Shown in pieces: positions 1 to 39,673 of a DNA stretch of 39,673 nt. The position numbers were made by a program, and so were the translations under genes. The stretch lies in the IMG/VR virus record IMGVR_UViG_3300009128_000050, positions 1-39,673 of that record. The stretch is one strand, 5' to 3'. Below the pieces are notes generated by a model. That model did no database searches. It was given only the letters and a program-made list of their open reading frames with translations, and was not told the DNA's origin. Each line of letters opens with the position of its first letter. Position 1 is the stretch's first letter. This DNA is from a virus.

Positions 1-584
1 TCCCCCCTCTATTGCAGGGTGGTCTGTACCACCAATACCCTACAACCTAACATATTCACCACAGGATTGCAAGACCTTTCTCGACCCTCCAAGTGTAAAG
101 TTTCCCGACACCCACCTATTCGCCCAAATCCCCATCCTGCACCATCAACAACCGCTGTTGACCTTCCCTACACTATCTCCCCAATCCCCCGAAACACCCC
201 ACCCGCAAGCAATGTCATGGACAACCAATCACCCTGTATGGCGAAATGGAATCCCGCTTCGACCCGGCGCGGTCTCACCCCCTGGCGGGGGGTCTCAGGG
301 GTCACAGGCACCATAATAGGCATTATAGTGCGTATAACTGCCCAGATATGGCCTAGATGTCAAGGTAGTAGGCTACATATAGAGCCCTAACAGAGCCTAC
401 CACTGTATAGGCAACGGCTGTCCCTCCGGCCTTGTGTCCGTCTATGTCTGTGGTGTCCGTCTGTTCATGCCGTCTGGTGGTATTTGTGTGTTTGTCTATG
501 AGCCTGAGTTCGAGGTGTCCGGGTGACTGCGTGGGTGTTGTGGTGTAGTTGGTTGTTGATAGAGGGTGAAGGGGCGAGGGTGGT
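1..584. other. left control region without convincing gene
   Basis: No reading frame here has both a ribosome site and protein-like composition. Bases 1-240 of the + strand are rich in C and A, about 300-400 is AT-rich with several TATA-like words, and 420-700 is rich in G and T, so strand bias reverses here. A 7-bp inverted repeat (GTAGGCT at 368-374, AGCCTAC at 394-400) sits in the AT-rich part. TATAAT occurs on the minus strand at 327-322 but has no acceptable -35 partner. The bias reversal fits a divergence point between left- and right-going transcription, or an origin, but neither is shown. Confidence 0.5.
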
Positions 585-692
585 TTGGGGCTGTGTTACG
601 TGGGTGTCTTGGCATGGCGTTTGCACTGGTATCAGGTAGAGGGAGACTTGATCGAGATGCAGGCATACAACCGAGTGTCTCCTCTAGCGTGA
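585..692 (+). CDS. possible small protein or gene remnant (35 aa)
   Basis: A TTG-started frame preceded by the purine-rich stretch GAAGGGGCGAGGG ends in a protein-like segment containing WYQVEGDLIEMQAYN. Bases 650-671 in this frame are identical to part of the KOW/SH3-like gene at 8610-9107 and encode the same IEMQAYN peptide. It could be a real leader-type gene lying just before the first early promoter, or a remnant left by duplication of the downstream gene. The start codon is uncertain and the upstream half is unusually Gly/Trp-rich, so confidence is low. Confidence 0.25.
   Translation: MGLCYVGVLAWRLHWYQVEGDLIEMQAYNRVSPLA
650..671 (+). repeat. 22-bp repeat, copy 1 (other copy 8685-8706, opposite strand)
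   Basis: The 22 bases here recur exactly, in inverted orientation, at 8685-8706 inside the KOW/SH3-like gene. Both copies are in frames that read IEMQAYN. The flanking sequence is unrelated except for purine-rich character. A 22-base exact match is not expected by chance in a 40-kb genome. Confidence 0.8.
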
Positions 693-703
693 GCATCATT
701 AGA

Positions 704-740
704 GAATGTCATTGACATAATTGGAGGGGTCTGGTAGAGT
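704..740 (+). promoter_or_regulatory. early promoter 1 with putative operator
   Basis: TTGACA at 712-717 and TAGAGT at 735-740 are separated by 17 bases, a good sigma70-type promoter (perfect -35, 4/6 -10). It should start transcription near 747 toward the small genes and the sliding clamp. The 14 bases 704-717, GAATGTCATTGACA, are repeated exactly at 3851-3864 across the -35 of the second early promoter. They contain the inverted repeat TGTCA-T-TGACA, a plausible repressor half-site pair. Confidence 0.65.
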
Positions 741-790
741 GGTACACATGGGAGACAGGTAGTGGCAAGGGCTTTAGATGGGAGTGTATC

Positions 791-892
791 GTGAGTGATT
801 ACAGGCTAGTGATAGTGAGCACAGAAAACGGAGAGCGGGAACACGTGGTGTTTCTGGAATGTGACAATGACGAGAGCGCGCTCGACTACTAG
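791..892 (+). CDS. small acidic hypothetical protein (33 aa)
   Basis: A GTG start with GGGAG six bases upstream (780-784) opens a 33-residue frame rich in Asp/Glu. The composition is protein-like and it lies in the expected place, 44 bases after the predicted transcription start of early promoter 1 and 34 bases before the next gene. I recognise no family. Small acidic early proteins in phages often bind host enzymes, but nothing in this one shows that. Confidence 0.45.
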   Translation: MSDYRLVIVSTENGEREHVVFLECDNDESALDY

Positions 893-926
893 CGTTAGGC
901 TGTAGTTTCAACTTGTGAGGTAGGCT

Positions 927-1133
927 ATGACAGATATGGAAGCGAAGAATGTGGCGGCGTTGGGATCCGAATACGGCGTCCGGGTTACGAGCTCGCACGA
1001 CCGCAATGCAAGGCGTGAATACTGCATCACCGTACCCGGCGCGAGTAGGCCGCGACGAACTTGGGACTATGGTACAGCCAAGCTCATGTTGGTTCGGGCC
1101 GTGATAGAAACCGGCAAGGTAGGCTGGAAATGA
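927..1133 (+). CDS. small basic hypothetical protein (68 aa)
   Basis: The ATG follows GTGAGGTAGGCT, a good ribosome site with six-base spacing. The product is basic (HDRNARREYCITVPGAS, then SRPRRTW), has no membrane segment, and matches no family I recognise. Its stop overlaps the next start as ATGA, so the two are probably translationally coupled. It is the second gene of the early operon that leads into the sliding clamp, so a role in early takeover or replication is possible from context only. Confidence 0.65.
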   Translation: MTDMEAKNVAALGSEYGVRVTSSHDRNARREYCITVPGASRPRRTWDYGTAKLMLVRAVIETGKVGWK

Positions 1134-1336
1134 CTTCACAGGAGATGCTAACCCTGGCGCTCGCAAACCGGAGGCTTGCGGCAAGTGATGTTTCAGACAC
1201 GGCGCGATATGAAGCATTGTCTGAGATTGTGAAACGGTCCACGTGGGGCCGGCATGATGTAGAAGCGGTAGCATGTGAGGAGCTAGCGCGTGTGGGTGTG
1301 ACTCTAATGGAGGGGGTACAGCATGGCACAGCCTAA
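1130..1336 (+). CDS. small hypothetical protein (68 aa)
   Basis: The start is ATG at 1130, sharing ATGA with the stop of the preceding gene. A longer frame from 1061 would overlap that gene by 73 bases and is not preferred. The product is mostly helical in character (LTLALANRRLAASDVSD..., then DVEAVACEELARVGVTL) with no recognisable domain. It overlaps the start of the sliding-clamp gene by 14 bases, so it belongs to a tightly packed operon. Confidence 0.6.
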   Translation: MTSQEMLTLALANRRLAASDVSDTARYEALSEIVKRSTWGRHDVEAVACEELARVGVTLMEGVQHGTA

Positions 1337-2492
1337 GGGTATGAGCGTGACAGTGGACCGCAAGACGCTAGGTCAGGCCTTGACAGACCTGGGCAAGGTG
1401 AAACCGTGGGCGAAGTTGCCCATTCTGGGAACCGTCCGCATTGATTCCGGCGGAACTCGTGGGGTTGAATTGACCGTGACAAACCTGGAGACCACGCCGA
1501 CAGTCCAAGTTCCGGGGACCGTGGACACTCCGGGCGTGGTCTGCATGAATCACAAGGCACTCAGTAAGATAGTCCGGACGGTGAAGACTGATGACATCAC
1601 CTTGACTGATGGCGGTGTGGAAGTATCCGGCGCGTTTCTGCCTGTGGAGTGCTTCCCGCCTGATGAGTTCCCGCAAGCGGGACCCGTCACGCTCGCGACG
1701 GAGGACAATCAAAGGGCAGTGTTTCACGGCGCGGACCTGATTCCGGCGCTGGAAGCGCTTCTGGATGTCGTCTCACGTGATGAGACGCGGCCAAGTCTAA
1801 ACGGTATCTATATAGAAGCATCAGACGTCGGAACTATCTTCACTGCGACGGACGGGCATAGGCTCTTGACGCTCGACCTGCCGACGGTCCAGACTGGCGA
1901 CTTCACGGCTATCATAAGACCGGATATGGCGAGTGTGATTGTCGCAAGACTGAAACGGACAAAGAAGCGGGCGCTTGCCGGTGAGAATATGGCGGCGCTT
2001 TCGCTGGATGAGAATGGGGCCGGTGTCCCGGTCTGGTTTGTGATGCTAGGTGATGTCATGGCGGCGGACACGTTTGCATCGTTTGACACCATCACGGCGC
2101 GGCCAGTGGAGGGACCGTTTCCGAACTACCGGCAAGTTATACCGGCGGACGGGGACCGGACACGGTACACGCTCGACGCAAGCGGAGCGCTGGAAGCATT
2201 CCAAACGTTTGTACCCGTCGCGGATCCTTTGACGCATCAGGTTAGATGCTCGTTTGGACGTCGTCAATTCCGGGTCTCAATTGCCAGTGATGGTTCCGGC
2301 GGTATCACTGTGCCATGCACGGGTCCAAGTGGTGAGCACCACAAGGCGGGCTACAATGCGAGCTACGCGGTAGACATGTTCAAGCGCCTGACGGGATCTG
2401 TGACGCTAGGCTTTACGAACACGACTAGCGCCCTTGTGATTGAATCCGAGAATATGATAGGGCTTTTGATGCCTCTACGCTTGACGGACTAG
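1323..2492 (+). CDS. dnaN: DNA polymerase III beta-like sliding clamp
   Basis: At 389 residues it is close to the usual 365-390 of bacterial beta clamps. The diagnostic second-domain stretch is present: DETRPSLNGIYIE followed by FTATDGHRLL, matching the conserved TRP-x-L-x-G and ATDGHRL motifs. The C-terminus ends IGLLMPLRLTD, close to the usual VMPMR-type ending that lines the partner-binding cleft. Beta clamps are ring-shaped dimers that tether the replicase and other proteins to DNA. No polymerase or clamp-loader gene is seen in the window, so this clamp presumably works with, or competes for, host polymerase III and loader. Phage-borne beta homologues are uncommon. It is the largest gene of the first early operon. 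Confidence 0.9.
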   Translation: MAQPKGMSVTVDRKTLGQALTDLGKVKPWAKLPILGTVRIDSGGTRGVELTVTNLETTPTVQVPGTVDTPGVVCMNHKALSKIVRTVKTDDITLTDGGVEVSGAFLPVECFPPDEFPQAGPVTLATEDNQRAVFHGADLIPALEALLDVVSRDETRPSLNGIYIEASDVGTIFTATDGHRLLTLDLPTVQTGDFTAIIRPDMASVIVARLKRTKKRALAGENMAALSLDENGAGVPVWFVMLGDVMAADTFASFDTITARPVEGPFPNYRQVIPADGDRTRYTLDASGALEAFQTFVPVADPLTHQVRCSFGRRQFRVSIASDGSGGITVPCTGPSGEHHKAGYNASYAVDMFKRLTGSVTLGFTNTTSALVIESENMIGLLMPLRLTD

Positions 2493-2503
2493 AGGGGGAT
2501 AGT

Positions 2504-2911
2504 ATGGCTGTGACTCGCGAGGTAGAAGATACGCTCGACGATGTAGAGCGTGAACTTATCGACGGACTAGAGGAAGCAGTTACAGACTGGCTGAATGATA
2601 ACCCGGACGCAGAAGAAGCGCCGGACATGGACACGCTCGACTATGGCGGGGGTATTCATGAGCGGATAGACGGCGCTGTTCCAATATGGTATTCAGAACT
2701 TGACGCGCTGTGGTTTTTCCATCATGACAAGTTCGAGCAAGCGTTTGAGAATCACGGTTTTGAGGGGTCCGCATCTGATAAGAATGGGGCCGTGGCCATC
2801 TATTGCTATCTCTCAGACCTAGCCTGTGAATGGTTCCGTGATGAGAAGCACCAGTCGGTATATGATGAATGGCGAGAAACACACCTGCTAGAGGATCCAG
2901 AAGAAGACTAG
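2504..2911 (+). CDS. acidic hypothetical protein (135 aa)
   Basis: The start ATG at 2504 follows GAGGGGGATAGT, 12 bases after the clamp stop. The N-terminus is strongly acidic and helical (EVEDTLDDVERELIDGLEE). The central GIHERIDGAVPIWYSELDALW recalls small phage proteins with an HEIADxxVPIY-type motif (DUF7222-like, from memory), and the C-terminus EEDPEED-like tail is also acidic. No catalytic motif is seen. As the last gene before a strong terminator it closes the clamp operon. Confidence 0.75.
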   Translation: MAVTREVEDTLDDVERELIDGLEEAVTDWLNDNPDAEEAPDMDTLDYGGGIHERIDGAVPIWYSELDALWFFHHDKFEQAFENHGFEGSASDKNGAVAIYCYLSDLACEWFRDEKHQSVYDEWRETHLLEDPEED

Positions 2912-2935
2912 CGCCCGCCACATAGCACAGCACAG

Positions 2936-2970
2936 AAGCGCCCACGTGTCAAAACGTGGGCGCTTTCTTA
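2936..2970 (+). terminator. intrinsic terminator of the clamp operon
   Basis: The 12-bp perfect arms AAGCGCCCACGT (2936-2947) and ACGTGGGCGCTT (2954-2965) enclose a 6-base loop and are followed by the T-rich TCTTA. The U tract is short, but the stem is strong and begins 25 bases after the last gene. Confidence 0.8.
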
Positions 2971-3127
2971 TGTCCCAGCGTGGTGTCCATAGCGTCCCGG
3001 TGTGGCACGTCGTTTTTCCGAGTGTTCTGGTATGGCCTGGGATTCGTCCGCTTCACTGTGGGGACGCACGGCGTCCGATTGTGGCGGGATCCGTCGATTG
3101 GGACCGTTTCAGGCGTCTAGTGTTGTC

Positions 3128-3149
3128 CTGGCGGTCCCGCCAGATTTTT
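3128..3149 (+). terminator. compact intrinsic terminator
   Basis: CTGGCG (3128-3133), a GTCC tetraloop and CGCCAG (3138-3143) are followed by ATTTTT. It faces rightward like the terminator at 2936 and may be a back-up that protects the 3.2-3.9 kb control region from read-through. Confidence 0.6.
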
Positions 3150-3244
3150 CCGACCTCGTGGGGGATCCCTGAGATTTTTTCTTGCCGGTAACGAGGGCCT
3201 GGGCTATATTCAAGAGGGCAGCGGCAGGATTCGAGCTGTGCACT

Positions 3245-3321
3245 TTCTGAACAGCTTGTCTGTTCAACTTCTGAACAATCGTGCATTTTGCCTGTGCAAC
3301 TTCTGAACAGTCGTGCAATAT
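3245..3321. repeat. iteron-like repeats with TTCTGAACA
   Basis: TTCTGAACA occurs at 3245-3253, 3269-3277 and 3301-3309. The last two lie in a longer direct repeat, 3265-3285 and 3297-3317 (CAACTTCTGAACA-R-TCGTGCA), with a 32-bp period. GAACAG (3249-3254) and CTGTTC (3260-3265) also form an inverted repeat. This could be a set of protein-binding sites for replication initiation or repression; no function is proven. Confidence 0.6.
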
Positions 3322-3448
3322 GCACGGTGAGGCCTTATCGCTGGATTTTCCTGTATAGGGCCACGTATGAACTTTTTTCAGGCTGCGGGGATTCTCGCGG
3401 CCTTCTGCTTTTCAGAATCCGCCCTCGAGACCGAAAAAACACCCTACC

Positions 3449-3832
3449 CTATCGCGGTTGGAAGTCCTTAGGAATATCGGGGGGCAACTGGTCCGCGAAT
3501 CGCTCACAGAACGGGAGGCTGTCGTCAATCTCCCTCGAGTGCGGCACGTCAAGCTCCCCGACCACCTCGAACTCGCCCTTGTCACGGATCTGTTTCTTCA
3601 TGTCGTCTATCCGCTCCCGGTGCCAGTTCGCGTGATAGTTCACGCTCTTCGCCGAGACCGCCCGCCCGAACGTCTTTCTGATGCTCTCGCGCACCTGTGC
3701 CGTCTTCTTCCCGCGTGCGAACTCCACTACAAGCAGGTCGATCTCTTCCGGACTGAGATTTATAGGCTTCCGACCACCCCTCCGCGCATGGGGCGCCGCC
3801 GGAGCCTCTGAGTCCTTGCTCGTCCGTGGCAT
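3449..3832 (-). CDS. putative DNA-binding regulator (127 aa)
   Basis: Start ATG at 3832 is chosen over the upstream ATG because AAGGAGG lies eight bases before it. The N-terminus is a disordered, basic, Pro/Ala-rich tail. Residues of about 25-75 (NLSPEEIDLLVVEFARGKKTA..., VSAKSVNYHANWHRERI) look like a helical, helix-turn-helix-type fold, and the C-terminus is acidic. It is transcribed divergently from early promoter 2, and its coding start is only 19 bases from the shared 14-bp element, so it is the best candidate for the protein that reads that element. This is inference from position. A small-terminase-like or other DNA-binding role cannot be excluded. Confidence 0.6.
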   Translation of the reverse strand: MPRTSKDSEAPAAPHARRGGRKPINLSPEEIDLLVVEFARGKKTAQVRESIRKTFGRAVSAKSVNYHANWHRERIDDMKKQIRDKGEFEVVGELDVPHSREIDDSLPFCERFADQLPPDIPKDFQPR

Positions 3833-3850
3833 TTCCCGCCCTCCTTGAGT

Positions 3851-3887
3851 GAATGTCATTGACACTGCCAGTGGGGTGTGTTAGATT
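3851..3887 (+). promoter_or_regulatory. early promoter 2 with the same putative operator
   Basis: TTGACA (3859-3864), 17 bases, then TAGATT (3882-3887). The 14-base element GAATGTCATTGACA (3851-3864) is identical to that at 704-717 and places the inverted repeat TGTCA-T-TGACA over the -35 box, where a bound repressor would block polymerase. It drives the integrase operon and lies in the divergent gap with the putative regulator. Confidence 0.7.
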
Positions 3888-3933
3888 GTAGTGTAAGAAT
3901 ACTGCCGACTGTGGGTTGGTGCAAGGGGGAAAC

Positions 3934-4152
3934 ATGTACCGCGACATAATCCGGGAGCAGCTAGCGCGAGACGGCTACGTTGGGACTCGCCCCGACTGGG
4001 TAGAAGCGTGGATGCGGCTTGAACATGGTACGTTGGACTCGCTGTCCAAGACACAGTTCAATGATGAGGTCCGTATCGCGGTGCAGTGCATCGACGCCGC
4101 GACCACAACGGAGAATGAATCACTGGCGAAGTCCTTTGGACTCAATGGCTAG
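3934..4152 (+). CDS. hypothetical protein (72 aa)
   Basis: Start ATG 3934 follows AAGGGGGAAAC; the in-frame start at 3916 has no ribosome site. The product begins MYRDIIREQLARDGYVGTRP and is helical and mildly acidic, without a recognisable domain. It is the first gene after early promoter 2, about 40 bases from the predicted transcript start. Confidence 0.65.
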   Translation: MYRDIIREQLARDGYVGTRPDWVEAWMRLEHGTLDSLSKTQFNDEVRIAVQCIDAATTTENESLAKSFGLNG

Positions 4153-4162
4153 GGGGAAGAAG

Positions 4163-4480
4163 ATGGATGCTCTCATGAAGGCCGTGAATGTTGCTCTGGA
4201 TGTGATGGAGAACACGGCTGCGGATCTTGAGGCGAGCGGTTGGGATGAGACATCCGCTGATCTCAGTGGTGCTGCCGACACCCTCGAGAAGGCTTTTCGT
4301 ACTCAGACGAACCTTTCTGAAGCCGCCCCTGCTATGCTCGCGGCTCTGGAAGAACTGGTCCGCGACTTTGATAATTGGGGAGAAGTGCTGCAACAGGACG
4401 ACAACGGCAGCTACGGCCCCACGTCTCCCATTGAGGCCGCCCGTGCCGCCATCAGCCTAGCAACCGGAGAGAGGGAGTAA
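4163..4480 (+). CDS. small helical phage protein (105 aa)
   Basis: Start ATG 4163 follows AGGGGGAAGAAG. The frame is open upstream to 4019 but that overlaps the previous gene and lacks a ribosome site. The middle and end (APAMLAALEELVRDFDN..., then IEAARAAISLATGE) follow the pattern of a widespread small phage protein with an MLxALxxLV core and an ARAAI tail, of unknown function. It is acidic, helical and probably cytoplasmic. Confidence 0.65.
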   Translation: MDALMKAVNVALDVMENTAADLEASGWDETSADLSGAADTLEKAFRTQTNLSEAAPAMLAALEELVRDFDNWGEVLQQDDNGSYGPTSPIEAARAAISLATGERE

Positions 4481-4483
4481 CCC

Positions 4484-4645
4484 ATGACCCGTCTACCCAT
4501 CACGAACCTGCTCCTGTCCGTCCTTGTACTCGCCTACGTTGCAGCACTGGCGTACTTCTCGCCGGTCCTATGGTTCCGAACCATCTGTCTCGTGGGCGGG
4601 ATCCTCTACGCACTGATCGTCCAGTCCTGGGATTCTGACAGCTAG
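4484..4645 (+). CDS. small membrane protein, two predicted helices (53 aa)
   Basis: ATG at 4484 follows GAGAGGGAGTAACCC (GGAG-type site overlapping the preceding stop). The 53 residues contain two hydrophobic spans, about 6-25 (ITNLLLSVLVLAYVAALAY) and 29-47 (LWFRTICLVGGILYALIV), joined by a short turn and ending in an acidic tail. It sits directly upstream of the integrase, far from the lysin, so a superinfection-exclusion or lysogenic membrane role is as likely as a holin role. I recognise no family. Confidence 0.65.
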   Translation: MTRLPITNLLLSVLVLAYVAALAYFSPVLWFRTICLVGGILYALIVQSWDSDS

Positions 4646-4653
4646 GAGGACAC

Positions 4654-5544
4654 ATGCTCACCGCATACACGGAAAGCCTGCGACACGAGAAGCGGGCGAG
4701 TGAGCACACGGTAGCGGCCTACGTTGCGGACATCCGCCGCGTGGCCGCCGCCGTTGGTGTTGATTGCGACACGCTTGCGACGCTCGACCACGCCGCGCTC
4801 TCGGACGCGATGGTGGAGCTCGGGAAGTCTGGGGCTGCGGCAGCCAGTGTGAACAGGACGAGGGCCGCACTTGTCAGTTTTTTCGGGTTCGCTATCCGCC
4901 ATCACGTTCGGACCGACAATCCCGCGAAGGATCTGCCGCCCGCGAAGGGCGTGCGTCGTATCCCGTATTGTGCAAAGGCTACCGATCTCGTCGCGCTCGC
5001 GGCAGCCGCCGCATCCCAGACACGGTTCTATCGTGCGCGTGACCTGGCTATCATTATCGTTCTCGCAGGGTCCGGGTTGAGGCGTAACGAACTCGCCGCG
5101 CTCACCCGTGAGGACATCGACACCACCAACCGCACCGTGCGGGTGCGGAGCGGCAAGGGCCACAAGGAACGGCTCGTGCCGCTGTGGGATGAAGGTGTGC
5201 CCGATCTGGTGAAGTACCTTGAGGGACACCAAACGGGGCCACTGTGGAAGTCCAGGCGCGGGGGTGCTATGACCGACTCCGGTATCTGGCGCGTTGTCTC
5301 GCGTCTGGCGAAACGTGCCGGACTCGAGAACGTCACACCGCACTCGCTCCGCCGGGGGTTCGCTACCGCCGCACACAAGGCGGGCAAAAGCATCACGTCG
5401 ATCTCGAAGATGCTCGGGCACGATGATAGCCGCACGACGAACCTCTATATCTACCCGGACATGGACACGTTGCGCGTAGAGAATCTCTACCCTACACTTC
5501 AACCGAAAGGATCCCACCATGAAACAGCGTCGCCGCCTGCCTGA
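4654..5544 (+). CDS. int: tyrosine recombinase / integrase (XerC/D-like)
   Basis: At 296 residues it has the Xer-like size. The N-terminal helical core-binding domain covers about 1-90 and the catalytic domain about 105-285. All catalytic residues can be placed: R143 in GLRRNEL, K168 in GKGHKER, H230 and R233 in HSLRR, H256 in LGHDDSRTT, and the nucleophile Y265 in TNLYIY. The start ATG follows GGAGGACAC. The enzyme would cut and rejoin DNA at attachment sites for integration and excision. No excisionase or attachment core is recognised here. It could instead resolve genome dimers, but position in a small operon with a divergent regulator favours an integrase. Confidence 0.9.
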   Translation: MLTAYTESLRHEKRASEHTVAAYVADIRRVAAAVGVDCDTLATLDHAALSDAMVELGKSGAAAASVNRTRAALVSFFGFAIRHHVRTDNPAKDLPPAKGVRRIPYCAKATDLVALAAAAASQTRFYRARDLAIIIVLAGSGLRRNELAALTREDIDTTNRTVRVRSGKGHKERLVPLWDEGVPDLVKYLEGHQTGPLWKSRRGGAMTDSGIWRVVSRLAKRAGLENVTPHSLRRGFATAAHKAGKSITSISKMLGHDDSRTTNLYIYPDMDTLRVENLYPTLQPKGSHHETASPPA

Positions 5545-5971
5545 CGAGTTCGTGCGCTGGGGGCAGCGGTTCCACTTCACCGAGTACGGGCTGCTTATCG
5601 CCGTCAATGCCGACGAGCGTATCGAGGCCTGCGATAACGTCCCGCTCGTGCGTACCATGCTTTCCGCCATTGTCGCCGAGGCCGACCGGCGTGGCCTGTT
5701 GGTGCCCGATTCTATGCGTATCGATCTACCCATCCACAACCCAGACGAATACCGCATAGCCAACCACCGTTGGGCAAAGCCGTGGCTAGCCGTGGCGCTG
5801 CGGGTACAGGCCGAGCACCAGGAGGAAGTCGGCAACGTGGTGGGCCGCACGGAATCTCTCGTTGCCTCACTCATCGCCATGTGTGACCTCCGGGGGATCC
5901 CTGTGCCCGACGAGGTCCGCGAACACCTGCCCGAGCCGCTACGGTTGCTCGGTGGGGTTGAGCCTGTATAG
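5519..5971 (+). CDS. hypothetical protein downstream of integrase (150 aa)
   Basis: The ATG lies 26 bases inside the end of the integrase gene, preceded by AAAGGATCCCACC, so translation is probably coupled. The 150-residue product contains repeated P-D-x-x-R elements (LVPDSMRIDLP and IPVPDEVREHLPEPL) in a mixed helical protein with no membrane segment. Family unknown. It is the last gene before the convergent terminator. Confidence 0.7.
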   Translation: MKQRRRLPDEFVRWGQRFHFTEYGLLIAVNADERIEACDNVPLVRTMLSAIVAEADRRGLLVPDSMRIDLPIHNPDEYRIANHRWAKPWLAVALRVQAEHQEEVGNVVGRTESLVASLIAMCDLRGIPVPDEVREHLPEPLRLLGGVEPV

Positions 5972-6006
5972 CCGCACGGTTGAATGATTTTCTGAAACCA
6001 CAGAGG

Positions 6007-6045
6007 GGCGGGGGCGGTATGTATACCAGCCCCCGCCTTCTTCTG
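6007..6045. terminator. convergent-transcription terminator
   Basis: GGCGGGGGC (6007-6015) pairs with GCCCCCGCC (6029-6037), with an inner GGTAT/ATACC pairing, followed on the + strand by TTCTTCTG. It lies in the 169-base gap where the left + strand operon meets the 33-kb minus-strand block and could slow transcription from both sides; the U-rich tail favours the + direction. Confidence 0.75.
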
Positions 6046-6140
6046 TCTTCCAGACACCACCCTATCGTGAGTGCCGAAGGATTCACCCTTTGCTCACGAT
6101 GAGGGCTGATATTGAGAGTTCTGGACAGTAACGGGATTTG

Positions 6141-6572
6141 CTATGTCTCCACATCGGCAGTGCCCTCCTCTTGGTCGCGTACTCTCTCTAGCAGGTAGTG
6201 ATTCTCCTCGTCCAACTCCCCTACCCGCTTCTGTAGCTCCTGCTTCTCCGCGAGTACGTTCAGCCAGTCGTCGAAATCGAGCGCGACGCACGGCTTGAAG
6301 TAGCCGCGTGTGAAGATGATTGCCCAGGGGTGGCTCTTCGCCTGCTCGCGTGCAATCTCGATCCACGCCGGCATCGCCCAACTCTGGCGGTCTTTGCACT
6401 CGATGAACCAACCCTCGAGAGCGTTCATGCGGGCGAACAGGTCGCCCTTCATCCAGTCGAGGGCGCCGGACATGATGGTACGGTCGCACCTGCCGCCAAG
6501 GAACTTGACTATGTGCTTGGCGCACCACCGCTCGAAAGCGTCGCCTTTGCCGACGCCGCCCTTCAACGACAT
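6141..6572 (-). CDS. Holliday-junction-resolvase-like PD-(D/E)XK nuclease
   Basis: ATG 6572 overlaps the previous stop as TGATG and follows GAGGGGGGCGAG. The 143 residues fit an archaeal-Hjc-like nuclease: GKGDAFERW (E13), an R31-x-x-x-S-G motif, D44 in MKGDL, and E58-x-K60 in WFIECKDR, which together make the PD-(D/E)XK metal site. The C-terminal third (about 105-135) is a Glu/Leu-rich coiled coil. Such enzymes cut four-way junctions formed during recombination-driven phage replication. Its neighbours, a replisome organiser and an ERF annealing protein further upstream, support that role. A generic VRR-NUC-type nuclease is the alternative. Confidence 0.65.
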   Translation of the reverse strand: MSLKGGVGKGDAFERWCAKHIVKFLGGRCDRTIMSGALDWMKGDLFARMNALEGWFIECKDRQSWAMPAWIEIAREQAKSHPWAIIFTRGYFKPCVALDFDDWLNVLAEKQELQKRVGELDEENHYLLERVRDQEEGTADVET

Positions 6573-7174
6573 CACTCGCCCCCCTCTCCGAACCCTGCTG
6601 CACGGATCGCTGCCCGCACCGCAAGACGTTCAGCTTCCGACACCCCGTCGCCCGGTTTGCGGTCACACGAGGGCAACCGCTCGGTTATGACAGAGGGTGT
6701 TGATTTTCGCTGCGCGGAGCGCCCTGTATTTTCTCTTGTAACTACATTCTCTTGTAGGGGGTTCACGGGGGGGGTCCGTCGGGGGGCCGCCGATCCATGT
6801 ATCTCCGCATAGTTACATATAGTTACCTTGGTCCGTTTGGGGGTTCGTTGGGGGGGTCCGCCCAAAACGATCTCCCCTTCCTTCTCTAGGCTGCGGAGAA
6901 AGCGCCTGACCTTGTTCCTTGACCAGAGCCAACGGCGCTCAAGGATTGGCACTGATGTCATAAACTCGCCCGGCTGCAACCTGACGGGTTGACCGTTCCA
7001 TTTGATCCAACATGAGCTGTGGTAGGCCATGAACAACATGTCGATCCATGCTTCGGCCTTAGAATACTTGCGCCGCTCGCGCCAGAAGCGATGCTTCTCA
7101 AATCGTCTGAGCAGCTTGATAAAGGGGTAGCTGCGGCGGTCTATCTTCTCGGGGGAGCCTGGAACCCCTGGCAT
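6572..7174 (-). CDS. replisome-organiser-like winged-helix protein (DnaD-like)
   Basis: ATG 7174, preceded by TGAGGATGTGCTGA. The 200-residue protein begins with a region typical of phage replication-initiator/DnaD-N-like proteins: RFWRERRKYSKAEAWIDMLFMA, then QPGEFMTSVPILERRW and WSRNKVRRFLRSLEKEGEI, a winged-helix DNA-binding module (about 30-125) ending TKVTICNYAEI. The C-terminus (about 130-200) is low-complexity and basic. Proteins of this class open the phage origin and help load the helicase. Three DnaA-box-like sites lie immediately upstream (7197-7224). It overlaps the nuclease gene by one base (TGATG). Confidence 0.75.
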   Translation of the reverse strand: MPGVPGSPEKIDRRSYPFIKLLRRFEKHRFWRERRKYSKAEAWIDMLFMAYHSSCWIKWNGQPVRLQPGEFMTSVPILERRWLWSRNKVRRFLRSLEKEGEIVLGGPPQRTPKRTKVTICNYAEIHGSAAPRRTPPVNPLQENVVTRENTGRSAQRKSTPSVITERLPSCDRKPGDGVSEAERLAVRAAIRAAGFGEGGE

Positions 7175-7196
7175 TCAGCACATCCTCAGGTGGAGG

Positions 7197-7224
7197 TGGG
7201 GATAACTTGTGGATATGTGGACAA
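7197..7224. other. three DnaA-box-like sites
   Basis: TGGGGATAA (7197-7205), TGTGGATAT (7208-7216) and TGTGGACAA (7216-7224) each match the DnaA box TGTGGATAA at 8 of 9 positions, all in the same orientation, within 28 bases. They fill the short gap between the Gp157-like gene and the replisome-organiser gene. They may be part of a replication origin or may put the organiser gene under host DnaA control. Confidence 0.5.
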
Positions 7225-7225
7225 C

Positions 7226-7711
7226 CTACTTCCTCCGCACCATCACCGTCGGATCTCCGCGCTCAACCTCGAACCCGTCTGGGACTTCACCTGTGTCGTG
7301 TAGATGCGCTTTCGCACCTGCCACGTCGGCCACAGGCTTCATCTTCTTGAACTCGTCCGCTACTTTGTCGATGTCCACGCACTTCACCCGTTCCCGGCCC
7401 TTGACCACGCTCACCGTGACATGCTCGTCCTTGACGGTGGGCACACCCTCGCTCTCCATGATCTTCAGCATGAGCGAGCGCGCTACAGCTATCTTCTTCT
7501 CCTCAAGTGCGAGCTTCTGAACGAAGAGTTTCTTGCCCCTCTCCAACTCGCACATGTTCTGCACGAAGATGCCCTCCACCTCCGCGAGTGCGACCACCTG
7601 ATGTCGGAGACCGCTCGGCAGCCCCGCCATGAGATGAGTCTGTGTCACCTCCAGCTCAGTCTTACCTTCGATAATCCCGACGAGCTCATCCGTGCTGAGT
7701 GCTTCTGCCAC
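7226..7711 (-). CDS. Siphovirus Gp157-family protein
   Basis: GTG 7711 follows GGAGGTAGGCGACA. The 161 residues show the Gp157 pattern: a long N-terminal coiled coil (about 45-95, ELERGKKLFVQKLALEEKKIAVAR), a linker with PTVKDEHVTVSVVKGRERV, and a C-terminal strand-rich part ending VPDGFEVERGDPTVMVRRK, as in family members that end in a V-P-G-x-x-x-x-x-G-x-S-V-x-I-R-type motif. Gp157 proteins occur beside ERF or other annealing proteins in many siphoviruses and are linked to phage recombination/replication; the biochemical role is unclear. Confidence 0.75.
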   Translation of the reverse strand: MAEALSTDELVGIIEGKTELEVTQTHLMAGLPSGLRHQVVALAEVEGIFVQNMCELERGKKLFVQKLALEEKKIAVARSLMLKIMESEGVPTVKDEHVTVSVVKGRERVKCVDIDKVADEFKKMKPVADVAGAKAHLHDTGEVPDGFEVERGDPTVMVRRK

Positions 7712-7717
7712 TGTCGC

Positions 7718-7867
7718 CTACCTCCAGTAACCGCCGGCTGTCGCGATAGCCTGAAGGATGTTCCAGAAGAGCGCACTCCAGAAGTCGAGCGCCTCACCGC
7801 CCGGGCATGCCATCGCGTTCCCCGCCGTTGCCACCACTGCGCTGATTGTCAACAGGATCCGTATCAT
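7718..7867 (-). CDS. small exported or membrane protein (49 aa)
   Basis: The preferred start is ATG 7867, with GGAGGTGCGAGA before it and an ATGA overlap with the preceding stop; a longer start at 7909 lacks a ribosome site. Residues 1-20 form a signal-like segment (MIRILLTISAVVATAGNAMA) followed by CPGG and a second hydrophobic, Trp-containing stretch. A lipobox is not convincing. It forms a pair with the secreted protein encoded just upstream. Confidence 0.6.
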   Translation of the reverse strand: MIRILLTISAVVATAGNAMACPGGEALDFWSALFWNILQAIATAGGYWR

Positions 7868-8424
7868 TCTCGCACCTCCAAGGTTTCTATGGGCACCATC
7901 TTCGCCCAATCCCAGTCACCGTCTCCCGCTCGCAGACTACCGCGGGGGAAACCGACCATCACGAGCACTACTACCATCTTCCCGTGTACCGTACGAGCGA
8001 ACTTTCCGTCAAGGGTTACTTGCACCGGCGCCTCATGCGCCTTCCACAACCGGCGCTCCGCGAAGCTGTCGGTCAACAGCACCGCATCGCTCTCAACTTG
8101 GCGTCCGTTAGGCAGCCCCAAAATGAAACGAGTGTTTGGCCCGATTCTTGTGGGGATTGCGGCGCCCAAGTGGAACACCACCCAGTCACGCGGATGGTCG
8201 AGCATGTAGTCCGACATCTTCATGCCGCCGGACGCTCGCCACCCAATCTCGGGGTTGGAATCCTTCGACGGCCACACAGCACTGCTCTCCACCAGCCCTC
8301 GCATGAACACAGGGGCACCAGAGAGCATGGTGGCGGACAGTTCTCCACCCGAGGCCACTCCGATGCCCCCCAACAGGAGAACGACGCTCAGAAGCGATAT
8401 TTGGAGCTTGTAGCGTGTCACCAT
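7864..8424 (-). CDS. putative secreted protein (186 aa)
   Basis: Start ATG 8424 is chosen because AAAGGAGTGAG precedes it and it begins a classical signal peptide (MVTRYK, then a hydrophobic span ISLLSVVLLLGGIGVASG, likely cleaved after about residue 26). The mature part is a mixed-strand protein with no family I recognise (FMRGLVESSAVW..., DYMLDHPRDWVVFHLG, QVTLDGKFARTVHGK). Export by a phage in a replication/recombination block is unexpected and suggests a cell-envelope role such as exclusion or lysogenic conversion; this is inference. Confidence 0.65.
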   Translation of the reverse strand: MVTRYKLQISLLSVVLLLGGIGVASGGELSATMLSGAPVFMRGLVESSAVWPSKDSNPEIGWRASGGMKMSDYMLDHPRDWVVFHLGAAIPTRIGPNTRFILGLPNGRQVESDAVLLTDSFAERRLWKAHEAPVQVTLDGKFARTVHGKMVVVLVMVGFPRGSLRAGDGDWDWAKMVPIETLEVRE

Positions 8425-8500
8425 CTCACTCCTTTCAGCCACCCCGGATCCCCCGCGCCCGACGAACCCCCCGGAACGCAGACGCGGGAGACGGAGATGG

Positions 8501-8626
8501 TTACCTGGTGCGGTTCTTGCCGAGATAGACAGCGGGGACAAGGCCGAACACTACGTGCTTATTGAACAGCTTATCCAACTCCTGTGCCCAGTTGTCGGCC
8601 AGCTCACACCTAAACTTCACCACCAC
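8501..8626 (-). CDS. possible small protein (41 aa)
   Basis: A GTG-started frame overlaps the end of the preceding gene by 17 bases and fills the gap up to the secreted-protein gene. It encodes a compact charged peptide (VKFRCELADNWAQELDKLF, then HVVFGLVPAVYLGKNRTR). The ribosome site is weak (CAGGTCG), and three consecutive GTG codons make the exact start uncertain. Confidence 0.4.
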   Translation of the reverse strand: MVVKFRCELADNWAQELDKLFNKHVVFGLVPAVYLGKNRTR

Positions 8627-9107
8627 CGACCTGGTCTACGATGTCGAGCTTCTCGCCGTCCACATCCTTGTTCCAAATCGCCCAGTTGTATGCCTGCATC
8701 TCGATCTCCTCCTGAGCCTGTGGCTCGGTTGTTGTGACCAGCACTAGTTGATTGTCGATTGCGCTCTCGGACCATGTGTTGCGGTAGTCCTTCTTGCCCG
8801 TCCAACACCAAGACATCTGGTAATTGTTGTTGTCGTCCCGCACACCGACAATGGTCCCCCGAAAAGGCTTGTATTCCCCATTCGCGAACCTGAACTCATC
8901 CCCCACCTTGTATTTCGGCCCTGCCTCCTTCGCTGCCGGGGGTGCGGGGGTTATTTCATATTCGTAGAGCAACCACGTCTGACCGTCGTCTTGTTTCACG
9001 TCCAAATAATATCCAGTCCAACGAAGAACCGTTCCTGTCCAACCGTGCTCCTTGTTCCTCACCCGATCCCCAACCTTGAAGCGCGGTCCCGCTCGTTCTG
9101 TGTTCAC
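8610..9107 (-). CDS. tandem KOW/SH3-like domain protein (165 aa)
   Basis: GTG 9107 is preferred because AAAGGAGCCAAC precedes it; an upstream GTG at 9122 overlaps the previous stop. Two similar small-barrel units are visible: FKVGDRVRNKEHGWTGTVLRW (about 8-28) and YKVGDEFRFANGEYKPFRGTIVGV (about 66-89), each with the K-V-G-D start and a G-T-(V/I) turn typical of KOW/SH3-like or hypermobile-loop phage domains. The C-terminal third is acidic (QAQEEIEMQAYN...). Such domains bind RNA, DNA or proteins; no catalytic motif is seen. Part of the gene (8685-8706) is repeated at 650-671. Confidence 0.65.
   Translation of the reverse strand: MNTERAGPRFKVGDRVRNKEHGWTGTVLRWTGYYLDVKQDDGQTWLLYEYEITPAPPAAKEAGPKYKVGDEFRFANGEYKPFRGTIVGVRDDNNNYQMSWCWTGKKDYRNTWSESAIDNQLVLVTTTEPQAQEEIEMQAYNWAIWNKDVDGEKLDIVDQVGGGEV
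8685..8706 (-). repeat. 22-bp repeat, copy 2
   Basis: Exact inverted copy of 650-671, here inside the KOW/SH3-like gene, coding IEMQAYN. Confidence 0.8.
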
Positions 9108-9118
9108 GTTGGCTCCTT

Positions 9119-9358
9119 TCACAGCCTGCCAGCTGCCACCGCCAAGCCGATGTCCATGTTTTCCGTGTCCCGCACGTTGCGCTTAGCCACCGCTACCGTA
9201 TCACCAGCCACCAGCACGGTGACATCCTTGTCATGCGCCACGTGTATGGGGCCGAGCTGCCACAGCCGCTCACTTACCCGGCCTACCACCTTGTCTCGTG
9301 CGCCCGTGCTGATGAGCGCGCCGATGAGCTTCCCCTTCCTGATCGGTACTAAGTCCAC
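9119..9358 (-). CDS. hypothetical strand-rich protein (79 aa)
   Basis: GTG 9358 follows AAAGGAGGCAGCCC, a strong ribosome site. The 79-residue product is rich in alternating hydrophobic residues (GPIHVAHDKDVTVLVAGDTVAVAKR) and looks like a small beta barrel. Family unknown. It is followed after one overlapping codon region by the KOW/SH3-like gene and may function with it. Confidence 0.65.
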   Translation of the reverse strand: MDLVPIRKGKLIGALISTGARDKVVGRVSERLWQLGPIHVAHDKDVTVLVAGDTVAVAKRNVRDTENMDIGLAVAAGRL

Positions 9359-9379
9359 GGGCTGCCTCCTTTCTGGTGT

Positions 9380-9568
9380 CTAGTTGCCCCTCGCGTGTTC
9401 AGCTACGCCGTAGCCGTAGCCGGAGCCGGAGCCGTAGCCGGAGCCGTAGCCGGAGCCGTAGCCGGAGCCGTAGCCGTAGCCGGAGCCGGAGCCGTCGCCG
9501 GAGCCGTAGCCGGAGCCGTAGCCGTAGCCGTAGCCGTCGCCGGAGCCGTAGCCGTAGCCGCTAGGCAT
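9380..9568 (-). CDS. Gly-Tyr/Ser/Asp dipeptide-repeat protein (62 aa)
   Basis: The start ATG 9568 overlaps the end of the upstream gene by eight bases (ATGCCTAG), a coupling arrangement that argues for real translation. After Met-Pro-Ser come 25 consecutive Gly-X dipeptides with X = Tyr (14), Ser (9) or Asp (2), then GVAEHARGN. Every X codon differs by one or two bases from TAC, so the gene is a hexanucleotide repeat GGC-TAC/TCC/GAC. The protein must be disordered and could be sticky or assembly-prone through tyrosines, as for other Gly/Tyr/Ser low-complexity proteins. No homologous family is recognised. Confidence 0.55.
   Translation of the reverse strand: MPSGYGYGSGDGYGYGYGSGYGSGDGSGSGYGYGSGYGSGYGSGYGSGSGYGYGVAEHARGN
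9410..9559. repeat. degenerate hexanucleotide repeat, 25 units
   Basis: On the + strand the unit is GTAGCC/GGAGCC/GTCGCC. The 25 tandem hexamers cover 150 bases and keep the reading frame of the minus-strand gene. Variation is confined to two positions of the second codon, as expected from slippage plus selection for Gly-X. Confidence 0.9.
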
Positions 9569-9863
9569 TGTGCCAGCCCTCAGCCACATCAACACAGAGA
9601 ATCATAGCTGATGTGTCGAACTCCATTGGCTCACATTTGTCCAACACGGCCCCGCTCGACTTAGCGCCCAACGTGAGGCCACCGAAGCCACCCGATGTCC
9701 ATTTACGCACATTCTCACACCGTGTCAAACAACACGCATTTTCATCCTGTGCAAACTCACCCACGAAAATCCAACCGCGATGCAGAACCACTATCGAAAG
9801 ATCACCTTTCGGATTACCGTCTACAATCTCCGAGATTCTTGCCAGCTTGTCCTCGCACTTCAT
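9561..9863 (-). CDS. hypothetical protein (100 aa)
   Basis: ATG 9863 follows AAAGGAGTGACAA. The 100-residue product contains three well-spaced cysteines (ENACCLTRCENVRKW) and another near the C-terminus, Gly-rich turns (SGGFGGLTLG), and ends CVDVAEGWHNA. No family recognised. Its last codons overlap the start of the Gly-Tyr repeat gene. Confidence 0.65.
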   Translation of the reverse strand: MKCEDKLARISEIVDGNPKGDLSIVVLHRGWIFVGEFAQDENACCLTRCENVRKWTSGGFGGLTLGAKSSGAVLDKCEPMEFDTSAMILCVDVAEGWHNA

Positions 9864-9876
9864 TTGTCACTCCTTT

Positions 9877-10071
9877 CTAGTCTACCCACACGCAGGCACA
9901 TCCCCCGCCGGGCGCGATCCACTGCCCTACGAGCTCACAGGTGTAGCTCTCTACCTCGACATCGCCGGACGGGTACAGCACCGTCAGGTCACACTCTGTA
10001 CGGTAGTCCAGCGTCTTGCTCGGCCCTGTCACTGTGAAGTAGACCAGCTCGCCAACCCTGCTCTGCCGCAC
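9877..10071 (-). CDS. hypothetical protein (64 aa), possibly the end of the preceding gene
   Basis: The frame from GTG 10071 is clearly protein-like (VGELVYFTVTGPSKTLDYR, then GQWIAPGGGCACVWVD) but has no good ribosome site, and a TGA lies just before it. It overlaps the tail of the 9989-10387 frame by 83 bases, where that frame looks less protein-like. It is either an independently started gene or the true C-terminus of the upstream gene reached by a +1 shift. Confidence 0.5.
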   Translation of the reverse strand: MRQSRVGELVYFTVTGPSKTLDYRTECDLTVLYPSGDVEVESYTCELVGQWIAPGGGCACVWVD

Positions 10072-10387
10072 CCGTCAATACATCAGCGTCGATGCCATCC
10101 ACCACCTTCGCACCCCACAGCGCGTCGGCGATGATTCTCGCCGCCTGCGCCCCCACCGTCGGCTCGACGGGAAGGTCGAGGATGATGATGGAGACTTCGG
10201 GGCCACTGTTGCCACGATTGAAGTCCGCGTCGCAACCATCAACAGTCTGACACGCACTGTTCCGCCTCGTCACCACCGTCTCCTTCGTGAGCATGTCGAG
10301 GACGGCGGACAGGCCGTTCTGGATGACGTAACCCGGCACAGCGCGATACACGCGTTCCATCTTCTCGATCAATTCCTTGCGGTTCAT
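9989..10387 (-). CDS. hypothetical protein (132 aa)
   Basis: ATG 10387 follows GGGGAGATGCAGA. The first 100 residues look genuine: a helical start (MNRKELIEKMERVYRAVPGY), then a strand-rich part (SIIILDLPVEPTVGAQAARIIADALWGAKVV). Residues after about 105 (TGAAEQGWRAGLLHSD...) resemble out-of-frame translation of the next gene. No family recognised. Confidence 0.6.
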   Translation of the reverse strand: MNRKELIEKMERVYRAVPGYVIQNGLSAVLDMLTKETVVTRRNSACQTVDGCDADFNRGNSGPEVSIIILDLPVEPTVGAQAARIIADALWGAKVVDGIDADVLTGAAEQGWRAGLLHSDRAEQDAGLPYRV

Positions 10388-10416
10388 TCTGCATCTCCCC
10401 TTTCAGATCCCAGCGA

Positions 10417-10447
10417 GGGGAGAGTGCGAGGTGTCAACACTCTCCCC
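10417..10447. other. 10-bp perfect hairpin after the ERF gene
   Basis: GGGGAGAGTG (10417-10426) and CACTCTCCCC (10438-10447) flank an 11-base loop in the 83-base gap between the ERF gene and the next minus-strand gene. There is no U tract on either side, so it may be an RNA-stability or processing element rather than a terminator. Confidence 0.5.
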
Positions 10448-10470
10448 GTGCGAGCAGTACCTCCCCAGGA

Positions 10471-11490
10471 CTACTCGCTGCCAGTTCCAGCATTGGCCTT
10501 CATCTGTTGGACCAGGCCCTCGTCTCGGTGTTCCTTGCAGTACGGCTTCTTGAGGCCCAAGGTATCAACGAGCCGCACTTCCGCTGCCGTCAGTCCTTCT
10601 CCACATGTCGTACAGGTGATCGGCTCGGGCGGTGTCTTATCTGTTACCACTGTCGGCTCGGGATGGTCTCCCCGCCATGCGCCCGTGCCGAACCACTCAA
10701 TCCACCGATCACGCTTCTCGGTCAGCACTCGGGCGAACTCGTTGAATTGGTCGGCATCAAACTGGTGCGTGCTGGAGAGTTCACCTTTGGTGACGGCGGA
10801 AACCAACGCTTCTTCCATTGCACTGTTTGTCTGAGGATCGTCGCCACCCTTCACCGCCTTCATCACAACATCGAAAGCAGCATGGTAGGCTTTCATTGCC
10901 GCCACGCGATCCACCCCGCCCATCTGCTCGTCGAGCTCGGCCTGCTCCACTGCATCCTGCGCCGCATTGCCATCATCATCGTCACCGAACACCAATCCGA
11001 AGAGGGGCGCAAGTCCGTACCGGCGCCCGAAACTGATAACCGCGCCCGCCGGCTGTGGTCCCATCTTGCCAGTGGAGAGACGTGGACTCGTACACATGAA
11101 CTGCTCCAACTCGGGGTCAATCACGGCGGTGGTTACTTCGAGCGACGTACCATCACCTGCCGCGCCTTGGATCAGGAGTAGACCCTCAGCGTTGGCGGCG
11201 CCTTTGCAAACCCCATACACATTGTCGAGTGATGCGTAGTGGGAATCGTAGTAGGGGTTCACAGCGTCCTTCTGGACGTGCTTCATCTGCCGCTGGATTT
11301 TGAGCATCTTCGCCGCGATCTCGCCGAACCTCGTGGACACATAGATGGTGCCGATAGCGATGGTGTCGCTGTTCACGCTCACCTCGACGGGCGGAAGAAG
11401 CTCCACCGTGTCAGGCTTCACATTTGGCTTCTTCTTCGGAGTCTTCTTCCCCGCCGGCTTCTTTGTGGTCGCCTTCGTGCCCTCCGCCAT
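10471..11490 (-). CDS. erf: ERF-family single-strand annealing protein
   Basis: Start ATG 11490 follows GTGAGGGTGTG; the frame is open further upstream but overlaps another gene. The 339-residue product has a Lys/Pro-rich tail (1-30), then the ERF core (about 55-190): KIQRQMKHVQKDAVNPYYDS with SHYASLDNVYGVC, later MGPQPAGAVISFGRRYGLA and DDDDGNAA, matching the family's N-P-x-F-x-S-x-Y-A-x-L, P-Q-x-x-G-x-x-I-x-x-x-R-R-Y and D-D-D-G motifs. ERF proteins anneal single strands during phage recombination and genome circularisation. A C-terminal CxxC...CxxH cluster (CTTCGEG, YCKEH) looks zinc-binding, an extra to the usual core. Confidence 0.85.
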   Translation of the reverse strand: MAEGTKATTKKPAGKKTPKKKPNVKPDTVELLPPVEVSVNSDTIAIGTIYVSTRFGEIAAKMLKIQRQMKHVQKDAVNPYYDSHYASLDNVYGVCKGAANAEGLLLIQGAAGDGTSLEVTTAVIDPELEQFMCTSPRLSTGKMGPQPAGAVISFGRRYGLAPLFGLVFGDDDDGNAAQDAVEQAELDEQMGGVDRVAAMKAYHAAFDVVMKAVKGGDDPQTNSAMEEALVSAVTKGELSSTHQFDADQFNEFARVLTEKRDRWIEWFGTGAWRGDHPEPTVVTDKTPPEPITCTTCGEGLTAAEVRLVDTLGLKKPYCKEHRDEGLVQQMKANAGTGSE

Positions 11491-11497
11491 CACACCC

Positions 11498-11854
11498 TCA
11501 CTTTCGATGTCTAACCTTCGTGACGTACATACAGCGCGAACCCTTCTTGTCTTCCCACAGCCAGACCGCCGGCTCCACGTGCTTACCACACCAAGCGTGG
11601 GGACGTTCAACGTGCCCCTTGCGCCAGTAGTGCCTGACTCCGATAATGTGGTCACGAGGGTCGAACTCTATCAGGTCTCCGTTCTCAAACCCGTCGAGCA
11701 TCGCCCCGAGACAATCGAAGCACCGGAAGCAGCTATCACCAGCACAGGTCACACCATCCTTCTCCGAGAACTCCTCACCACACTCCTCGCAGATGGGAGG
11801 CCCCTCGCTTGGCGGCTCTATCTGTGGCTCCACAAGCCCGTCTTCGCTACGCAT
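11498..11854 (-). CDS. cysteine-rich zinc-ribbon-like protein (118 aa)
   Basis: ATG 11854 is preferred, with GGGGG upstream, over 11881, which falls in the leader structure. CEECGEEF, then CAGDSCFRCFDC and WCGKHVEP give eight cysteines and histidines, suggesting two treble-clef or ribbon-type zinc sites (about 22-75 and 85-100). It is the first gene after the structured leader and sits just upstream of the ERF gene, so it probably belongs to the recombination unit as a DNA/RNA or protein adaptor. No named family recognised. Confidence 0.65.
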   Translation of the reverse strand: MRSEDGLVEPQIEPPSEGPPICEECGEEFSEKDGVTCAGDSCFRCFDCLGAMLDGFENGDLIEFDPRDHIIGVRHYWRKGHVERPHAWCGKHVEPAVWLWEDKKGSRCMYVTKVRHRK

Positions 11855-11874
11855 ACCATACCCCCAAAGAGAAG

Positions 11875-11977
11875 ACCCCACGGGGCGCTGTCTAGCCCGG
11901 ACAACTCGCTATTGGAGTCGCGCAGGCGCTACTTGCCGTGGGGTATTTCTGGATTCTATATGGCGTGACAGCGCCCC
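11875..11977 (-). ncRNA. structured 5-prime leader with possible pseudoknot
   Basis: In the minus-strand transcript, GGGGCGCUGUC (11977-11967) can pair with GACAGCGCCCC (11892-11882), an 11-bp stem, while ACCCCACGG (11944-11936) inside that stem's loop can pair with CCGUGGGGU (11883-11875) beyond it. The order A-B-A'-B' is an H-type pseudoknot, or two alternatives sharing two bases. The second pairing lies 13 bases from the ribosome site of the zinc-ribbon gene. Transcription should begin about 5 bases before the first arm. It may be a cis-regulator of the recombination operon; class unknown. Confidence 0.55.
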
Positions 11978-11987
11978 ATGCCTAACA

Positions 11988-12016
11988 AATCTACACGGGG
12001 TCATCTTTCCTGTCAA
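11988..12016 (-). promoter_or_regulatory. promoter of the recombination block
   Basis: On the minus strand TTGACA (12016-12011), 17 bases, TAGATT (11993-11988): perfect -35 and the same -10 word as early promoter 2. The -10 overlaps the TAG stop codon of the upstream gene. Expected start near 11981, directly before the structured leader. Confidence 0.7.
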
Positions 12017-12329
12017 GCTCTTTCTTTGATCGTACCGCCTCTACGGCGAGATCGACCTGCGCCTGGCCTTGCGACATGCGCTCGAGATCGTTGTGGGAGA
12101 GGTCAACAACGTACTGCCTGACAATCGCCTCATTCGTCTCGTGTCTGAACAACTGTCGTGCGATCTCCTCTGTGGCGTACTCGGTTAGAAGTAGGATCTT
12201 CTTCTCATCGAACAGGCACCGCCCATCAACAAGCTCGCAATCCTCAATGAGCTGTTCGTGGAGTTCGAGTGTGTAGATCACGCCGCCGATCGGGATACGC
12301 GTCGGGAAGTGGAGGTCGGCTGTTTTCAC
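11991..12329 (-). CDS. ImmA/SprT-like protein with degenerate metalloprotease motif (112 aa)
   Basis: GTG 12329 overlaps the preceding stop (GTGA) and follows AAGGGGTACAAGCC. The 112 residues follow the layout of small phage metallopeptidase-like proteins: strands with a marker of extended loops (CELVDGRCLFDEKKILLL), then a helix with H63-E-T-N-E67 (RHETNEAIV) and a final helix (LERMSQGQAQVDLAVEAV). The second zinc ligand expected as H-E-x-x-H is replaced by Glu, so it is either a variant metal site or an inactive relative. Its function in the phage is unknown. Confidence 0.5.
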   Translation of the reverse strand: MKTADLHFPTRIPIGGVIYTLELHEQLIEDCELVDGRCLFDEKKILLLTEYATEEIARQLFRHETNEAIVRQYVVDLSHNDLERMSQGQAQVDLAVEAVRSKKELDRKDDPV

Positions 12330-12742
12330 GGCTTGTACCCCTTACGGTTCTTGCCCCACCCCTTCCAACCACCAACACGCACGGCAGAGTACATCGCGCT
12401 TCGTTTCCACCACCCAACACCAAGCACCTGCATACCCTCAAGGAATATCTGGTCACACTGCCGGCGCGACCGCTTCTCGTAATCCTCATCCAGCTCGCCG
12501 GCGTTCTCTGCATAGTTCAGATCGTGGTTGACGGCTGCCGGTGCATACGGGCCAGATGGGCTGCCTATGAGTGGCCGTGCAATCCATGGGATGCTGGCGA
12601 AGTCGGTGATGAACCCGGCGGGGGCACTGGAGATACCGCCACCGTTCTTGTCGCTGATACGGTAGTCCTGTTTGTCGGTCAGGCACCAGAACCGCCCGTC
12701 GATATGTTGGACCCGGAGCGGTGTTAGGAACCTGCCCTTCAT
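12326..12742 (-). CDS. DUF1353-family phage protein
   Basis: ATG 12742 shares ATGA with the lysin stop. The 138 residues match DUF1353: SAPAGFITDFASIPWIARPL, then YAPAAVNHDLNYAENAG, and a C-terminal CDQIFLEGMQVLGVGWWKRSAMYSAVRVGG. These proteins are common next to phage lysis genes and contain a conserved HD pair (here H-D in VNHDLNY); their biochemical role is not established. The neighbouring NlpC/P60 enzyme supports a late, lysis-associated position. Confidence 0.85.
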   Translation of the reverse strand: MKGRFLTPLRVQHIDGRFWCLTDKQDYRISDKNGGGISSAPAGFITDFASIPWIARPLIGSPSGPYAPAAVNHDLNYAENAGELDEDYEKRSRRQCDQIFLEGMQVLGVGWWKRSAMYSAVRVGGWKGWGKNRKGYKP

Positions 12743-13197
12743 GCCGGATCACCAACTCGCGCAATGATGTCGGGATGGTCGAAGAGGTCAACGAACCCCT
12801 TGATGTCGCTCGACCCCGGCCTGCCGTAGATAGGCCGCACCTTCACAAACGCATTGAACGCGATAGCGTCCGCCTCCGTCTTGACGCGGCGGCCACCACC
12901 ACTTTCGCCGATAGCGAGGCTCTTTGTGATGCAGACCTCGATGTGGATCACCTTGCCGTGGCTGTTGCAGTAGAAGACGAGTGCGCCGGCTCGGGGGGAG
13001 GGGACAGAAAACGCCTTGAACCGCTCCCACATGGTAGCCGCTGTCATGTCCACATTCGACGCAACCTTCCCCACCGACTGCAACCCTTCCAACACCAAAC
13101 CGGAGCAGTCGAACGCGGACGGATCATCACCACCCCACCTGTAGAACGTGCCGAGGTAGGACTTTATCACCCAAAGGAAAACGTCCTTGTCACTCAT
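12739..13197 (-). CDS. NlpC/P60-type cell-wall peptidase (endolysin candidate)
   Basis: ATG 13197 overlaps the upstream stop by eight bases (ATGAGTGA). The 152-residue product is a single NlpC/P60 domain: YRWGGDDPSAFDCSGLVLEGL gives the catalytic Cys31 in the D-C-S-G motif, and VIHIEV gives the likely catalytic His85; a third polar residue is not assigned. Such enzymes cut peptide stems of peptidoglycan. The stand-alone domain, the adjacent single-helix membrane protein and its place after the tail genes fit an endolysin. A virion-associated tail lysin is the alternative, as no wall-binding domain is present. Confidence 0.8.
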   Translation of the reverse strand: MSDKDVFLWVIKSYLGTFYRWGGDDPSAFDCSGLVLEGLQSVGKVASNVDMTAATMWERFKAFSVPSPRAGALVFYCNSHGKVIHIEVCITKSLAIGESGGGRRVKTEADAIAFNAFVKVRPIYGRPGSSDIKGFVDLFDHPDIIARVGDPA

Positions 13198-13444
13198 CAG
13201 AATCACCCTGCCCATTCAAGAGGGTTGAGAGTATCATGTCTGTAGTCTTCTCGATCCTTACGATGGCGGCGGCAGAGGACTTGCTTTCCGCCTCGACATC
13301 TGCAACGCGCCGGGCGAGCATCCAAGTATGTGCGTCCAAGTAGGCGACCAGACTCAGCATCACTACAACCAAACCGAGCAGAAGTTCTGCCATGTTGCCG
13401 TTTACCCACCGGCTCAGACGACGTTTCGGACGTGGCTCAACCAA
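13190..13444 (-). CDS. single-helix membrane protein, putative holin or lysis partner (84 aa)
   Basis: A TTG start at 13444 follows AGGAGGTCTTC. The protein has a basic N-terminus (EPRPKRRLSRW), one hydrophobic span (about 19-40, LLLGLVVVMLSLVAYL) and a charged helical tail suited to a coiled coil. It overlaps the start of the lysin gene by eight bases. The layout resembles small holins with one transmembrane segment or spanin-like partners, but no family signature is seen. Confidence 0.6.
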   Translation of the reverse strand: MVEPRPKRRLSRWVNGNMAELLLGLVVVMLSLVAYLDAHTWMLARRVADVEAESKSSAAAIVRIEKTTDMILSTLLNGQGDSDE

Positions 13445-13453
13445 GAAGACCTC

Positions 13454-14032
13454 CTACTTGAGTGGTAAATATGCTCCGTAGAACGCATGTGCCCATGTGT
13501 GCATCTTGACAACGTAGCCGGGTGTGTAGGGCGCCTTGAGGTAAATCTCTATCCGCCAGACTTCGTCCATGTGCCCACTCGTGAGAACACCCTCCGCCAA
13601 GGCGTCTATCATAAAACGCACCCGCGTCCCAGCGAAGCGGTCAGACGTGTCCATGGTGAAGTCCGCTGTTCCCACCCAGAAGGTTTCACCTGTAGCATTG
13701 TATAGCAGAGCGGCAGCGGCCTCCCAGTCATTCCCAGCGGTCAATGGGTTGAACGCTCCACTCTTGACGGCAGCAGCGAATGAAACAGCGAAGTGAGTTG
13801 CAAGGTGCGGCAACATACACTTGTGGTTTGCCAGTTCAGACCAGTAGTTCCCGCCAGGATAGCTGTGCTCGAAGTTGTCGCCGTGCGTGAAGATCATCTG
13901 TGAGTAGTTGGCGAGGATCTTCCCTTGCCCATCAGCCACCTTCCGCGCCCACTCGCACGTCGGGAGTTGTGCACCGATGTGCATGTTGGTGGTTGCGATG
14001 TGCCCCGATACGGGTACGATGGTGTCGGGCAT
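13454..14032 (-). CDS. hypothetical structural protein (192 aa)
   Basis: ATG 14032 is preferred (MPDTIVPVSGHIATTN), following GGGGGTTTGAT. The protein is rich in aromatic residues and histidine (GDNFEHSYPGGNYW, HAFYGAYLPLK) with strand-rich stretches, as in phage receptor-binding or decoration proteins. It is the last gene of the tail-tip group, before the lysis genes, the place where host-recognition proteins often lie. No family recognised; function inferred from position. Confidence 0.6.
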   Translation of the reverse strand: MPDTIVPVSGHIATTNMHIGAQLPTCEWARKVADGQGKILANYSQMIFTHGDNFEHSYPGGNYWSELANHKCMLPHLATHFAVSFAAAVKSGAFNPLTAGNDWEAAAALLYNATGETFWVGTADFTMDTSDRFAGTRVRFMIDALAEGVLTSGHMDEVWRIEIYLKAPYTPGYVVKMHTWAHAFYGAYLPLK

Positions 14033-14033
14033 A

Positions 14034-14525
14034 TCAAACCCCCGTTGGGAGAGTGGAGATGGTGACACGGCTGACCTTCGGATCCCCGCCGTTCAGGACT
14101 TTCGCATAGAGCTTGAGCCGGTACTCGCCTGCGGGTATGTCGGGTGAGACAGACAGATATGATTCAGGCCACTGGGTACTGCCGCCACCATCGAGATATG
14201 TGGTCCCGATAGCAACGTCGCCCAGGGTCAGCGCCAAGTGCGCCTCTGCTCCCGACGTGACCCGCATGTAGCTGAACAACATGGATGCGACACCGTTGTA
14301 GTAGACATACCACGCGCCCACCAAGCCCCAGTCGTCGGGGATGTTGTACTGGTACGCGCCGGCCTCAATCACCCATTTGTCTTGCAACATCTGCCAATAG
14401 AGATATGCGAGATTGTCAGTGACCTTATTGCCCCACGAACTCTGCCCTTCCCGTGAGTCGTCGGGCTTCATGTCCGCCGTGCCCCATGCGTCTGCTATGT
14501 GTGTCGCAATGAGGATGTCGCGCAT
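14034..14525 (-). CDS. hypothetical structural protein (163 aa)
   Basis: ATG 14525 follows GGAGTAGCAG, just after the preceding stop. The protein starts with a helical part (DNLAYLYWQMLQDKW) and continues as a beta-rich region (GAWYVYYNGVASMLFSYMRV..., then DIPAGEYRLKLYAKVLNGG). Its length and composition fit a small tail-fibre or tail-tip component. One of three consecutive unrelated-looking genes (13454-15029) likely making the adhesion end of the tail. Confidence 0.6.
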   Translation of the reverse strand: MRDILIATHIADAWGTADMKPDDSREGQSSWGNKVTDNLAYLYWQMLQDKWVIEAGAYQYNIPDDWGLVGAWYVYYNGVASMLFSYMRVTSGAEAHLALTLGDVAIGTTYLDGGGSTQWPESYLSVSPDIPAGEYRLKLYAKVLNGGDPKVSRVTISTLPTGV

Positions 14526-14528
14526 CTG

Positions 14529-15029
14529 CTACTCCGAGTTCGCATGAATAACCATCTGGGACAACACCGCATATCCCAAGCTGCCAGACCATTTCGTTTC
14601 GACAAGGACATAGCACTTCTCTTGGGGGTTGTCGGCGGGAGCGTGGTTGATGTCTACCGAAATTGTCCCGCTTTCGCTCGACGTGTGGTAGCCCGTATTT
14701 GTGTAGTCCGTGCCATTCAAGATCACCCTCAGGCGCACCTGTAGATGGCCGTCCCAAAACGTGCCGAAGTAATGCAGTTTCACAGTCTTCCAGATGTCCA
14801 TATAGCGGACGTAGATTTCGTAGCGAATCCCCCAATCTATGCTAAACGGGCAATCAATCGTATACGCCTCACCGGGTGCCGCGATGACGGTGCGATGGCG
14901 ATACCAGATGTGGCCGAATGTCTCCACCAGCCGCTTCGCCCAGCCGGTACACATAGGTTCACCAGGAACCGGCTTCATCCCCTCTAGGTGCAACCCCGCG
15001 CTTGCTACTACCACGTCGGTCGATGCCAT
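14529..15029 (-). CDS. hypothetical structural protein (166 aa)
   Basis: Start ATG 15029 (MASTDVVVASAGLHLEG) is preferred over the GTG codons at 15041, because the AGGTGGTGGTAGCG stretch precedes it. The protein is strand-rich (YTIDCPFSIDWGIRYEIYVRY, then GTISVDINHAPADNP). It follows the large tail-tip gene and probably forms part of the tail tip or a fibre. No family recognised. Confidence 0.6.
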   Translation of the reverse strand: MASTDVVVASAGLHLEGMKPVPGEPMCTGWAKRLVETFGHIWYRHRTVIAAPGEAYTIDCPFSIDWGIRYEIYVRYMDIWKTVKLHYFGTFWDGHLQVRLRVILNGTDYTNTGYHTSSESGTISVDINHAPADNPQEKCYVLVETKWSGSLGYAVLSQMVIHANSE

Positions 15030-15031
15030 CG

Positions 15032-16672
15032 CTACCACCACCTGAACACTGAGCCGTACCTGTCTTCGTCAATGTTGTTCACCGTGCCATCACTCACACC
15101 CGCTGTGCCGTTTGACCAGCCGCACACGCTCGTGCCGGAGACGACGTTGTTGTCACCCGTGCTATTTTCCCACTCACCCCAACCTTGTTGGTCGTAGTAG
15201 GTGGTCGCATCAGCCAGGCGGATTGTGATCGACGGCTTCCCCCAGTTGTCACGTATCCCGACGCACTCCCAGAGCGTGTTGTCGTAGGACCGGAAATCGG
15301 TTTTGAGCCGCTCGATGTCAGATAGTCCAACGGTCGCCACCAAGGGCAGGCTCTCAACGGTGACGTGCTCCACACCCCTGTACTCACGCCTGAGCCTGCG
15401 GTAGCCCATGCAAGACGCATCGTCCGCATGACGCAGGTAGGAGTTCCTGATCGTGCGCGAGTGCGTACTGCCAACGCTACCTGTCCACAGCTCCGGGACG
15501 GTAACGATAACATCCGCATCCAAGTCCGCTCCATACTTGATCTCGTATTTGTTCACAACGTCTGAGATGTCGGTACTGAACGCTAGTGGTTTCAGCGCGG
15601 CTACGTCCGATGCTATCGTGCCGTCGGGCGCGTCTGTGAGATAGCGCGGTCTGTAGGGTGAAACCCAGACATAGCCGGCACGGTTAGAAAACATGTCAAT
15701 GTTCCCAGCCTCAAGAACCTTCCCAAGAACGGAAAGCAGACTCGTATTTCCGAGTTGGTCAGCCTCTATGTCAATCTCGATTTCCACGTGCGCGCACGGA
15801 TCCTCGTTCCACGCGGCTGCACCAACATAGTCGAACTCCGCGCCCTCCGTCCAACCAAGATCGCAACAGGTCGCCGTGAGGAAGGTGTGAAGAAGAGACA
15901 TGGGATTGCCGGTGTACCGTGAAGGCTGAGCAACACAGAAAGCCCAAGCGCTCCCACAATTCACCGGCGGTTCGGTCAGAAGGACAGAGGTTGCAGTGTT
16001 GGTTCCCGGCACGTGTGGGAAGGCCGCAACAACAGAAGGGGTCTTGTAGTATACCCTGGCGTATGCGTCCGATGGGATATGTACCCCCTTGAAAGCCTCC
16101 GTACCAAACCCCACTACTGACTTAGCCCTACACGGGATCACACCATCGAGATCACCTTCCATGTCGCGGTGGTAGAAGAAGGCTACGGACCCCGTGTTGT
16201 CCAGTGAAATCTCGGGGGTGAAGTAGACTTCTTTGCCCCGCACGGCTGTCACCCACACACGGGTATCCCCACTATCTGCCGTCCATGAACCAGTGACAAC
16301 CGCTCGCCACGTGTGCTGAAACCGCGCACTCCTGAGCCGTTCAAGGGAGTCACCCATGCGGATGCTTGTGATGCCGGCGTCGTACTCGTAGTGCATACAG
16401 CTCATGCGTGCGACAGCCATGTAGGACTCGCCTGTCAGTCGGCCAGTGAGCATCATGGCGCTGTCGAGTGCGGTCCCGCTGTCGTGGAGCGAGCCATAGA
16501 TGTCACCGTCGGGATCAACGAAGGAGAGGTTCAACCGGCGCTGGGTGAGAGACGTGCGCCAGTGCCGGAGCTGCGCGTTGTAGTTCGGCAGTTTGTTGAT
16601 CTCCCAACCAGTGGGGACGTTATTCCAGTAGAAGAGGAACTCCATCGTACCCGATGTCTGACCAAACGCCAC
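15032..16672 (-). CDS. large tail-tip protein, hub or baseplate-like (546 aa)
   Basis: GTG 16672 follows GAGGTCTAGC. At 546 residues it is the biggest protein downstream of the tape measure. The N-terminal half is built of strands with a repeated W-R-x-S-L-type pattern (LRHWRTSLTQRRLNLSF), as in tail hub/baseplate proteins. A helical middle (SLLSVLGKVLEAGNIDMFSNRAGYVW) and DISDVVNKYEIKYG, then SDIERLKTDFRSYDNTLWECVGIRD, resemble the domain of siphovirus tail proteins that closes the central channel. Position after tape measure and distal-tail-like gene supports this role; exact family uncertain. Confidence 0.65.
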   Translation of the reverse strand: MAFGQTSGTMEFLFYWNNVPTGWEINKLPNYNAQLRHWRTSLTQRRLNLSFVDPDGDIYGSLHDSGTALDSAMMLTGRLTGESYMAVARMSCMHYEYDAGITSIRMGDSLERLRSARFQHTWRAVVTGSWTADSGDTRVWVTAVRGKEVYFTPEISLDNTGSVAFFYHRDMEGDLDGVIPCRAKSVVGFGTEAFKGVHIPSDAYARVYYKTPSVVAAFPHVPGTNTATSVLLTEPPVNCGSAWAFCVAQPSRYTGNPMSLLHTFLTATCCDLGWTEGAEFDYVGAAAWNEDPCAHVEIEIDIEADQLGNTSLLSVLGKVLEAGNIDMFSNRAGYVWVSPYRPRYLTDAPDGTIASDVAALKPLAFSTDISDVVNKYEIKYGADLDADVIVTVPELWTGSVGSTHSRTIRNSYLRHADDASCMGYRRLRREYRGVEHVTVESLPLVATVGLSDIERLKTDFRSYDNTLWECVGIRDNWGKPSITIRLADATTYYDQQGWGEWENSTGDNNVVSGTSVCGWSNGTAGVSDGTVNNIDEDRYGSVFRWW

Positions 16673-16673
16673 G

Positions 16674-17099
16674 CTAGACCTCCTCGAAGGTCACTGTCAT
16701 GTTCCAGAGGCCGTAGTCGGAGAGCTTGACCCGCCACGGTTCGGTTAGCTTGCAGATAAACCAGGGACGAGGCATCGGGCCACCTTCCGTTGGGAAAAAT
16801 CCAAAGCTCTCGTCTGCGCGCTCACTGAAGAAATGGGAACCAAGCAGGTGTACCGTGTCCACGTTTATGCTCTCAAACTTCAACATCCACCTCCGTTTGC
16901 CACCCCACCACAGAAACTTCGAGAGCGTTCCCGTCAGCCCACGCAGGTAGTTGGCCTTCTCCATGTATTCGACTTCATAGGGATACGAGGGTGCCATTTC
17001 ATACCCAACCACGAACGTGCCATTGGCCGTTCCACCCAAACCATCAAGGCGAACAAAGTGCATCTGATCCACTTGATAGTAGGACCAATCGTAAGCCAC
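16674..17099 (-). CDS. distal-tail-like protein (141 aa)
   Basis: GTG 17099 overlaps the tape-measure stop by one base (TAGTG), preceded by GGTGAGGGCTA. The 141 residues are strand-rich (FVVGYEMAPSYPYEVEYME, WWGGKRRWMLKFESINVD, LSDYGLWNMTVTFEEV). Being directly downstream of the tape measure and upstream of the hub-like gene, it is likely the distal tail protein that joins the tube to the tip. Sequence motifs alone are not diagnostic. Confidence 0.6.
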   Translation of the reverse strand: MAYDWSYYQVDQMHFVRLDGLGGTANGTFVVGYEMAPSYPYEVEYMEKANYLRGLTGTLSKFLWWGGKRRWMLKFESINVDTVHLLGSHFFSERADESFGFFPTEGGPMPRPWFICKLTEPWRVKLSDYGLWNMTVTFEEV

Positions 17100-19687
17100 T
17101 AGCCCTCACCCCCCGTCGCAAGTGCGATGTCCCCTTGTGCGGACTGCACCTTATCCACGAAGTCGTCATAGCCGTAGACATCACCGTAGATGTTGATGCC
17201 GCCCCCGCCACCCCCGCGCTTGCCGCCGCCCAGTGGCGTGATGTTGACATGCTCCGGCCCCTCTTCGCCGGCAAGGAACATCGTCGGCTGATTCACCATA
17301 CCCCGGAACCCATCGGCTGCCTTGACACCCTGCTTCGGGCCAGACCACATCGCACCACCGGCGTCCGTTGTCCCCACGACCTTCCCACCCTTCATCGAAG
17401 CCGTGGGATCCCAGATCATCCTCAGAATCGCAAGGATAAGATACTGGAACGCGAGCCGGATGGCCCAAGAGATCATCTCCTTGAACGCTTGCGCCGCGTA
17501 CTTCCCGATGTTCTTCACATCCAGCACCATATTCGCCAGCGCATTCGACACCGGCCTGAGCGCCGACTGCCACATCTGGATCTTCTGCTCTACCACCGCA
17601 GAGTATTGCTCGAACGCGGAGGCGTCGTTCATGTCTTTCATTTCGTTGTCCAGGTCTTGAATGACCGCCAGCAGTTCGTACATCCGCAGGAGCAGCGCAT
17701 CCATGTCCTCGGGTGCGAACCCTGGCACCATCATCATCTGCTTCACGGCGTCGAGTTGCTGCTGGTACACAGCCATCAGGTCTTCCGGCGCGCCGCCAAG
17801 CCCGTGCTTCGCCTCCGCGACCGCTCGCTGTTGGTCTAGCATCGCGGTCATACCCGCAAACCTCTCGTGCGCGGCCTTCGCCCCTTCCTTCTCGGTCTTC
17901 AGGAGGTCTTCGGCAATGCCTTGCTCTGTCCGCATCAGCTCAAGCCGTCCCTTGATCGACAGAATGTACTGGCGGTTCTCGTCGATGAGCTGTTGCACAA
18001 ACCCGAGCGTGGCATGTTCATACCCCGCCACACCGCCCATGTTCAACTGCCACATTTCTAGTCCCACGTTGATAGCCGCAAGTGCATCGGTTTCCTTCCG
18101 CTCGAGAAGGTCTGAGGCCTCCGCTGCATCAGCGATCGCCTTAGCCAAAGCGACGGTTCCAGACGCGGTTATATGAAGGTCTTCTAGCAGGTCGGCAAGG
18201 ACGCTCCTGAAATCGGCCAACCCTTCTCGCGCCCCAGGGGCCATTAGCCCGAACCGGCTCCAATACTTTTCGTTCTTCTCCATTTCGTCCATGAGGTGAA
18301 GCAAGAGCAAGGTACTCTCCTCATCACCAAAGAAGTCCGCCGCACTCACCGCCAACCCCAGAACAGACTTGAGAGAGTCAACCACTTGGGCTGCTGCACC
18401 GGGGTTGCCCACTGGGAGATCCTGCCGAAGTGTGTGTATAGCCTCACCAAGGGCCTCGATCTGCTTGGTGGCAAAATGCAGTTCTTGCCTCTCGAATATC
18501 TTTTCCTCGCGCTCGGAAAACTCCTTCATCATCTCAATGAAAGCCTCCCACCGCTCAAACTCCTGCTTCAGTGCGAGGGCCTTCATCTTCGCCTTTACCA
18601 GCCCGATAGCGATCAGACCCACGGCAGCCGCGATCCCGCCAGCAGCCAACGAGGCGGCGGTGAAGCTCACGATAAGTGTCTGTACCCATTGCACGGCAGT
18701 CATGAGGCTGGCGATAAGCGACCTACCAAGAAGGACTATTGCGATAACTCTCACGATCTCCATGATGACCTTGAGGGGGGTGGCAAGCCGGGGCAGTTCT
18801 TTGATGAACATAATCAAGCGACCCACCCATGAACCAATAGCGTCGCCGATGTCCCACAGTACCTCGCGCTGGTTGTCCACAACGTTCCGCATCTCGCCAT
18901 ATAGCCCCGTGAGTGCAGCCTTGACTTGGATGAACATCGACAGGCCAACCTCGCGCTGCATCTCCACCCAGACATCATGGATGTTGGTCTTGAGGCCGTA
19001 GAGAGTCTTCGCAAGCGTAGCCGCCTGCCCCTCAAACCGCTGGGTCACGATCATGAGAGCCTGCTCAAACCGTGCGGCCTTCGGTAGCTCCTGATTCACT
19101 TCAGCGAGCGCCTGCCGCCACGTTGCAAGGTCGATACCGCGAGCCTGGAGCAGTCTGTTCACGTGCGGCGACTGCGCGAGGATCTTGCCCATCGCGGCGG
19201 CGTAGCCCTCAAGTTCACCGGAGGTCTTGTTCATACCGGCAGCCCAGTCGAGCAGGCGCGGCAGGAACTTCTGGATGTCCTTGCCATAGGCTGTGAGTAG
19301 GACGGACGCTTTCAGGATGGACTCGAAATCGAACGGCGCCTTCATGGCGGTAGCGCGGATGTAGTCGATCTTCCGCTGTGCTACACCAAGGCTGCCAACG
19401 AGGCGTGAGATGGACATAGTGGCACGTTCAAGGATCTCGTTGCCACGCAGGAGTTCCTTGAAGAACTTGACGAACTGGACGGTCACTGTCCGCATGATGA
19501 GAAACGACACAAGCGCACGGGCGACCTGCATGAAGCGGTGAGTAAAGCGCTGGAGCTGGCCGGTGGCCCTGTGGACCGTGCCACCGAACATCTTTGTGAC
19601 CTTCTGGATCCGTGTGAGTTGCGCTGATGCGTCGTCCTGCACCCTCATAACGAGGGTCAGCATCTTGGTTACAGAGTCACCCGCCAC
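17099..19687 (-). CDS. tail tape measure protein (862 aa)
   Basis: GTG 19687. The first 60 residues are helical (MAGDSVTKMLTLVMRVQDDAS). Two to three hydrophobic helices follow in about 300-400 (VIMEIVRVIAIVLLGRSLIASL; AASLAAGGIAAAVGLIAIGLV), then long helical coiled-coil stretches, and a C-terminus with FLAGEEGPEHVNI and a Gly-rich tail, typical of tape measures. It sets tail length; at about 0.15 nm per residue, the usual rule predicts a tail near 130 nm. It is preceded by the frameshifted chaperone genes and followed by distal-tail genes, the canonical siphovirus order. Confidence 0.9.
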   Translation of the reverse strand: MAGDSVTKMLTLVMRVQDDASAQLTRIQKVTKMFGGTVHRATGQLQRFTHRFMQVARALVSFLIMRTVTVQFVKFFKELLRGNEILERATMSISRLVGSLGVAQRKIDYIRATAMKAPFDFESILKASVLLTAYGKDIQKFLPRLLDWAAGMNKTSGELEGYAAAMGKILAQSPHVNRLLQARGIDLATWRQALAEVNQELPKAARFEQALMIVTQRFEGQAATLAKTLYGLKTNIHDVWVEMQREVGLSMFIQVKAALTGLYGEMRNVVDNQREVLWDIGDAIGSWVGRLIMFIKELPRLATPLKVIMEIVRVIAIVLLGRSLIASLMTAVQWVQTLIVSFTAASLAAGGIAAAVGLIAIGLVKAKMKALALKQEFERWEAFIEMMKEFSEREEKIFERQELHFATKQIEALGEAIHTLRQDLPVGNPGAAAQVVDSLKSVLGLAVSAADFFGDEESTLLLLHLMDEMEKNEKYWSRFGLMAPGAREGLADFRSVLADLLEDLHITASGTVALAKAIADAAEASDLLERKETDALAAINVGLEMWQLNMGGVAGYEHATLGFVQQLIDENRQYILSIKGRLELMRTEQGIAEDLLKTEKEGAKAAHERFAGMTAMLDQQRAVAEAKHGLGGAPEDLMAVYQQQLDAVKQMMMVPGFAPEDMDALLLRMYELLAVIQDLDNEMKDMNDASAFEQYSAVVEQKIQMWQSALRPVSNALANMVLDVKNIGKYAAQAFKEMISWAIRLAFQYLILAILRMIWDPTASMKGGKVVGTTDAGGAMWSGPKQGVKAADGFRGMVNQPTMFLAGEEGPEHVNITPLGGGKRGGGGGGINIYGDVYGYDDFVDKVQSAQGDIALATGGEG

Positions 19688-19702
19688 ACCCGCTCACCAC
19701 CT

Positions 19703-20562
19703 TCACTTCTCAGCCTTCTTCTTATCCATCATATCCTTCGCAAACGCCGCACGCTCGGACATAATAATGGCCGCTACTTGGAAGAAGAGCGCGGAGTTCT
19801 CGATCCCGTCTGAGGGGTACGGGAACGATGTTATCCCATGTTCACCGAGAAAGATGCCGACGGTCGAAAGGAGGTAGACCGTCTCGTCGGTGATGAAACT
19901 CATGGGGCAGATTCCGAACACTTGACGGAGGTTCTTCTCAAGGTCGAAATCCTTACCGCGCTCTTCAGCTTCTTCCTGCCCCTCGGTCAGCTCTGCGTAG
20001 ATGTCGGCTACGGTATCGAACTCAGCCCCGTGCCGTGCTGTGATACCAAGGGCGTCAGGGTCGCGCTCCCAAAGACACGCACGTCCAGGCGCGTCTACTC
20101 GGTTGTGCTTTCTGCATCGCTTGCAGCTTCCCCACTGTTGCTTGAACTTGGCGTCGGAGTCTCGTCGTGAGAAGAACCAGACTCCGATCCTGAGTTTTTT
20201 TCCTCATCCTCGTCGAGTGAGGAAATCCCCTGAAGCTCCGCCATGAGTTCTGTACCCACGCCACTTGGCAGGCATTCGTAGAGTTCGTCGAGTGCCTTGC
20301 GCTCGTCAACAAGCGGGATGTACTCGCCCTTGTCGGGATCGTAGGCGTCCTTCACCCACTTCACGCACTTCTGCCAGAGCTTGCGCTGCATCAGCTCCGT
20401 CTGCATCTGCTCCCAGCCCTTCTTCTTTCTGGTGCCGAGAGATGCGGTGAGGTGATCCATCTGTGGCTTCGAGATCTTGACGATCCCGAAGACCACCGGA
20501 CGATCCTCGCCATCCTCAGATGGTGGGGTGAACTCCTGGACTTCCTTGGATATGAGCTTCAC
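19703..20562 (-). CDS. tail assembly chaperone GT-type fusion via -1 frameshift (286 aa)
   Basis: The gene read in frame 0 from GTG 20562 shifts -1 at A-AAA-AAC (20200-20194) after residue 123. The new frame is open, without stops, from 20194 to the TGA ending at 19703, adding 163 residues. The added part starts LRIGVWFFSRRDSDAKF, contains a C-x2-C...C cluster (CKRC and RACLW), and ends DMMDKKKAEK just before the tape measure. This is the G/GT arrangement of siphoviruses, in which both products coat the tape measure during tail assembly. A plain ORF starting at 19921 is not a separate gene in this model. Confidence 0.8.
20095..20562 (-). CDS. tail assembly chaperone G-type protein (155 aa)
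   Basis: GTG 20562 follows GGAGGGTACGCAA. The unshifted product is 155 residues. The first 120 are helical (FGIVKISKPQMDHLTASLG, KLWQKCVKWVKDAYDPDKG, DERKALDELYECLPSGVG). After the slippery codons comes an acidic, Ser-rich disordered tail (GSESGSSHDETPTPSSSNSGEA). It is the abundant form; the -1 product is the longer partner. The gene lies directly downstream of the tail-tube gene, as expected. Confidence 0.8.
   Translation of the reverse strand: MKLISKEVQEFTPPSEDGEDRPVVFGIVKISKPQMDHLTASLGTRKKKGWEQMQTELMQRKLWQKCVKWVKDAYDPDKGEYIPLVDERKALDELYECLPSGVGTELMAELQGISSLDEDEEKNSGSESGSSHDETPTPSSSNSGEAASDAESTTE
20194..20200 (-). promoter_or_regulatory. -1 ribosomal frameshift site A-AAA-AAC
   Basis: In frame 0 the codons are GAA-AAA-AAC, so the heptamer A-AAA-AAC (20200-20194) has the canonical X-XXY-YYZ slippery form in exactly the right phase. 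No in-frame stop occurs in the -1 frame until 19703. Confidence 0.85.
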
Positions 20563-20574
20563 TTGCGTACCCTC

Positions 20575-21663
20575 CTACGCATCAGGGAAGAATGTCGTGC
20601 CACCGAGATTGGCACCTGTCGTAACCACCTCGATCTCCAGCGGCGAGCGAGTCGGATTGTCCGTGTCTGCAAACGCCTTGAACGGGATCGTGTGCGAGAT
20701 AACAGACTCGCCATCGCTCACGTTCAGGGTCGGCTCGTTGTACTTTACGAGTTGCAGATCGAACTTGATGTAGTCCGCCTCGGCGTTGTTCATGCCCCAC
20801 AGCTCGATAGAAACATCTTCCTCTGACAGGAAGTGCTGCATGAAGCGGTGGTGGTCATACTCGGTCTCGAACTCGCCTGTGACTTCCTGCCGTCCGAAGA
20901 TAAACTTCGACGGGTTCTGCTTGCCGATAACACTGCGAGGATTGAGGTTGTTGTTGATCGTCAGCTTGCAGCTCGTGACATCGTAGTCCGCCGTCCCGAC
21001 GTGTATCGTCCCATGATAATATTGGAACGCATCGAGCGCCGAGTACCTGCTGGAGTTGCCACCCGGATCCTCGCTTGACACGAAGTCCGTCAGCGCAAAT
21101 GAGCCGGCTATGATTGTTGGGGTGAAGGTAATCTCCTCACCCGCCGCGAAGTTGACCTCTAGTTGACTCACAACACAATCGCACCACCGGCGTCCGTTGT
21201 CCCCCGTGATGTTCTCACCGAGCTTCTGTTCGATAGTCAGTGCGAGGACATCGTTGGTGGTGTCGCCGTAAGTACCCGTACCCGCGTTGGCACTGGGGGT
21301 GAATGGTGCTCCACCCGTGACGTTCGCGCCGCTCCAGTCAGGCTGACCCGCGAGGGGGTTGAAGACAAACGTGCCATCCACCGTTGAGCGGTAGACCTGC
21401 ATCACCGAGCAGAGAAGGCCAAGGCAATCGTCACTCCTTGGTTGGAACGTGAACTGCCCGCCCGGTGTACGGCCCTGGAACGATCTCGCCTGTTTGACTA
21501 CACTGCGACCATGCACAATCTTGGCCGTATTCTCTTTGATCTCCTGCCCGATCCCCATTGACTCGCTGTCGAGATACAGGACATAGGCGTCTGTGAAACC
21601 ATAGTTACCCCAGCCGCCCGTCTGTGCCCGCACTCGAAACCAGGATTCCCAGCCTACTGCCAC
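20575..21663 (-). CDS. tail tube (major tail) protein (362 aa)
   Basis: The chosen start is GTG 21663: AAGGAG is nine bases upstream. GTG 21672 is too close to that site. The 362-residue protein is rich in strands and threonine/glycine, with an N-terminal part like a tail-tube fold (WESWFRVRAQTGGWGNYGFTDAYVLYLDSESMGIGQEIKE) and a C-terminal part ending PLEIEVVTTGANLGGTTFFPDA that resembles an accessory surface domain. It precedes the chaperone genes, the standard place of the major tail protein. It forms the hollow tail tube. Confidence 0.75.
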   Translation of the reverse strand: MAVGWESWFRVRAQTGGWGNYGFTDAYVLYLDSESMGIGQEIKENTAKIVHGRSVVKQARSFQGRTPGGQFTFQPRSDDCLGLLCSVMQVYRSTVDGTFVFNPLAGQPDWSGANVTGGAPFTPSANAGTGTYGDTTNDVLALTIEQKLGENITGDNGRRWCDCVVSQLEVNFAAGEEITFTPTIIAGSFALTDFVSSEDPGGNSSRYSALDAFQYYHGTIHVGTADYDVTSCKLTINNNLNPRSVIGKQNPSKFIFGRQEVTGEFETEYDHHRFMQHFLSEEDVSIELWGMNNAEADYIKFDLQLVKYNEPTLNVSDGESVISHTIPFKAFADTDNPTRSPLEIEVVTTGANLGGTTFFPDA

Positions 21664-21677
21664 TTCGATCACTCTCC

Positions 21678-22151
21678 TTAGGTTAGGGTGTCCTTCGTCT
21701 TCGCCTCATAGACGAGGGTAGCCGATCCCGCGATGACCTGTCCATCTGTCGCGGTAAGGATCTCCCCGCCCTGTACGGGCGTAGTAGCCGTCCTCAGCAC
21801 CCCGCCAAGGTTCGACTGTATGAGCGTCGCAATCACGTCGCCCATAAATGCGTTCAGTCCCTTGTTGCCCTTGTACCCCCCTGCCAGTTCACCCTGAACC
21901 GCACCGGCGAACTTCAGCCAGAGGACGATATTGTATTGGAACGTCTGCTCGACCCACCCTCCTATCCGGTTCTCCGGTAGTGGTGGCTCTTTGAGCGAGA
22001 CCGTGATGGCGTACATCTTGTACGGTCCAGGCGCATCGCTCCACTTGAACCGCTCCACGATGTCCTCGTCGGTAACGTAGGACAGTAGTGCCGCGTCTTG
22101 CAGTTCCGACAAGAGCGCGCCCGTTACTGTGTCTGGCGATGTAAGTGCCAT
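21678..22151 (-). CDS. tail terminator-like protein (157 aa)
   Basis: ATG 22151 follows AGGGAGATCAC. The 157-residue product shows a layout like lambda gpU/tail-completion proteins: a helical start (TVTGALLSELQDAALLS), a strand-rich core (KMYAITVSLKEPPLPENR, VEQTFQYNIVLWLKF) and a C-terminal strand VIAGSATLVYEAK. It lies between the connector protein and the tail tube, where the tail terminator belongs. Assignment is by position and size. Confidence 0.6.
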   Translation of the reverse strand: MALTSPDTVTGALLSELQDAALLSYVTDEDIVERFKWSDAPGPYKMYAITVSLKEPPLPENRIGGWVEQTFQYNIVLWLKFAGAVQGELAGGYKGNKGLNAFMGDVIATLIQSNLGGVLRTATTPVQGGEILTATDGQVIAGSATLVYEAKTKDTLT

Positions 22152-22160
22152 GTGATCTCC

Positions 22161-22682
22161 CTACTCTACCTTGATCCCAGCCGAACCCAACCACCAACGC
22201 CAGGCCGCCTTCACAGCGAGCTTGATAAAGCCCTTTGTGACGTACAGAACCTCACGGGGTTCAATCGTCTTGCCCGGTATCATGCCCGACGTGCGGGGCA
22301 CGCCGCCGGCTACACGGTACGGGTAGTCGTTCTTATACTTGCCGAACGGCCAGCCGATCTCAACCTCGCGCTTCGTGTGTTTCAGTGTCACTATCCCACT
22401 AAGGGCGTCGCCGGTCTCGTTCCACGGCGGATTGTTCTTGGGGTGGCCGCGCATCTCACGGATACGCTTCGTCACATCATGGACCTTCTCAAACCGCTTC
22501 TGCCCGCCACGCCCAGCGTACTCCCGCGAGTAGCCCTTGTTCTGGATGCGGGAGTTGACATGCTTGTGTCCCATCCATCCGAGCTCGTCTATGAGGGGCG
22601 AGGGATCCTTGAGTGCACGTTCCAGTGCCGTGAGCATAGGTGTGATCTCATCCTGTGTTATTTGCATAGTGAACTTAGCCAC
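22161..22682 (-). CDS. HK97-gp10/virion-morphogenesis-like connector protein (173 aa)
   Basis: GTG 22682 follows AAGGATGCGAC and overlaps the previous gene by eight bases. The protein begins FTMQITQDEITPMLTALERALKDPSPLIDELG, has the GWMGHKHVNSRIQNKGYS and GDALSGIVTLKHTKREVEIGWPFGKY regions seen in gp10/gpS-like head-tail proteins, with the usual R/K-rich helix and W-N-x-T-G-D-x-L-x-x-I strand motif. It would join the head connector to the tail terminator. Order and motifs agree. Confidence 0.7.
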   Translation of the reverse strand: MAKFTMQITQDEITPMLTALERALKDPSPLIDELGWMGHKHVNSRIQNKGYSREYAGRGGQKRFEKVHDVTKRIREMRGHPKNNPPWNETGDALSGIVTLKHTKREVEIGWPFGKYKNDYPYRVAGGVPRTSGMIPGKTIEPREVLYVTKGFIKLAVKAAWRWWLGSAGIKVE

Positions 22683-23766
22683 GTCGCATCCTTGGTGATC
22701 GTGCCGCGTTCGGCTGACCCGCGATGGTCTTCCTCAGCGGTACACAGGTAAAAACCCAGATGTCGTCAGCGTAGACTTGGTTCGTAAGCCCACCCACCCG
22801 CTCAAATCGGACATGCACCCCGTCCTCGAGAAGCATCCACCCGGTGTCGCACGAGATGCCCGTGTAGGACCAGTTGACCCCGTTGTCGCTCGACCACTTG
22901 AAGGTCGAGTCGTCAAGGTCTCTTGTGGCACCTTCAGAGTCGATCTTCACAACATAGGTCTTCTCGTAGTCCGCGCCGGAATAGAGACTCACGTAGCCGT
23001 AGCGGTCAGAGTGGAAGAGTCCCGCACCCTGGTTGTTCGTACCCGCGACCGCAGGCCCGATACCCGATTCAACTTTGTTTGTCTGCTCCTCGAATACGAG
23101 GTTACGGCTGCCGATGGCATCGAGTAGTCCCTCACCAGCGGCCCGGAAGTCGGTGATCCAGTCCGGCATCTCAAAGTGTTCGCCCCGGTGTCGGTTCTGC
23201 GCGAGGTAGTAGTTGGCGAAGTAGGCGTTGCACGCTATCAGGAACTCGTCATAGACACCGGCGGAGTTCGTTGCCACAGGTACGGACACGTCCGGCAGGA
23301 GCGCCTGAAGACGCGAATTGATGAAGTTGAAGCCCTGCTCAATAATCCCGTTCCCTTCGTCGTCTGTATCGTAGTAGTTCGCCGCGCCGGAGAGCCCGTA
23401 CTGCTCGAGATCCGAAAGGGTACAGTAGCCCGCCGACGGTGCGATTGCGATATTGGCAATCTGCTCGATGAACGGGAACGGCGAGATTGTGCCGCCACTC
23501 GATCCGAGACAGTACCAACGCGCCGATAGCGCCCCTGTGCCACACGTTCCCCCAAGGGGGTGTTGCTGGACCTCATACGCACCCACTGTGCCTGAGACGT
23601 TGGCTATGGCTGGTGTAGATGAGCCTGAGAGTGTGCCCTGCACCGCACCCTGCCCATCCATGAGGACCACGAAGCTCTGATCGAGGCCGATGTAGGCGAG
23701 CACGCCCGCGTCGTCCTTGTACTGCATGTCGAAGGATACCGATCCACTCGGATAGAGCGTCTGCAC
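22675..23766 (-). CDS. head completion/adaptor protein with extra domains (363 aa)
   Basis: GTG 23766. The middle (about 110-225) has the pattern of small head-tail adaptors: YCTLSDLEQYGL, IIEQGFNFINSRLQALLP, then ACNAYFANYYLAQNRHRG and PDWITDFRAAGEGLLDAI. Such adaptors are usually 100-150 residues. Here extra strand-rich parts flank it: residues 1-105 (SVSFDMQYKDDAG..., resembling a BppU-type sugar-binding or baseplate fold) and 240-363 (YEKTYVVKIDSEGATRDL..., DGVHVRFERVGG). The result looks like a fusion of an adaptor with surface-exposed domains. Function inferred from position and central motif. Confidence 0.55.
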   Translation of the reverse strand: MQTLYPSGSVSFDMQYKDDAGVLAYIGLDQSFVVLMDGQGAVQGTLSGSSTPAIANVSGTVGAYEVQQHPLGGTCGTGALSARWYCLGSSGGTISPFPFIEQIANIAIAPSAGYCTLSDLEQYGLSGAANYYDTDDEGNGIIEQGFNFINSRLQALLPDVSVPVATNSAGVYDEFLIACNAYFANYYLAQNRHRGEHFEMPDWITDFRAAGEGLLDAIGSRNLVFEEQTNKVESGIGPAVAGTNNQGAGLFHSDRYGYVSLYSGADYEKTYVVKIDSEGATRDLDDSTFKWSSDNGVNWSYTGISCDTGWMLLEDGVHVRFERVGGLTNQVYADDIWVFTCVPLRKTIAGQPNAARSPRMRRG

Positions 23767-24809
23767 TACTCTCGACCCCCAATCATACCAACATTCCGTC
23801 TCTCGATATGCCCGCCCCCGCCGCCAAGGTCAATCGTCTGCGTGTGGATAATCTCAAACCCGAAGACTTCTGGTGCAAGACGCATATCGCGGTAGTTGTC
23901 CATGCCGGTTCCGGCTCCATTGTCCACACGCACAAGCAACTTCGCGTCTGCAACCGGCGATATGCCAGAGACATCCCCGTTGTCCGGTAGATCTGTCCAT
24001 GCGCCTGCGCCGTACTTGTACTGGTACGCGATGTCACAGAACTGCTCCACACCGCTGCCAATGCCATGTGGATTATCGCGGGGCACAACCCGTAGGATGT
24101 CCACCGTGTCCGTCGGCGTCACCCACCCTGAGGCCGTCTTGAGTTCTGCGGCGCCGATAGCATGCGTCGAGACAATGGGCCAACTCTGGCCGTCCACACC
24201 TGCGCCACAGAGTAGCTGTGTGCCGTTACAGTTACTACCATGGATCTTCAGATAACTAACGTCGAGCGCCGTCATTGACCGCGCTTTCCAATGGACCTCG
24301 CCGCCAAGTACAACATTCCACGTCGTACCGTAGCATTGAGTCTGGTAGTCGTAGAATGCCCCCTCTGTCAGTTGCAGCCCCGTATCGGCAACGCGCCGGA
24401 GGTCGCTAACATCTACGAGCCACTCGCGGTAGCTACTCGCACCCTTCCACCCATTCTGGACAGCCCAACTGCCGCCATCAACGGCAACCTCGTTGCGACT
24501 CACAACAAACCACGTTCCTAGGGCGGGTGCGATGCCGGGCCATGAAAAGGAGAGGTTCACTTGGAAGTTGCCCAACTCTCGCGGCGCGCCCCCTAGACTA
24601 TGGATGTAGGTTGTGCCCACCTCGAGAATCGCATGGTCGTTCCCGTTGTTCGAGAACGGCGGAGTCTCACCCCAGTTGGCCGCGTTCCAATAGGCGTTGT
24701 GCCATGGTTGGGTCATGGTGAGCGAACCGCCGCCCGCCTCTGCCTCACCCGTGAGCGTCCAGTCGGAAGGTGTCGAGAAATCCACGAATGTCGCGTAGGT
24801 CGCAATCAC
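23766..24809 (-). CDS. hypothetical strand-rich structural protein (347 aa)
   Basis: GTG 24809 overlaps the preceding gene as TAG-GTG. The 347 residues are almost all strand-forming with many Trp, Gly and Asn: WTLTGEAEAGGGSLTMTQPWHN, HAILEVGTTYIHSLGG, LGNFQVNLSFSWPGIAP, as in jelly-roll or carbohydrate-binding modules. The C-terminus contains VDILRVVPRDNPHGIGSG. It sits between the glycosyltransferase genes and the head-adaptor gene, so it may be a decoration protein or the protein that the sugar enzymes modify. No family recognised. Confidence 0.6.
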   Translation of the reverse strand: MIATYATFVDFSTPSDWTLTGEAEAGGGSLTMTQPWHNAYWNAANWGETPPFSNNGNDHAILEVGTTYIHSLGGAPRELGNFQVNLSFSWPGIAPALGTWFVVSRNEVAVDGGSWAVQNGWKGASSYREWLVDVSDLRRVADTGLQLTEGAFYDYQTQCYGTTWNVVLGGEVHWKARSMTALDVSYLKIHGSNCNGTQLLCGAGVDGQSWPIVSTHAIGAAELKTASGWVTPTDTVDILRVVPRDNPHGIGSGVEQFCDIAYQYKYGAGAWTDLPDNGDVSGISPVADAKLLVRVDNGAGTGMDNYRDMRLAPEVFGFEIIHTQTIDLGGGGGHIERRNVGMIGGRE

Positions 24810-25511
24810 CTAGTCGTACACCTCCATTGCGAGATTCTTGAAGGTCGGTCCGGTCCACTTCTCCATGAACGCCTGTTGGTCCTGCCCCGCTAGCCACTTC
24901 TTCGAGTCCGGAGGGTTGGATGAGAAACTGAGCGTGTGCCGCACTCGGGAGTCAGGTACGTACCAGATGTCCCAGCCGGCGAGTCGCGCTCTGAACGAGA
25001 TGTCCGCATCAGACGAGAGCATCAACATGTTCTCGTCGAGCAGCCCTATCTCCCGGAGCATGTCAAGCCTCAGCATCATCGCGGCCCCGTTTGCCCAACC
25101 CATCTGCTTCGGTTCCAAGTGATCGCCTTCGGAGATGTGCCCTGTGTAGTGAACGCCCGGCATCACAGGGCCGCTGCCGCCGAAGGTTATCATGTCCCCA
25201 TCGTCCGGGTGGATCTGCATGCTTGCCGCGATCCCACACTTGGGGTGTTCATCCATCCACTTCGTCAGGGCCTCAATAGCGCCAGGGAGCGGGACCGCGT
25301 CTTGGTTCAGCACCCAGACATAAGGAGAGTCGGTCAGTGTTCCACACTCAAGAAGGACTTCCCGCAATCCCCGGTTGACGGTCTTGGTGAAACCATCCCC
25401 AGTCTCATCCACGACGCTACGTAGCAGCACGTCCTGTTCCTTGAGGGCGGCTACAACCTCTTCGTAGACCTCACACTCACCGTACCTAGGAATCACTACC
25501 GGGACTTGCAT
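24810..25511 (-). CDS. family-2 glycosyltransferase, rhamnosyltransferase-like (233 aa)
   Basis: Start ATG 25511, with GGAGG six bases upstream; the other ATG at 25517 is too close. The fold motifs of GT2 are visible: VPVVIPRYGECEVYEEVVAAL, a variant nucleotide-sugar site in WVLNQDAVPLPGAIEAL where D-x-D is replaced by N-Q-D, a GPVMPG...GWANGAAMMLRLDMLREIGLLDENM acceptor region, and DISFRARLAGWDIWYVPDSRVRH, as in the WbbL/rhamnosyltransferase-like subgroup. It would transfer an activated sugar to an acceptor. It overlaps the upstream GT gene by 26 bases and is the last of four sugar-transfer genes in the cluster. Confidence 0.85.
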   Translation of the reverse strand: MQVPVVIPRYGECEVYEEVVAALKEQDVLLRSVVDETGDGFTKTVNRGLREVLLECGTLTDSPYVWVLNQDAVPLPGAIEALTKWMDEHPKCGIAASMQIHPDDGDMITFGGSGPVMPGVHYTGHISEGDHLEPKQMGWANGAAMMLRLDMLREIGLLDENMLMLSSDADISFRARLAGWDIWYVPDSRVRHTLSFSSNPPDSKKWLAGQDQQAFMEKWTGPTFKNLAMEVYD

Positions 25512-26670
25512 CGCCATCCTCCACCGGCCTCATGGCCGTGATTGCGTGTTCCTTGCCATGCCCGCGCTGCACCTTGACATCCATGAATCCTGCTATCTTG
25601 ACGGCGCCCAACAGGAACTCCGGCGTGTAGCCACCATAAAGGGGCCGCTCCGCCGTCCCTATCAGTGCCACAATGAGTCCATCGGGGCCATAACGCTCTT
25701 CGTCATTCGCCCGCTTGAACGCGAGCATCTTGGAGAGGATGTTGTCGAACTCGACCACCAACACCCCGCCCGGCGTGAGGAGATTGTAGAGACTCTGAAG
25801 AATCTCCTCCAATGAGGCTGGATCGTACTCGTCAAACACGCCGTCGCAGAGGATGCTCCCGTACTGCTCGTAGTCGCCCGAGAGCCAGTCCGTTGTGACA
25901 TCAGAGGAGTCGTTGTCGAGCGCGTTGACCCAACCATCGCGGGGCTCATGCCCCCAGTAGAGCTTCTTGGCCGGGCGCTGTGAGTACCGTTGGAAGTGGT
26001 AGCAGAGCATATCGTTGCACCGTGCGGTGGTGTTGCCCGCCGCCGTCCACTGGCGGAAGAAATCGACATCGTTGTGGTGCGGGAACGGCCTCGCCGTGTT
26101 GTAGCCGCCGAGTGCGAGGAAATCCTTGGCGAAGAACATTGCGGGCATGTACCAACCACGGGTGTCAAACGTGACCTCCGGCTTGCGGTGCTTCTGCGCC
26201 ATCTCACGGAACTCAGACTCCTTGAAGTGCGAGGGATCCATGCCAAAGTTGTAAGCGATATTCAGCTCCGAAACACTGACGAAACCGGGTTCAACCACAA
26301 CGCCCGTCATGATGATCCCTTCTTCCAACTTCTTCCGTGCGACGGTGTCCCAGTCGGGCGCGAAGACCATATCGTCGTTGACAAGGCACACCACGTCTCC
26401 CGTGGCCCTCTCGACACCGTAGTTGTAGCTCCCGTACACGTCGAGCTGCCCTCGCGGGTTGTAGACCGACACCACCACAGGGTTCTCGGTAGTCGGGCTC
26501 CCGTGCTTCTGTTGGTAGGCCCACTTCTTCACATCGTTGGTCGCGTTGCACAACACCAGTACGATCTCAAGCGAGCCGACCGTTGTAGCCTTCAGGGTCG
26601 CAACGCAGAGCTTGAGTGCATCGAGCGCTAGACCAGTGACCACGACTACAGAGACATCAGGCTTCCACAT
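25486..26670 (-). CDS. GT2 glycosyltransferase fused to degenerate methyltransferase domain (394 aa)
   Basis: ATG 26670 follows AAAGGAGATCCTCG. Residues 1-240 are a GT2 domain: DVSVVVVTGLALDALKLCVATL, the GDVVCLVNDDMVFAPDW sugar-nucleotide site and MPAMFFAKDFLALGGYNTA acceptor region. From about 245 the sequence follows a COG4627-type SAM methyltransferase (LYWGHEPRDGWVNALDND, EILQSLYNLLTPGGVLVVEFD), but the G-x-G-x-G loop is replaced by LYWGHEPRDGW, so SAM binding may be lost. Fusion of sugar transfer and (possibly relict) methylation suggests processing of a methylated sugar. The N-D-D acid cluster makes the GT half plausible as active. Confidence 0.8.
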   Translation of the reverse strand: MWKPDVSVVVVTGLALDALKLCVATLKATTVGSLEIVLVLCNATNDVKKWAYQQKHGSPTTENPVVVSVYNPRGQLDVYGSYNYGVERATGDVVCLVNDDMVFAPDWDTVARKKLEEGIIMTGVVVEPGFVSVSELNIAYNFGMDPSHFKESEFREMAQKHRKPEVTFDTRGWYMPAMFFAKDFLALGGYNTARPFPHHNDVDFFRQWTAAGNTTARCNDMLCYHFQRYSQRPAKKLYWGHEPRDGWVNALDNDSSDVTTDWLSGDYEQYGSILCDGVFDEYDPASLEEILQSLYNLLTPGGVLVVEFDNILSKMLAFKRANDEERYGPDGLIVALIGTAERPLYGGYTPEFLLGAVKIAGFMDVKVQRGHGKEHAITAMRPVEDGDASPGSDS

Positions 26671-27820
26671 CGAGGATCTCCTTTGCTTTCTCCGCTATCA
26701 TCTCTGGGCTGATCTCCTTCATACAGTCCGGCTCGACGGCACAGAGGCCGTGCCTTTTCTGTTTCAGTGCCTGTGACTCTGCGAGGAGCGCGCCTGGCTG
26801 TGTCTTGAGTCGCCGTGCAGCATCTTGAATCGGAACCTTCTCCCGCTCTAGTTCCGCAATCTGCTTCTCGCGTGCGGAGAGTTGGTTGATCGCCCGCTTC
26901 TCTGACAGGCCACACCAACCACCCAGGGTGAAGCACGGTGAGCATGGCAGCTTCGATTGAATAGCGTGCGAGTTGGGATAGTCTCTCTCTCGTGTCCACC
27001 CCGGAACAGTGGTGTAGATGGTGAGTGTCGGCGTACCCAAAGCTGCGGCGATGTGCGAGTACCCGCTGTCGGCACTGATGAGGATGTCCATGTGTGATAC
27101 CAGGGCGGCGGATTCACGTAACCCATGCTCCCCGGAAGTATCAACATCCTTCCTCCCCACCTTGTCGGTGATGATCCAATGCTTCCGGCTATCGTCAAAG
27201 AAGAGCACCTTGATGTTCGGATCGAGCACCCGGAGTCTGTCGGGCAGTTCGGTCTCACGATACCAAGTGCGTGCAAGGCTGGATGCGTGGAGGTGTATCC
27301 CCACAACCCGCTCGCCCGGCTTCTTCGCTATGCGCTCCTTCGCCCATTCCCGCTCTTCGTCTGTCAGCACGAACCCCGGCACCTTGTCCTCTACCGTGGT
27401 GGGGTCGATATGACACCACCCCAGCGCCATGTCAACCCAGTGCGTGTAGTTGGAACTCATGGACTCGCGCCATGGGCCGTCGGTGGGCGCGAGGTGCATC
27501 CACAGCTCGGGGCTGTTGCGCTCAATCGAGAACTTGAGATCGAACACGAGATCGTAGTTGCCCTTGATGCTCTCTAGTGACACCCACCCATTGTCGCGCT
27601 GGATGCAGTCTATGTTCGTCGGTGGAAACCGCTTCACTGGCAGGATCTTGTCGAACGTCTTGTCCTTCACGAACAGGTCCGCAATCTCCGAGCGCACGGC
27701 GAAGTGGATGCGGCAGTGCTTGTACTTCTTCTTCAGCTCGCGTGCGTTGATGTTCATAATCACGCTGTCGCCGATCCCGCCGTACCGTACAATCAGGATC
27801 TTCTTAGCACCCTTCCGCAT
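26657..27820 (-). CDS. family-9 glycosyltransferase, heptosyltransferase-like (387 aa)
   Basis: ATG 27820 follows GAGGGGGCGAACG and overlaps the upstream gene by 17 bases. The GT9 signatures are present: ILIVRYGGIGDSVIMNINARELKKKY at the start, a donor-side GERVVGIHLHASSLARTWY, SHMDILISADSGYSHIAAALGTPTLTIYTTV (the D-S-G-x-x-H signature of ADP-heptose-type enzymes), and the cysteine-rich end SKLPCSPCFTLGGWCG with later CAVEPDCMKEI. A coiled-coil insert (about 310-350) is unusual. GT9 enzymes add heptose or related sugars to lipopolysaccharide or proteins. Presence in the virion operon suggests virion or surface glycosylation. Confidence 0.85.
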   Translation of the reverse strand: MRKGAKKILIVRYGGIGDSVIMNINARELKKKYKHCRIHFAVRSEIADLFVKDKTFDKILPVKRFPPTNIDCIQRDNGWVSLESIKGNYDLVFDLKFSIERNSPELWMHLAPTDGPWRESMSSNYTHWVDMALGWCHIDPTTVEDKVPGFVLTDEEREWAKERIAKKPGERVVGIHLHASSLARTWYRETELPDRLRVLDPNIKVLFFDDSRKHWIITDKVGRKDVDTSGEHGLRESAALVSHMDILISADSGYSHIAAALGTPTLTIYTTVPGWTRERDYPNSHAIQSKLPCSPCFTLGGWCGLSEKRAINQLSAREKQIAELEREKVPIQDAARRLKTQPGALLAESQALKQKRHGLCAVEPDCMKEISPEMIAEKAKEILDVEA

Positions 27821-28535
27821 CGTTCGCCCCCTCAGGCAGGATGTCAGGATAGGTCTCAGTTCCCGCGTTTGGATCGAGCCTTGTCATATCAACCCCATAT
27901 TCACGTCCAACGCCTAGAAGACTCTTCACCCGCTTGGCGAAGTTCTCCTCAAGCTGTCGCATCTGTGGATCGTTCTGAAGCGCACGGTTCTTCGATGCGT
28001 TCTCGACGCCGGCCAGTGTCCGCTCGTGAACGATAGCGCCGGTAGTGACCCACATCTGCTTCGGTGATCCGATCTCCGGGTGGGTGTGCATCCGGTCGCC
28101 GTAGCGCAGCACGCCCTTCTTGAACAGGCGCGGCTGCCAGTCGTCGCCGAGGATAGGGAAGATGTCGGTACCGTCGATGTAGTTCTCGCGCCTGAGCCAG
28201 TAGAGATCAACACCATGCGAATCATCGGCAAGGCGGGGCAGAATCTTCGCCAGCTTCTCGCTGAATACCTCATCCACGTCGAGCGTGAGAACCCACTTGT
28301 TCTGTGCCTGCGCGTATGCCCACGTCCTGTCGGGATCCGGGAACCCCTTGCGCCTCCGCGTGAGAACGTGGTCTGCCAGTCGTTCGGCAACAGCGCGAGT
28401 GTCGTCGGTCGAGGACTGGTCAACCACAAGGATCTCACCGCCATCCCCGATTATCTGCCGCACGGTGAGCAGTAGTTCGCTCAGTCGCTCGGCATCGTTG
28501 TAGACGAAGGTTACAAACGTGATCGGCTCGCGCAC
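27804..28535 (-). CDS. family-2 glycosyltransferase, WaaE/KdtX-like (243 aa)
   Basis: GTG 28535 follows AGGGAGGGAATC. GT2 motifs of the core-glucosyltransferase-like branch are clear: ITFVTFVYNDAERLSELLLTV, GGEILVVDQSSTDDTRAVAERLADHV, the WVLTLDVDEVFSE D-x-D metal site, and LGDDWQPRLFKKGVLRYGDRMHTHPEI. A C-terminal helical part (about 180-240) ends the protein. It would transfer a hexose to an acceptor sugar or protein. First gene of the sugar cluster in the transcription direction, starting 10 bases after a structural gene. Confidence 0.85.
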   Translation of the reverse strand: MREPITFVTFVYNDAERLSELLLTVRQIIGDGGEILVVDQSSTDDTRAVAERLADHVLTRRRKGFPDPDRTWAYAQAQNKWVLTLDVDEVFSEKLAKILPRLADDSHGVDLYWLRRENYIDGTDIFPILGDDWQPRLFKKGVLRYGDRMHTHPEIGSPKQMWVTTGAIVHERTLAGVENASKNRALQNDPQMRQLEENFAKRVKSLLGVGREYGVDMTRLDPNAGTETYPDILPEGANDAEGC

Positions 28536-28545
28536 GATTCCCTCC

Positions 28546-29157
28546 CTAGGATCCCCTCTTGTCCTGAGTGTCGTACTTCACCGCCGTCGGTCCAACGTAG
28601 TGGGCCATGTACTCCAGGCTCGCCCGCAGAAGCGCCAGCGTCCCCAGCGGCCCCGGCGCACCGTTGATCGCCTGCTGGAACTCCATGAAGAGCGTGTGCC
28701 CCGGCGAGACTGTACCGAACGTCCCACTTGTGAGATCCATCGCCCATGTACCATTGTGCATGCAGTAAGATGTCGTACCCTCGTCGCCGATAACCGTTGT
28801 CGCCGAGAGCGCGGTGCTCTTTGTCCCGTGTGGGCTGTCCCAATCCTGCGCCACCCAGTACAGGAACCGTAGGTTGAAAGTCCCATCCTTGAAGTCGCCC
28901 GTCGGGTACTGCGCCCATGTGAGGCGGAGAACGATGTTGCTTGTCCCGTCCCAGTCGGTCGGCACCGGCGCCGTCCACATAACACGCGCCTTCTTTATAA
29001 CCGTCCATGGTTGCATGGTGAGGGCAAAGACTGTGCCTGGGCACGCCGTAGATGTCAGTTTCTCCTCACCACATCCCGGCGTGCGGTCGTTACTGTAGTC
29101 AAGCGGCAGTTCAAGGAACTTCTTGTGCCAGATATGTGGGAAAAAGGCGTCAGGCAT
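28546..29157 (-). CDS. capsid-associated beta-sandwich protein, paralogue A (203 aa)
   Basis: ATG 29157 follows GAGGTGAGAA. Strand-rich protein with VMWTAPVPTDWDGTSNIVLRLTWAQY, which matches VNFTAPIPSNWSGDSNFRMVLWFAQ in the neighbouring 29212-29856 gene, so the two are paralogues. Both follow the major capsid gene. They are probably head decoration or surface proteins, and since the four glycosyltransferase genes start just after this gene, they are plausible acceptors of the sugars. No named family. Confidence 0.65.
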   Translation of the reverse strand: MPDAFFPHIWHKKFLELPLDYSNDRTPGCGEEKLTSTACPGTVFALTMQPWTVIKKARVMWTAPVPTDWDGTSNIVLRLTWAQYPTGDFKDGTFNLRFLYWVAQDWDSPHGTKSTALSATTVIGDEGTTSYCMHNGTWAMDLTSGTFGTVSPGHTLFMEFQQAINGAPGPLGTLALLRASLEYMAHYVGPTAVKYDTQDKRGS

Positions 29158-29173
29158 TTCTCACCTCTGTTCT

Positions 29174-29202
29174 GGGGGTGGCCGCAGATTGCGGCCACCC
29201 CC
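29174..29202. other. 12-bp perfect hairpin between the two decoration-like genes
   Basis: GGGGGTGGCCGC (29174-29185) and GCGGCCACCCCC (29191-29202) with a 5-base loop, in a 54-base gap within the late operon. No U tract follows, so read-through is likely; it may reduce downstream expression or protect the upstream mRNA from decay. Confidence 0.65.
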
Positions 29203-29211
29203 GCCTCGTTG

Positions 29212-29856
29212 CTAGTGTGCCGGTCGATCAACCGAGAGCTTCTTGGACGCGAGCGTACCCGAGACCGTACCACCGGCCTGCTCCGCCCAATATCCAATCT
29301 GCGCCCCGATCAGGAGCGCCTCTCCGGTTGTACCGAGGGTCCGCCTGTAGAGCTTGAACCCGAGCCATCCGCCCGCCTCAGCCGTACCGTGGCTGTTGCG
29401 GTAGGGGATGTCGATCTCGAGTTGGTGCTCGTAATACTGCACGGTCCCGTCGGCCCCGAGCGTCAGTGTGCCATCAACCGTCTGGAAGGTTCCGCCCGCT
29501 TCATCTCCGAAGGCGACGTAACCATACTCCGCCCGCCAGGCATACTTCTCACCCGTCGTCTCCGCTGCCGCCTGTGCAAACCACAGCACCATGCGGAAGT
29601 TGGAGTCGCCCGACCAGTTGGACGGGATGGGCGCTGTGAAGTTGACGTACTCCAAAGTCCCGGTGAGCGTGCCGGTAATTGGTGGCATCGAGAACGTCGG
29701 GAAGCAGCCGAGCATAACCGTAGTCGGCACGGTGCTCCCGCCGCTCGCCTCCGCCGGCGTCATTCCTCCGGTCAGCACTCCGAAGTAGTCGTAGAACGAT
29801 CCGGTCAGTTCGTGGAGAGAGGGAGCTGCAATCCCACGGCATACGTTTCCGCCCAT
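29212..29856 (-). CDS. capsid-associated beta-sandwich protein, paralogue B (214 aa)
   Basis: ATG 29856 (upstream GGGGGACTGGCAACC is a weak fit). Strand-rich, Gly/Thr-rich protein with the same TAP-x-P-x-x-W-x-G-x-SN motif as the next gene. C-terminal strands TGEALLIGAQIGYWAE. Immediately downstream of the capsid gene, so likely a decoration protein. Similarity is partial and confined mainly to residues 70-170, indicating an old duplication. Confidence 0.65.
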   Translation of the reverse strand: MGGNVCRGIAAPSLHELTGSFYDYFGVLTGGMTPAEASGGSTVPTTVMLGCFPTFSMPPITGTLTGTLEYVNFTAPIPSNWSGDSNFRMVLWFAQAAAETTGEKYAWRAEYGYVAFGDEAGGTFQTVDGTLTLGADGTVQYYEHQLEIDIPYRNSHGTAEAGGWLGFKLYRRTLGTTGEALLIGAQIGYWAEQAGGTVSGTLASKKLSVDRPAH

Positions 29857-29874
29857 GGTTGCCAGTCCCCCTTT

Positions 29875-30837
29875 CTAGGTGAATATCCGAATCGCGTGAG
29901 TGCCACTGTCGGCGTAGGCCTTCGCCATCCCAAGAACGGTCTTCCACTTCCATGCTTGGGCGCGGTTCGCGTCCTGCCCGAAGTCGGGGTAGTAGAAGAG
30001 CTCCATCGGACTTGAGACCGCCATTGCGAACGCATCTGCTCCGAACGCTATCGACGTACCCGCATCCTGGCCCATGTTCGTCTCGAAGATCACGAAATCC
30101 TCGAAAAGGCCAACCCGCGAGTTGAAGATGCCGTCTCCGTTGTTGTTGTAGAGCTGGAGGTTCTGCCAACCGACATCATTCTTCAGCCCTCGTGTCACTG
30201 CCGGACCCGCGATCAGGCCGTAGTACATCCCATATCCGGGGATCTCGATCTTCGGTACGACATGCTCCGCGTGGTCGCCCTGGAACTTGTCGTAGATCGT
30301 CCCGAGTACGTCACCGGACAGCGTGCCGGTCGGGTCTGTAGTCACGTCACCTGCCGGCTTGTCCTGAAACGCCGTGACCCCCGTATTCATGCAGATCGCG
30401 CAGTGCCGTGTGGTATGGAAGAGCGAGCCGACAAGCCAGTCCATCGTGTAAACGAAGTCCCGTGCGAGGCTCTCTTCCACCTGTGCGGGGATACTCGCGG
30501 CTGAGAGGTCAACGTAGATCCCCTCGGTGACAACGCCGTTACCGTACTCCGTAACGGTGATGTCCATCCGCGAACTCTCCTGCGTTCCAGTGTAGATACT
30601 CGTTCCCGGAACCAACGCAGCCGTACCTCTGTGGTGCGCGAGGTTCGTGAACATCGGGACGTGCAGCGTGTCGCCCGGTCCACCACCAAGCTCTTCGTAG
30701 TAGGTGATGAACTGCGGGAACAACGCAAGCCCCATAGCGCGCCTGAGAACCTGCGTACTCCAGATCTCAGGAACAGTATTACTGCCCCATGTAGACTTCT
30801 GAGTCAGGTCTACACCAACGTCGCCCGGCCAACCCAT
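29875..30837 (-). CDS. major capsid protein, N4-gp56-like HK97 fold (320 aa)
   Basis: ATG 30837 follows GAGGGTGAAGTAG. The 320-residue product matches the N4-gp56-type capsid pattern: TVPEIWSTQVLRRAMGLALF, GGGPGDTLHVPMFTNLAHHRGTAALVPGTS, ITVTEYGNGVVTEGIYVDLSAAS, and a C-terminal DFVIFETNMG...MELFYYPDFGQDAN with a final RIFT. It forms the icosahedral shell. The next gene upstream is a scaffold-like protein and the next are decoration proteins, the usual order. No N-terminal propeptide is seen, consistent with the use of a separate scaffold. Confidence 0.8.
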   Translation of the reverse strand: MGWPGDVGVDLTQKSTWGSNTVPEIWSTQVLRRAMGLALFPQFITYYEELGGGPGDTLHVPMFTNLAHHRGTAALVPGTSIYTGTQESSRMDITVTEYGNGVVTEGIYVDLSAASIPAQVEESLARDFVYTMDWLVGSLFHTTRHCAICMNTGVTAFQDKPAGDVTTDPTGTLSGDVLGTIYDKFQGDHAEHVVPKIEIPGYGMYYGLIAGPAVTRGLKNDVGWQNLQLYNNNGDGIFNSRVGLFEDFVIFETNMGQDAGTSIAFGADAFAMAVSSPMELFYYPDFGQDANRAQAWKWKTVLGMAKAYADSGTHAIRIFT

Positions 30838-30854
30838 CTACTTCACCCTCTTTC

Positions 30855-31538
30855 CTATTTGGGTGTCTTACGACTCACGCCCTGCTGCCACTTCGCCGCT
30901 ATCGCCATAGGTGATTCCCCGGAGAAAGGCGTGGTACGCCGCCCGCCACTTGAGCTCACAGCCGGACTGCCCGGTGTGTCGCTCGGTGGCCCGTACTTGC
31001 GGAGCATCATCGTCTGCGCCTTCTCCATACCGTCCAGCGCGCTCTCGAGGAACTCATCTACATCGCCCTCGCCAGTCCAAGCCTCAAGGTATTCCGGCTT
31101 GATGAAGTCGGGGTAGACCGCAGTCTTTTCCGAACCCGGCAGAAGCCGCTCAAGGTTCTTCGTCAGGAGGCCCGTCATCAGACTGGCCTGGCTGAGCTCG
31201 CCTGTGAGTCGTGTATTGTCTGTTGTCAGTGTCGTGTTGGAAAGCGTCAGCCTATCGACCTCGGACAGGTCAGCCGTGGCCTTCTCGGCTGCCGCCTTCT
31301 CGTATGCGTCAAACTTCTTGAGCTTCTTGCTCAGTTCTCCGTTCTTCACACTCAGGGCGACCCTGCGATAATCGTCAAGATTCGCCGCATCCTTCGCACT
31401 CACAACCTTCATCCCTGAAGCCTCAAGTGCAAGGATCGCTTCGTTGTGCTTGTCCCTGTCAAAGGACGCGCCGGCCCCCGCCGGATCTTGGTCTGTGCCT
31501 TGGCTCCCGCCGTCAGTGATAATTTCGTCTGGCATCAT
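30855..31538 (-). CDS. scaffold-like protein (227 aa)
   Basis: ATG 31538 (or 31535) follows GGGAGCGA. Acidic, helical protein with an Asp/Gly-rich start, a coiled-coil middle (YRRVALSVKNGELSKKLKKFD, later NTTLTTDNTRLTGELSQ) and a C-terminal basic patch (AAKWQQGVSRKTPK), which is typical of capsid scaffolds that bind the shell through a positive tail. It lies between portal and capsid genes, where scaffolds belong. No protease domain is seen. Confidence 0.75.
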   Translation of the reverse strand: MMPDEIITDGGSQGTDQDPAGAGASFDRDKHNEAILALEASGMKVVSAKDAANLDDYRRVALSVKNGELSKKLKKFDAYEKAAAEKATADLSEVDRLTLSNTTLTTDNTRLTGELSQASLMTGLLTKNLERLLPGSEKTAVYPDFIKPEYLEAWTGEGDVDEFLESALDGMEKAQTMMLRKYGPPSDTPGSPAVSSSGGRRTTPFSGESPMAIAAKWQQGVSRKTPK

Positions 31539-31561
31539 TCGCTCCCGCGTTGATGTACACC

Positions 31562-33058
31562 CTAGTCTGCCAACTCTCTTTGCACCTTATCTTGCTCTTG
31601 GCTCTTCTCACCTGCCGAGACGGCGCCCGAGCCACCACTGCCCCCGAAGTACCCTTTGTTCGCTCCGAACAGTGGGTCTTCTCTGCACTTTTCTTTATGT
31701 GCTTCAATCTGCTTGTCGGTCCAGAGCGGATGTAGTGTCCGAAGCTGGTCATCCCAGCTCCTAAGGCCGAGTTCCCTGTCTACGCGCATACCCTCGGATT
31801 CAATGAAGCTATCGACCGGCAGGAACTTGGTCGGCCAGATGATCTCGACATCTCGGGACTCAAACCTTGCACCGTGGAGTTTTGTCAGGATCTCGAGGTC
31901 GCCCTGCATCCGCTCGCGCTCTGCCTTGCCAAACGTCTTCTGCTGCGCCAGTATCGCTCCCCGAGCCGGCGCGAACGCAAGCTCAAGGGCGGGGGCGCTC
32001 CGCAGGTCGCCGGCACCTTCCGCGAAGAACGCAATTTCCGGAAGGCTAGAGAGTGCCATCAGGAACACAAGCAGCTTGTCGCAGTGCCGGGATGAGGCCT
32101 CAATGTTCCCGTCCCATGTCAGATAACGAAGATCGTTCTCGTCCTTGCTGCCCGGAACCTCTACCGTTCGCCTTGTCCCGCGCACAAGCTCGTCGATTGA
32201 GAAACCGAAGGCAACAAGCATGGGCAGACTGTGGTACTCGATGATCGCGCCCTCGTCGGACATGCGCCGGTCAAGGAGCAGGTTGACGGCTGCGGCATCC
32301 TTGAAGTCGCTGATGCCGTAGGGCGTGACGGGGAGCTGGTAGTTCCGGTAGACCGAGAAGACCGCGTTGACGCTGCCGACCGGGTTCGCGCCCTTGTACC
32401 TCGCGTAGTTCATTGTATCTGGCTGGCCGTCTGTGCCGTTCTGGAGCTTCCCGTCTACCCAGACCAACCACTCGCTGTCTGTGATCCACTCTACATAGTC
32501 GTGGGGCTCGTTGAGTTCGCCCCTGCGTTGATCGACCACCGCCACACCCGACTTACCATCGTATGCGTAGTGGATGATAACCTCTTTGATCTTGGTCGGC
32601 ATCGCCGGGTAGTAGATGAGGGTGACATAGATGGAGTCCACGGTCTCATAGACAATTGGGATCTCCTCGCCCTCCGGAAACTCAGACGGCTTGTAGCGTG
32701 CGATTGTATAGCCCGTCCCTGTCACGCCGGCTACGGTCTTGATCCCCTGCATGTGGACTGCCATGTCCGTGCGTTTCCAGAGCTTCTCCATGAGCCTTTG
32801 GGCCTCGGGGTCTTCGCACTTCCGTGTCACGTCGCGGCCATAGAGGTAGGTGGTCATCGTGTCCACAACGCGGCGGAGGAAGTTCAGGCTGTAGGCCTCG
32901 TTGGCAATGCGGTGCGCGTAGTCCTTGTCGTCTTCACCGTCGAACTTCGGGAAGAACCTGGTGTGTTTGTTCAGGTAGAGATCCCACGCAACCGCGAAAT
33001 CCCGGAACCTCTCTTCTTCGTGTTCATCGACGAGATCCATTACGTTTGCGAGAACCAT
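31562..33058 (-). CDS. portal protein (498 aa)
   Basis: Start ATG 33058 is preferred (GAGAAGAAGAC upstream); an in-frame GTG at 33091 overlaps the upstream stop. The 498-residue protein has the portal layout: an N-terminal helical wing (DEHEEERFRDFAVAWDLYLNKHTRFF, RIANEAYSLNFLRRVVDTMTTYLYG), stem/crown strands (KTVAGVTGTGYTIARYKP), and the central EYHSLPMLVAFGFSIDELVRG...SSRHCDKLLVFLMALSSLPEIAFFAEGAGDLRSAPALELAFAPAR, like portal-type HK97 relatives. It forms the dodecameric DNA gateway. Neighbours terminase, MTase and scaffold agree. Confidence 0.75.
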   Translation of the reverse strand: MVLANVMDLVDEHEEERFRDFAVAWDLYLNKHTRFFPKFDGEDDKDYAHRIANEAYSLNFLRRVVDTMTTYLYGRDVTRKCEDPEAQRLMEKLWKRTDMAVHMQGIKTVAGVTGTGYTIARYKPSEFPEGEEIPIVYETVDSIYVTLIYYPAMPTKIKEVIIHYAYDGKSGVAVVDQRRGELNEPHDYVEWITDSEWLVWVDGKLQNGTDGQPDTMNYARYKGANPVGSVNAVFSVYRNYQLPVTPYGISDFKDAAAVNLLLDRRMSDEGAIIEYHSLPMLVAFGFSIDELVRGTRRTVEVPGSKDENDLRYLTWDGNIEASSRHCDKLLVFLMALSSLPEIAFFAEGAGDLRSAPALELAFAPARGAILAQQKTFGKAERERMQGDLEILTKLHGARFESRDVEIIWPTKFLPVDSFIESEGMRVDRELGLRSWDDQLRTLHPLWTDKQIEAHKEKCREDPLFGANKGYFGGSGGSGAVSAGEKSQEQDKVQRELAD

Positions 33059-33087
33059 GTCTTCTTCTCTGCTACGCCCCAAACCGC

Positions 33088-33702
33088 TCACCCCGCCTTA
33101 CGAATGATCGAGGTAATGAACTCCCCCGACCCGTGGTGTATCGTAGCGTCTATCCCGAGCGCGATGAGCCGCTCGACCATCTCCAGCGTCGTCTCTGGTG
33201 CGTGCCCCGCCCCGTAGTCGGGGTAGTTGCTCGTATGCAGGTCTTCGATAACGTACCAGCCGCCCGGACGCACGTGCGGCCAGAGGAACGCGAACGTCAA
33301 CTGTTGCTGCCACATCGTGTGCCCACCATCGTCTACAATGAGATCGAAATACCCACCGAGATCCGTTGTACATGGAGTCACAAACCATCGTGCGGTTCGC
33401 TTGGATTTGGCTATGCGTCGGAGGTCGGACAGTTTGCCTTGGTCGCCGATGAAAAACAGGAACCTGTCGTCGGTCGGCCACAAGCTCCTGTTACCTTCAA
33501 CACCAAGATCCATCCCCACCACCTTAGCGTGCGGGAAGTAGTCGAGCCACATGTGGTGCGAAGCGCCGTCTTTGATGCCGACTTCCAACATCAAACCCAA
33601 CCTGTCACGGTATTTCCCAAATGCCTCATCGTAGAAATCACAGAATCCATGGTCGGCCTTGTCGGAACCGTGCTTCAGTGCGAGTTCATGCAGAACACCC
33701 AT
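33088..33702 (-). CDS. class I SAM-dependent methyltransferase with 14-residue insert (204 aa)
   Basis: ATG 33702 follows AGGGAGGCACA. The domain resembles macrocin-O-methyltransferase-like enzymes: LALKHGSDKADHGFCDFYDEAFG, LMLEVGIKDGASHHMWLDYFPHA (SAM motif), VVGMDLGVEG, then YFDLIVDDGGHTMWQQQLTF and PGGWYVIEDLHTS. Between LRRIAK and GGYFDL lies an extra SKRTARWFVTPCTT whose DNA is identical to part of the terminase gene (33364-33406 = 33975-34017). The insert sits in a loop between conserved motifs, so the protein may still fold. Sugar O-methylation is a plausible role given the glycosyltransferases downstream. Confidence 0.75.
   Translation of the reverse strand: MGVLHELALKHGSDKADHGFCDFYDEAFGKYRDRLGLMLEVGIKDGASHHMWLDYFPHAKVVGMDLGVEGNRSLWPTDDRFLFFIGDQGKLSDLRRIAKSKRTARWFVTPCTTDLGGYFDLIVDDGGHTMWQQQLTFAFLWPHVRPGGWYVIEDLHTSNYPDYGAGHAPETTLEMVERLIALGIDATIHHGSGEFITSIIRKAG
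33364..33406 (-). repeat. 43-bp direct repeat, copy in methyltransferase gene
   Basis: Identical over 43 bases to 33975-34017 in the terminase gene, 611 bases away and in the same strand orientation but a different reading frame. In the terminase the segment encodes the conserved N-R-T region (QANRTMVCDSMYN), so that copy looks ancestral. Here it gives SKRTARWFVTPCTT and interrupts the methyltransferase alignment. Confidence 0.95.
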
Positions 33703-33711
33703 TGTGCCTCC

Positions 33712-35268
33712 CTACCATATCTTCCCTGAGACGGTGCGAGCGGCTCCCTGAGCCATGTCGGCAGCCATCCAGTCGTAGACCTCCGCGAAGAAGAAGTGAT
33801 CTTCAGTATGCGTCTTGAGCCAGACAGCCCGCATGGGACGACCTTCTCTGGCAACAGCGACGCCCTCCTTGTTTGGGTCAATGAGAATGCGAGTCGGTGC
33901 CTGCATGTGTTTCGTATAGGTGGTGTCTGTGAGAAGTGACCGGGGGAGGAGGAGGTCTTCGCCGCTGGTGTAGGCGTTGTACATGGAGTCACAAACCATC
34001 GTGCGGTTCGCTTGGATACGGTGTTCGGAAGGTACGCGGCGGTACTCGTCTGTGATGTCGTGGAAGTAGCAGCGCCAGGCGTGCCGGCGGCCCTTCGCCA
34101 TGTCCTCGCAGAACTTCTTGCTCGCCCTCTGCTCGGGCTGTGCATCAATGACCGCATCGCGGACATTCCAGGCGTTGAACAGGCGTTCCAGATTCTCCCA
34201 TGAGTCGGTCTCGACAGCCGCGAGAGCTTGTCGGCTCCCATTGGGCATTCTGCGTGAGATGCGGACATAGAAGACCTTGGGACCGACATCGACACCGGCT
34301 GTGATGTGCCAGCCCTTTTCGGGCTTCGCGTCTGGCAGCTTGGCGATTGCGGCGATGTCGTCACGGGTGATCTTGCTCCCCTCGGGCGTGTATGGCAGGC
34401 CGAGATCGTCATTGTAGAATGCCTGCTCGAATCGTCTGCTCTTGCTCCGTTTGTTCATCGCAACAAGGTCTGTGCGTTCGCACATGAGCTTGTTGATTTG
34501 GTAGCCGTGGGCCGAACGGCCCGGATGTCTCGGAACCCACTCGCCCATCGCAAGACGGTTCATGGGCTTCCTGCACTTGCGGCAGACCACCATCACCGTC
34601 GGCTTCTCGACTACGTTCTTCCACCAGTCGAGCGGCTGCCATTCGCCGCAATGCTCGCACTTCAGGTGCCACTCCCGCATGTCCGACTCGATGTAGTGCT
34701 CGTTGATGCCGTACTCGGTGAAGGTCGGCGTCGAGACAATGCGGAGCCACTTCAGTAGTGAGTGCCCCAAACGTGCGGTAAGGCGTGGTACGTTCTCCTG
34801 TTTGTGCCCGTCGAGTTCGTCAATGAACACGCCGTCTGCGGCAACTGAGATGATCTGGCGGTAGTTCTGGGAACCGTTGAAGTACACGATCCCGTCGCGG
34901 ATCATCTTCTGACCGGCGTTGGTCACACCCGAGACCGCGCTGCGGATGTGATCGGACATCATAATCGCCGGCTGTACCCGTGCGTGCGAGAACTTGTCCA
35001 TCTGCTGCTGTGCGGGGAAGGCGTAGATGATCCTGAACCCGAGTTCCGCGAGAAAGAGGCTCAGGGCAACCAGAATCTCGCTCTCTCCGCACTGTGCCGA
35101 CTTCTGCACACATACTTCTGGCACTGTCTCGTTCGCAATGTCGATCAGGTACGCATGGCCTACAAACGAGTACGGCTCCGTGGTCTCGGGTATGATGTAG
35201 TGTCGGAGCAGCCAGTCAAGGAATACCGCCGCGTCGAGCTTGGCGAGCTTGTCCTGCTGGGATCCCAT
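33712..35268 (-). CDS. terL: terminase large subunit, GpA-like (518 aa)
   Basis: ATG 35268 follows AAGGATTTAGCGAC, about 38 bases from the predicted promoter start. The ATPase has a variant Walker A KSAQCGESE (56-64), Walker B FIDELD (to 153), and a Cys204-x2-Cys207...Cys229-x2-Cys232 zinc site. The nuclease domain includes D327 in TAGVDVG and D375 in VIDAQPE, with an NRT motif at 421-423. These match GpA-type large terminases that cut concatemers and pump DNA into the head. The gene is the first of the late block and contains the other copy of the 43-bp repeat. Confidence 0.85.
   Translation of the reverse strand: MGSQQDKLAKLDAAVFLDWLLRHYIIPETTEPYSFVGHAYLIDIANETVPEVCVQKSAQCGESEILVALSLFLAELGFRIIYAFPAQQQMDKFSHARVQPAIMMSDHIRSAVSGVTNAGQKMIRDGIVYFNGSQNYRQIISVAADGVFIDELDGHKQENVPRLTARLGHSLLKWLRIVSTPTFTEYGINEHYIESDMREWHLKCEHCGEWQPLDWWKNVVEKPTVMVVCRKCRKPMNRLAMGEWVPRHPGRSAHGYQINKLMCERTDLVAMNKRSKSRRFEQAFYNDDLGLPYTPEGSKITRDDIAAIAKLPDAKPEKGWHITAGVDVGPKVFYVRISRRMPNGSRQALAAVETDSWENLERLFNAWNVRDAVIDAQPEQRASKKFCEDMAKGRRHAWRCYFHDITDEYRRVPSEHRIQANRTMVCDSMYNAYTSGEDLLLPRSLLTDTTYTKHMQAPTRILIDPNKEGVAVAREGRPMRAVWLKTHTEDHFFFAEVYDWMAADMAQGAARTVSGKIW
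33975..34017 (-). repeat. 43-bp direct repeat, copy in terminase gene
   Basis: Likely source copy; it encodes the conserved QANRTMVCDSMYN segment of the terminase in frame and matches the family pattern there. Confidence 0.95.
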
Positions 35269-35312
35269 GTCGCTAAATCCTTGACAGGACCATCGGTTAC
35301 GCTTTGGTGGGG

Positions 35313-35342
35313 ATTATAACATGGGTAGTGGGGTTCTGTCAA
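35313..35342 (-). promoter_or_regulatory. late promoter for terminase onwards
   Basis: On the minus strand TTGACA (35342-35337), an 18-base spacer and TATAAT (35318-35313): both hexamers are perfect. Start near 35306, leader about 38 bases to the terminase ATG. The -35 lies in an inverted repeat CTGTCAAC (35336-35343) / GTTGACAG (35352-35359), a possible operator. Confidence 0.8.
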
Positions 35343-35371
35343 CGAAAAAAGGTTGACAGGGCCACGGGCAG

Positions 35372-35403
35372 AAAAACGGGTCAACCTTTCAGGGTTGACC
35401 CGT
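35372..35403 (-). terminator. intrinsic terminator upstream of the late promoter
   Basis: In the minus direction ACGGGTCAACC (35403-35393), loop CTGAAA, GGTTGACCCGT (35386-35376), then TTTT into a short T run. An 11-bp perfect stem with U tract ends transcription coming from the 35.5-39.7 kb genes, 30 bases before the late promoter. Confidence 0.85.
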
Positions 35404-35480
35404 CATCCACAATGATGTGCTGTGAAGCGAGTGGGAAGCTCACTACCGCCCAACCTACCCGCCCGCCTACCTCCTGTCAA
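35376..35480 (-). ncRNA. candidate small RNA (promoter-to-terminator unit)
   Basis: TTGACA (35480-35475), 17 bases, then TAGGTT (35457-35452) could start a transcript near 35445 that ends at the 35372 terminator, about 70-75 nt with no ORF. The -10 is weak (3/6), so this may be only leader and read-through. Interior words CATC/GATG can form a small hairpin before the terminator stem. Confidence 0.35.
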
Positions 35481-35492
35481 GTCCTTCCTTAG

Positions 35493-35768
35493 CTAGACTT
35501 GGTAAACGAGGCGGTACTCAACCTGCCGGGACTTCTCGTGGCCCGTCCAGTCGCACTTGGGGCAGCCGACGGCATAACAGATCTTGCAGGGCGGCCTATA
35601 GGGCCGCGTGGCGATCTCGTAGCCGTGGTCGCGGACGAGTTCGCCTACACGCTGTGAGAGGGTGTGGTAGTCATTGCCGAACACGGCATAAACACCAGGG
35701 TGCCACTTGCCATCGGCCAAGATCGCCAAGATCCTGCCTTTGCGAGTATCTGGCCTCACTACACGCAA
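35493..35768 (-). CDS. winged-helix protein with zinc-binding loop (91 aa)
   Basis: A TTG start at 35768 is supported by AAGGAG-CGTGAT. Residues 1-52 look like a winged helix (TRKGRILAILADGKWHP, HTLSQRVGELVRDHGYEI). A C-x2-C...C-x2-C site (CKIC, CPKC) follows in the wing region, and the last strand is EYRLVYQV. It may be a DNA-binding regulator or a small terminase-like protein, being the last gene before the terminase promoter. Family not recognised. Confidence 0.65.
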   Translation of the reverse strand: MRVVRPDTRKGRILAILADGKWHPGVYAVFGNDYHTLSQRVGELVRDHGYEIATRPYRPPCKICYAVGCPKCDWTGHEKSRQVEYRLVYQV

Positions 35769-35789
35769 ATCACGCTCCTTCCATGGGTA

Positions 35790-36071
35790 CTACACTGTTA
35801 CTCTGTGCCGATCCTTCAATTCACCTTTCTTCCCCCGGTTCCATTGTGAGGCCCTACTCATGTAGCCTGTGACCCGTGTGATAAAGTCCACATCGCGGCC
35901 CTGAGCACAGGCGGCGAGGATGGTGTCGAGAGTGTTGTCCTCTACCGCCTTGAAGGTGAGATGGGTCTTTGTCTGGAAGCGCAGGTTTGTGATGAGAACA
36001 CCGTCGGGGTCAACTCCCCATTCCCAATCCTCGTGCCCTAGGAGAAAGTCTGTCAGGTCTTCTAGCTTCAT
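35790..36071 (-). CDS. hypothetical protein (93 aa)
   Basis: ATG 36071 follows AAGGAGGGAACGGCGA. An acidic, strand-rich start (EDLTDFLLGHEDWEWGVDPDGVLITNLRFQTK), a helical middle (DNTLDTILAACAQG) and a basic end (RGKKGELKDRHRV). No family recognised. Overlaps the next gene by four bases (ATGA). Confidence 0.65.
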   Translation of the reverse strand: MKLEDLTDFLLGHEDWEWGVDPDGVLITNLRFQTKTHLTFKAVEDNTLDTILAACAQGRDVDFITRVTGYMSRASQWNRGKKGELKDRHRVTV

Positions 36072-36379
36072 TCGCCGTTCCCTCCTTGGAATCCTATGCC
36101 GTTGCCTCTCGTCAACCGTTCGCGGATGTGCTTGGGGTCGAACTCGAGATCATCCTCGTCCATCTTACTGATCTTCTCGAAAAGGGCTCGTGTGGCGGTA
36201 TTGACTGCCGCATCGATCAGTTCGCGGTACGTTTCTTCTTCGCAGTCCACATCGCCGTCCAGAGCGCGGATGTCATCTTTCTTGATCGAGACCGTCGAAT
36301 CCGCACACGTCATCCCGAGACTCACGCGCACGCTCAGGCGCAGCCACCGGCGCTTCTCGTCGTGCTTCGCTTCTGCCAT
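36068..36379 (-). CDS. hypothetical protein (103 aa)
   Basis: ATG 36379 is chosen because ATGGAGACACC precedes it; an in-frame ATG at 36424 lacks a site. A basic, strand-forming first part (RRWLRLSVRVSLGMTC...) and an acidic helical second part (EEETYRELIDAAVNTATRALFEKISKMDEDDLEF). No domain recognised. Confidence 0.6.
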   Translation of the reverse strand: MAEAKHDEKRRWLRLSVRVSLGMTCADSTVSIKKDDIRALDGDVDCEEETYRELIDAAVNTATRALFEKISKMDEDDLEFDPKHIRERLTRGNGIGFQGGNGE

Positions 36380-36444
36380 GGTGTCTCCATGTGGGGGAGT
36401 GCCGGGGTGGAGCGTCAGCCACATACCCCACCCCGGCGGGAGGA

Positions 36445-36717
36445 CTACTTGGGTTTTCCTTTGCCGCTCGGCTTGGCGGGTGTCTCTTCTGTCGGCGTTT
36501 CTGCCGCTGCCGTAGTTGTGTTGGATGGGTGGAGAACCTCTATCTTCACTTCGATGTCCGGGCTTGCATCGCCCAGGATGTTCAGCCCCTTGACAACCGC
36601 GTCCACGTCAACCTCGGTCAGCGTGAACTTGGTGAACTCATTGAAATCGTTGAGGTAGATCCCAAGCTCGCACTCATGCGGTGAATCGTCCGTGCCTTTG
36701 AGAATCAGGGTAATCAT
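36445..36717 (-). CDS. hypothetical protein with disordered tail (90 aa)
   Basis: Start ATG 36717 follows CAGGAGGGAAC and shares ATGA with the previous stop. A strand-rich core (MITLILKGTDDSPHECELGIYL, FTKFTLTEVDVDAVVKGLNIL, EVKIEVLHPS) is followed by a Thr/Pro/Glu/Lys-rich tail (TPTEETPAKPSGKGKPK). It resembles a small single-strand-binding or adaptor-type fold only loosely; family unknown. Confidence 0.6.
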   Translation of the reverse strand: MITLILKGTDDSPHECELGIYLNDFNEFTKFTLTEVDVDAVVKGLNILGDASPDIEVKIEVLHPSNTTTAAAETPTEETPAKPSGKGKPK

Positions 36718-36908
36718 GTTCCCTCCTGTTCGTCTTTGACGGCGGCCCTGAGCCGTTGGATTCCGTCCAGTCCATCTACGAGCGTGAACTGCCAGCGGCA
36801 GTAGATGCACATGTGGCATCCGTCCCGTGGCTTCAGCGGCCCTGCCACGTGTTCATCCTCTCTCTGGACCCTACCACACCCTGAACACATCAGCCAGTTC
36901 TCTTGCAT
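36714..36908 (-). CDS. zinc-ribbon-like protein (64 aa)
   Basis: ATG 36908 follows GGAGGGAAGT. CSGCGR at residues 8-13 and CHMCIYCRW (about 31-39) give C-x2-C and C-x2-C-x2-C, a four-to-five-cysteine ribbon. The rest is helical. Small ribbon proteins of this kind usually bind nucleic acid or polymerase; no proof here. Confidence 0.65.
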   Translation of the reverse strand: MQENWLMCSGCGRVQREDEHVAGPLKPRDGCHMCIYCRWQFTLVDGLDGIQRLRAAVKDEQEGT

Positions 36909-37369
36909 ACTTCCTCCCTCCGCATAAGCCTTGCCAACTCGGCACGTGCGGTGGCGATATACGCCGCCACCATCTTCGCCTGCCGCTTGTCAAGCTCAAT
37001 CCGCCCGTTCTCGAACTCGCTCCAGAACCAGATGCTCCGGCGGGTCTTCGATCCCCGCTGTCCGCCCTTCACCGCGAACGCCCTCAAGCTGTCATTGAGG
37101 ATAACCCGCGCCCACCGGAGTTTCTGTGCCTGTGCGCCTTTGCGGTCGAGCCGGAGCAGGTAGTTCTCTAGCGGGAGTTCGCGGGCACGTAGCCACTTCC
37201 TGTAGCCCTGGCGCACCTTGCCGCCATCCTTGACCGTCTCGCCGTACTCAAGACGCCCGATCTCCCGGTGTGTAACCCCGAGCGTGTCGGCAACATCGTC
37301 CTGTAGTGCCGGTATCAGCATCCGCCGGATACGGAACAGCTCCGCCTCGGGATGTCTCTTCTTCCCCAC
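36890..37369 (-). CDS. XRE-like helix-turn-helix protein (159 aa)
   Basis: GTG 37369 follows GGTGGGGTAGGGAC. An N-terminal HTH is clear (about 18-45): IPALQDDVADTLGVTHREIGRLEYG, the usual XRE helix 2-turn-helix 3 with a terminal E/Y-G. The remainder is basic and helical (KWLRARELPLENYLLRLDRKGAQ, RQAKMVAAYIATARAELARLM) and could mediate oligomerisation. It may regulate the right-hand operon or act as a small terminase. It overlaps the next gene by 19 bases. Confidence 0.65.
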   Translation of the reverse strand: MGKKRHPEAELFRIRRMLIPALQDDVADTLGVTHREIGRLEYGETVKDGGKVRQGYRKWLRARELPLENYLLRLDRKGAQAQKLRWARVILNDSLRAFAVKGGQRGSKTRRSIWFWSEFENGRIELDKRQAKMVAAYIATARAELARLMRREEVCKRTG

Positions 37370-37373
37370 GTCC

Positions 37374-37604
37374 CTACCCCACCTTTACGATTGGCGGTTC
37401 TACCGCCTCGAACCCTTCGCAGTGTCTCAGCCATACCGGATCGAAGTTTGCCGGGTGGCGGAACCATCCACTGTCGATACCGTGTGCATCCGCCTCGATC
37501 CCGAGCAGGTCGGGTGTCGGGTGGGCGCACCGGCTGTGGCAGTCTCCCAGTAGCACCCGGCGGTGTTTGCAGTCATAACAGGCGTTCTGCATCTTCTTCG
37601 TCAT
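37374..37604 (-). CDS. cysteine-rich phage protein (76 aa)
   Basis: ATG 37604 follows GGAGGAACGAGA. The 76 residues have CYDCKHRRVLLGDCHSRCAHP near the N-terminus (C-x2-C-x-H...C-x-x-x-C-x-H-P), a motif I associate with small zinc-binding phage proteins of unknown function, then a Trp/Phe-rich segment (GWFRHPANFDPVWLRHCEGFEAVE). The His/Cys cluster should bind a metal. Confidence 0.65.
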   Translation of the reverse strand: MTKKMQNACYDCKHRRVLLGDCHSRCAHPTPDLLGIEADAHGIDSGWFRHPANFDPVWLRHCEGFEAVEPPIVKVG

Positions 37605-37845
37605 TCTCGTTCCTCCATGGTTTCTGGGTGGTGCCTAAGCACTCTTCCCAGCTTCGCTGCCTTTTGCGCTCCATTTCTTGGATTGTCAGGGCGCTCCAAA
37701 TGTCTGTTGTCGGCCACGTGTGAAGCCGAACCTCTGGTGGCGCGGGAGGCTTCTTCCACTTCCGCCACGATCTCGCATCCAACACCTCAGCGAGTCTGAG
37801 GACGGCGAAGATACAGAGGAGTCCGAAAGCGATTTCGACCAGCAT
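37573..37845 (-). CDS. small membrane-anchored protein (90 aa)
   Basis: ATG 37845 follows AAGGAGGAGTG and shares TGATG with the previous stop. One N-terminal hydrophobic helix (about 3-20, VEIAFGLLCIFAVLRLAEV) precedes a basic, charged cytoplasmic part (ARSWRKWKKPPAPPEVRLH, ERKRQRSWEECLGTTQKPWRNENDEED). No family recognised. It overlaps the next gene by 32 bases. Confidence 0.6.
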   Translation of the reverse strand: MLVEIAFGLLCIFAVLRLAEVLDARSWRKWKKPPAPPEVRLHTWPTTDIWSALTIQEMERKRQRSWEECLGTTQKPWRNENDEEDAERLL

Positions 37846-38624
37846 CACTCCTCCTTGTTCTGCCAGATGAGCGTGTCCACACCAACGTGCGCCTCGACCA
37901 ACGCCGCGAACGCAGCCGTCTTGATGCGGTCCTCTCTGTCGATGCCCTCACCGGGATAGCCGGTTCCCGGTGGAATGAAGTGGTACTCCTCCATGTGTGT
38001 GTTGCCGACACCGTACTTGCCGTACATTGCCTCGTGCCATGTACCCTGCGCCGAGCTACCCATGATATTCGGCCAGCTCTCATAGCAGAGTCCGTCGAGG
38101 TGGTTCAGCATAGTCGTCCAGCCGTTGCCTATGAGCTTCAGGCCGCGCCAACCGTTGCGCCCCATGCGGAACCGGAGCGCCGTCACAAACAGGCGCATCC
38201 CTTCGGCCCAATCGTCGTCATGGATGTTGTCGGCGCTCGTCCAGCCGATCTTGTCCCACACGCAGTCGAGAAACAGACCCGTCACACGCGGATGTGGTAC
38301 GCCGAAGAAGTCTGCGATGATACGTGCTACCTGTACGCCATCAAGACCCATGTTGACCAGGTGCGCGTTGAACATCTCCACTGGCTTGCCGTCCGTCTGT
38401 GCGAGCCGGCAGTTATCTCGAAGCGTGTTATAGGGTTCGCCGCCGTAGCCGATGCCGATGTAGCACGCCGGGATGTGAACGTAGATCTCCAAGTGCTCCG
38501 GCAGATCGGCAATCCAGTGCTTCGCATCGCGGTAGCACTCCAACGGGACACACACCGCATCGAACGTGCTCCAATCAACCGTTGGCTCCTGCGGCCACGG
38601 TCGCAAGAAGTAGCCTCTACGCAT
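37845..38624 (-). CDS. putative glycoside-hydrolase-like protein (259 aa)
   Basis: ATG 38624 overlaps the previous stop (TGATG). The order WPQEPTVDWSTFDAVCVPLE, PACYIGIGYGGEPYN, HPRVTGLFLDCVWDKIGW, LKLIGNGWTTMLNHLDGLCYESWPN resembles a (beta/alpha)8 sugar-hydrolase barrel, like the families in which V-x-G-x-F-L-D and D-G-x-x-x-E-x-W mark strands 4 and 7 (GH114 and related, or DUF4015-type). The putative acids are the D in GLFLDC and the E in CYESW. Substrate unknown. It would be an unusual phage enzyme outside the tail region, possibly cleaving a surface glycan. Confidence 0.5.
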   Translation of the reverse strand: MRRGYFLRPWPQEPTVDWSTFDAVCVPLECYRDAKHWIADLPEHLEIYVHIPACYIGIGYGGEPYNTLRDNCRLAQTDGKPVEMFNAHLVNMGLDGVQVARIIADFFGVPHPRVTGLFLDCVWDKIGWTSADNIHDDDWAEGMRLFVTALRFRMGRNGWRGLKLIGNGWTTMLNHLDGLCYESWPNIMGSSAQGTWHEAMYGKYGVGNTHMEEYHFIPPGTGYPGEGIDREDRIKTAAFAALVEAHVGVDTLIWQNKEE

Positions 38625-38941
38625 CACTCCTCCTCGCGCTTGCGGGTGATGGTGATTGTGTAGGTGGCACCGTCATCGGTTAGCCTGCCATCGTCGTTGA
38701 GATCGAACACGGTTTCTCCGCTTTCATTCTCAAGCCACGGCCACGAATCCCATTCAACACGGAGCAGCCCCGTACCCGTGGCATCCGGCACAACCACCTT
38801 GCAGGCGCGAAGGATGGCACGCATTGCTTCAATCTCGGGCGTTGCGAGTCCACCGTCTTCTAGCACGGCATAGCCCTTGAACAAGGACTGCATCAACGAG
38901 CGGAGCCTCTTCGCCCCAGCCTCCACGTCCAACGCGACCAA
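38624..38941 (-). CDS. hypothetical protein (105 aa), start uncertain
   Basis: TTG 38941 is the first usable start in this frame, but the frame is open and protein-like farther upstream (TLADSAYCPNAYGKTTHYSTHEGSL), without an ATG/GTG/TTG until a TAA near 39080. Helical, then strand-rich (GATYTITITRKREEE) with an acidic WDSWPWLENESG. See the overlap with 38829-39155: the true N-terminus may come from a frameshift in the upstream gene. Confidence 0.5.
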   Translation of the reverse strand: MVALDVEAGAKRLRSLMQSLFKGYAVLEDGGLATPEIEAMRAILRACKVVVPDATGTGLLRVEWDSWPWLENESGETVFDLNDDGRLTDDGATYTITITRKREEE

Positions 38942-39155
38942 CGAACCCTCGTGGGTTGAGTAGTGGGTCGTCTTCCCATATGCGTTTGGGCAGTATGCTG
39001 AATCCGCCAGGGTCGGGCCACCACTTGCCGTTGTAGAAACGTTCTTTGGATGCCACGGGGTGAGGGCTCCCTTGGATTACGGTTTGCGTCTGGCCCTTGC
39101 TATGGCGGTCGCTCGTGCGTGTGCTTGGTCGTGTGTTATGTGATCGTCGTCCCAT
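38829..39155 (-). CDS. hypothetical basic protein (108 aa), C-terminus doubtful
   Basis: ATG 39155 follows GTAGGAAACGCGGGC. Residues 1-65 (HSKGQTQTVIQGSPHPVASKE, RFYNGKWWPDPGGFSILPKRIWED) look genuine; after about 70 the frame overlaps the next gene and looks less natural (GRVGRGGWGEEAP). It overlaps the next gene's start by 113 bases. Confidence 0.5.
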   Translation of the reverse strand: MGRRSHNTRPSTRTSDRHSKGQTQTVIQGSPHPVASKERFYNGKWWPDPGGFSILPKRIWEDDPLLNPRGFVGRVGRGGWGEEAPLVDAVLVQGLCRARRRWTRNARD

Positions 39156-39339
39156 GCCCGCGTTTCCTACGTGCGCTTTCAGCCCAACAGACGCCCGTTA
39201 CCACCAGACCTTCGCCGCCGCGTTCCTTGTACCTCTCGCAGCACCAGCGTCCCTGTCTGATCGGGAAGCCCTTTGTCGCCAGCATCGTCAGCAGGGACGT
39301 CTCTGGCCTGTTGAACTCGACGTCTGGTTTGTACCCCAT
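39136..39339 (-). CDS. hypothetical protein (67 aa)
   Basis: ATG 39339 follows CAGGAGGCACCAC, a strong site. The product starts MGYKPDVEFNRPETSLLTMLATKGFPI and has CCERYKERG in the middle, basic at the end (ARRKRGHGTTIT). No family recognised. It overlaps the next gene by 20 bases. Confidence 0.6.
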   Translation of the reverse strand: MGYKPDVEFNRPETSLLTMLATKGFPIRQGRWCCERYKERGGEGLVVTGVCWAESARRKRGHGTTIT

Positions 39340-39362
39340 GTGGTGCCTCCTGTTTTCGCCCA

Positions 39363-39419
39363 GCGGGGGGTGGCCGTCGGGTCTACCCTTGCGGTCTAGC
39401 CCTGTTGGTCCACCCCCGC
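39363..39419. other. imperfect long stem in the gap between two right-hand genes
   Basis: GCGGGGGGTGG (39363-39373) pairs with CCACCCCCGC (39410-39419), with one bulged G and a 36-base loop. There is no T tract after it in the minus direction. It lies in the 85-base gap that otherwise holds only the ribosome site of the 39339 gene. Confidence 0.4.
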
Positions 39420-39424
39420 CGAGC

Positions 39425-39628
39425 TTATCCTCTCACCTTGGTTATTTGGTCGAACCGACTCCAGCGACGCGATCGAAGGTGTGCGCAGATAACCTTGCGC
39501 GTGTTGGAGCCCTCGTCATGTAGCCCCACCCCCTTTCCCCGTGAACCAACCAACCTAGCCCCAGTAGCCGCCAGCGTCTCGGTGAAGTTGTCAGTCCTTG
39601 CGCTTAGGCCATACTGTGTGGGCACCAC
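39425..39628 (-). CDS. hypothetical basic protein (67 aa)
   Basis: GTG 39628 (alternatively 39625) follows GGAGTGACAC. A helical N-terminus (YGLSARTDNFTETLAATGARLVG), Gly-rich centre and a basic C-terminus (KVICAHLRSRRWSRFDQITKVRG), suited to nucleic-acid binding. Family unknown. Confidence 0.55.
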   Translation of the reverse strand: MVPTQYGLSARTDNFTETLAATGARLVGSRGKGVGLHDEGSNTRKVICAHLRSRRWSRFDQITKVRG

Positions 39629-39631
39629 GTG

Positions 39632-39673
39632 TCACTCCGTTTCCATGAACGCGCTCACGAACGCCGCCGCGAC
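39632..39673 (-). CDS. partial gene at right edge (last 13 residues)
   Basis: The minus-strand frame entering the window at 39673 reads VAAAFVSAFMETE and stops at 39634-39632, four bases before the next start. The start lies outside the window; if the ends were joined, the frame would stay open for about 13 more codons into bases 1-40, then meet a TAG. Confidence 0.55.
   Translation of the reverse strand, partial: VAAAFVSAFMETE

Follow-up and report, generated by a model that had tools for sequence, protein, structure and literature searches.

Glycosyltransferase and sugar O-methyltransferase genes among the head genes of a phage: a probable virion-glycosylation cassette with a GT9 enzyme

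Glycosylated virion proteins have been reported for the phages Che8, Corndog, and Myrna (PMC12363180, citing Freeman 2023), and Corndog gp38 and Che8 gp110 are reported to be essential for capsid glycosylation in work cited by PMC12363180 and PMC11256854. Phage-encoded glycosyltransferases (GTs) modify the capsid protein of Che8 (cluster F) (PMC11256854; PMC12363180), and the GT genes of Maravista, a relative in the Che8 cluster, are located near the 3' end of the genome, outside the head operon (PMC11256854). In cluster O phages, O-methyltransferase and GT genes lie between the portal and protease genes; the enzymes were detected in infected cells and not in purified virions, and capsid modification was proposed (PMC4351075). 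The gene order in Catdawg (Corndogvirus) is terminase, HNH, portal, O-methyltransferase, three glycosyltransferases, protease, and major capsid protein (MCP); the O-methyltransferase and the three GTs of Corndogvirus form one run of few enzymes beside the portal gene, without genes for nucleotide-sugar synthesis. In Gratiaviridae, a HipA-like kinase, an AAA ATPase, and a glycosyltransferase are inserted between the portal and MCP genes, from which the authors infer a change of the host capsule (PMC8008677).

The window analysed here is a whole linear virus record of 39,673 bases from an uncultured tailed phage, in which, as in Corndogvirus, several GTs and an O-methyltransferase stand among the head genes. 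Its morphogenesis block, on the minus strand, spans about 12.7-35.3 kb (Table 1). Four complete minus-strand open reading frames (ORFs) occupy 24810-28535; a Pfam profile search with curated cut-offs, which all four pass, assigned them from the first to the last gene to GT2, GT9, GT2, and GT2. This bears out an earlier note that had read three GT2-type frames and one GT9-type frame here, overlapping or within a few bases of each other, placed within the virion gene order (upheld by PHROG matches for the terminase large subunit (TerL), portal, major head protein, and tail protein), with a SAM methyltransferase beside the portal gene. The overlaps amount to 17 nt (27804/26657), 14 nt (26657/25486), and 32 nt (25486/24810), and the 24810 gene abuts the next gene, whose start is 24809. 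The GT genes have a GC3 of 0.72-0.77 (0.70-0.77 for most neighbors) and a phage-like codon bias, and promoter- or terminator-like sites in 22-34 kb did not exceed shuffled expectation; on this basis, the GT genes appear to belong to a single late operon. Two unknown genes and then two small genes, on the minus strand, lead from the GT cluster to the 20575 tail gene.

Table 1 Features of the morphogenesis block in the window. GT, glycosyltransferase; MCP, major capsid protein; TerL, terminase large subunit.
Feature	Coordinates	Strand	Match or remark
Terminase large subunit, GpA type	33712-35268	-	phrog_675 1.1e-85; PF05876 3.6e-23
Sugar O-methyltransferase (MycE/TylE type, predicted)	33088-33702	-	Between TerL and portal
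Portal protein	31562-33091	-	phrog_64 1e-25
Scaffold-like gene	30855-31538	-	Between portal and major head protein
MCP, candidate glycan acceptor	29875-30837	-	phrog_1357 6.2e-7
Putative head accessory protein 1, candidate acceptor	29212-29856	-	Directly after MCP gene; weak paralogy
Putative head accessory protein 2, candidate acceptor	28546-29157	-	Directly upstream of first GT2; weak paralogy
GT2 glycosyltransferase a	27804-28535	-	243 aa; GTG start; AGGGAGG ribosome site
GT9 heptosyltransferase-like glycosyltransferase	26657-27820	-	387 aa
GT2 glycosyltransferase b	25486-26670	-	394 aa
GT2 glycosyltransferase c, rhamnosyltransferase-like	24810-25517	-	235 aa
23766 protein, candidate virion protein and acceptor	23766-24809	-	By position only; directly downstream of GT cluster
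Tail protein, possibly tail tube subunit, candidate acceptor	20575-21672	-	phrog_290 1.5e-23
Probable tape measure	17099-19687	-	In morphogenesis block
NlpC/P60 gene	12739-13215	-	Low-coordinate end of morphogenesis block

Two proteins encoded between the MCP gene and the GT cluster (28546 and 29212) had been described as paralogues encoded by capsid-decoration-like genes. The likeness holds, albeit weakly (BLASTP E=8e-7); the decoration role is inferred from position only. Pfam and PHROG profile searches gave no family match for the 28546 protein or for the 23766 protein, and the AlphaFold model of the 29212 protein is beta-rich, with a pLDDT of 40 (2-sequence alignment) that is too poor for a fold search.

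Outside the morphogenesis block, the record encodes a homologue of the DNA polymerase III beta clamp (1323-2492, plus strand; PF00712 1.1e-10) and an ERF single-strand annealing protein (10471-11655, minus strand; PF04404 1.2e-17). Hexamers of GCCGTA/GCCGGA are repeated in tandem over about 150 bp (9407-9560), directly downstream of the small minus-strand ORF 9561-9863. A stand-alone protein of 93 aa (35790-36071, minus strand) has a C-terminus that matches the last 35 positions of the anaerobic ribonucleotide reductase NrdD (PF13597 E=1e-7); it is possibly a "spare part" glycyl-radical domain, and this NrdD-like end may hint at an anaerobic host. No tRNA was found in a search of the window.

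The first gene of the cluster, GT2 a (27804), matches PF00535 (E=2e-13) and carries the DxD-type motif DVDE at 28269-28280. Its closest solved structure is the flagellin O-GlcNAc transferase GmaR (1.9e-5); next come a 5tze-type glycosyltransferase and the S-glycosyltransferase SunS (0.003). GmaR and SunS attach sugars to proteins, and GT2 a is a candidate initiating transferase; the GmaR match is weak evidence, because some GT2 enzymes are over-represented among solved structures. The GT9 protein (26657) matches PF01075 (E=1.2e-12; 48.2 bits vs. a cut-off of 22) and has both the N- and the C-terminal family motifs, GIGD at 27767-27778 and DSG (DSGYSH) at 27062-27070, with an insert of about 60 aa between its C-terminal cysteine motifs when aligned with other phage GT9 proteins. 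Its top-scoring profiles are those of LPS heptosyltransferases I/II (TIGR02193, 1.7e-11), at scores well below the equivalog cut-offs (43.9 vs. 185.3 for TIGR02193; 40.6 vs. 134.6 for TIGR02195). GT2 b (25486) matches PF00535 (E=9.2e-10) over residues 7-162 only and has the motif NDD at 26371-26379; its AlphaFold model (pLDDT 40, 5-sequence alignment) is too poor for a fold search. The methyltransferase matches of its about 150 extra C-terminal aa are not significant (E 0.09-0.9), and a degenerate methyltransferase domain is not claimed. GT2 c (24810) matches PF13641 (E=4.2e-11) and TIGR01556 (2.9e-5); its N-terminal lobe is shortened and its motif is NQD, at 25299-25307.

The methyltransferase (33088) matches phrog_21658 (3.4e-30) and PF13578 (1e-5). 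Among solved structures, it matches MycE (3ssm, 1.5e-16) and a demethylmacrocin O-methyltransferase (8ia9, 1.3e-12), both of which methylate antibiotic sugars. Its VDDGGH (33319-33336) and IED (33241-33249) align with IDDGSH and IED of MycE, acidic, His, and Glu-Asp positions that are the metal ligands and catalytic His of MycE. Judged by sequence, the predicted product closely matches the MycE/TylE-type sugar O-methyltransferases; these have about 400 aa, whereas the product in the window has 204 aa, is without their N-terminal half, and has a terminase-derived insert of 14 aa that they do not have. Virus records often contain related methyltransferases. Of the 30 such records that also bear a GT2 gene, 22 have the nearest GT2 at <=5 kb, vs. 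8.8 expected under random placement; this count is conditioned on GT2 being present and the records are partly redundant (near duplicates). In the mycobacterial prophage prophiFSIL01-1, a homologue of the methyltransferase gene directly adjoins one for a glycosyltransferase, a short way upstream of the terminase-portal-capsid block.

Within the methyltransferase gene, 33364-33406 is an exact 43-nt copy of 33975-34017 in the terminase gene. The insert, SKRTARWFVTPCTT (14 aa), is in frame and is absent from MycE and the phage homologues; in the sister record introduced below (L002/L004), the edge of the insert is longer by 3 in-frame bases, giving a match of 45 nt. In the window only, 17349-17375 of the tape-measure gene is a 27-nt exact copy of 21178-21204 in the tail-protein gene; unrelated sequence is present at this spot in the sister record (L002, about 20446-20470), and both versions are in frame. 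The 43-nt and 27-nt copies look like short ectopic templated patches, and may be assembly artefacts; such patches resemble short-patch double illegitimate recombination (SPDIR).

Compared with Corndogvirus, the window has four GTs including a GT9 enzyme instead of three, its methyltransferase gene lies upstream of the portal gene and its GT genes downstream of the MCP gene rather than in one run, and its terminase and capsid differ. BLASTP gave no similarity between the enzymes of the window and those of Catdawg (E 0.33, 3.2, and 1.8 for three pairs), so that the cassette is convergent with the Corndog type or very remote from it: the same layout reached by a different route. Gratiaviridae likewise have a glycosyltransferase inserted between head genes, but a single one, accompanied by a kinase and an ATPase, with no methyltransferase named.

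Only one close relative of the phage was retrieved, IMGVR_UViG_3300013120_000077 (hereafter the sister record), which is 99.9% identical over the common stretch and also has the GT cluster; a portal query against genome contigs gave no match. Among 36 records related by their terminase, many of them fragments, GT2 was present in the sister record only and absent from the other 35, and the cassette thus seems not to be part of the ancestral block; the terminase relatives have only the terminase detectably in common with the window. Three phages with related capsids (L176-L178) have, by reading, no recognisable sugar genes after the MCP gene. On these grounds the cassette counts as accessory, and it could serve another purpose.

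Sugar genes of other kinds were found beside the virion genes of two uncultured phages. In L003, whose MCP (phrog_1357, 1.3e-11) is 23% identical to that of the window, they occupy 6015-12033, directly after the MCP gene and one small gene, in the order GT4, PIG-L deacetylase, hexapeptide acyltransferase, unassigned gene, methyltransferase, and two GT9-like genes. In L172, a hexapeptide transferase (acyltransferase) gene and a GT9-like gene stand right before the structural genes. When viral contigs were scanned with a GT9 profile, only the sister record and L172 matched; the GT9-like proteins encoded by L003 and L172 escape PF01075 and were called by likeness to the GT9 protein of the window or by GT9 alignment. 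Three faecal "phage" matches (MT837749, MT836343, MT836917) are unverified and unannotated and were excluded as phage evidence. Differing sugar genes would thus appear to fill this slot in different phages, a lead rather than proof, with cases as few as two or three. A wider proposal is possible but doubtful: the slot after the MCP gene may be a recurrent insertion site for different sugar pathways in unrelated phages, not only actinobacteriophages, with virion glycosylation having evolved many times, and the capsid here may bear a methylated oligosaccharide that includes a GT9-transferred (heptose-like) sugar.

We consider it probable, with some reserve, that cytosolic enzymes of the cassette decorate a virion protein with a short glycan, which is probably methylated. 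The GmaR and SunS matches of GT2 a, the Corndog layout, and the sugar genes beside the virion genes of L003 and L172 would speak for a virion target, and the earlier suggestion of a multi-sugar, possibly methylated glycan has gained from the type of the methyltransferase, the likeness of GT2 a to protein glycosyltransferases, and the Corndog precedent. Counted against it are the accessory distribution among terminase and capsid relatives, the lack of likeness to Corndog-type enzymes, and the fact that GT2 and GT9 sequences do not tell protein acceptors from lipid acceptors. The best profile scores of the GT9 protein, with LPS heptosyltransferases, would equally suit enzymes that extend or cap host LPS or capsule late in infection and so stop adsorption of released or competing phages to the dying cell or debris. 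The glycosyltransferases of Gratiaviridae (PMC8008677) and of pelagimyophages (PMC7029224) have been read in this way. Such remodelling of the host surface is rather unlikely here. Pfam and sequence scans of the four-GT cluster found no membrane anchor or helix, flippase, lipid-carrier transferase, or acetyltransferase; the Gtr-type O-antigen conversion module (GtrA flippase, membrane-anchored GtrB) is absent from the cluster, and the catalytic domain of GT2 a gave only a weak match to phrog_841 (E=0.00028) when tested for such a module. The cassette also sits amid head genes, where the sole experimentally tested analogue, Corndog, is reported to modify virions.

Decoration of modified bases in DNA, which would block restriction, is a well-known role of phage glycosyltransferases (PMC12619734); we regard it as highly improbable for this locus, because Pfam scans of the record found no hydroxymethylase, TET/JBP-type oxygenase, or thymidylate-synthase-like gene (the record is incomplete and such genes could lie outside it). 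In addition, none of the four GTs has a TAGT match, and their genes are in the head operon and not among replication genes. That the sugar genes are transient cargo, inserted recently from a host and without selected function in the phage, would fit their accessory distribution, the odd 14-aa insert in the methyltransferase, and the shortened N-terminal lobe of GT2 c. Against this, the codon bias fits the phage, the frames are all open, the motifs are kept, the genes overlap tightly, and the window and the sister record differ at the insert without loss of frame; we find this explanation improbable.

For glycosylation of the virion, the following course is proposed. The cassette would be expressed late, and since no nucleotide-sugar synthesis genes were found, its cytosolic enzymes would draw on host nucleotide-sugar pools. 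GT2 a would attach a sugar to a Ser/Thr (or Cys) residue in one of the abundant virion proteins, the GT9 enzyme and the other two GT2 enzymes would lengthen the glycan, and the methyltransferase would cap it or methylate a hydroxyl. The likeliest acceptors would be the MCP (29875), the head accessory proteins 29212 and 28546, or the tail protein 20575. As to the benefit, the particle surface may be shielded or altered, e.g., in adsorption or stability, which is a guess.

Most likely, the locus is a further phage cassette for particle glycosylation that was assembled independently. The earlier note had called such a system uncommon; this was overstated, as the Corndogvirus layout goes with virions found by experiment to be glycosylated, according to the cited work, and the uncultured L003 and L172 add to it, so that head-operon glycosylation cassettes are already known as a kind. 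New as an instance are the GT9-containing cassette and its different enzymes, in a phage without a close relative in the phage collection; its five genes (four GTs and the methyltransferase) are a defined set for co-expression without phage or host. The interest lies in the recurrence of such cassettes. In the literature found, mycobacteriophages are the only phages shown to glycosylate their virions with enzymes that they encode; the like layout with unrelated enzymes, together with the clusters of L003 and L172 beside structural genes, suggests that sugar-coated particles are more widespread, a coating that bears on antibody avoidance, non-specific adsorption, and the persistence of phages.
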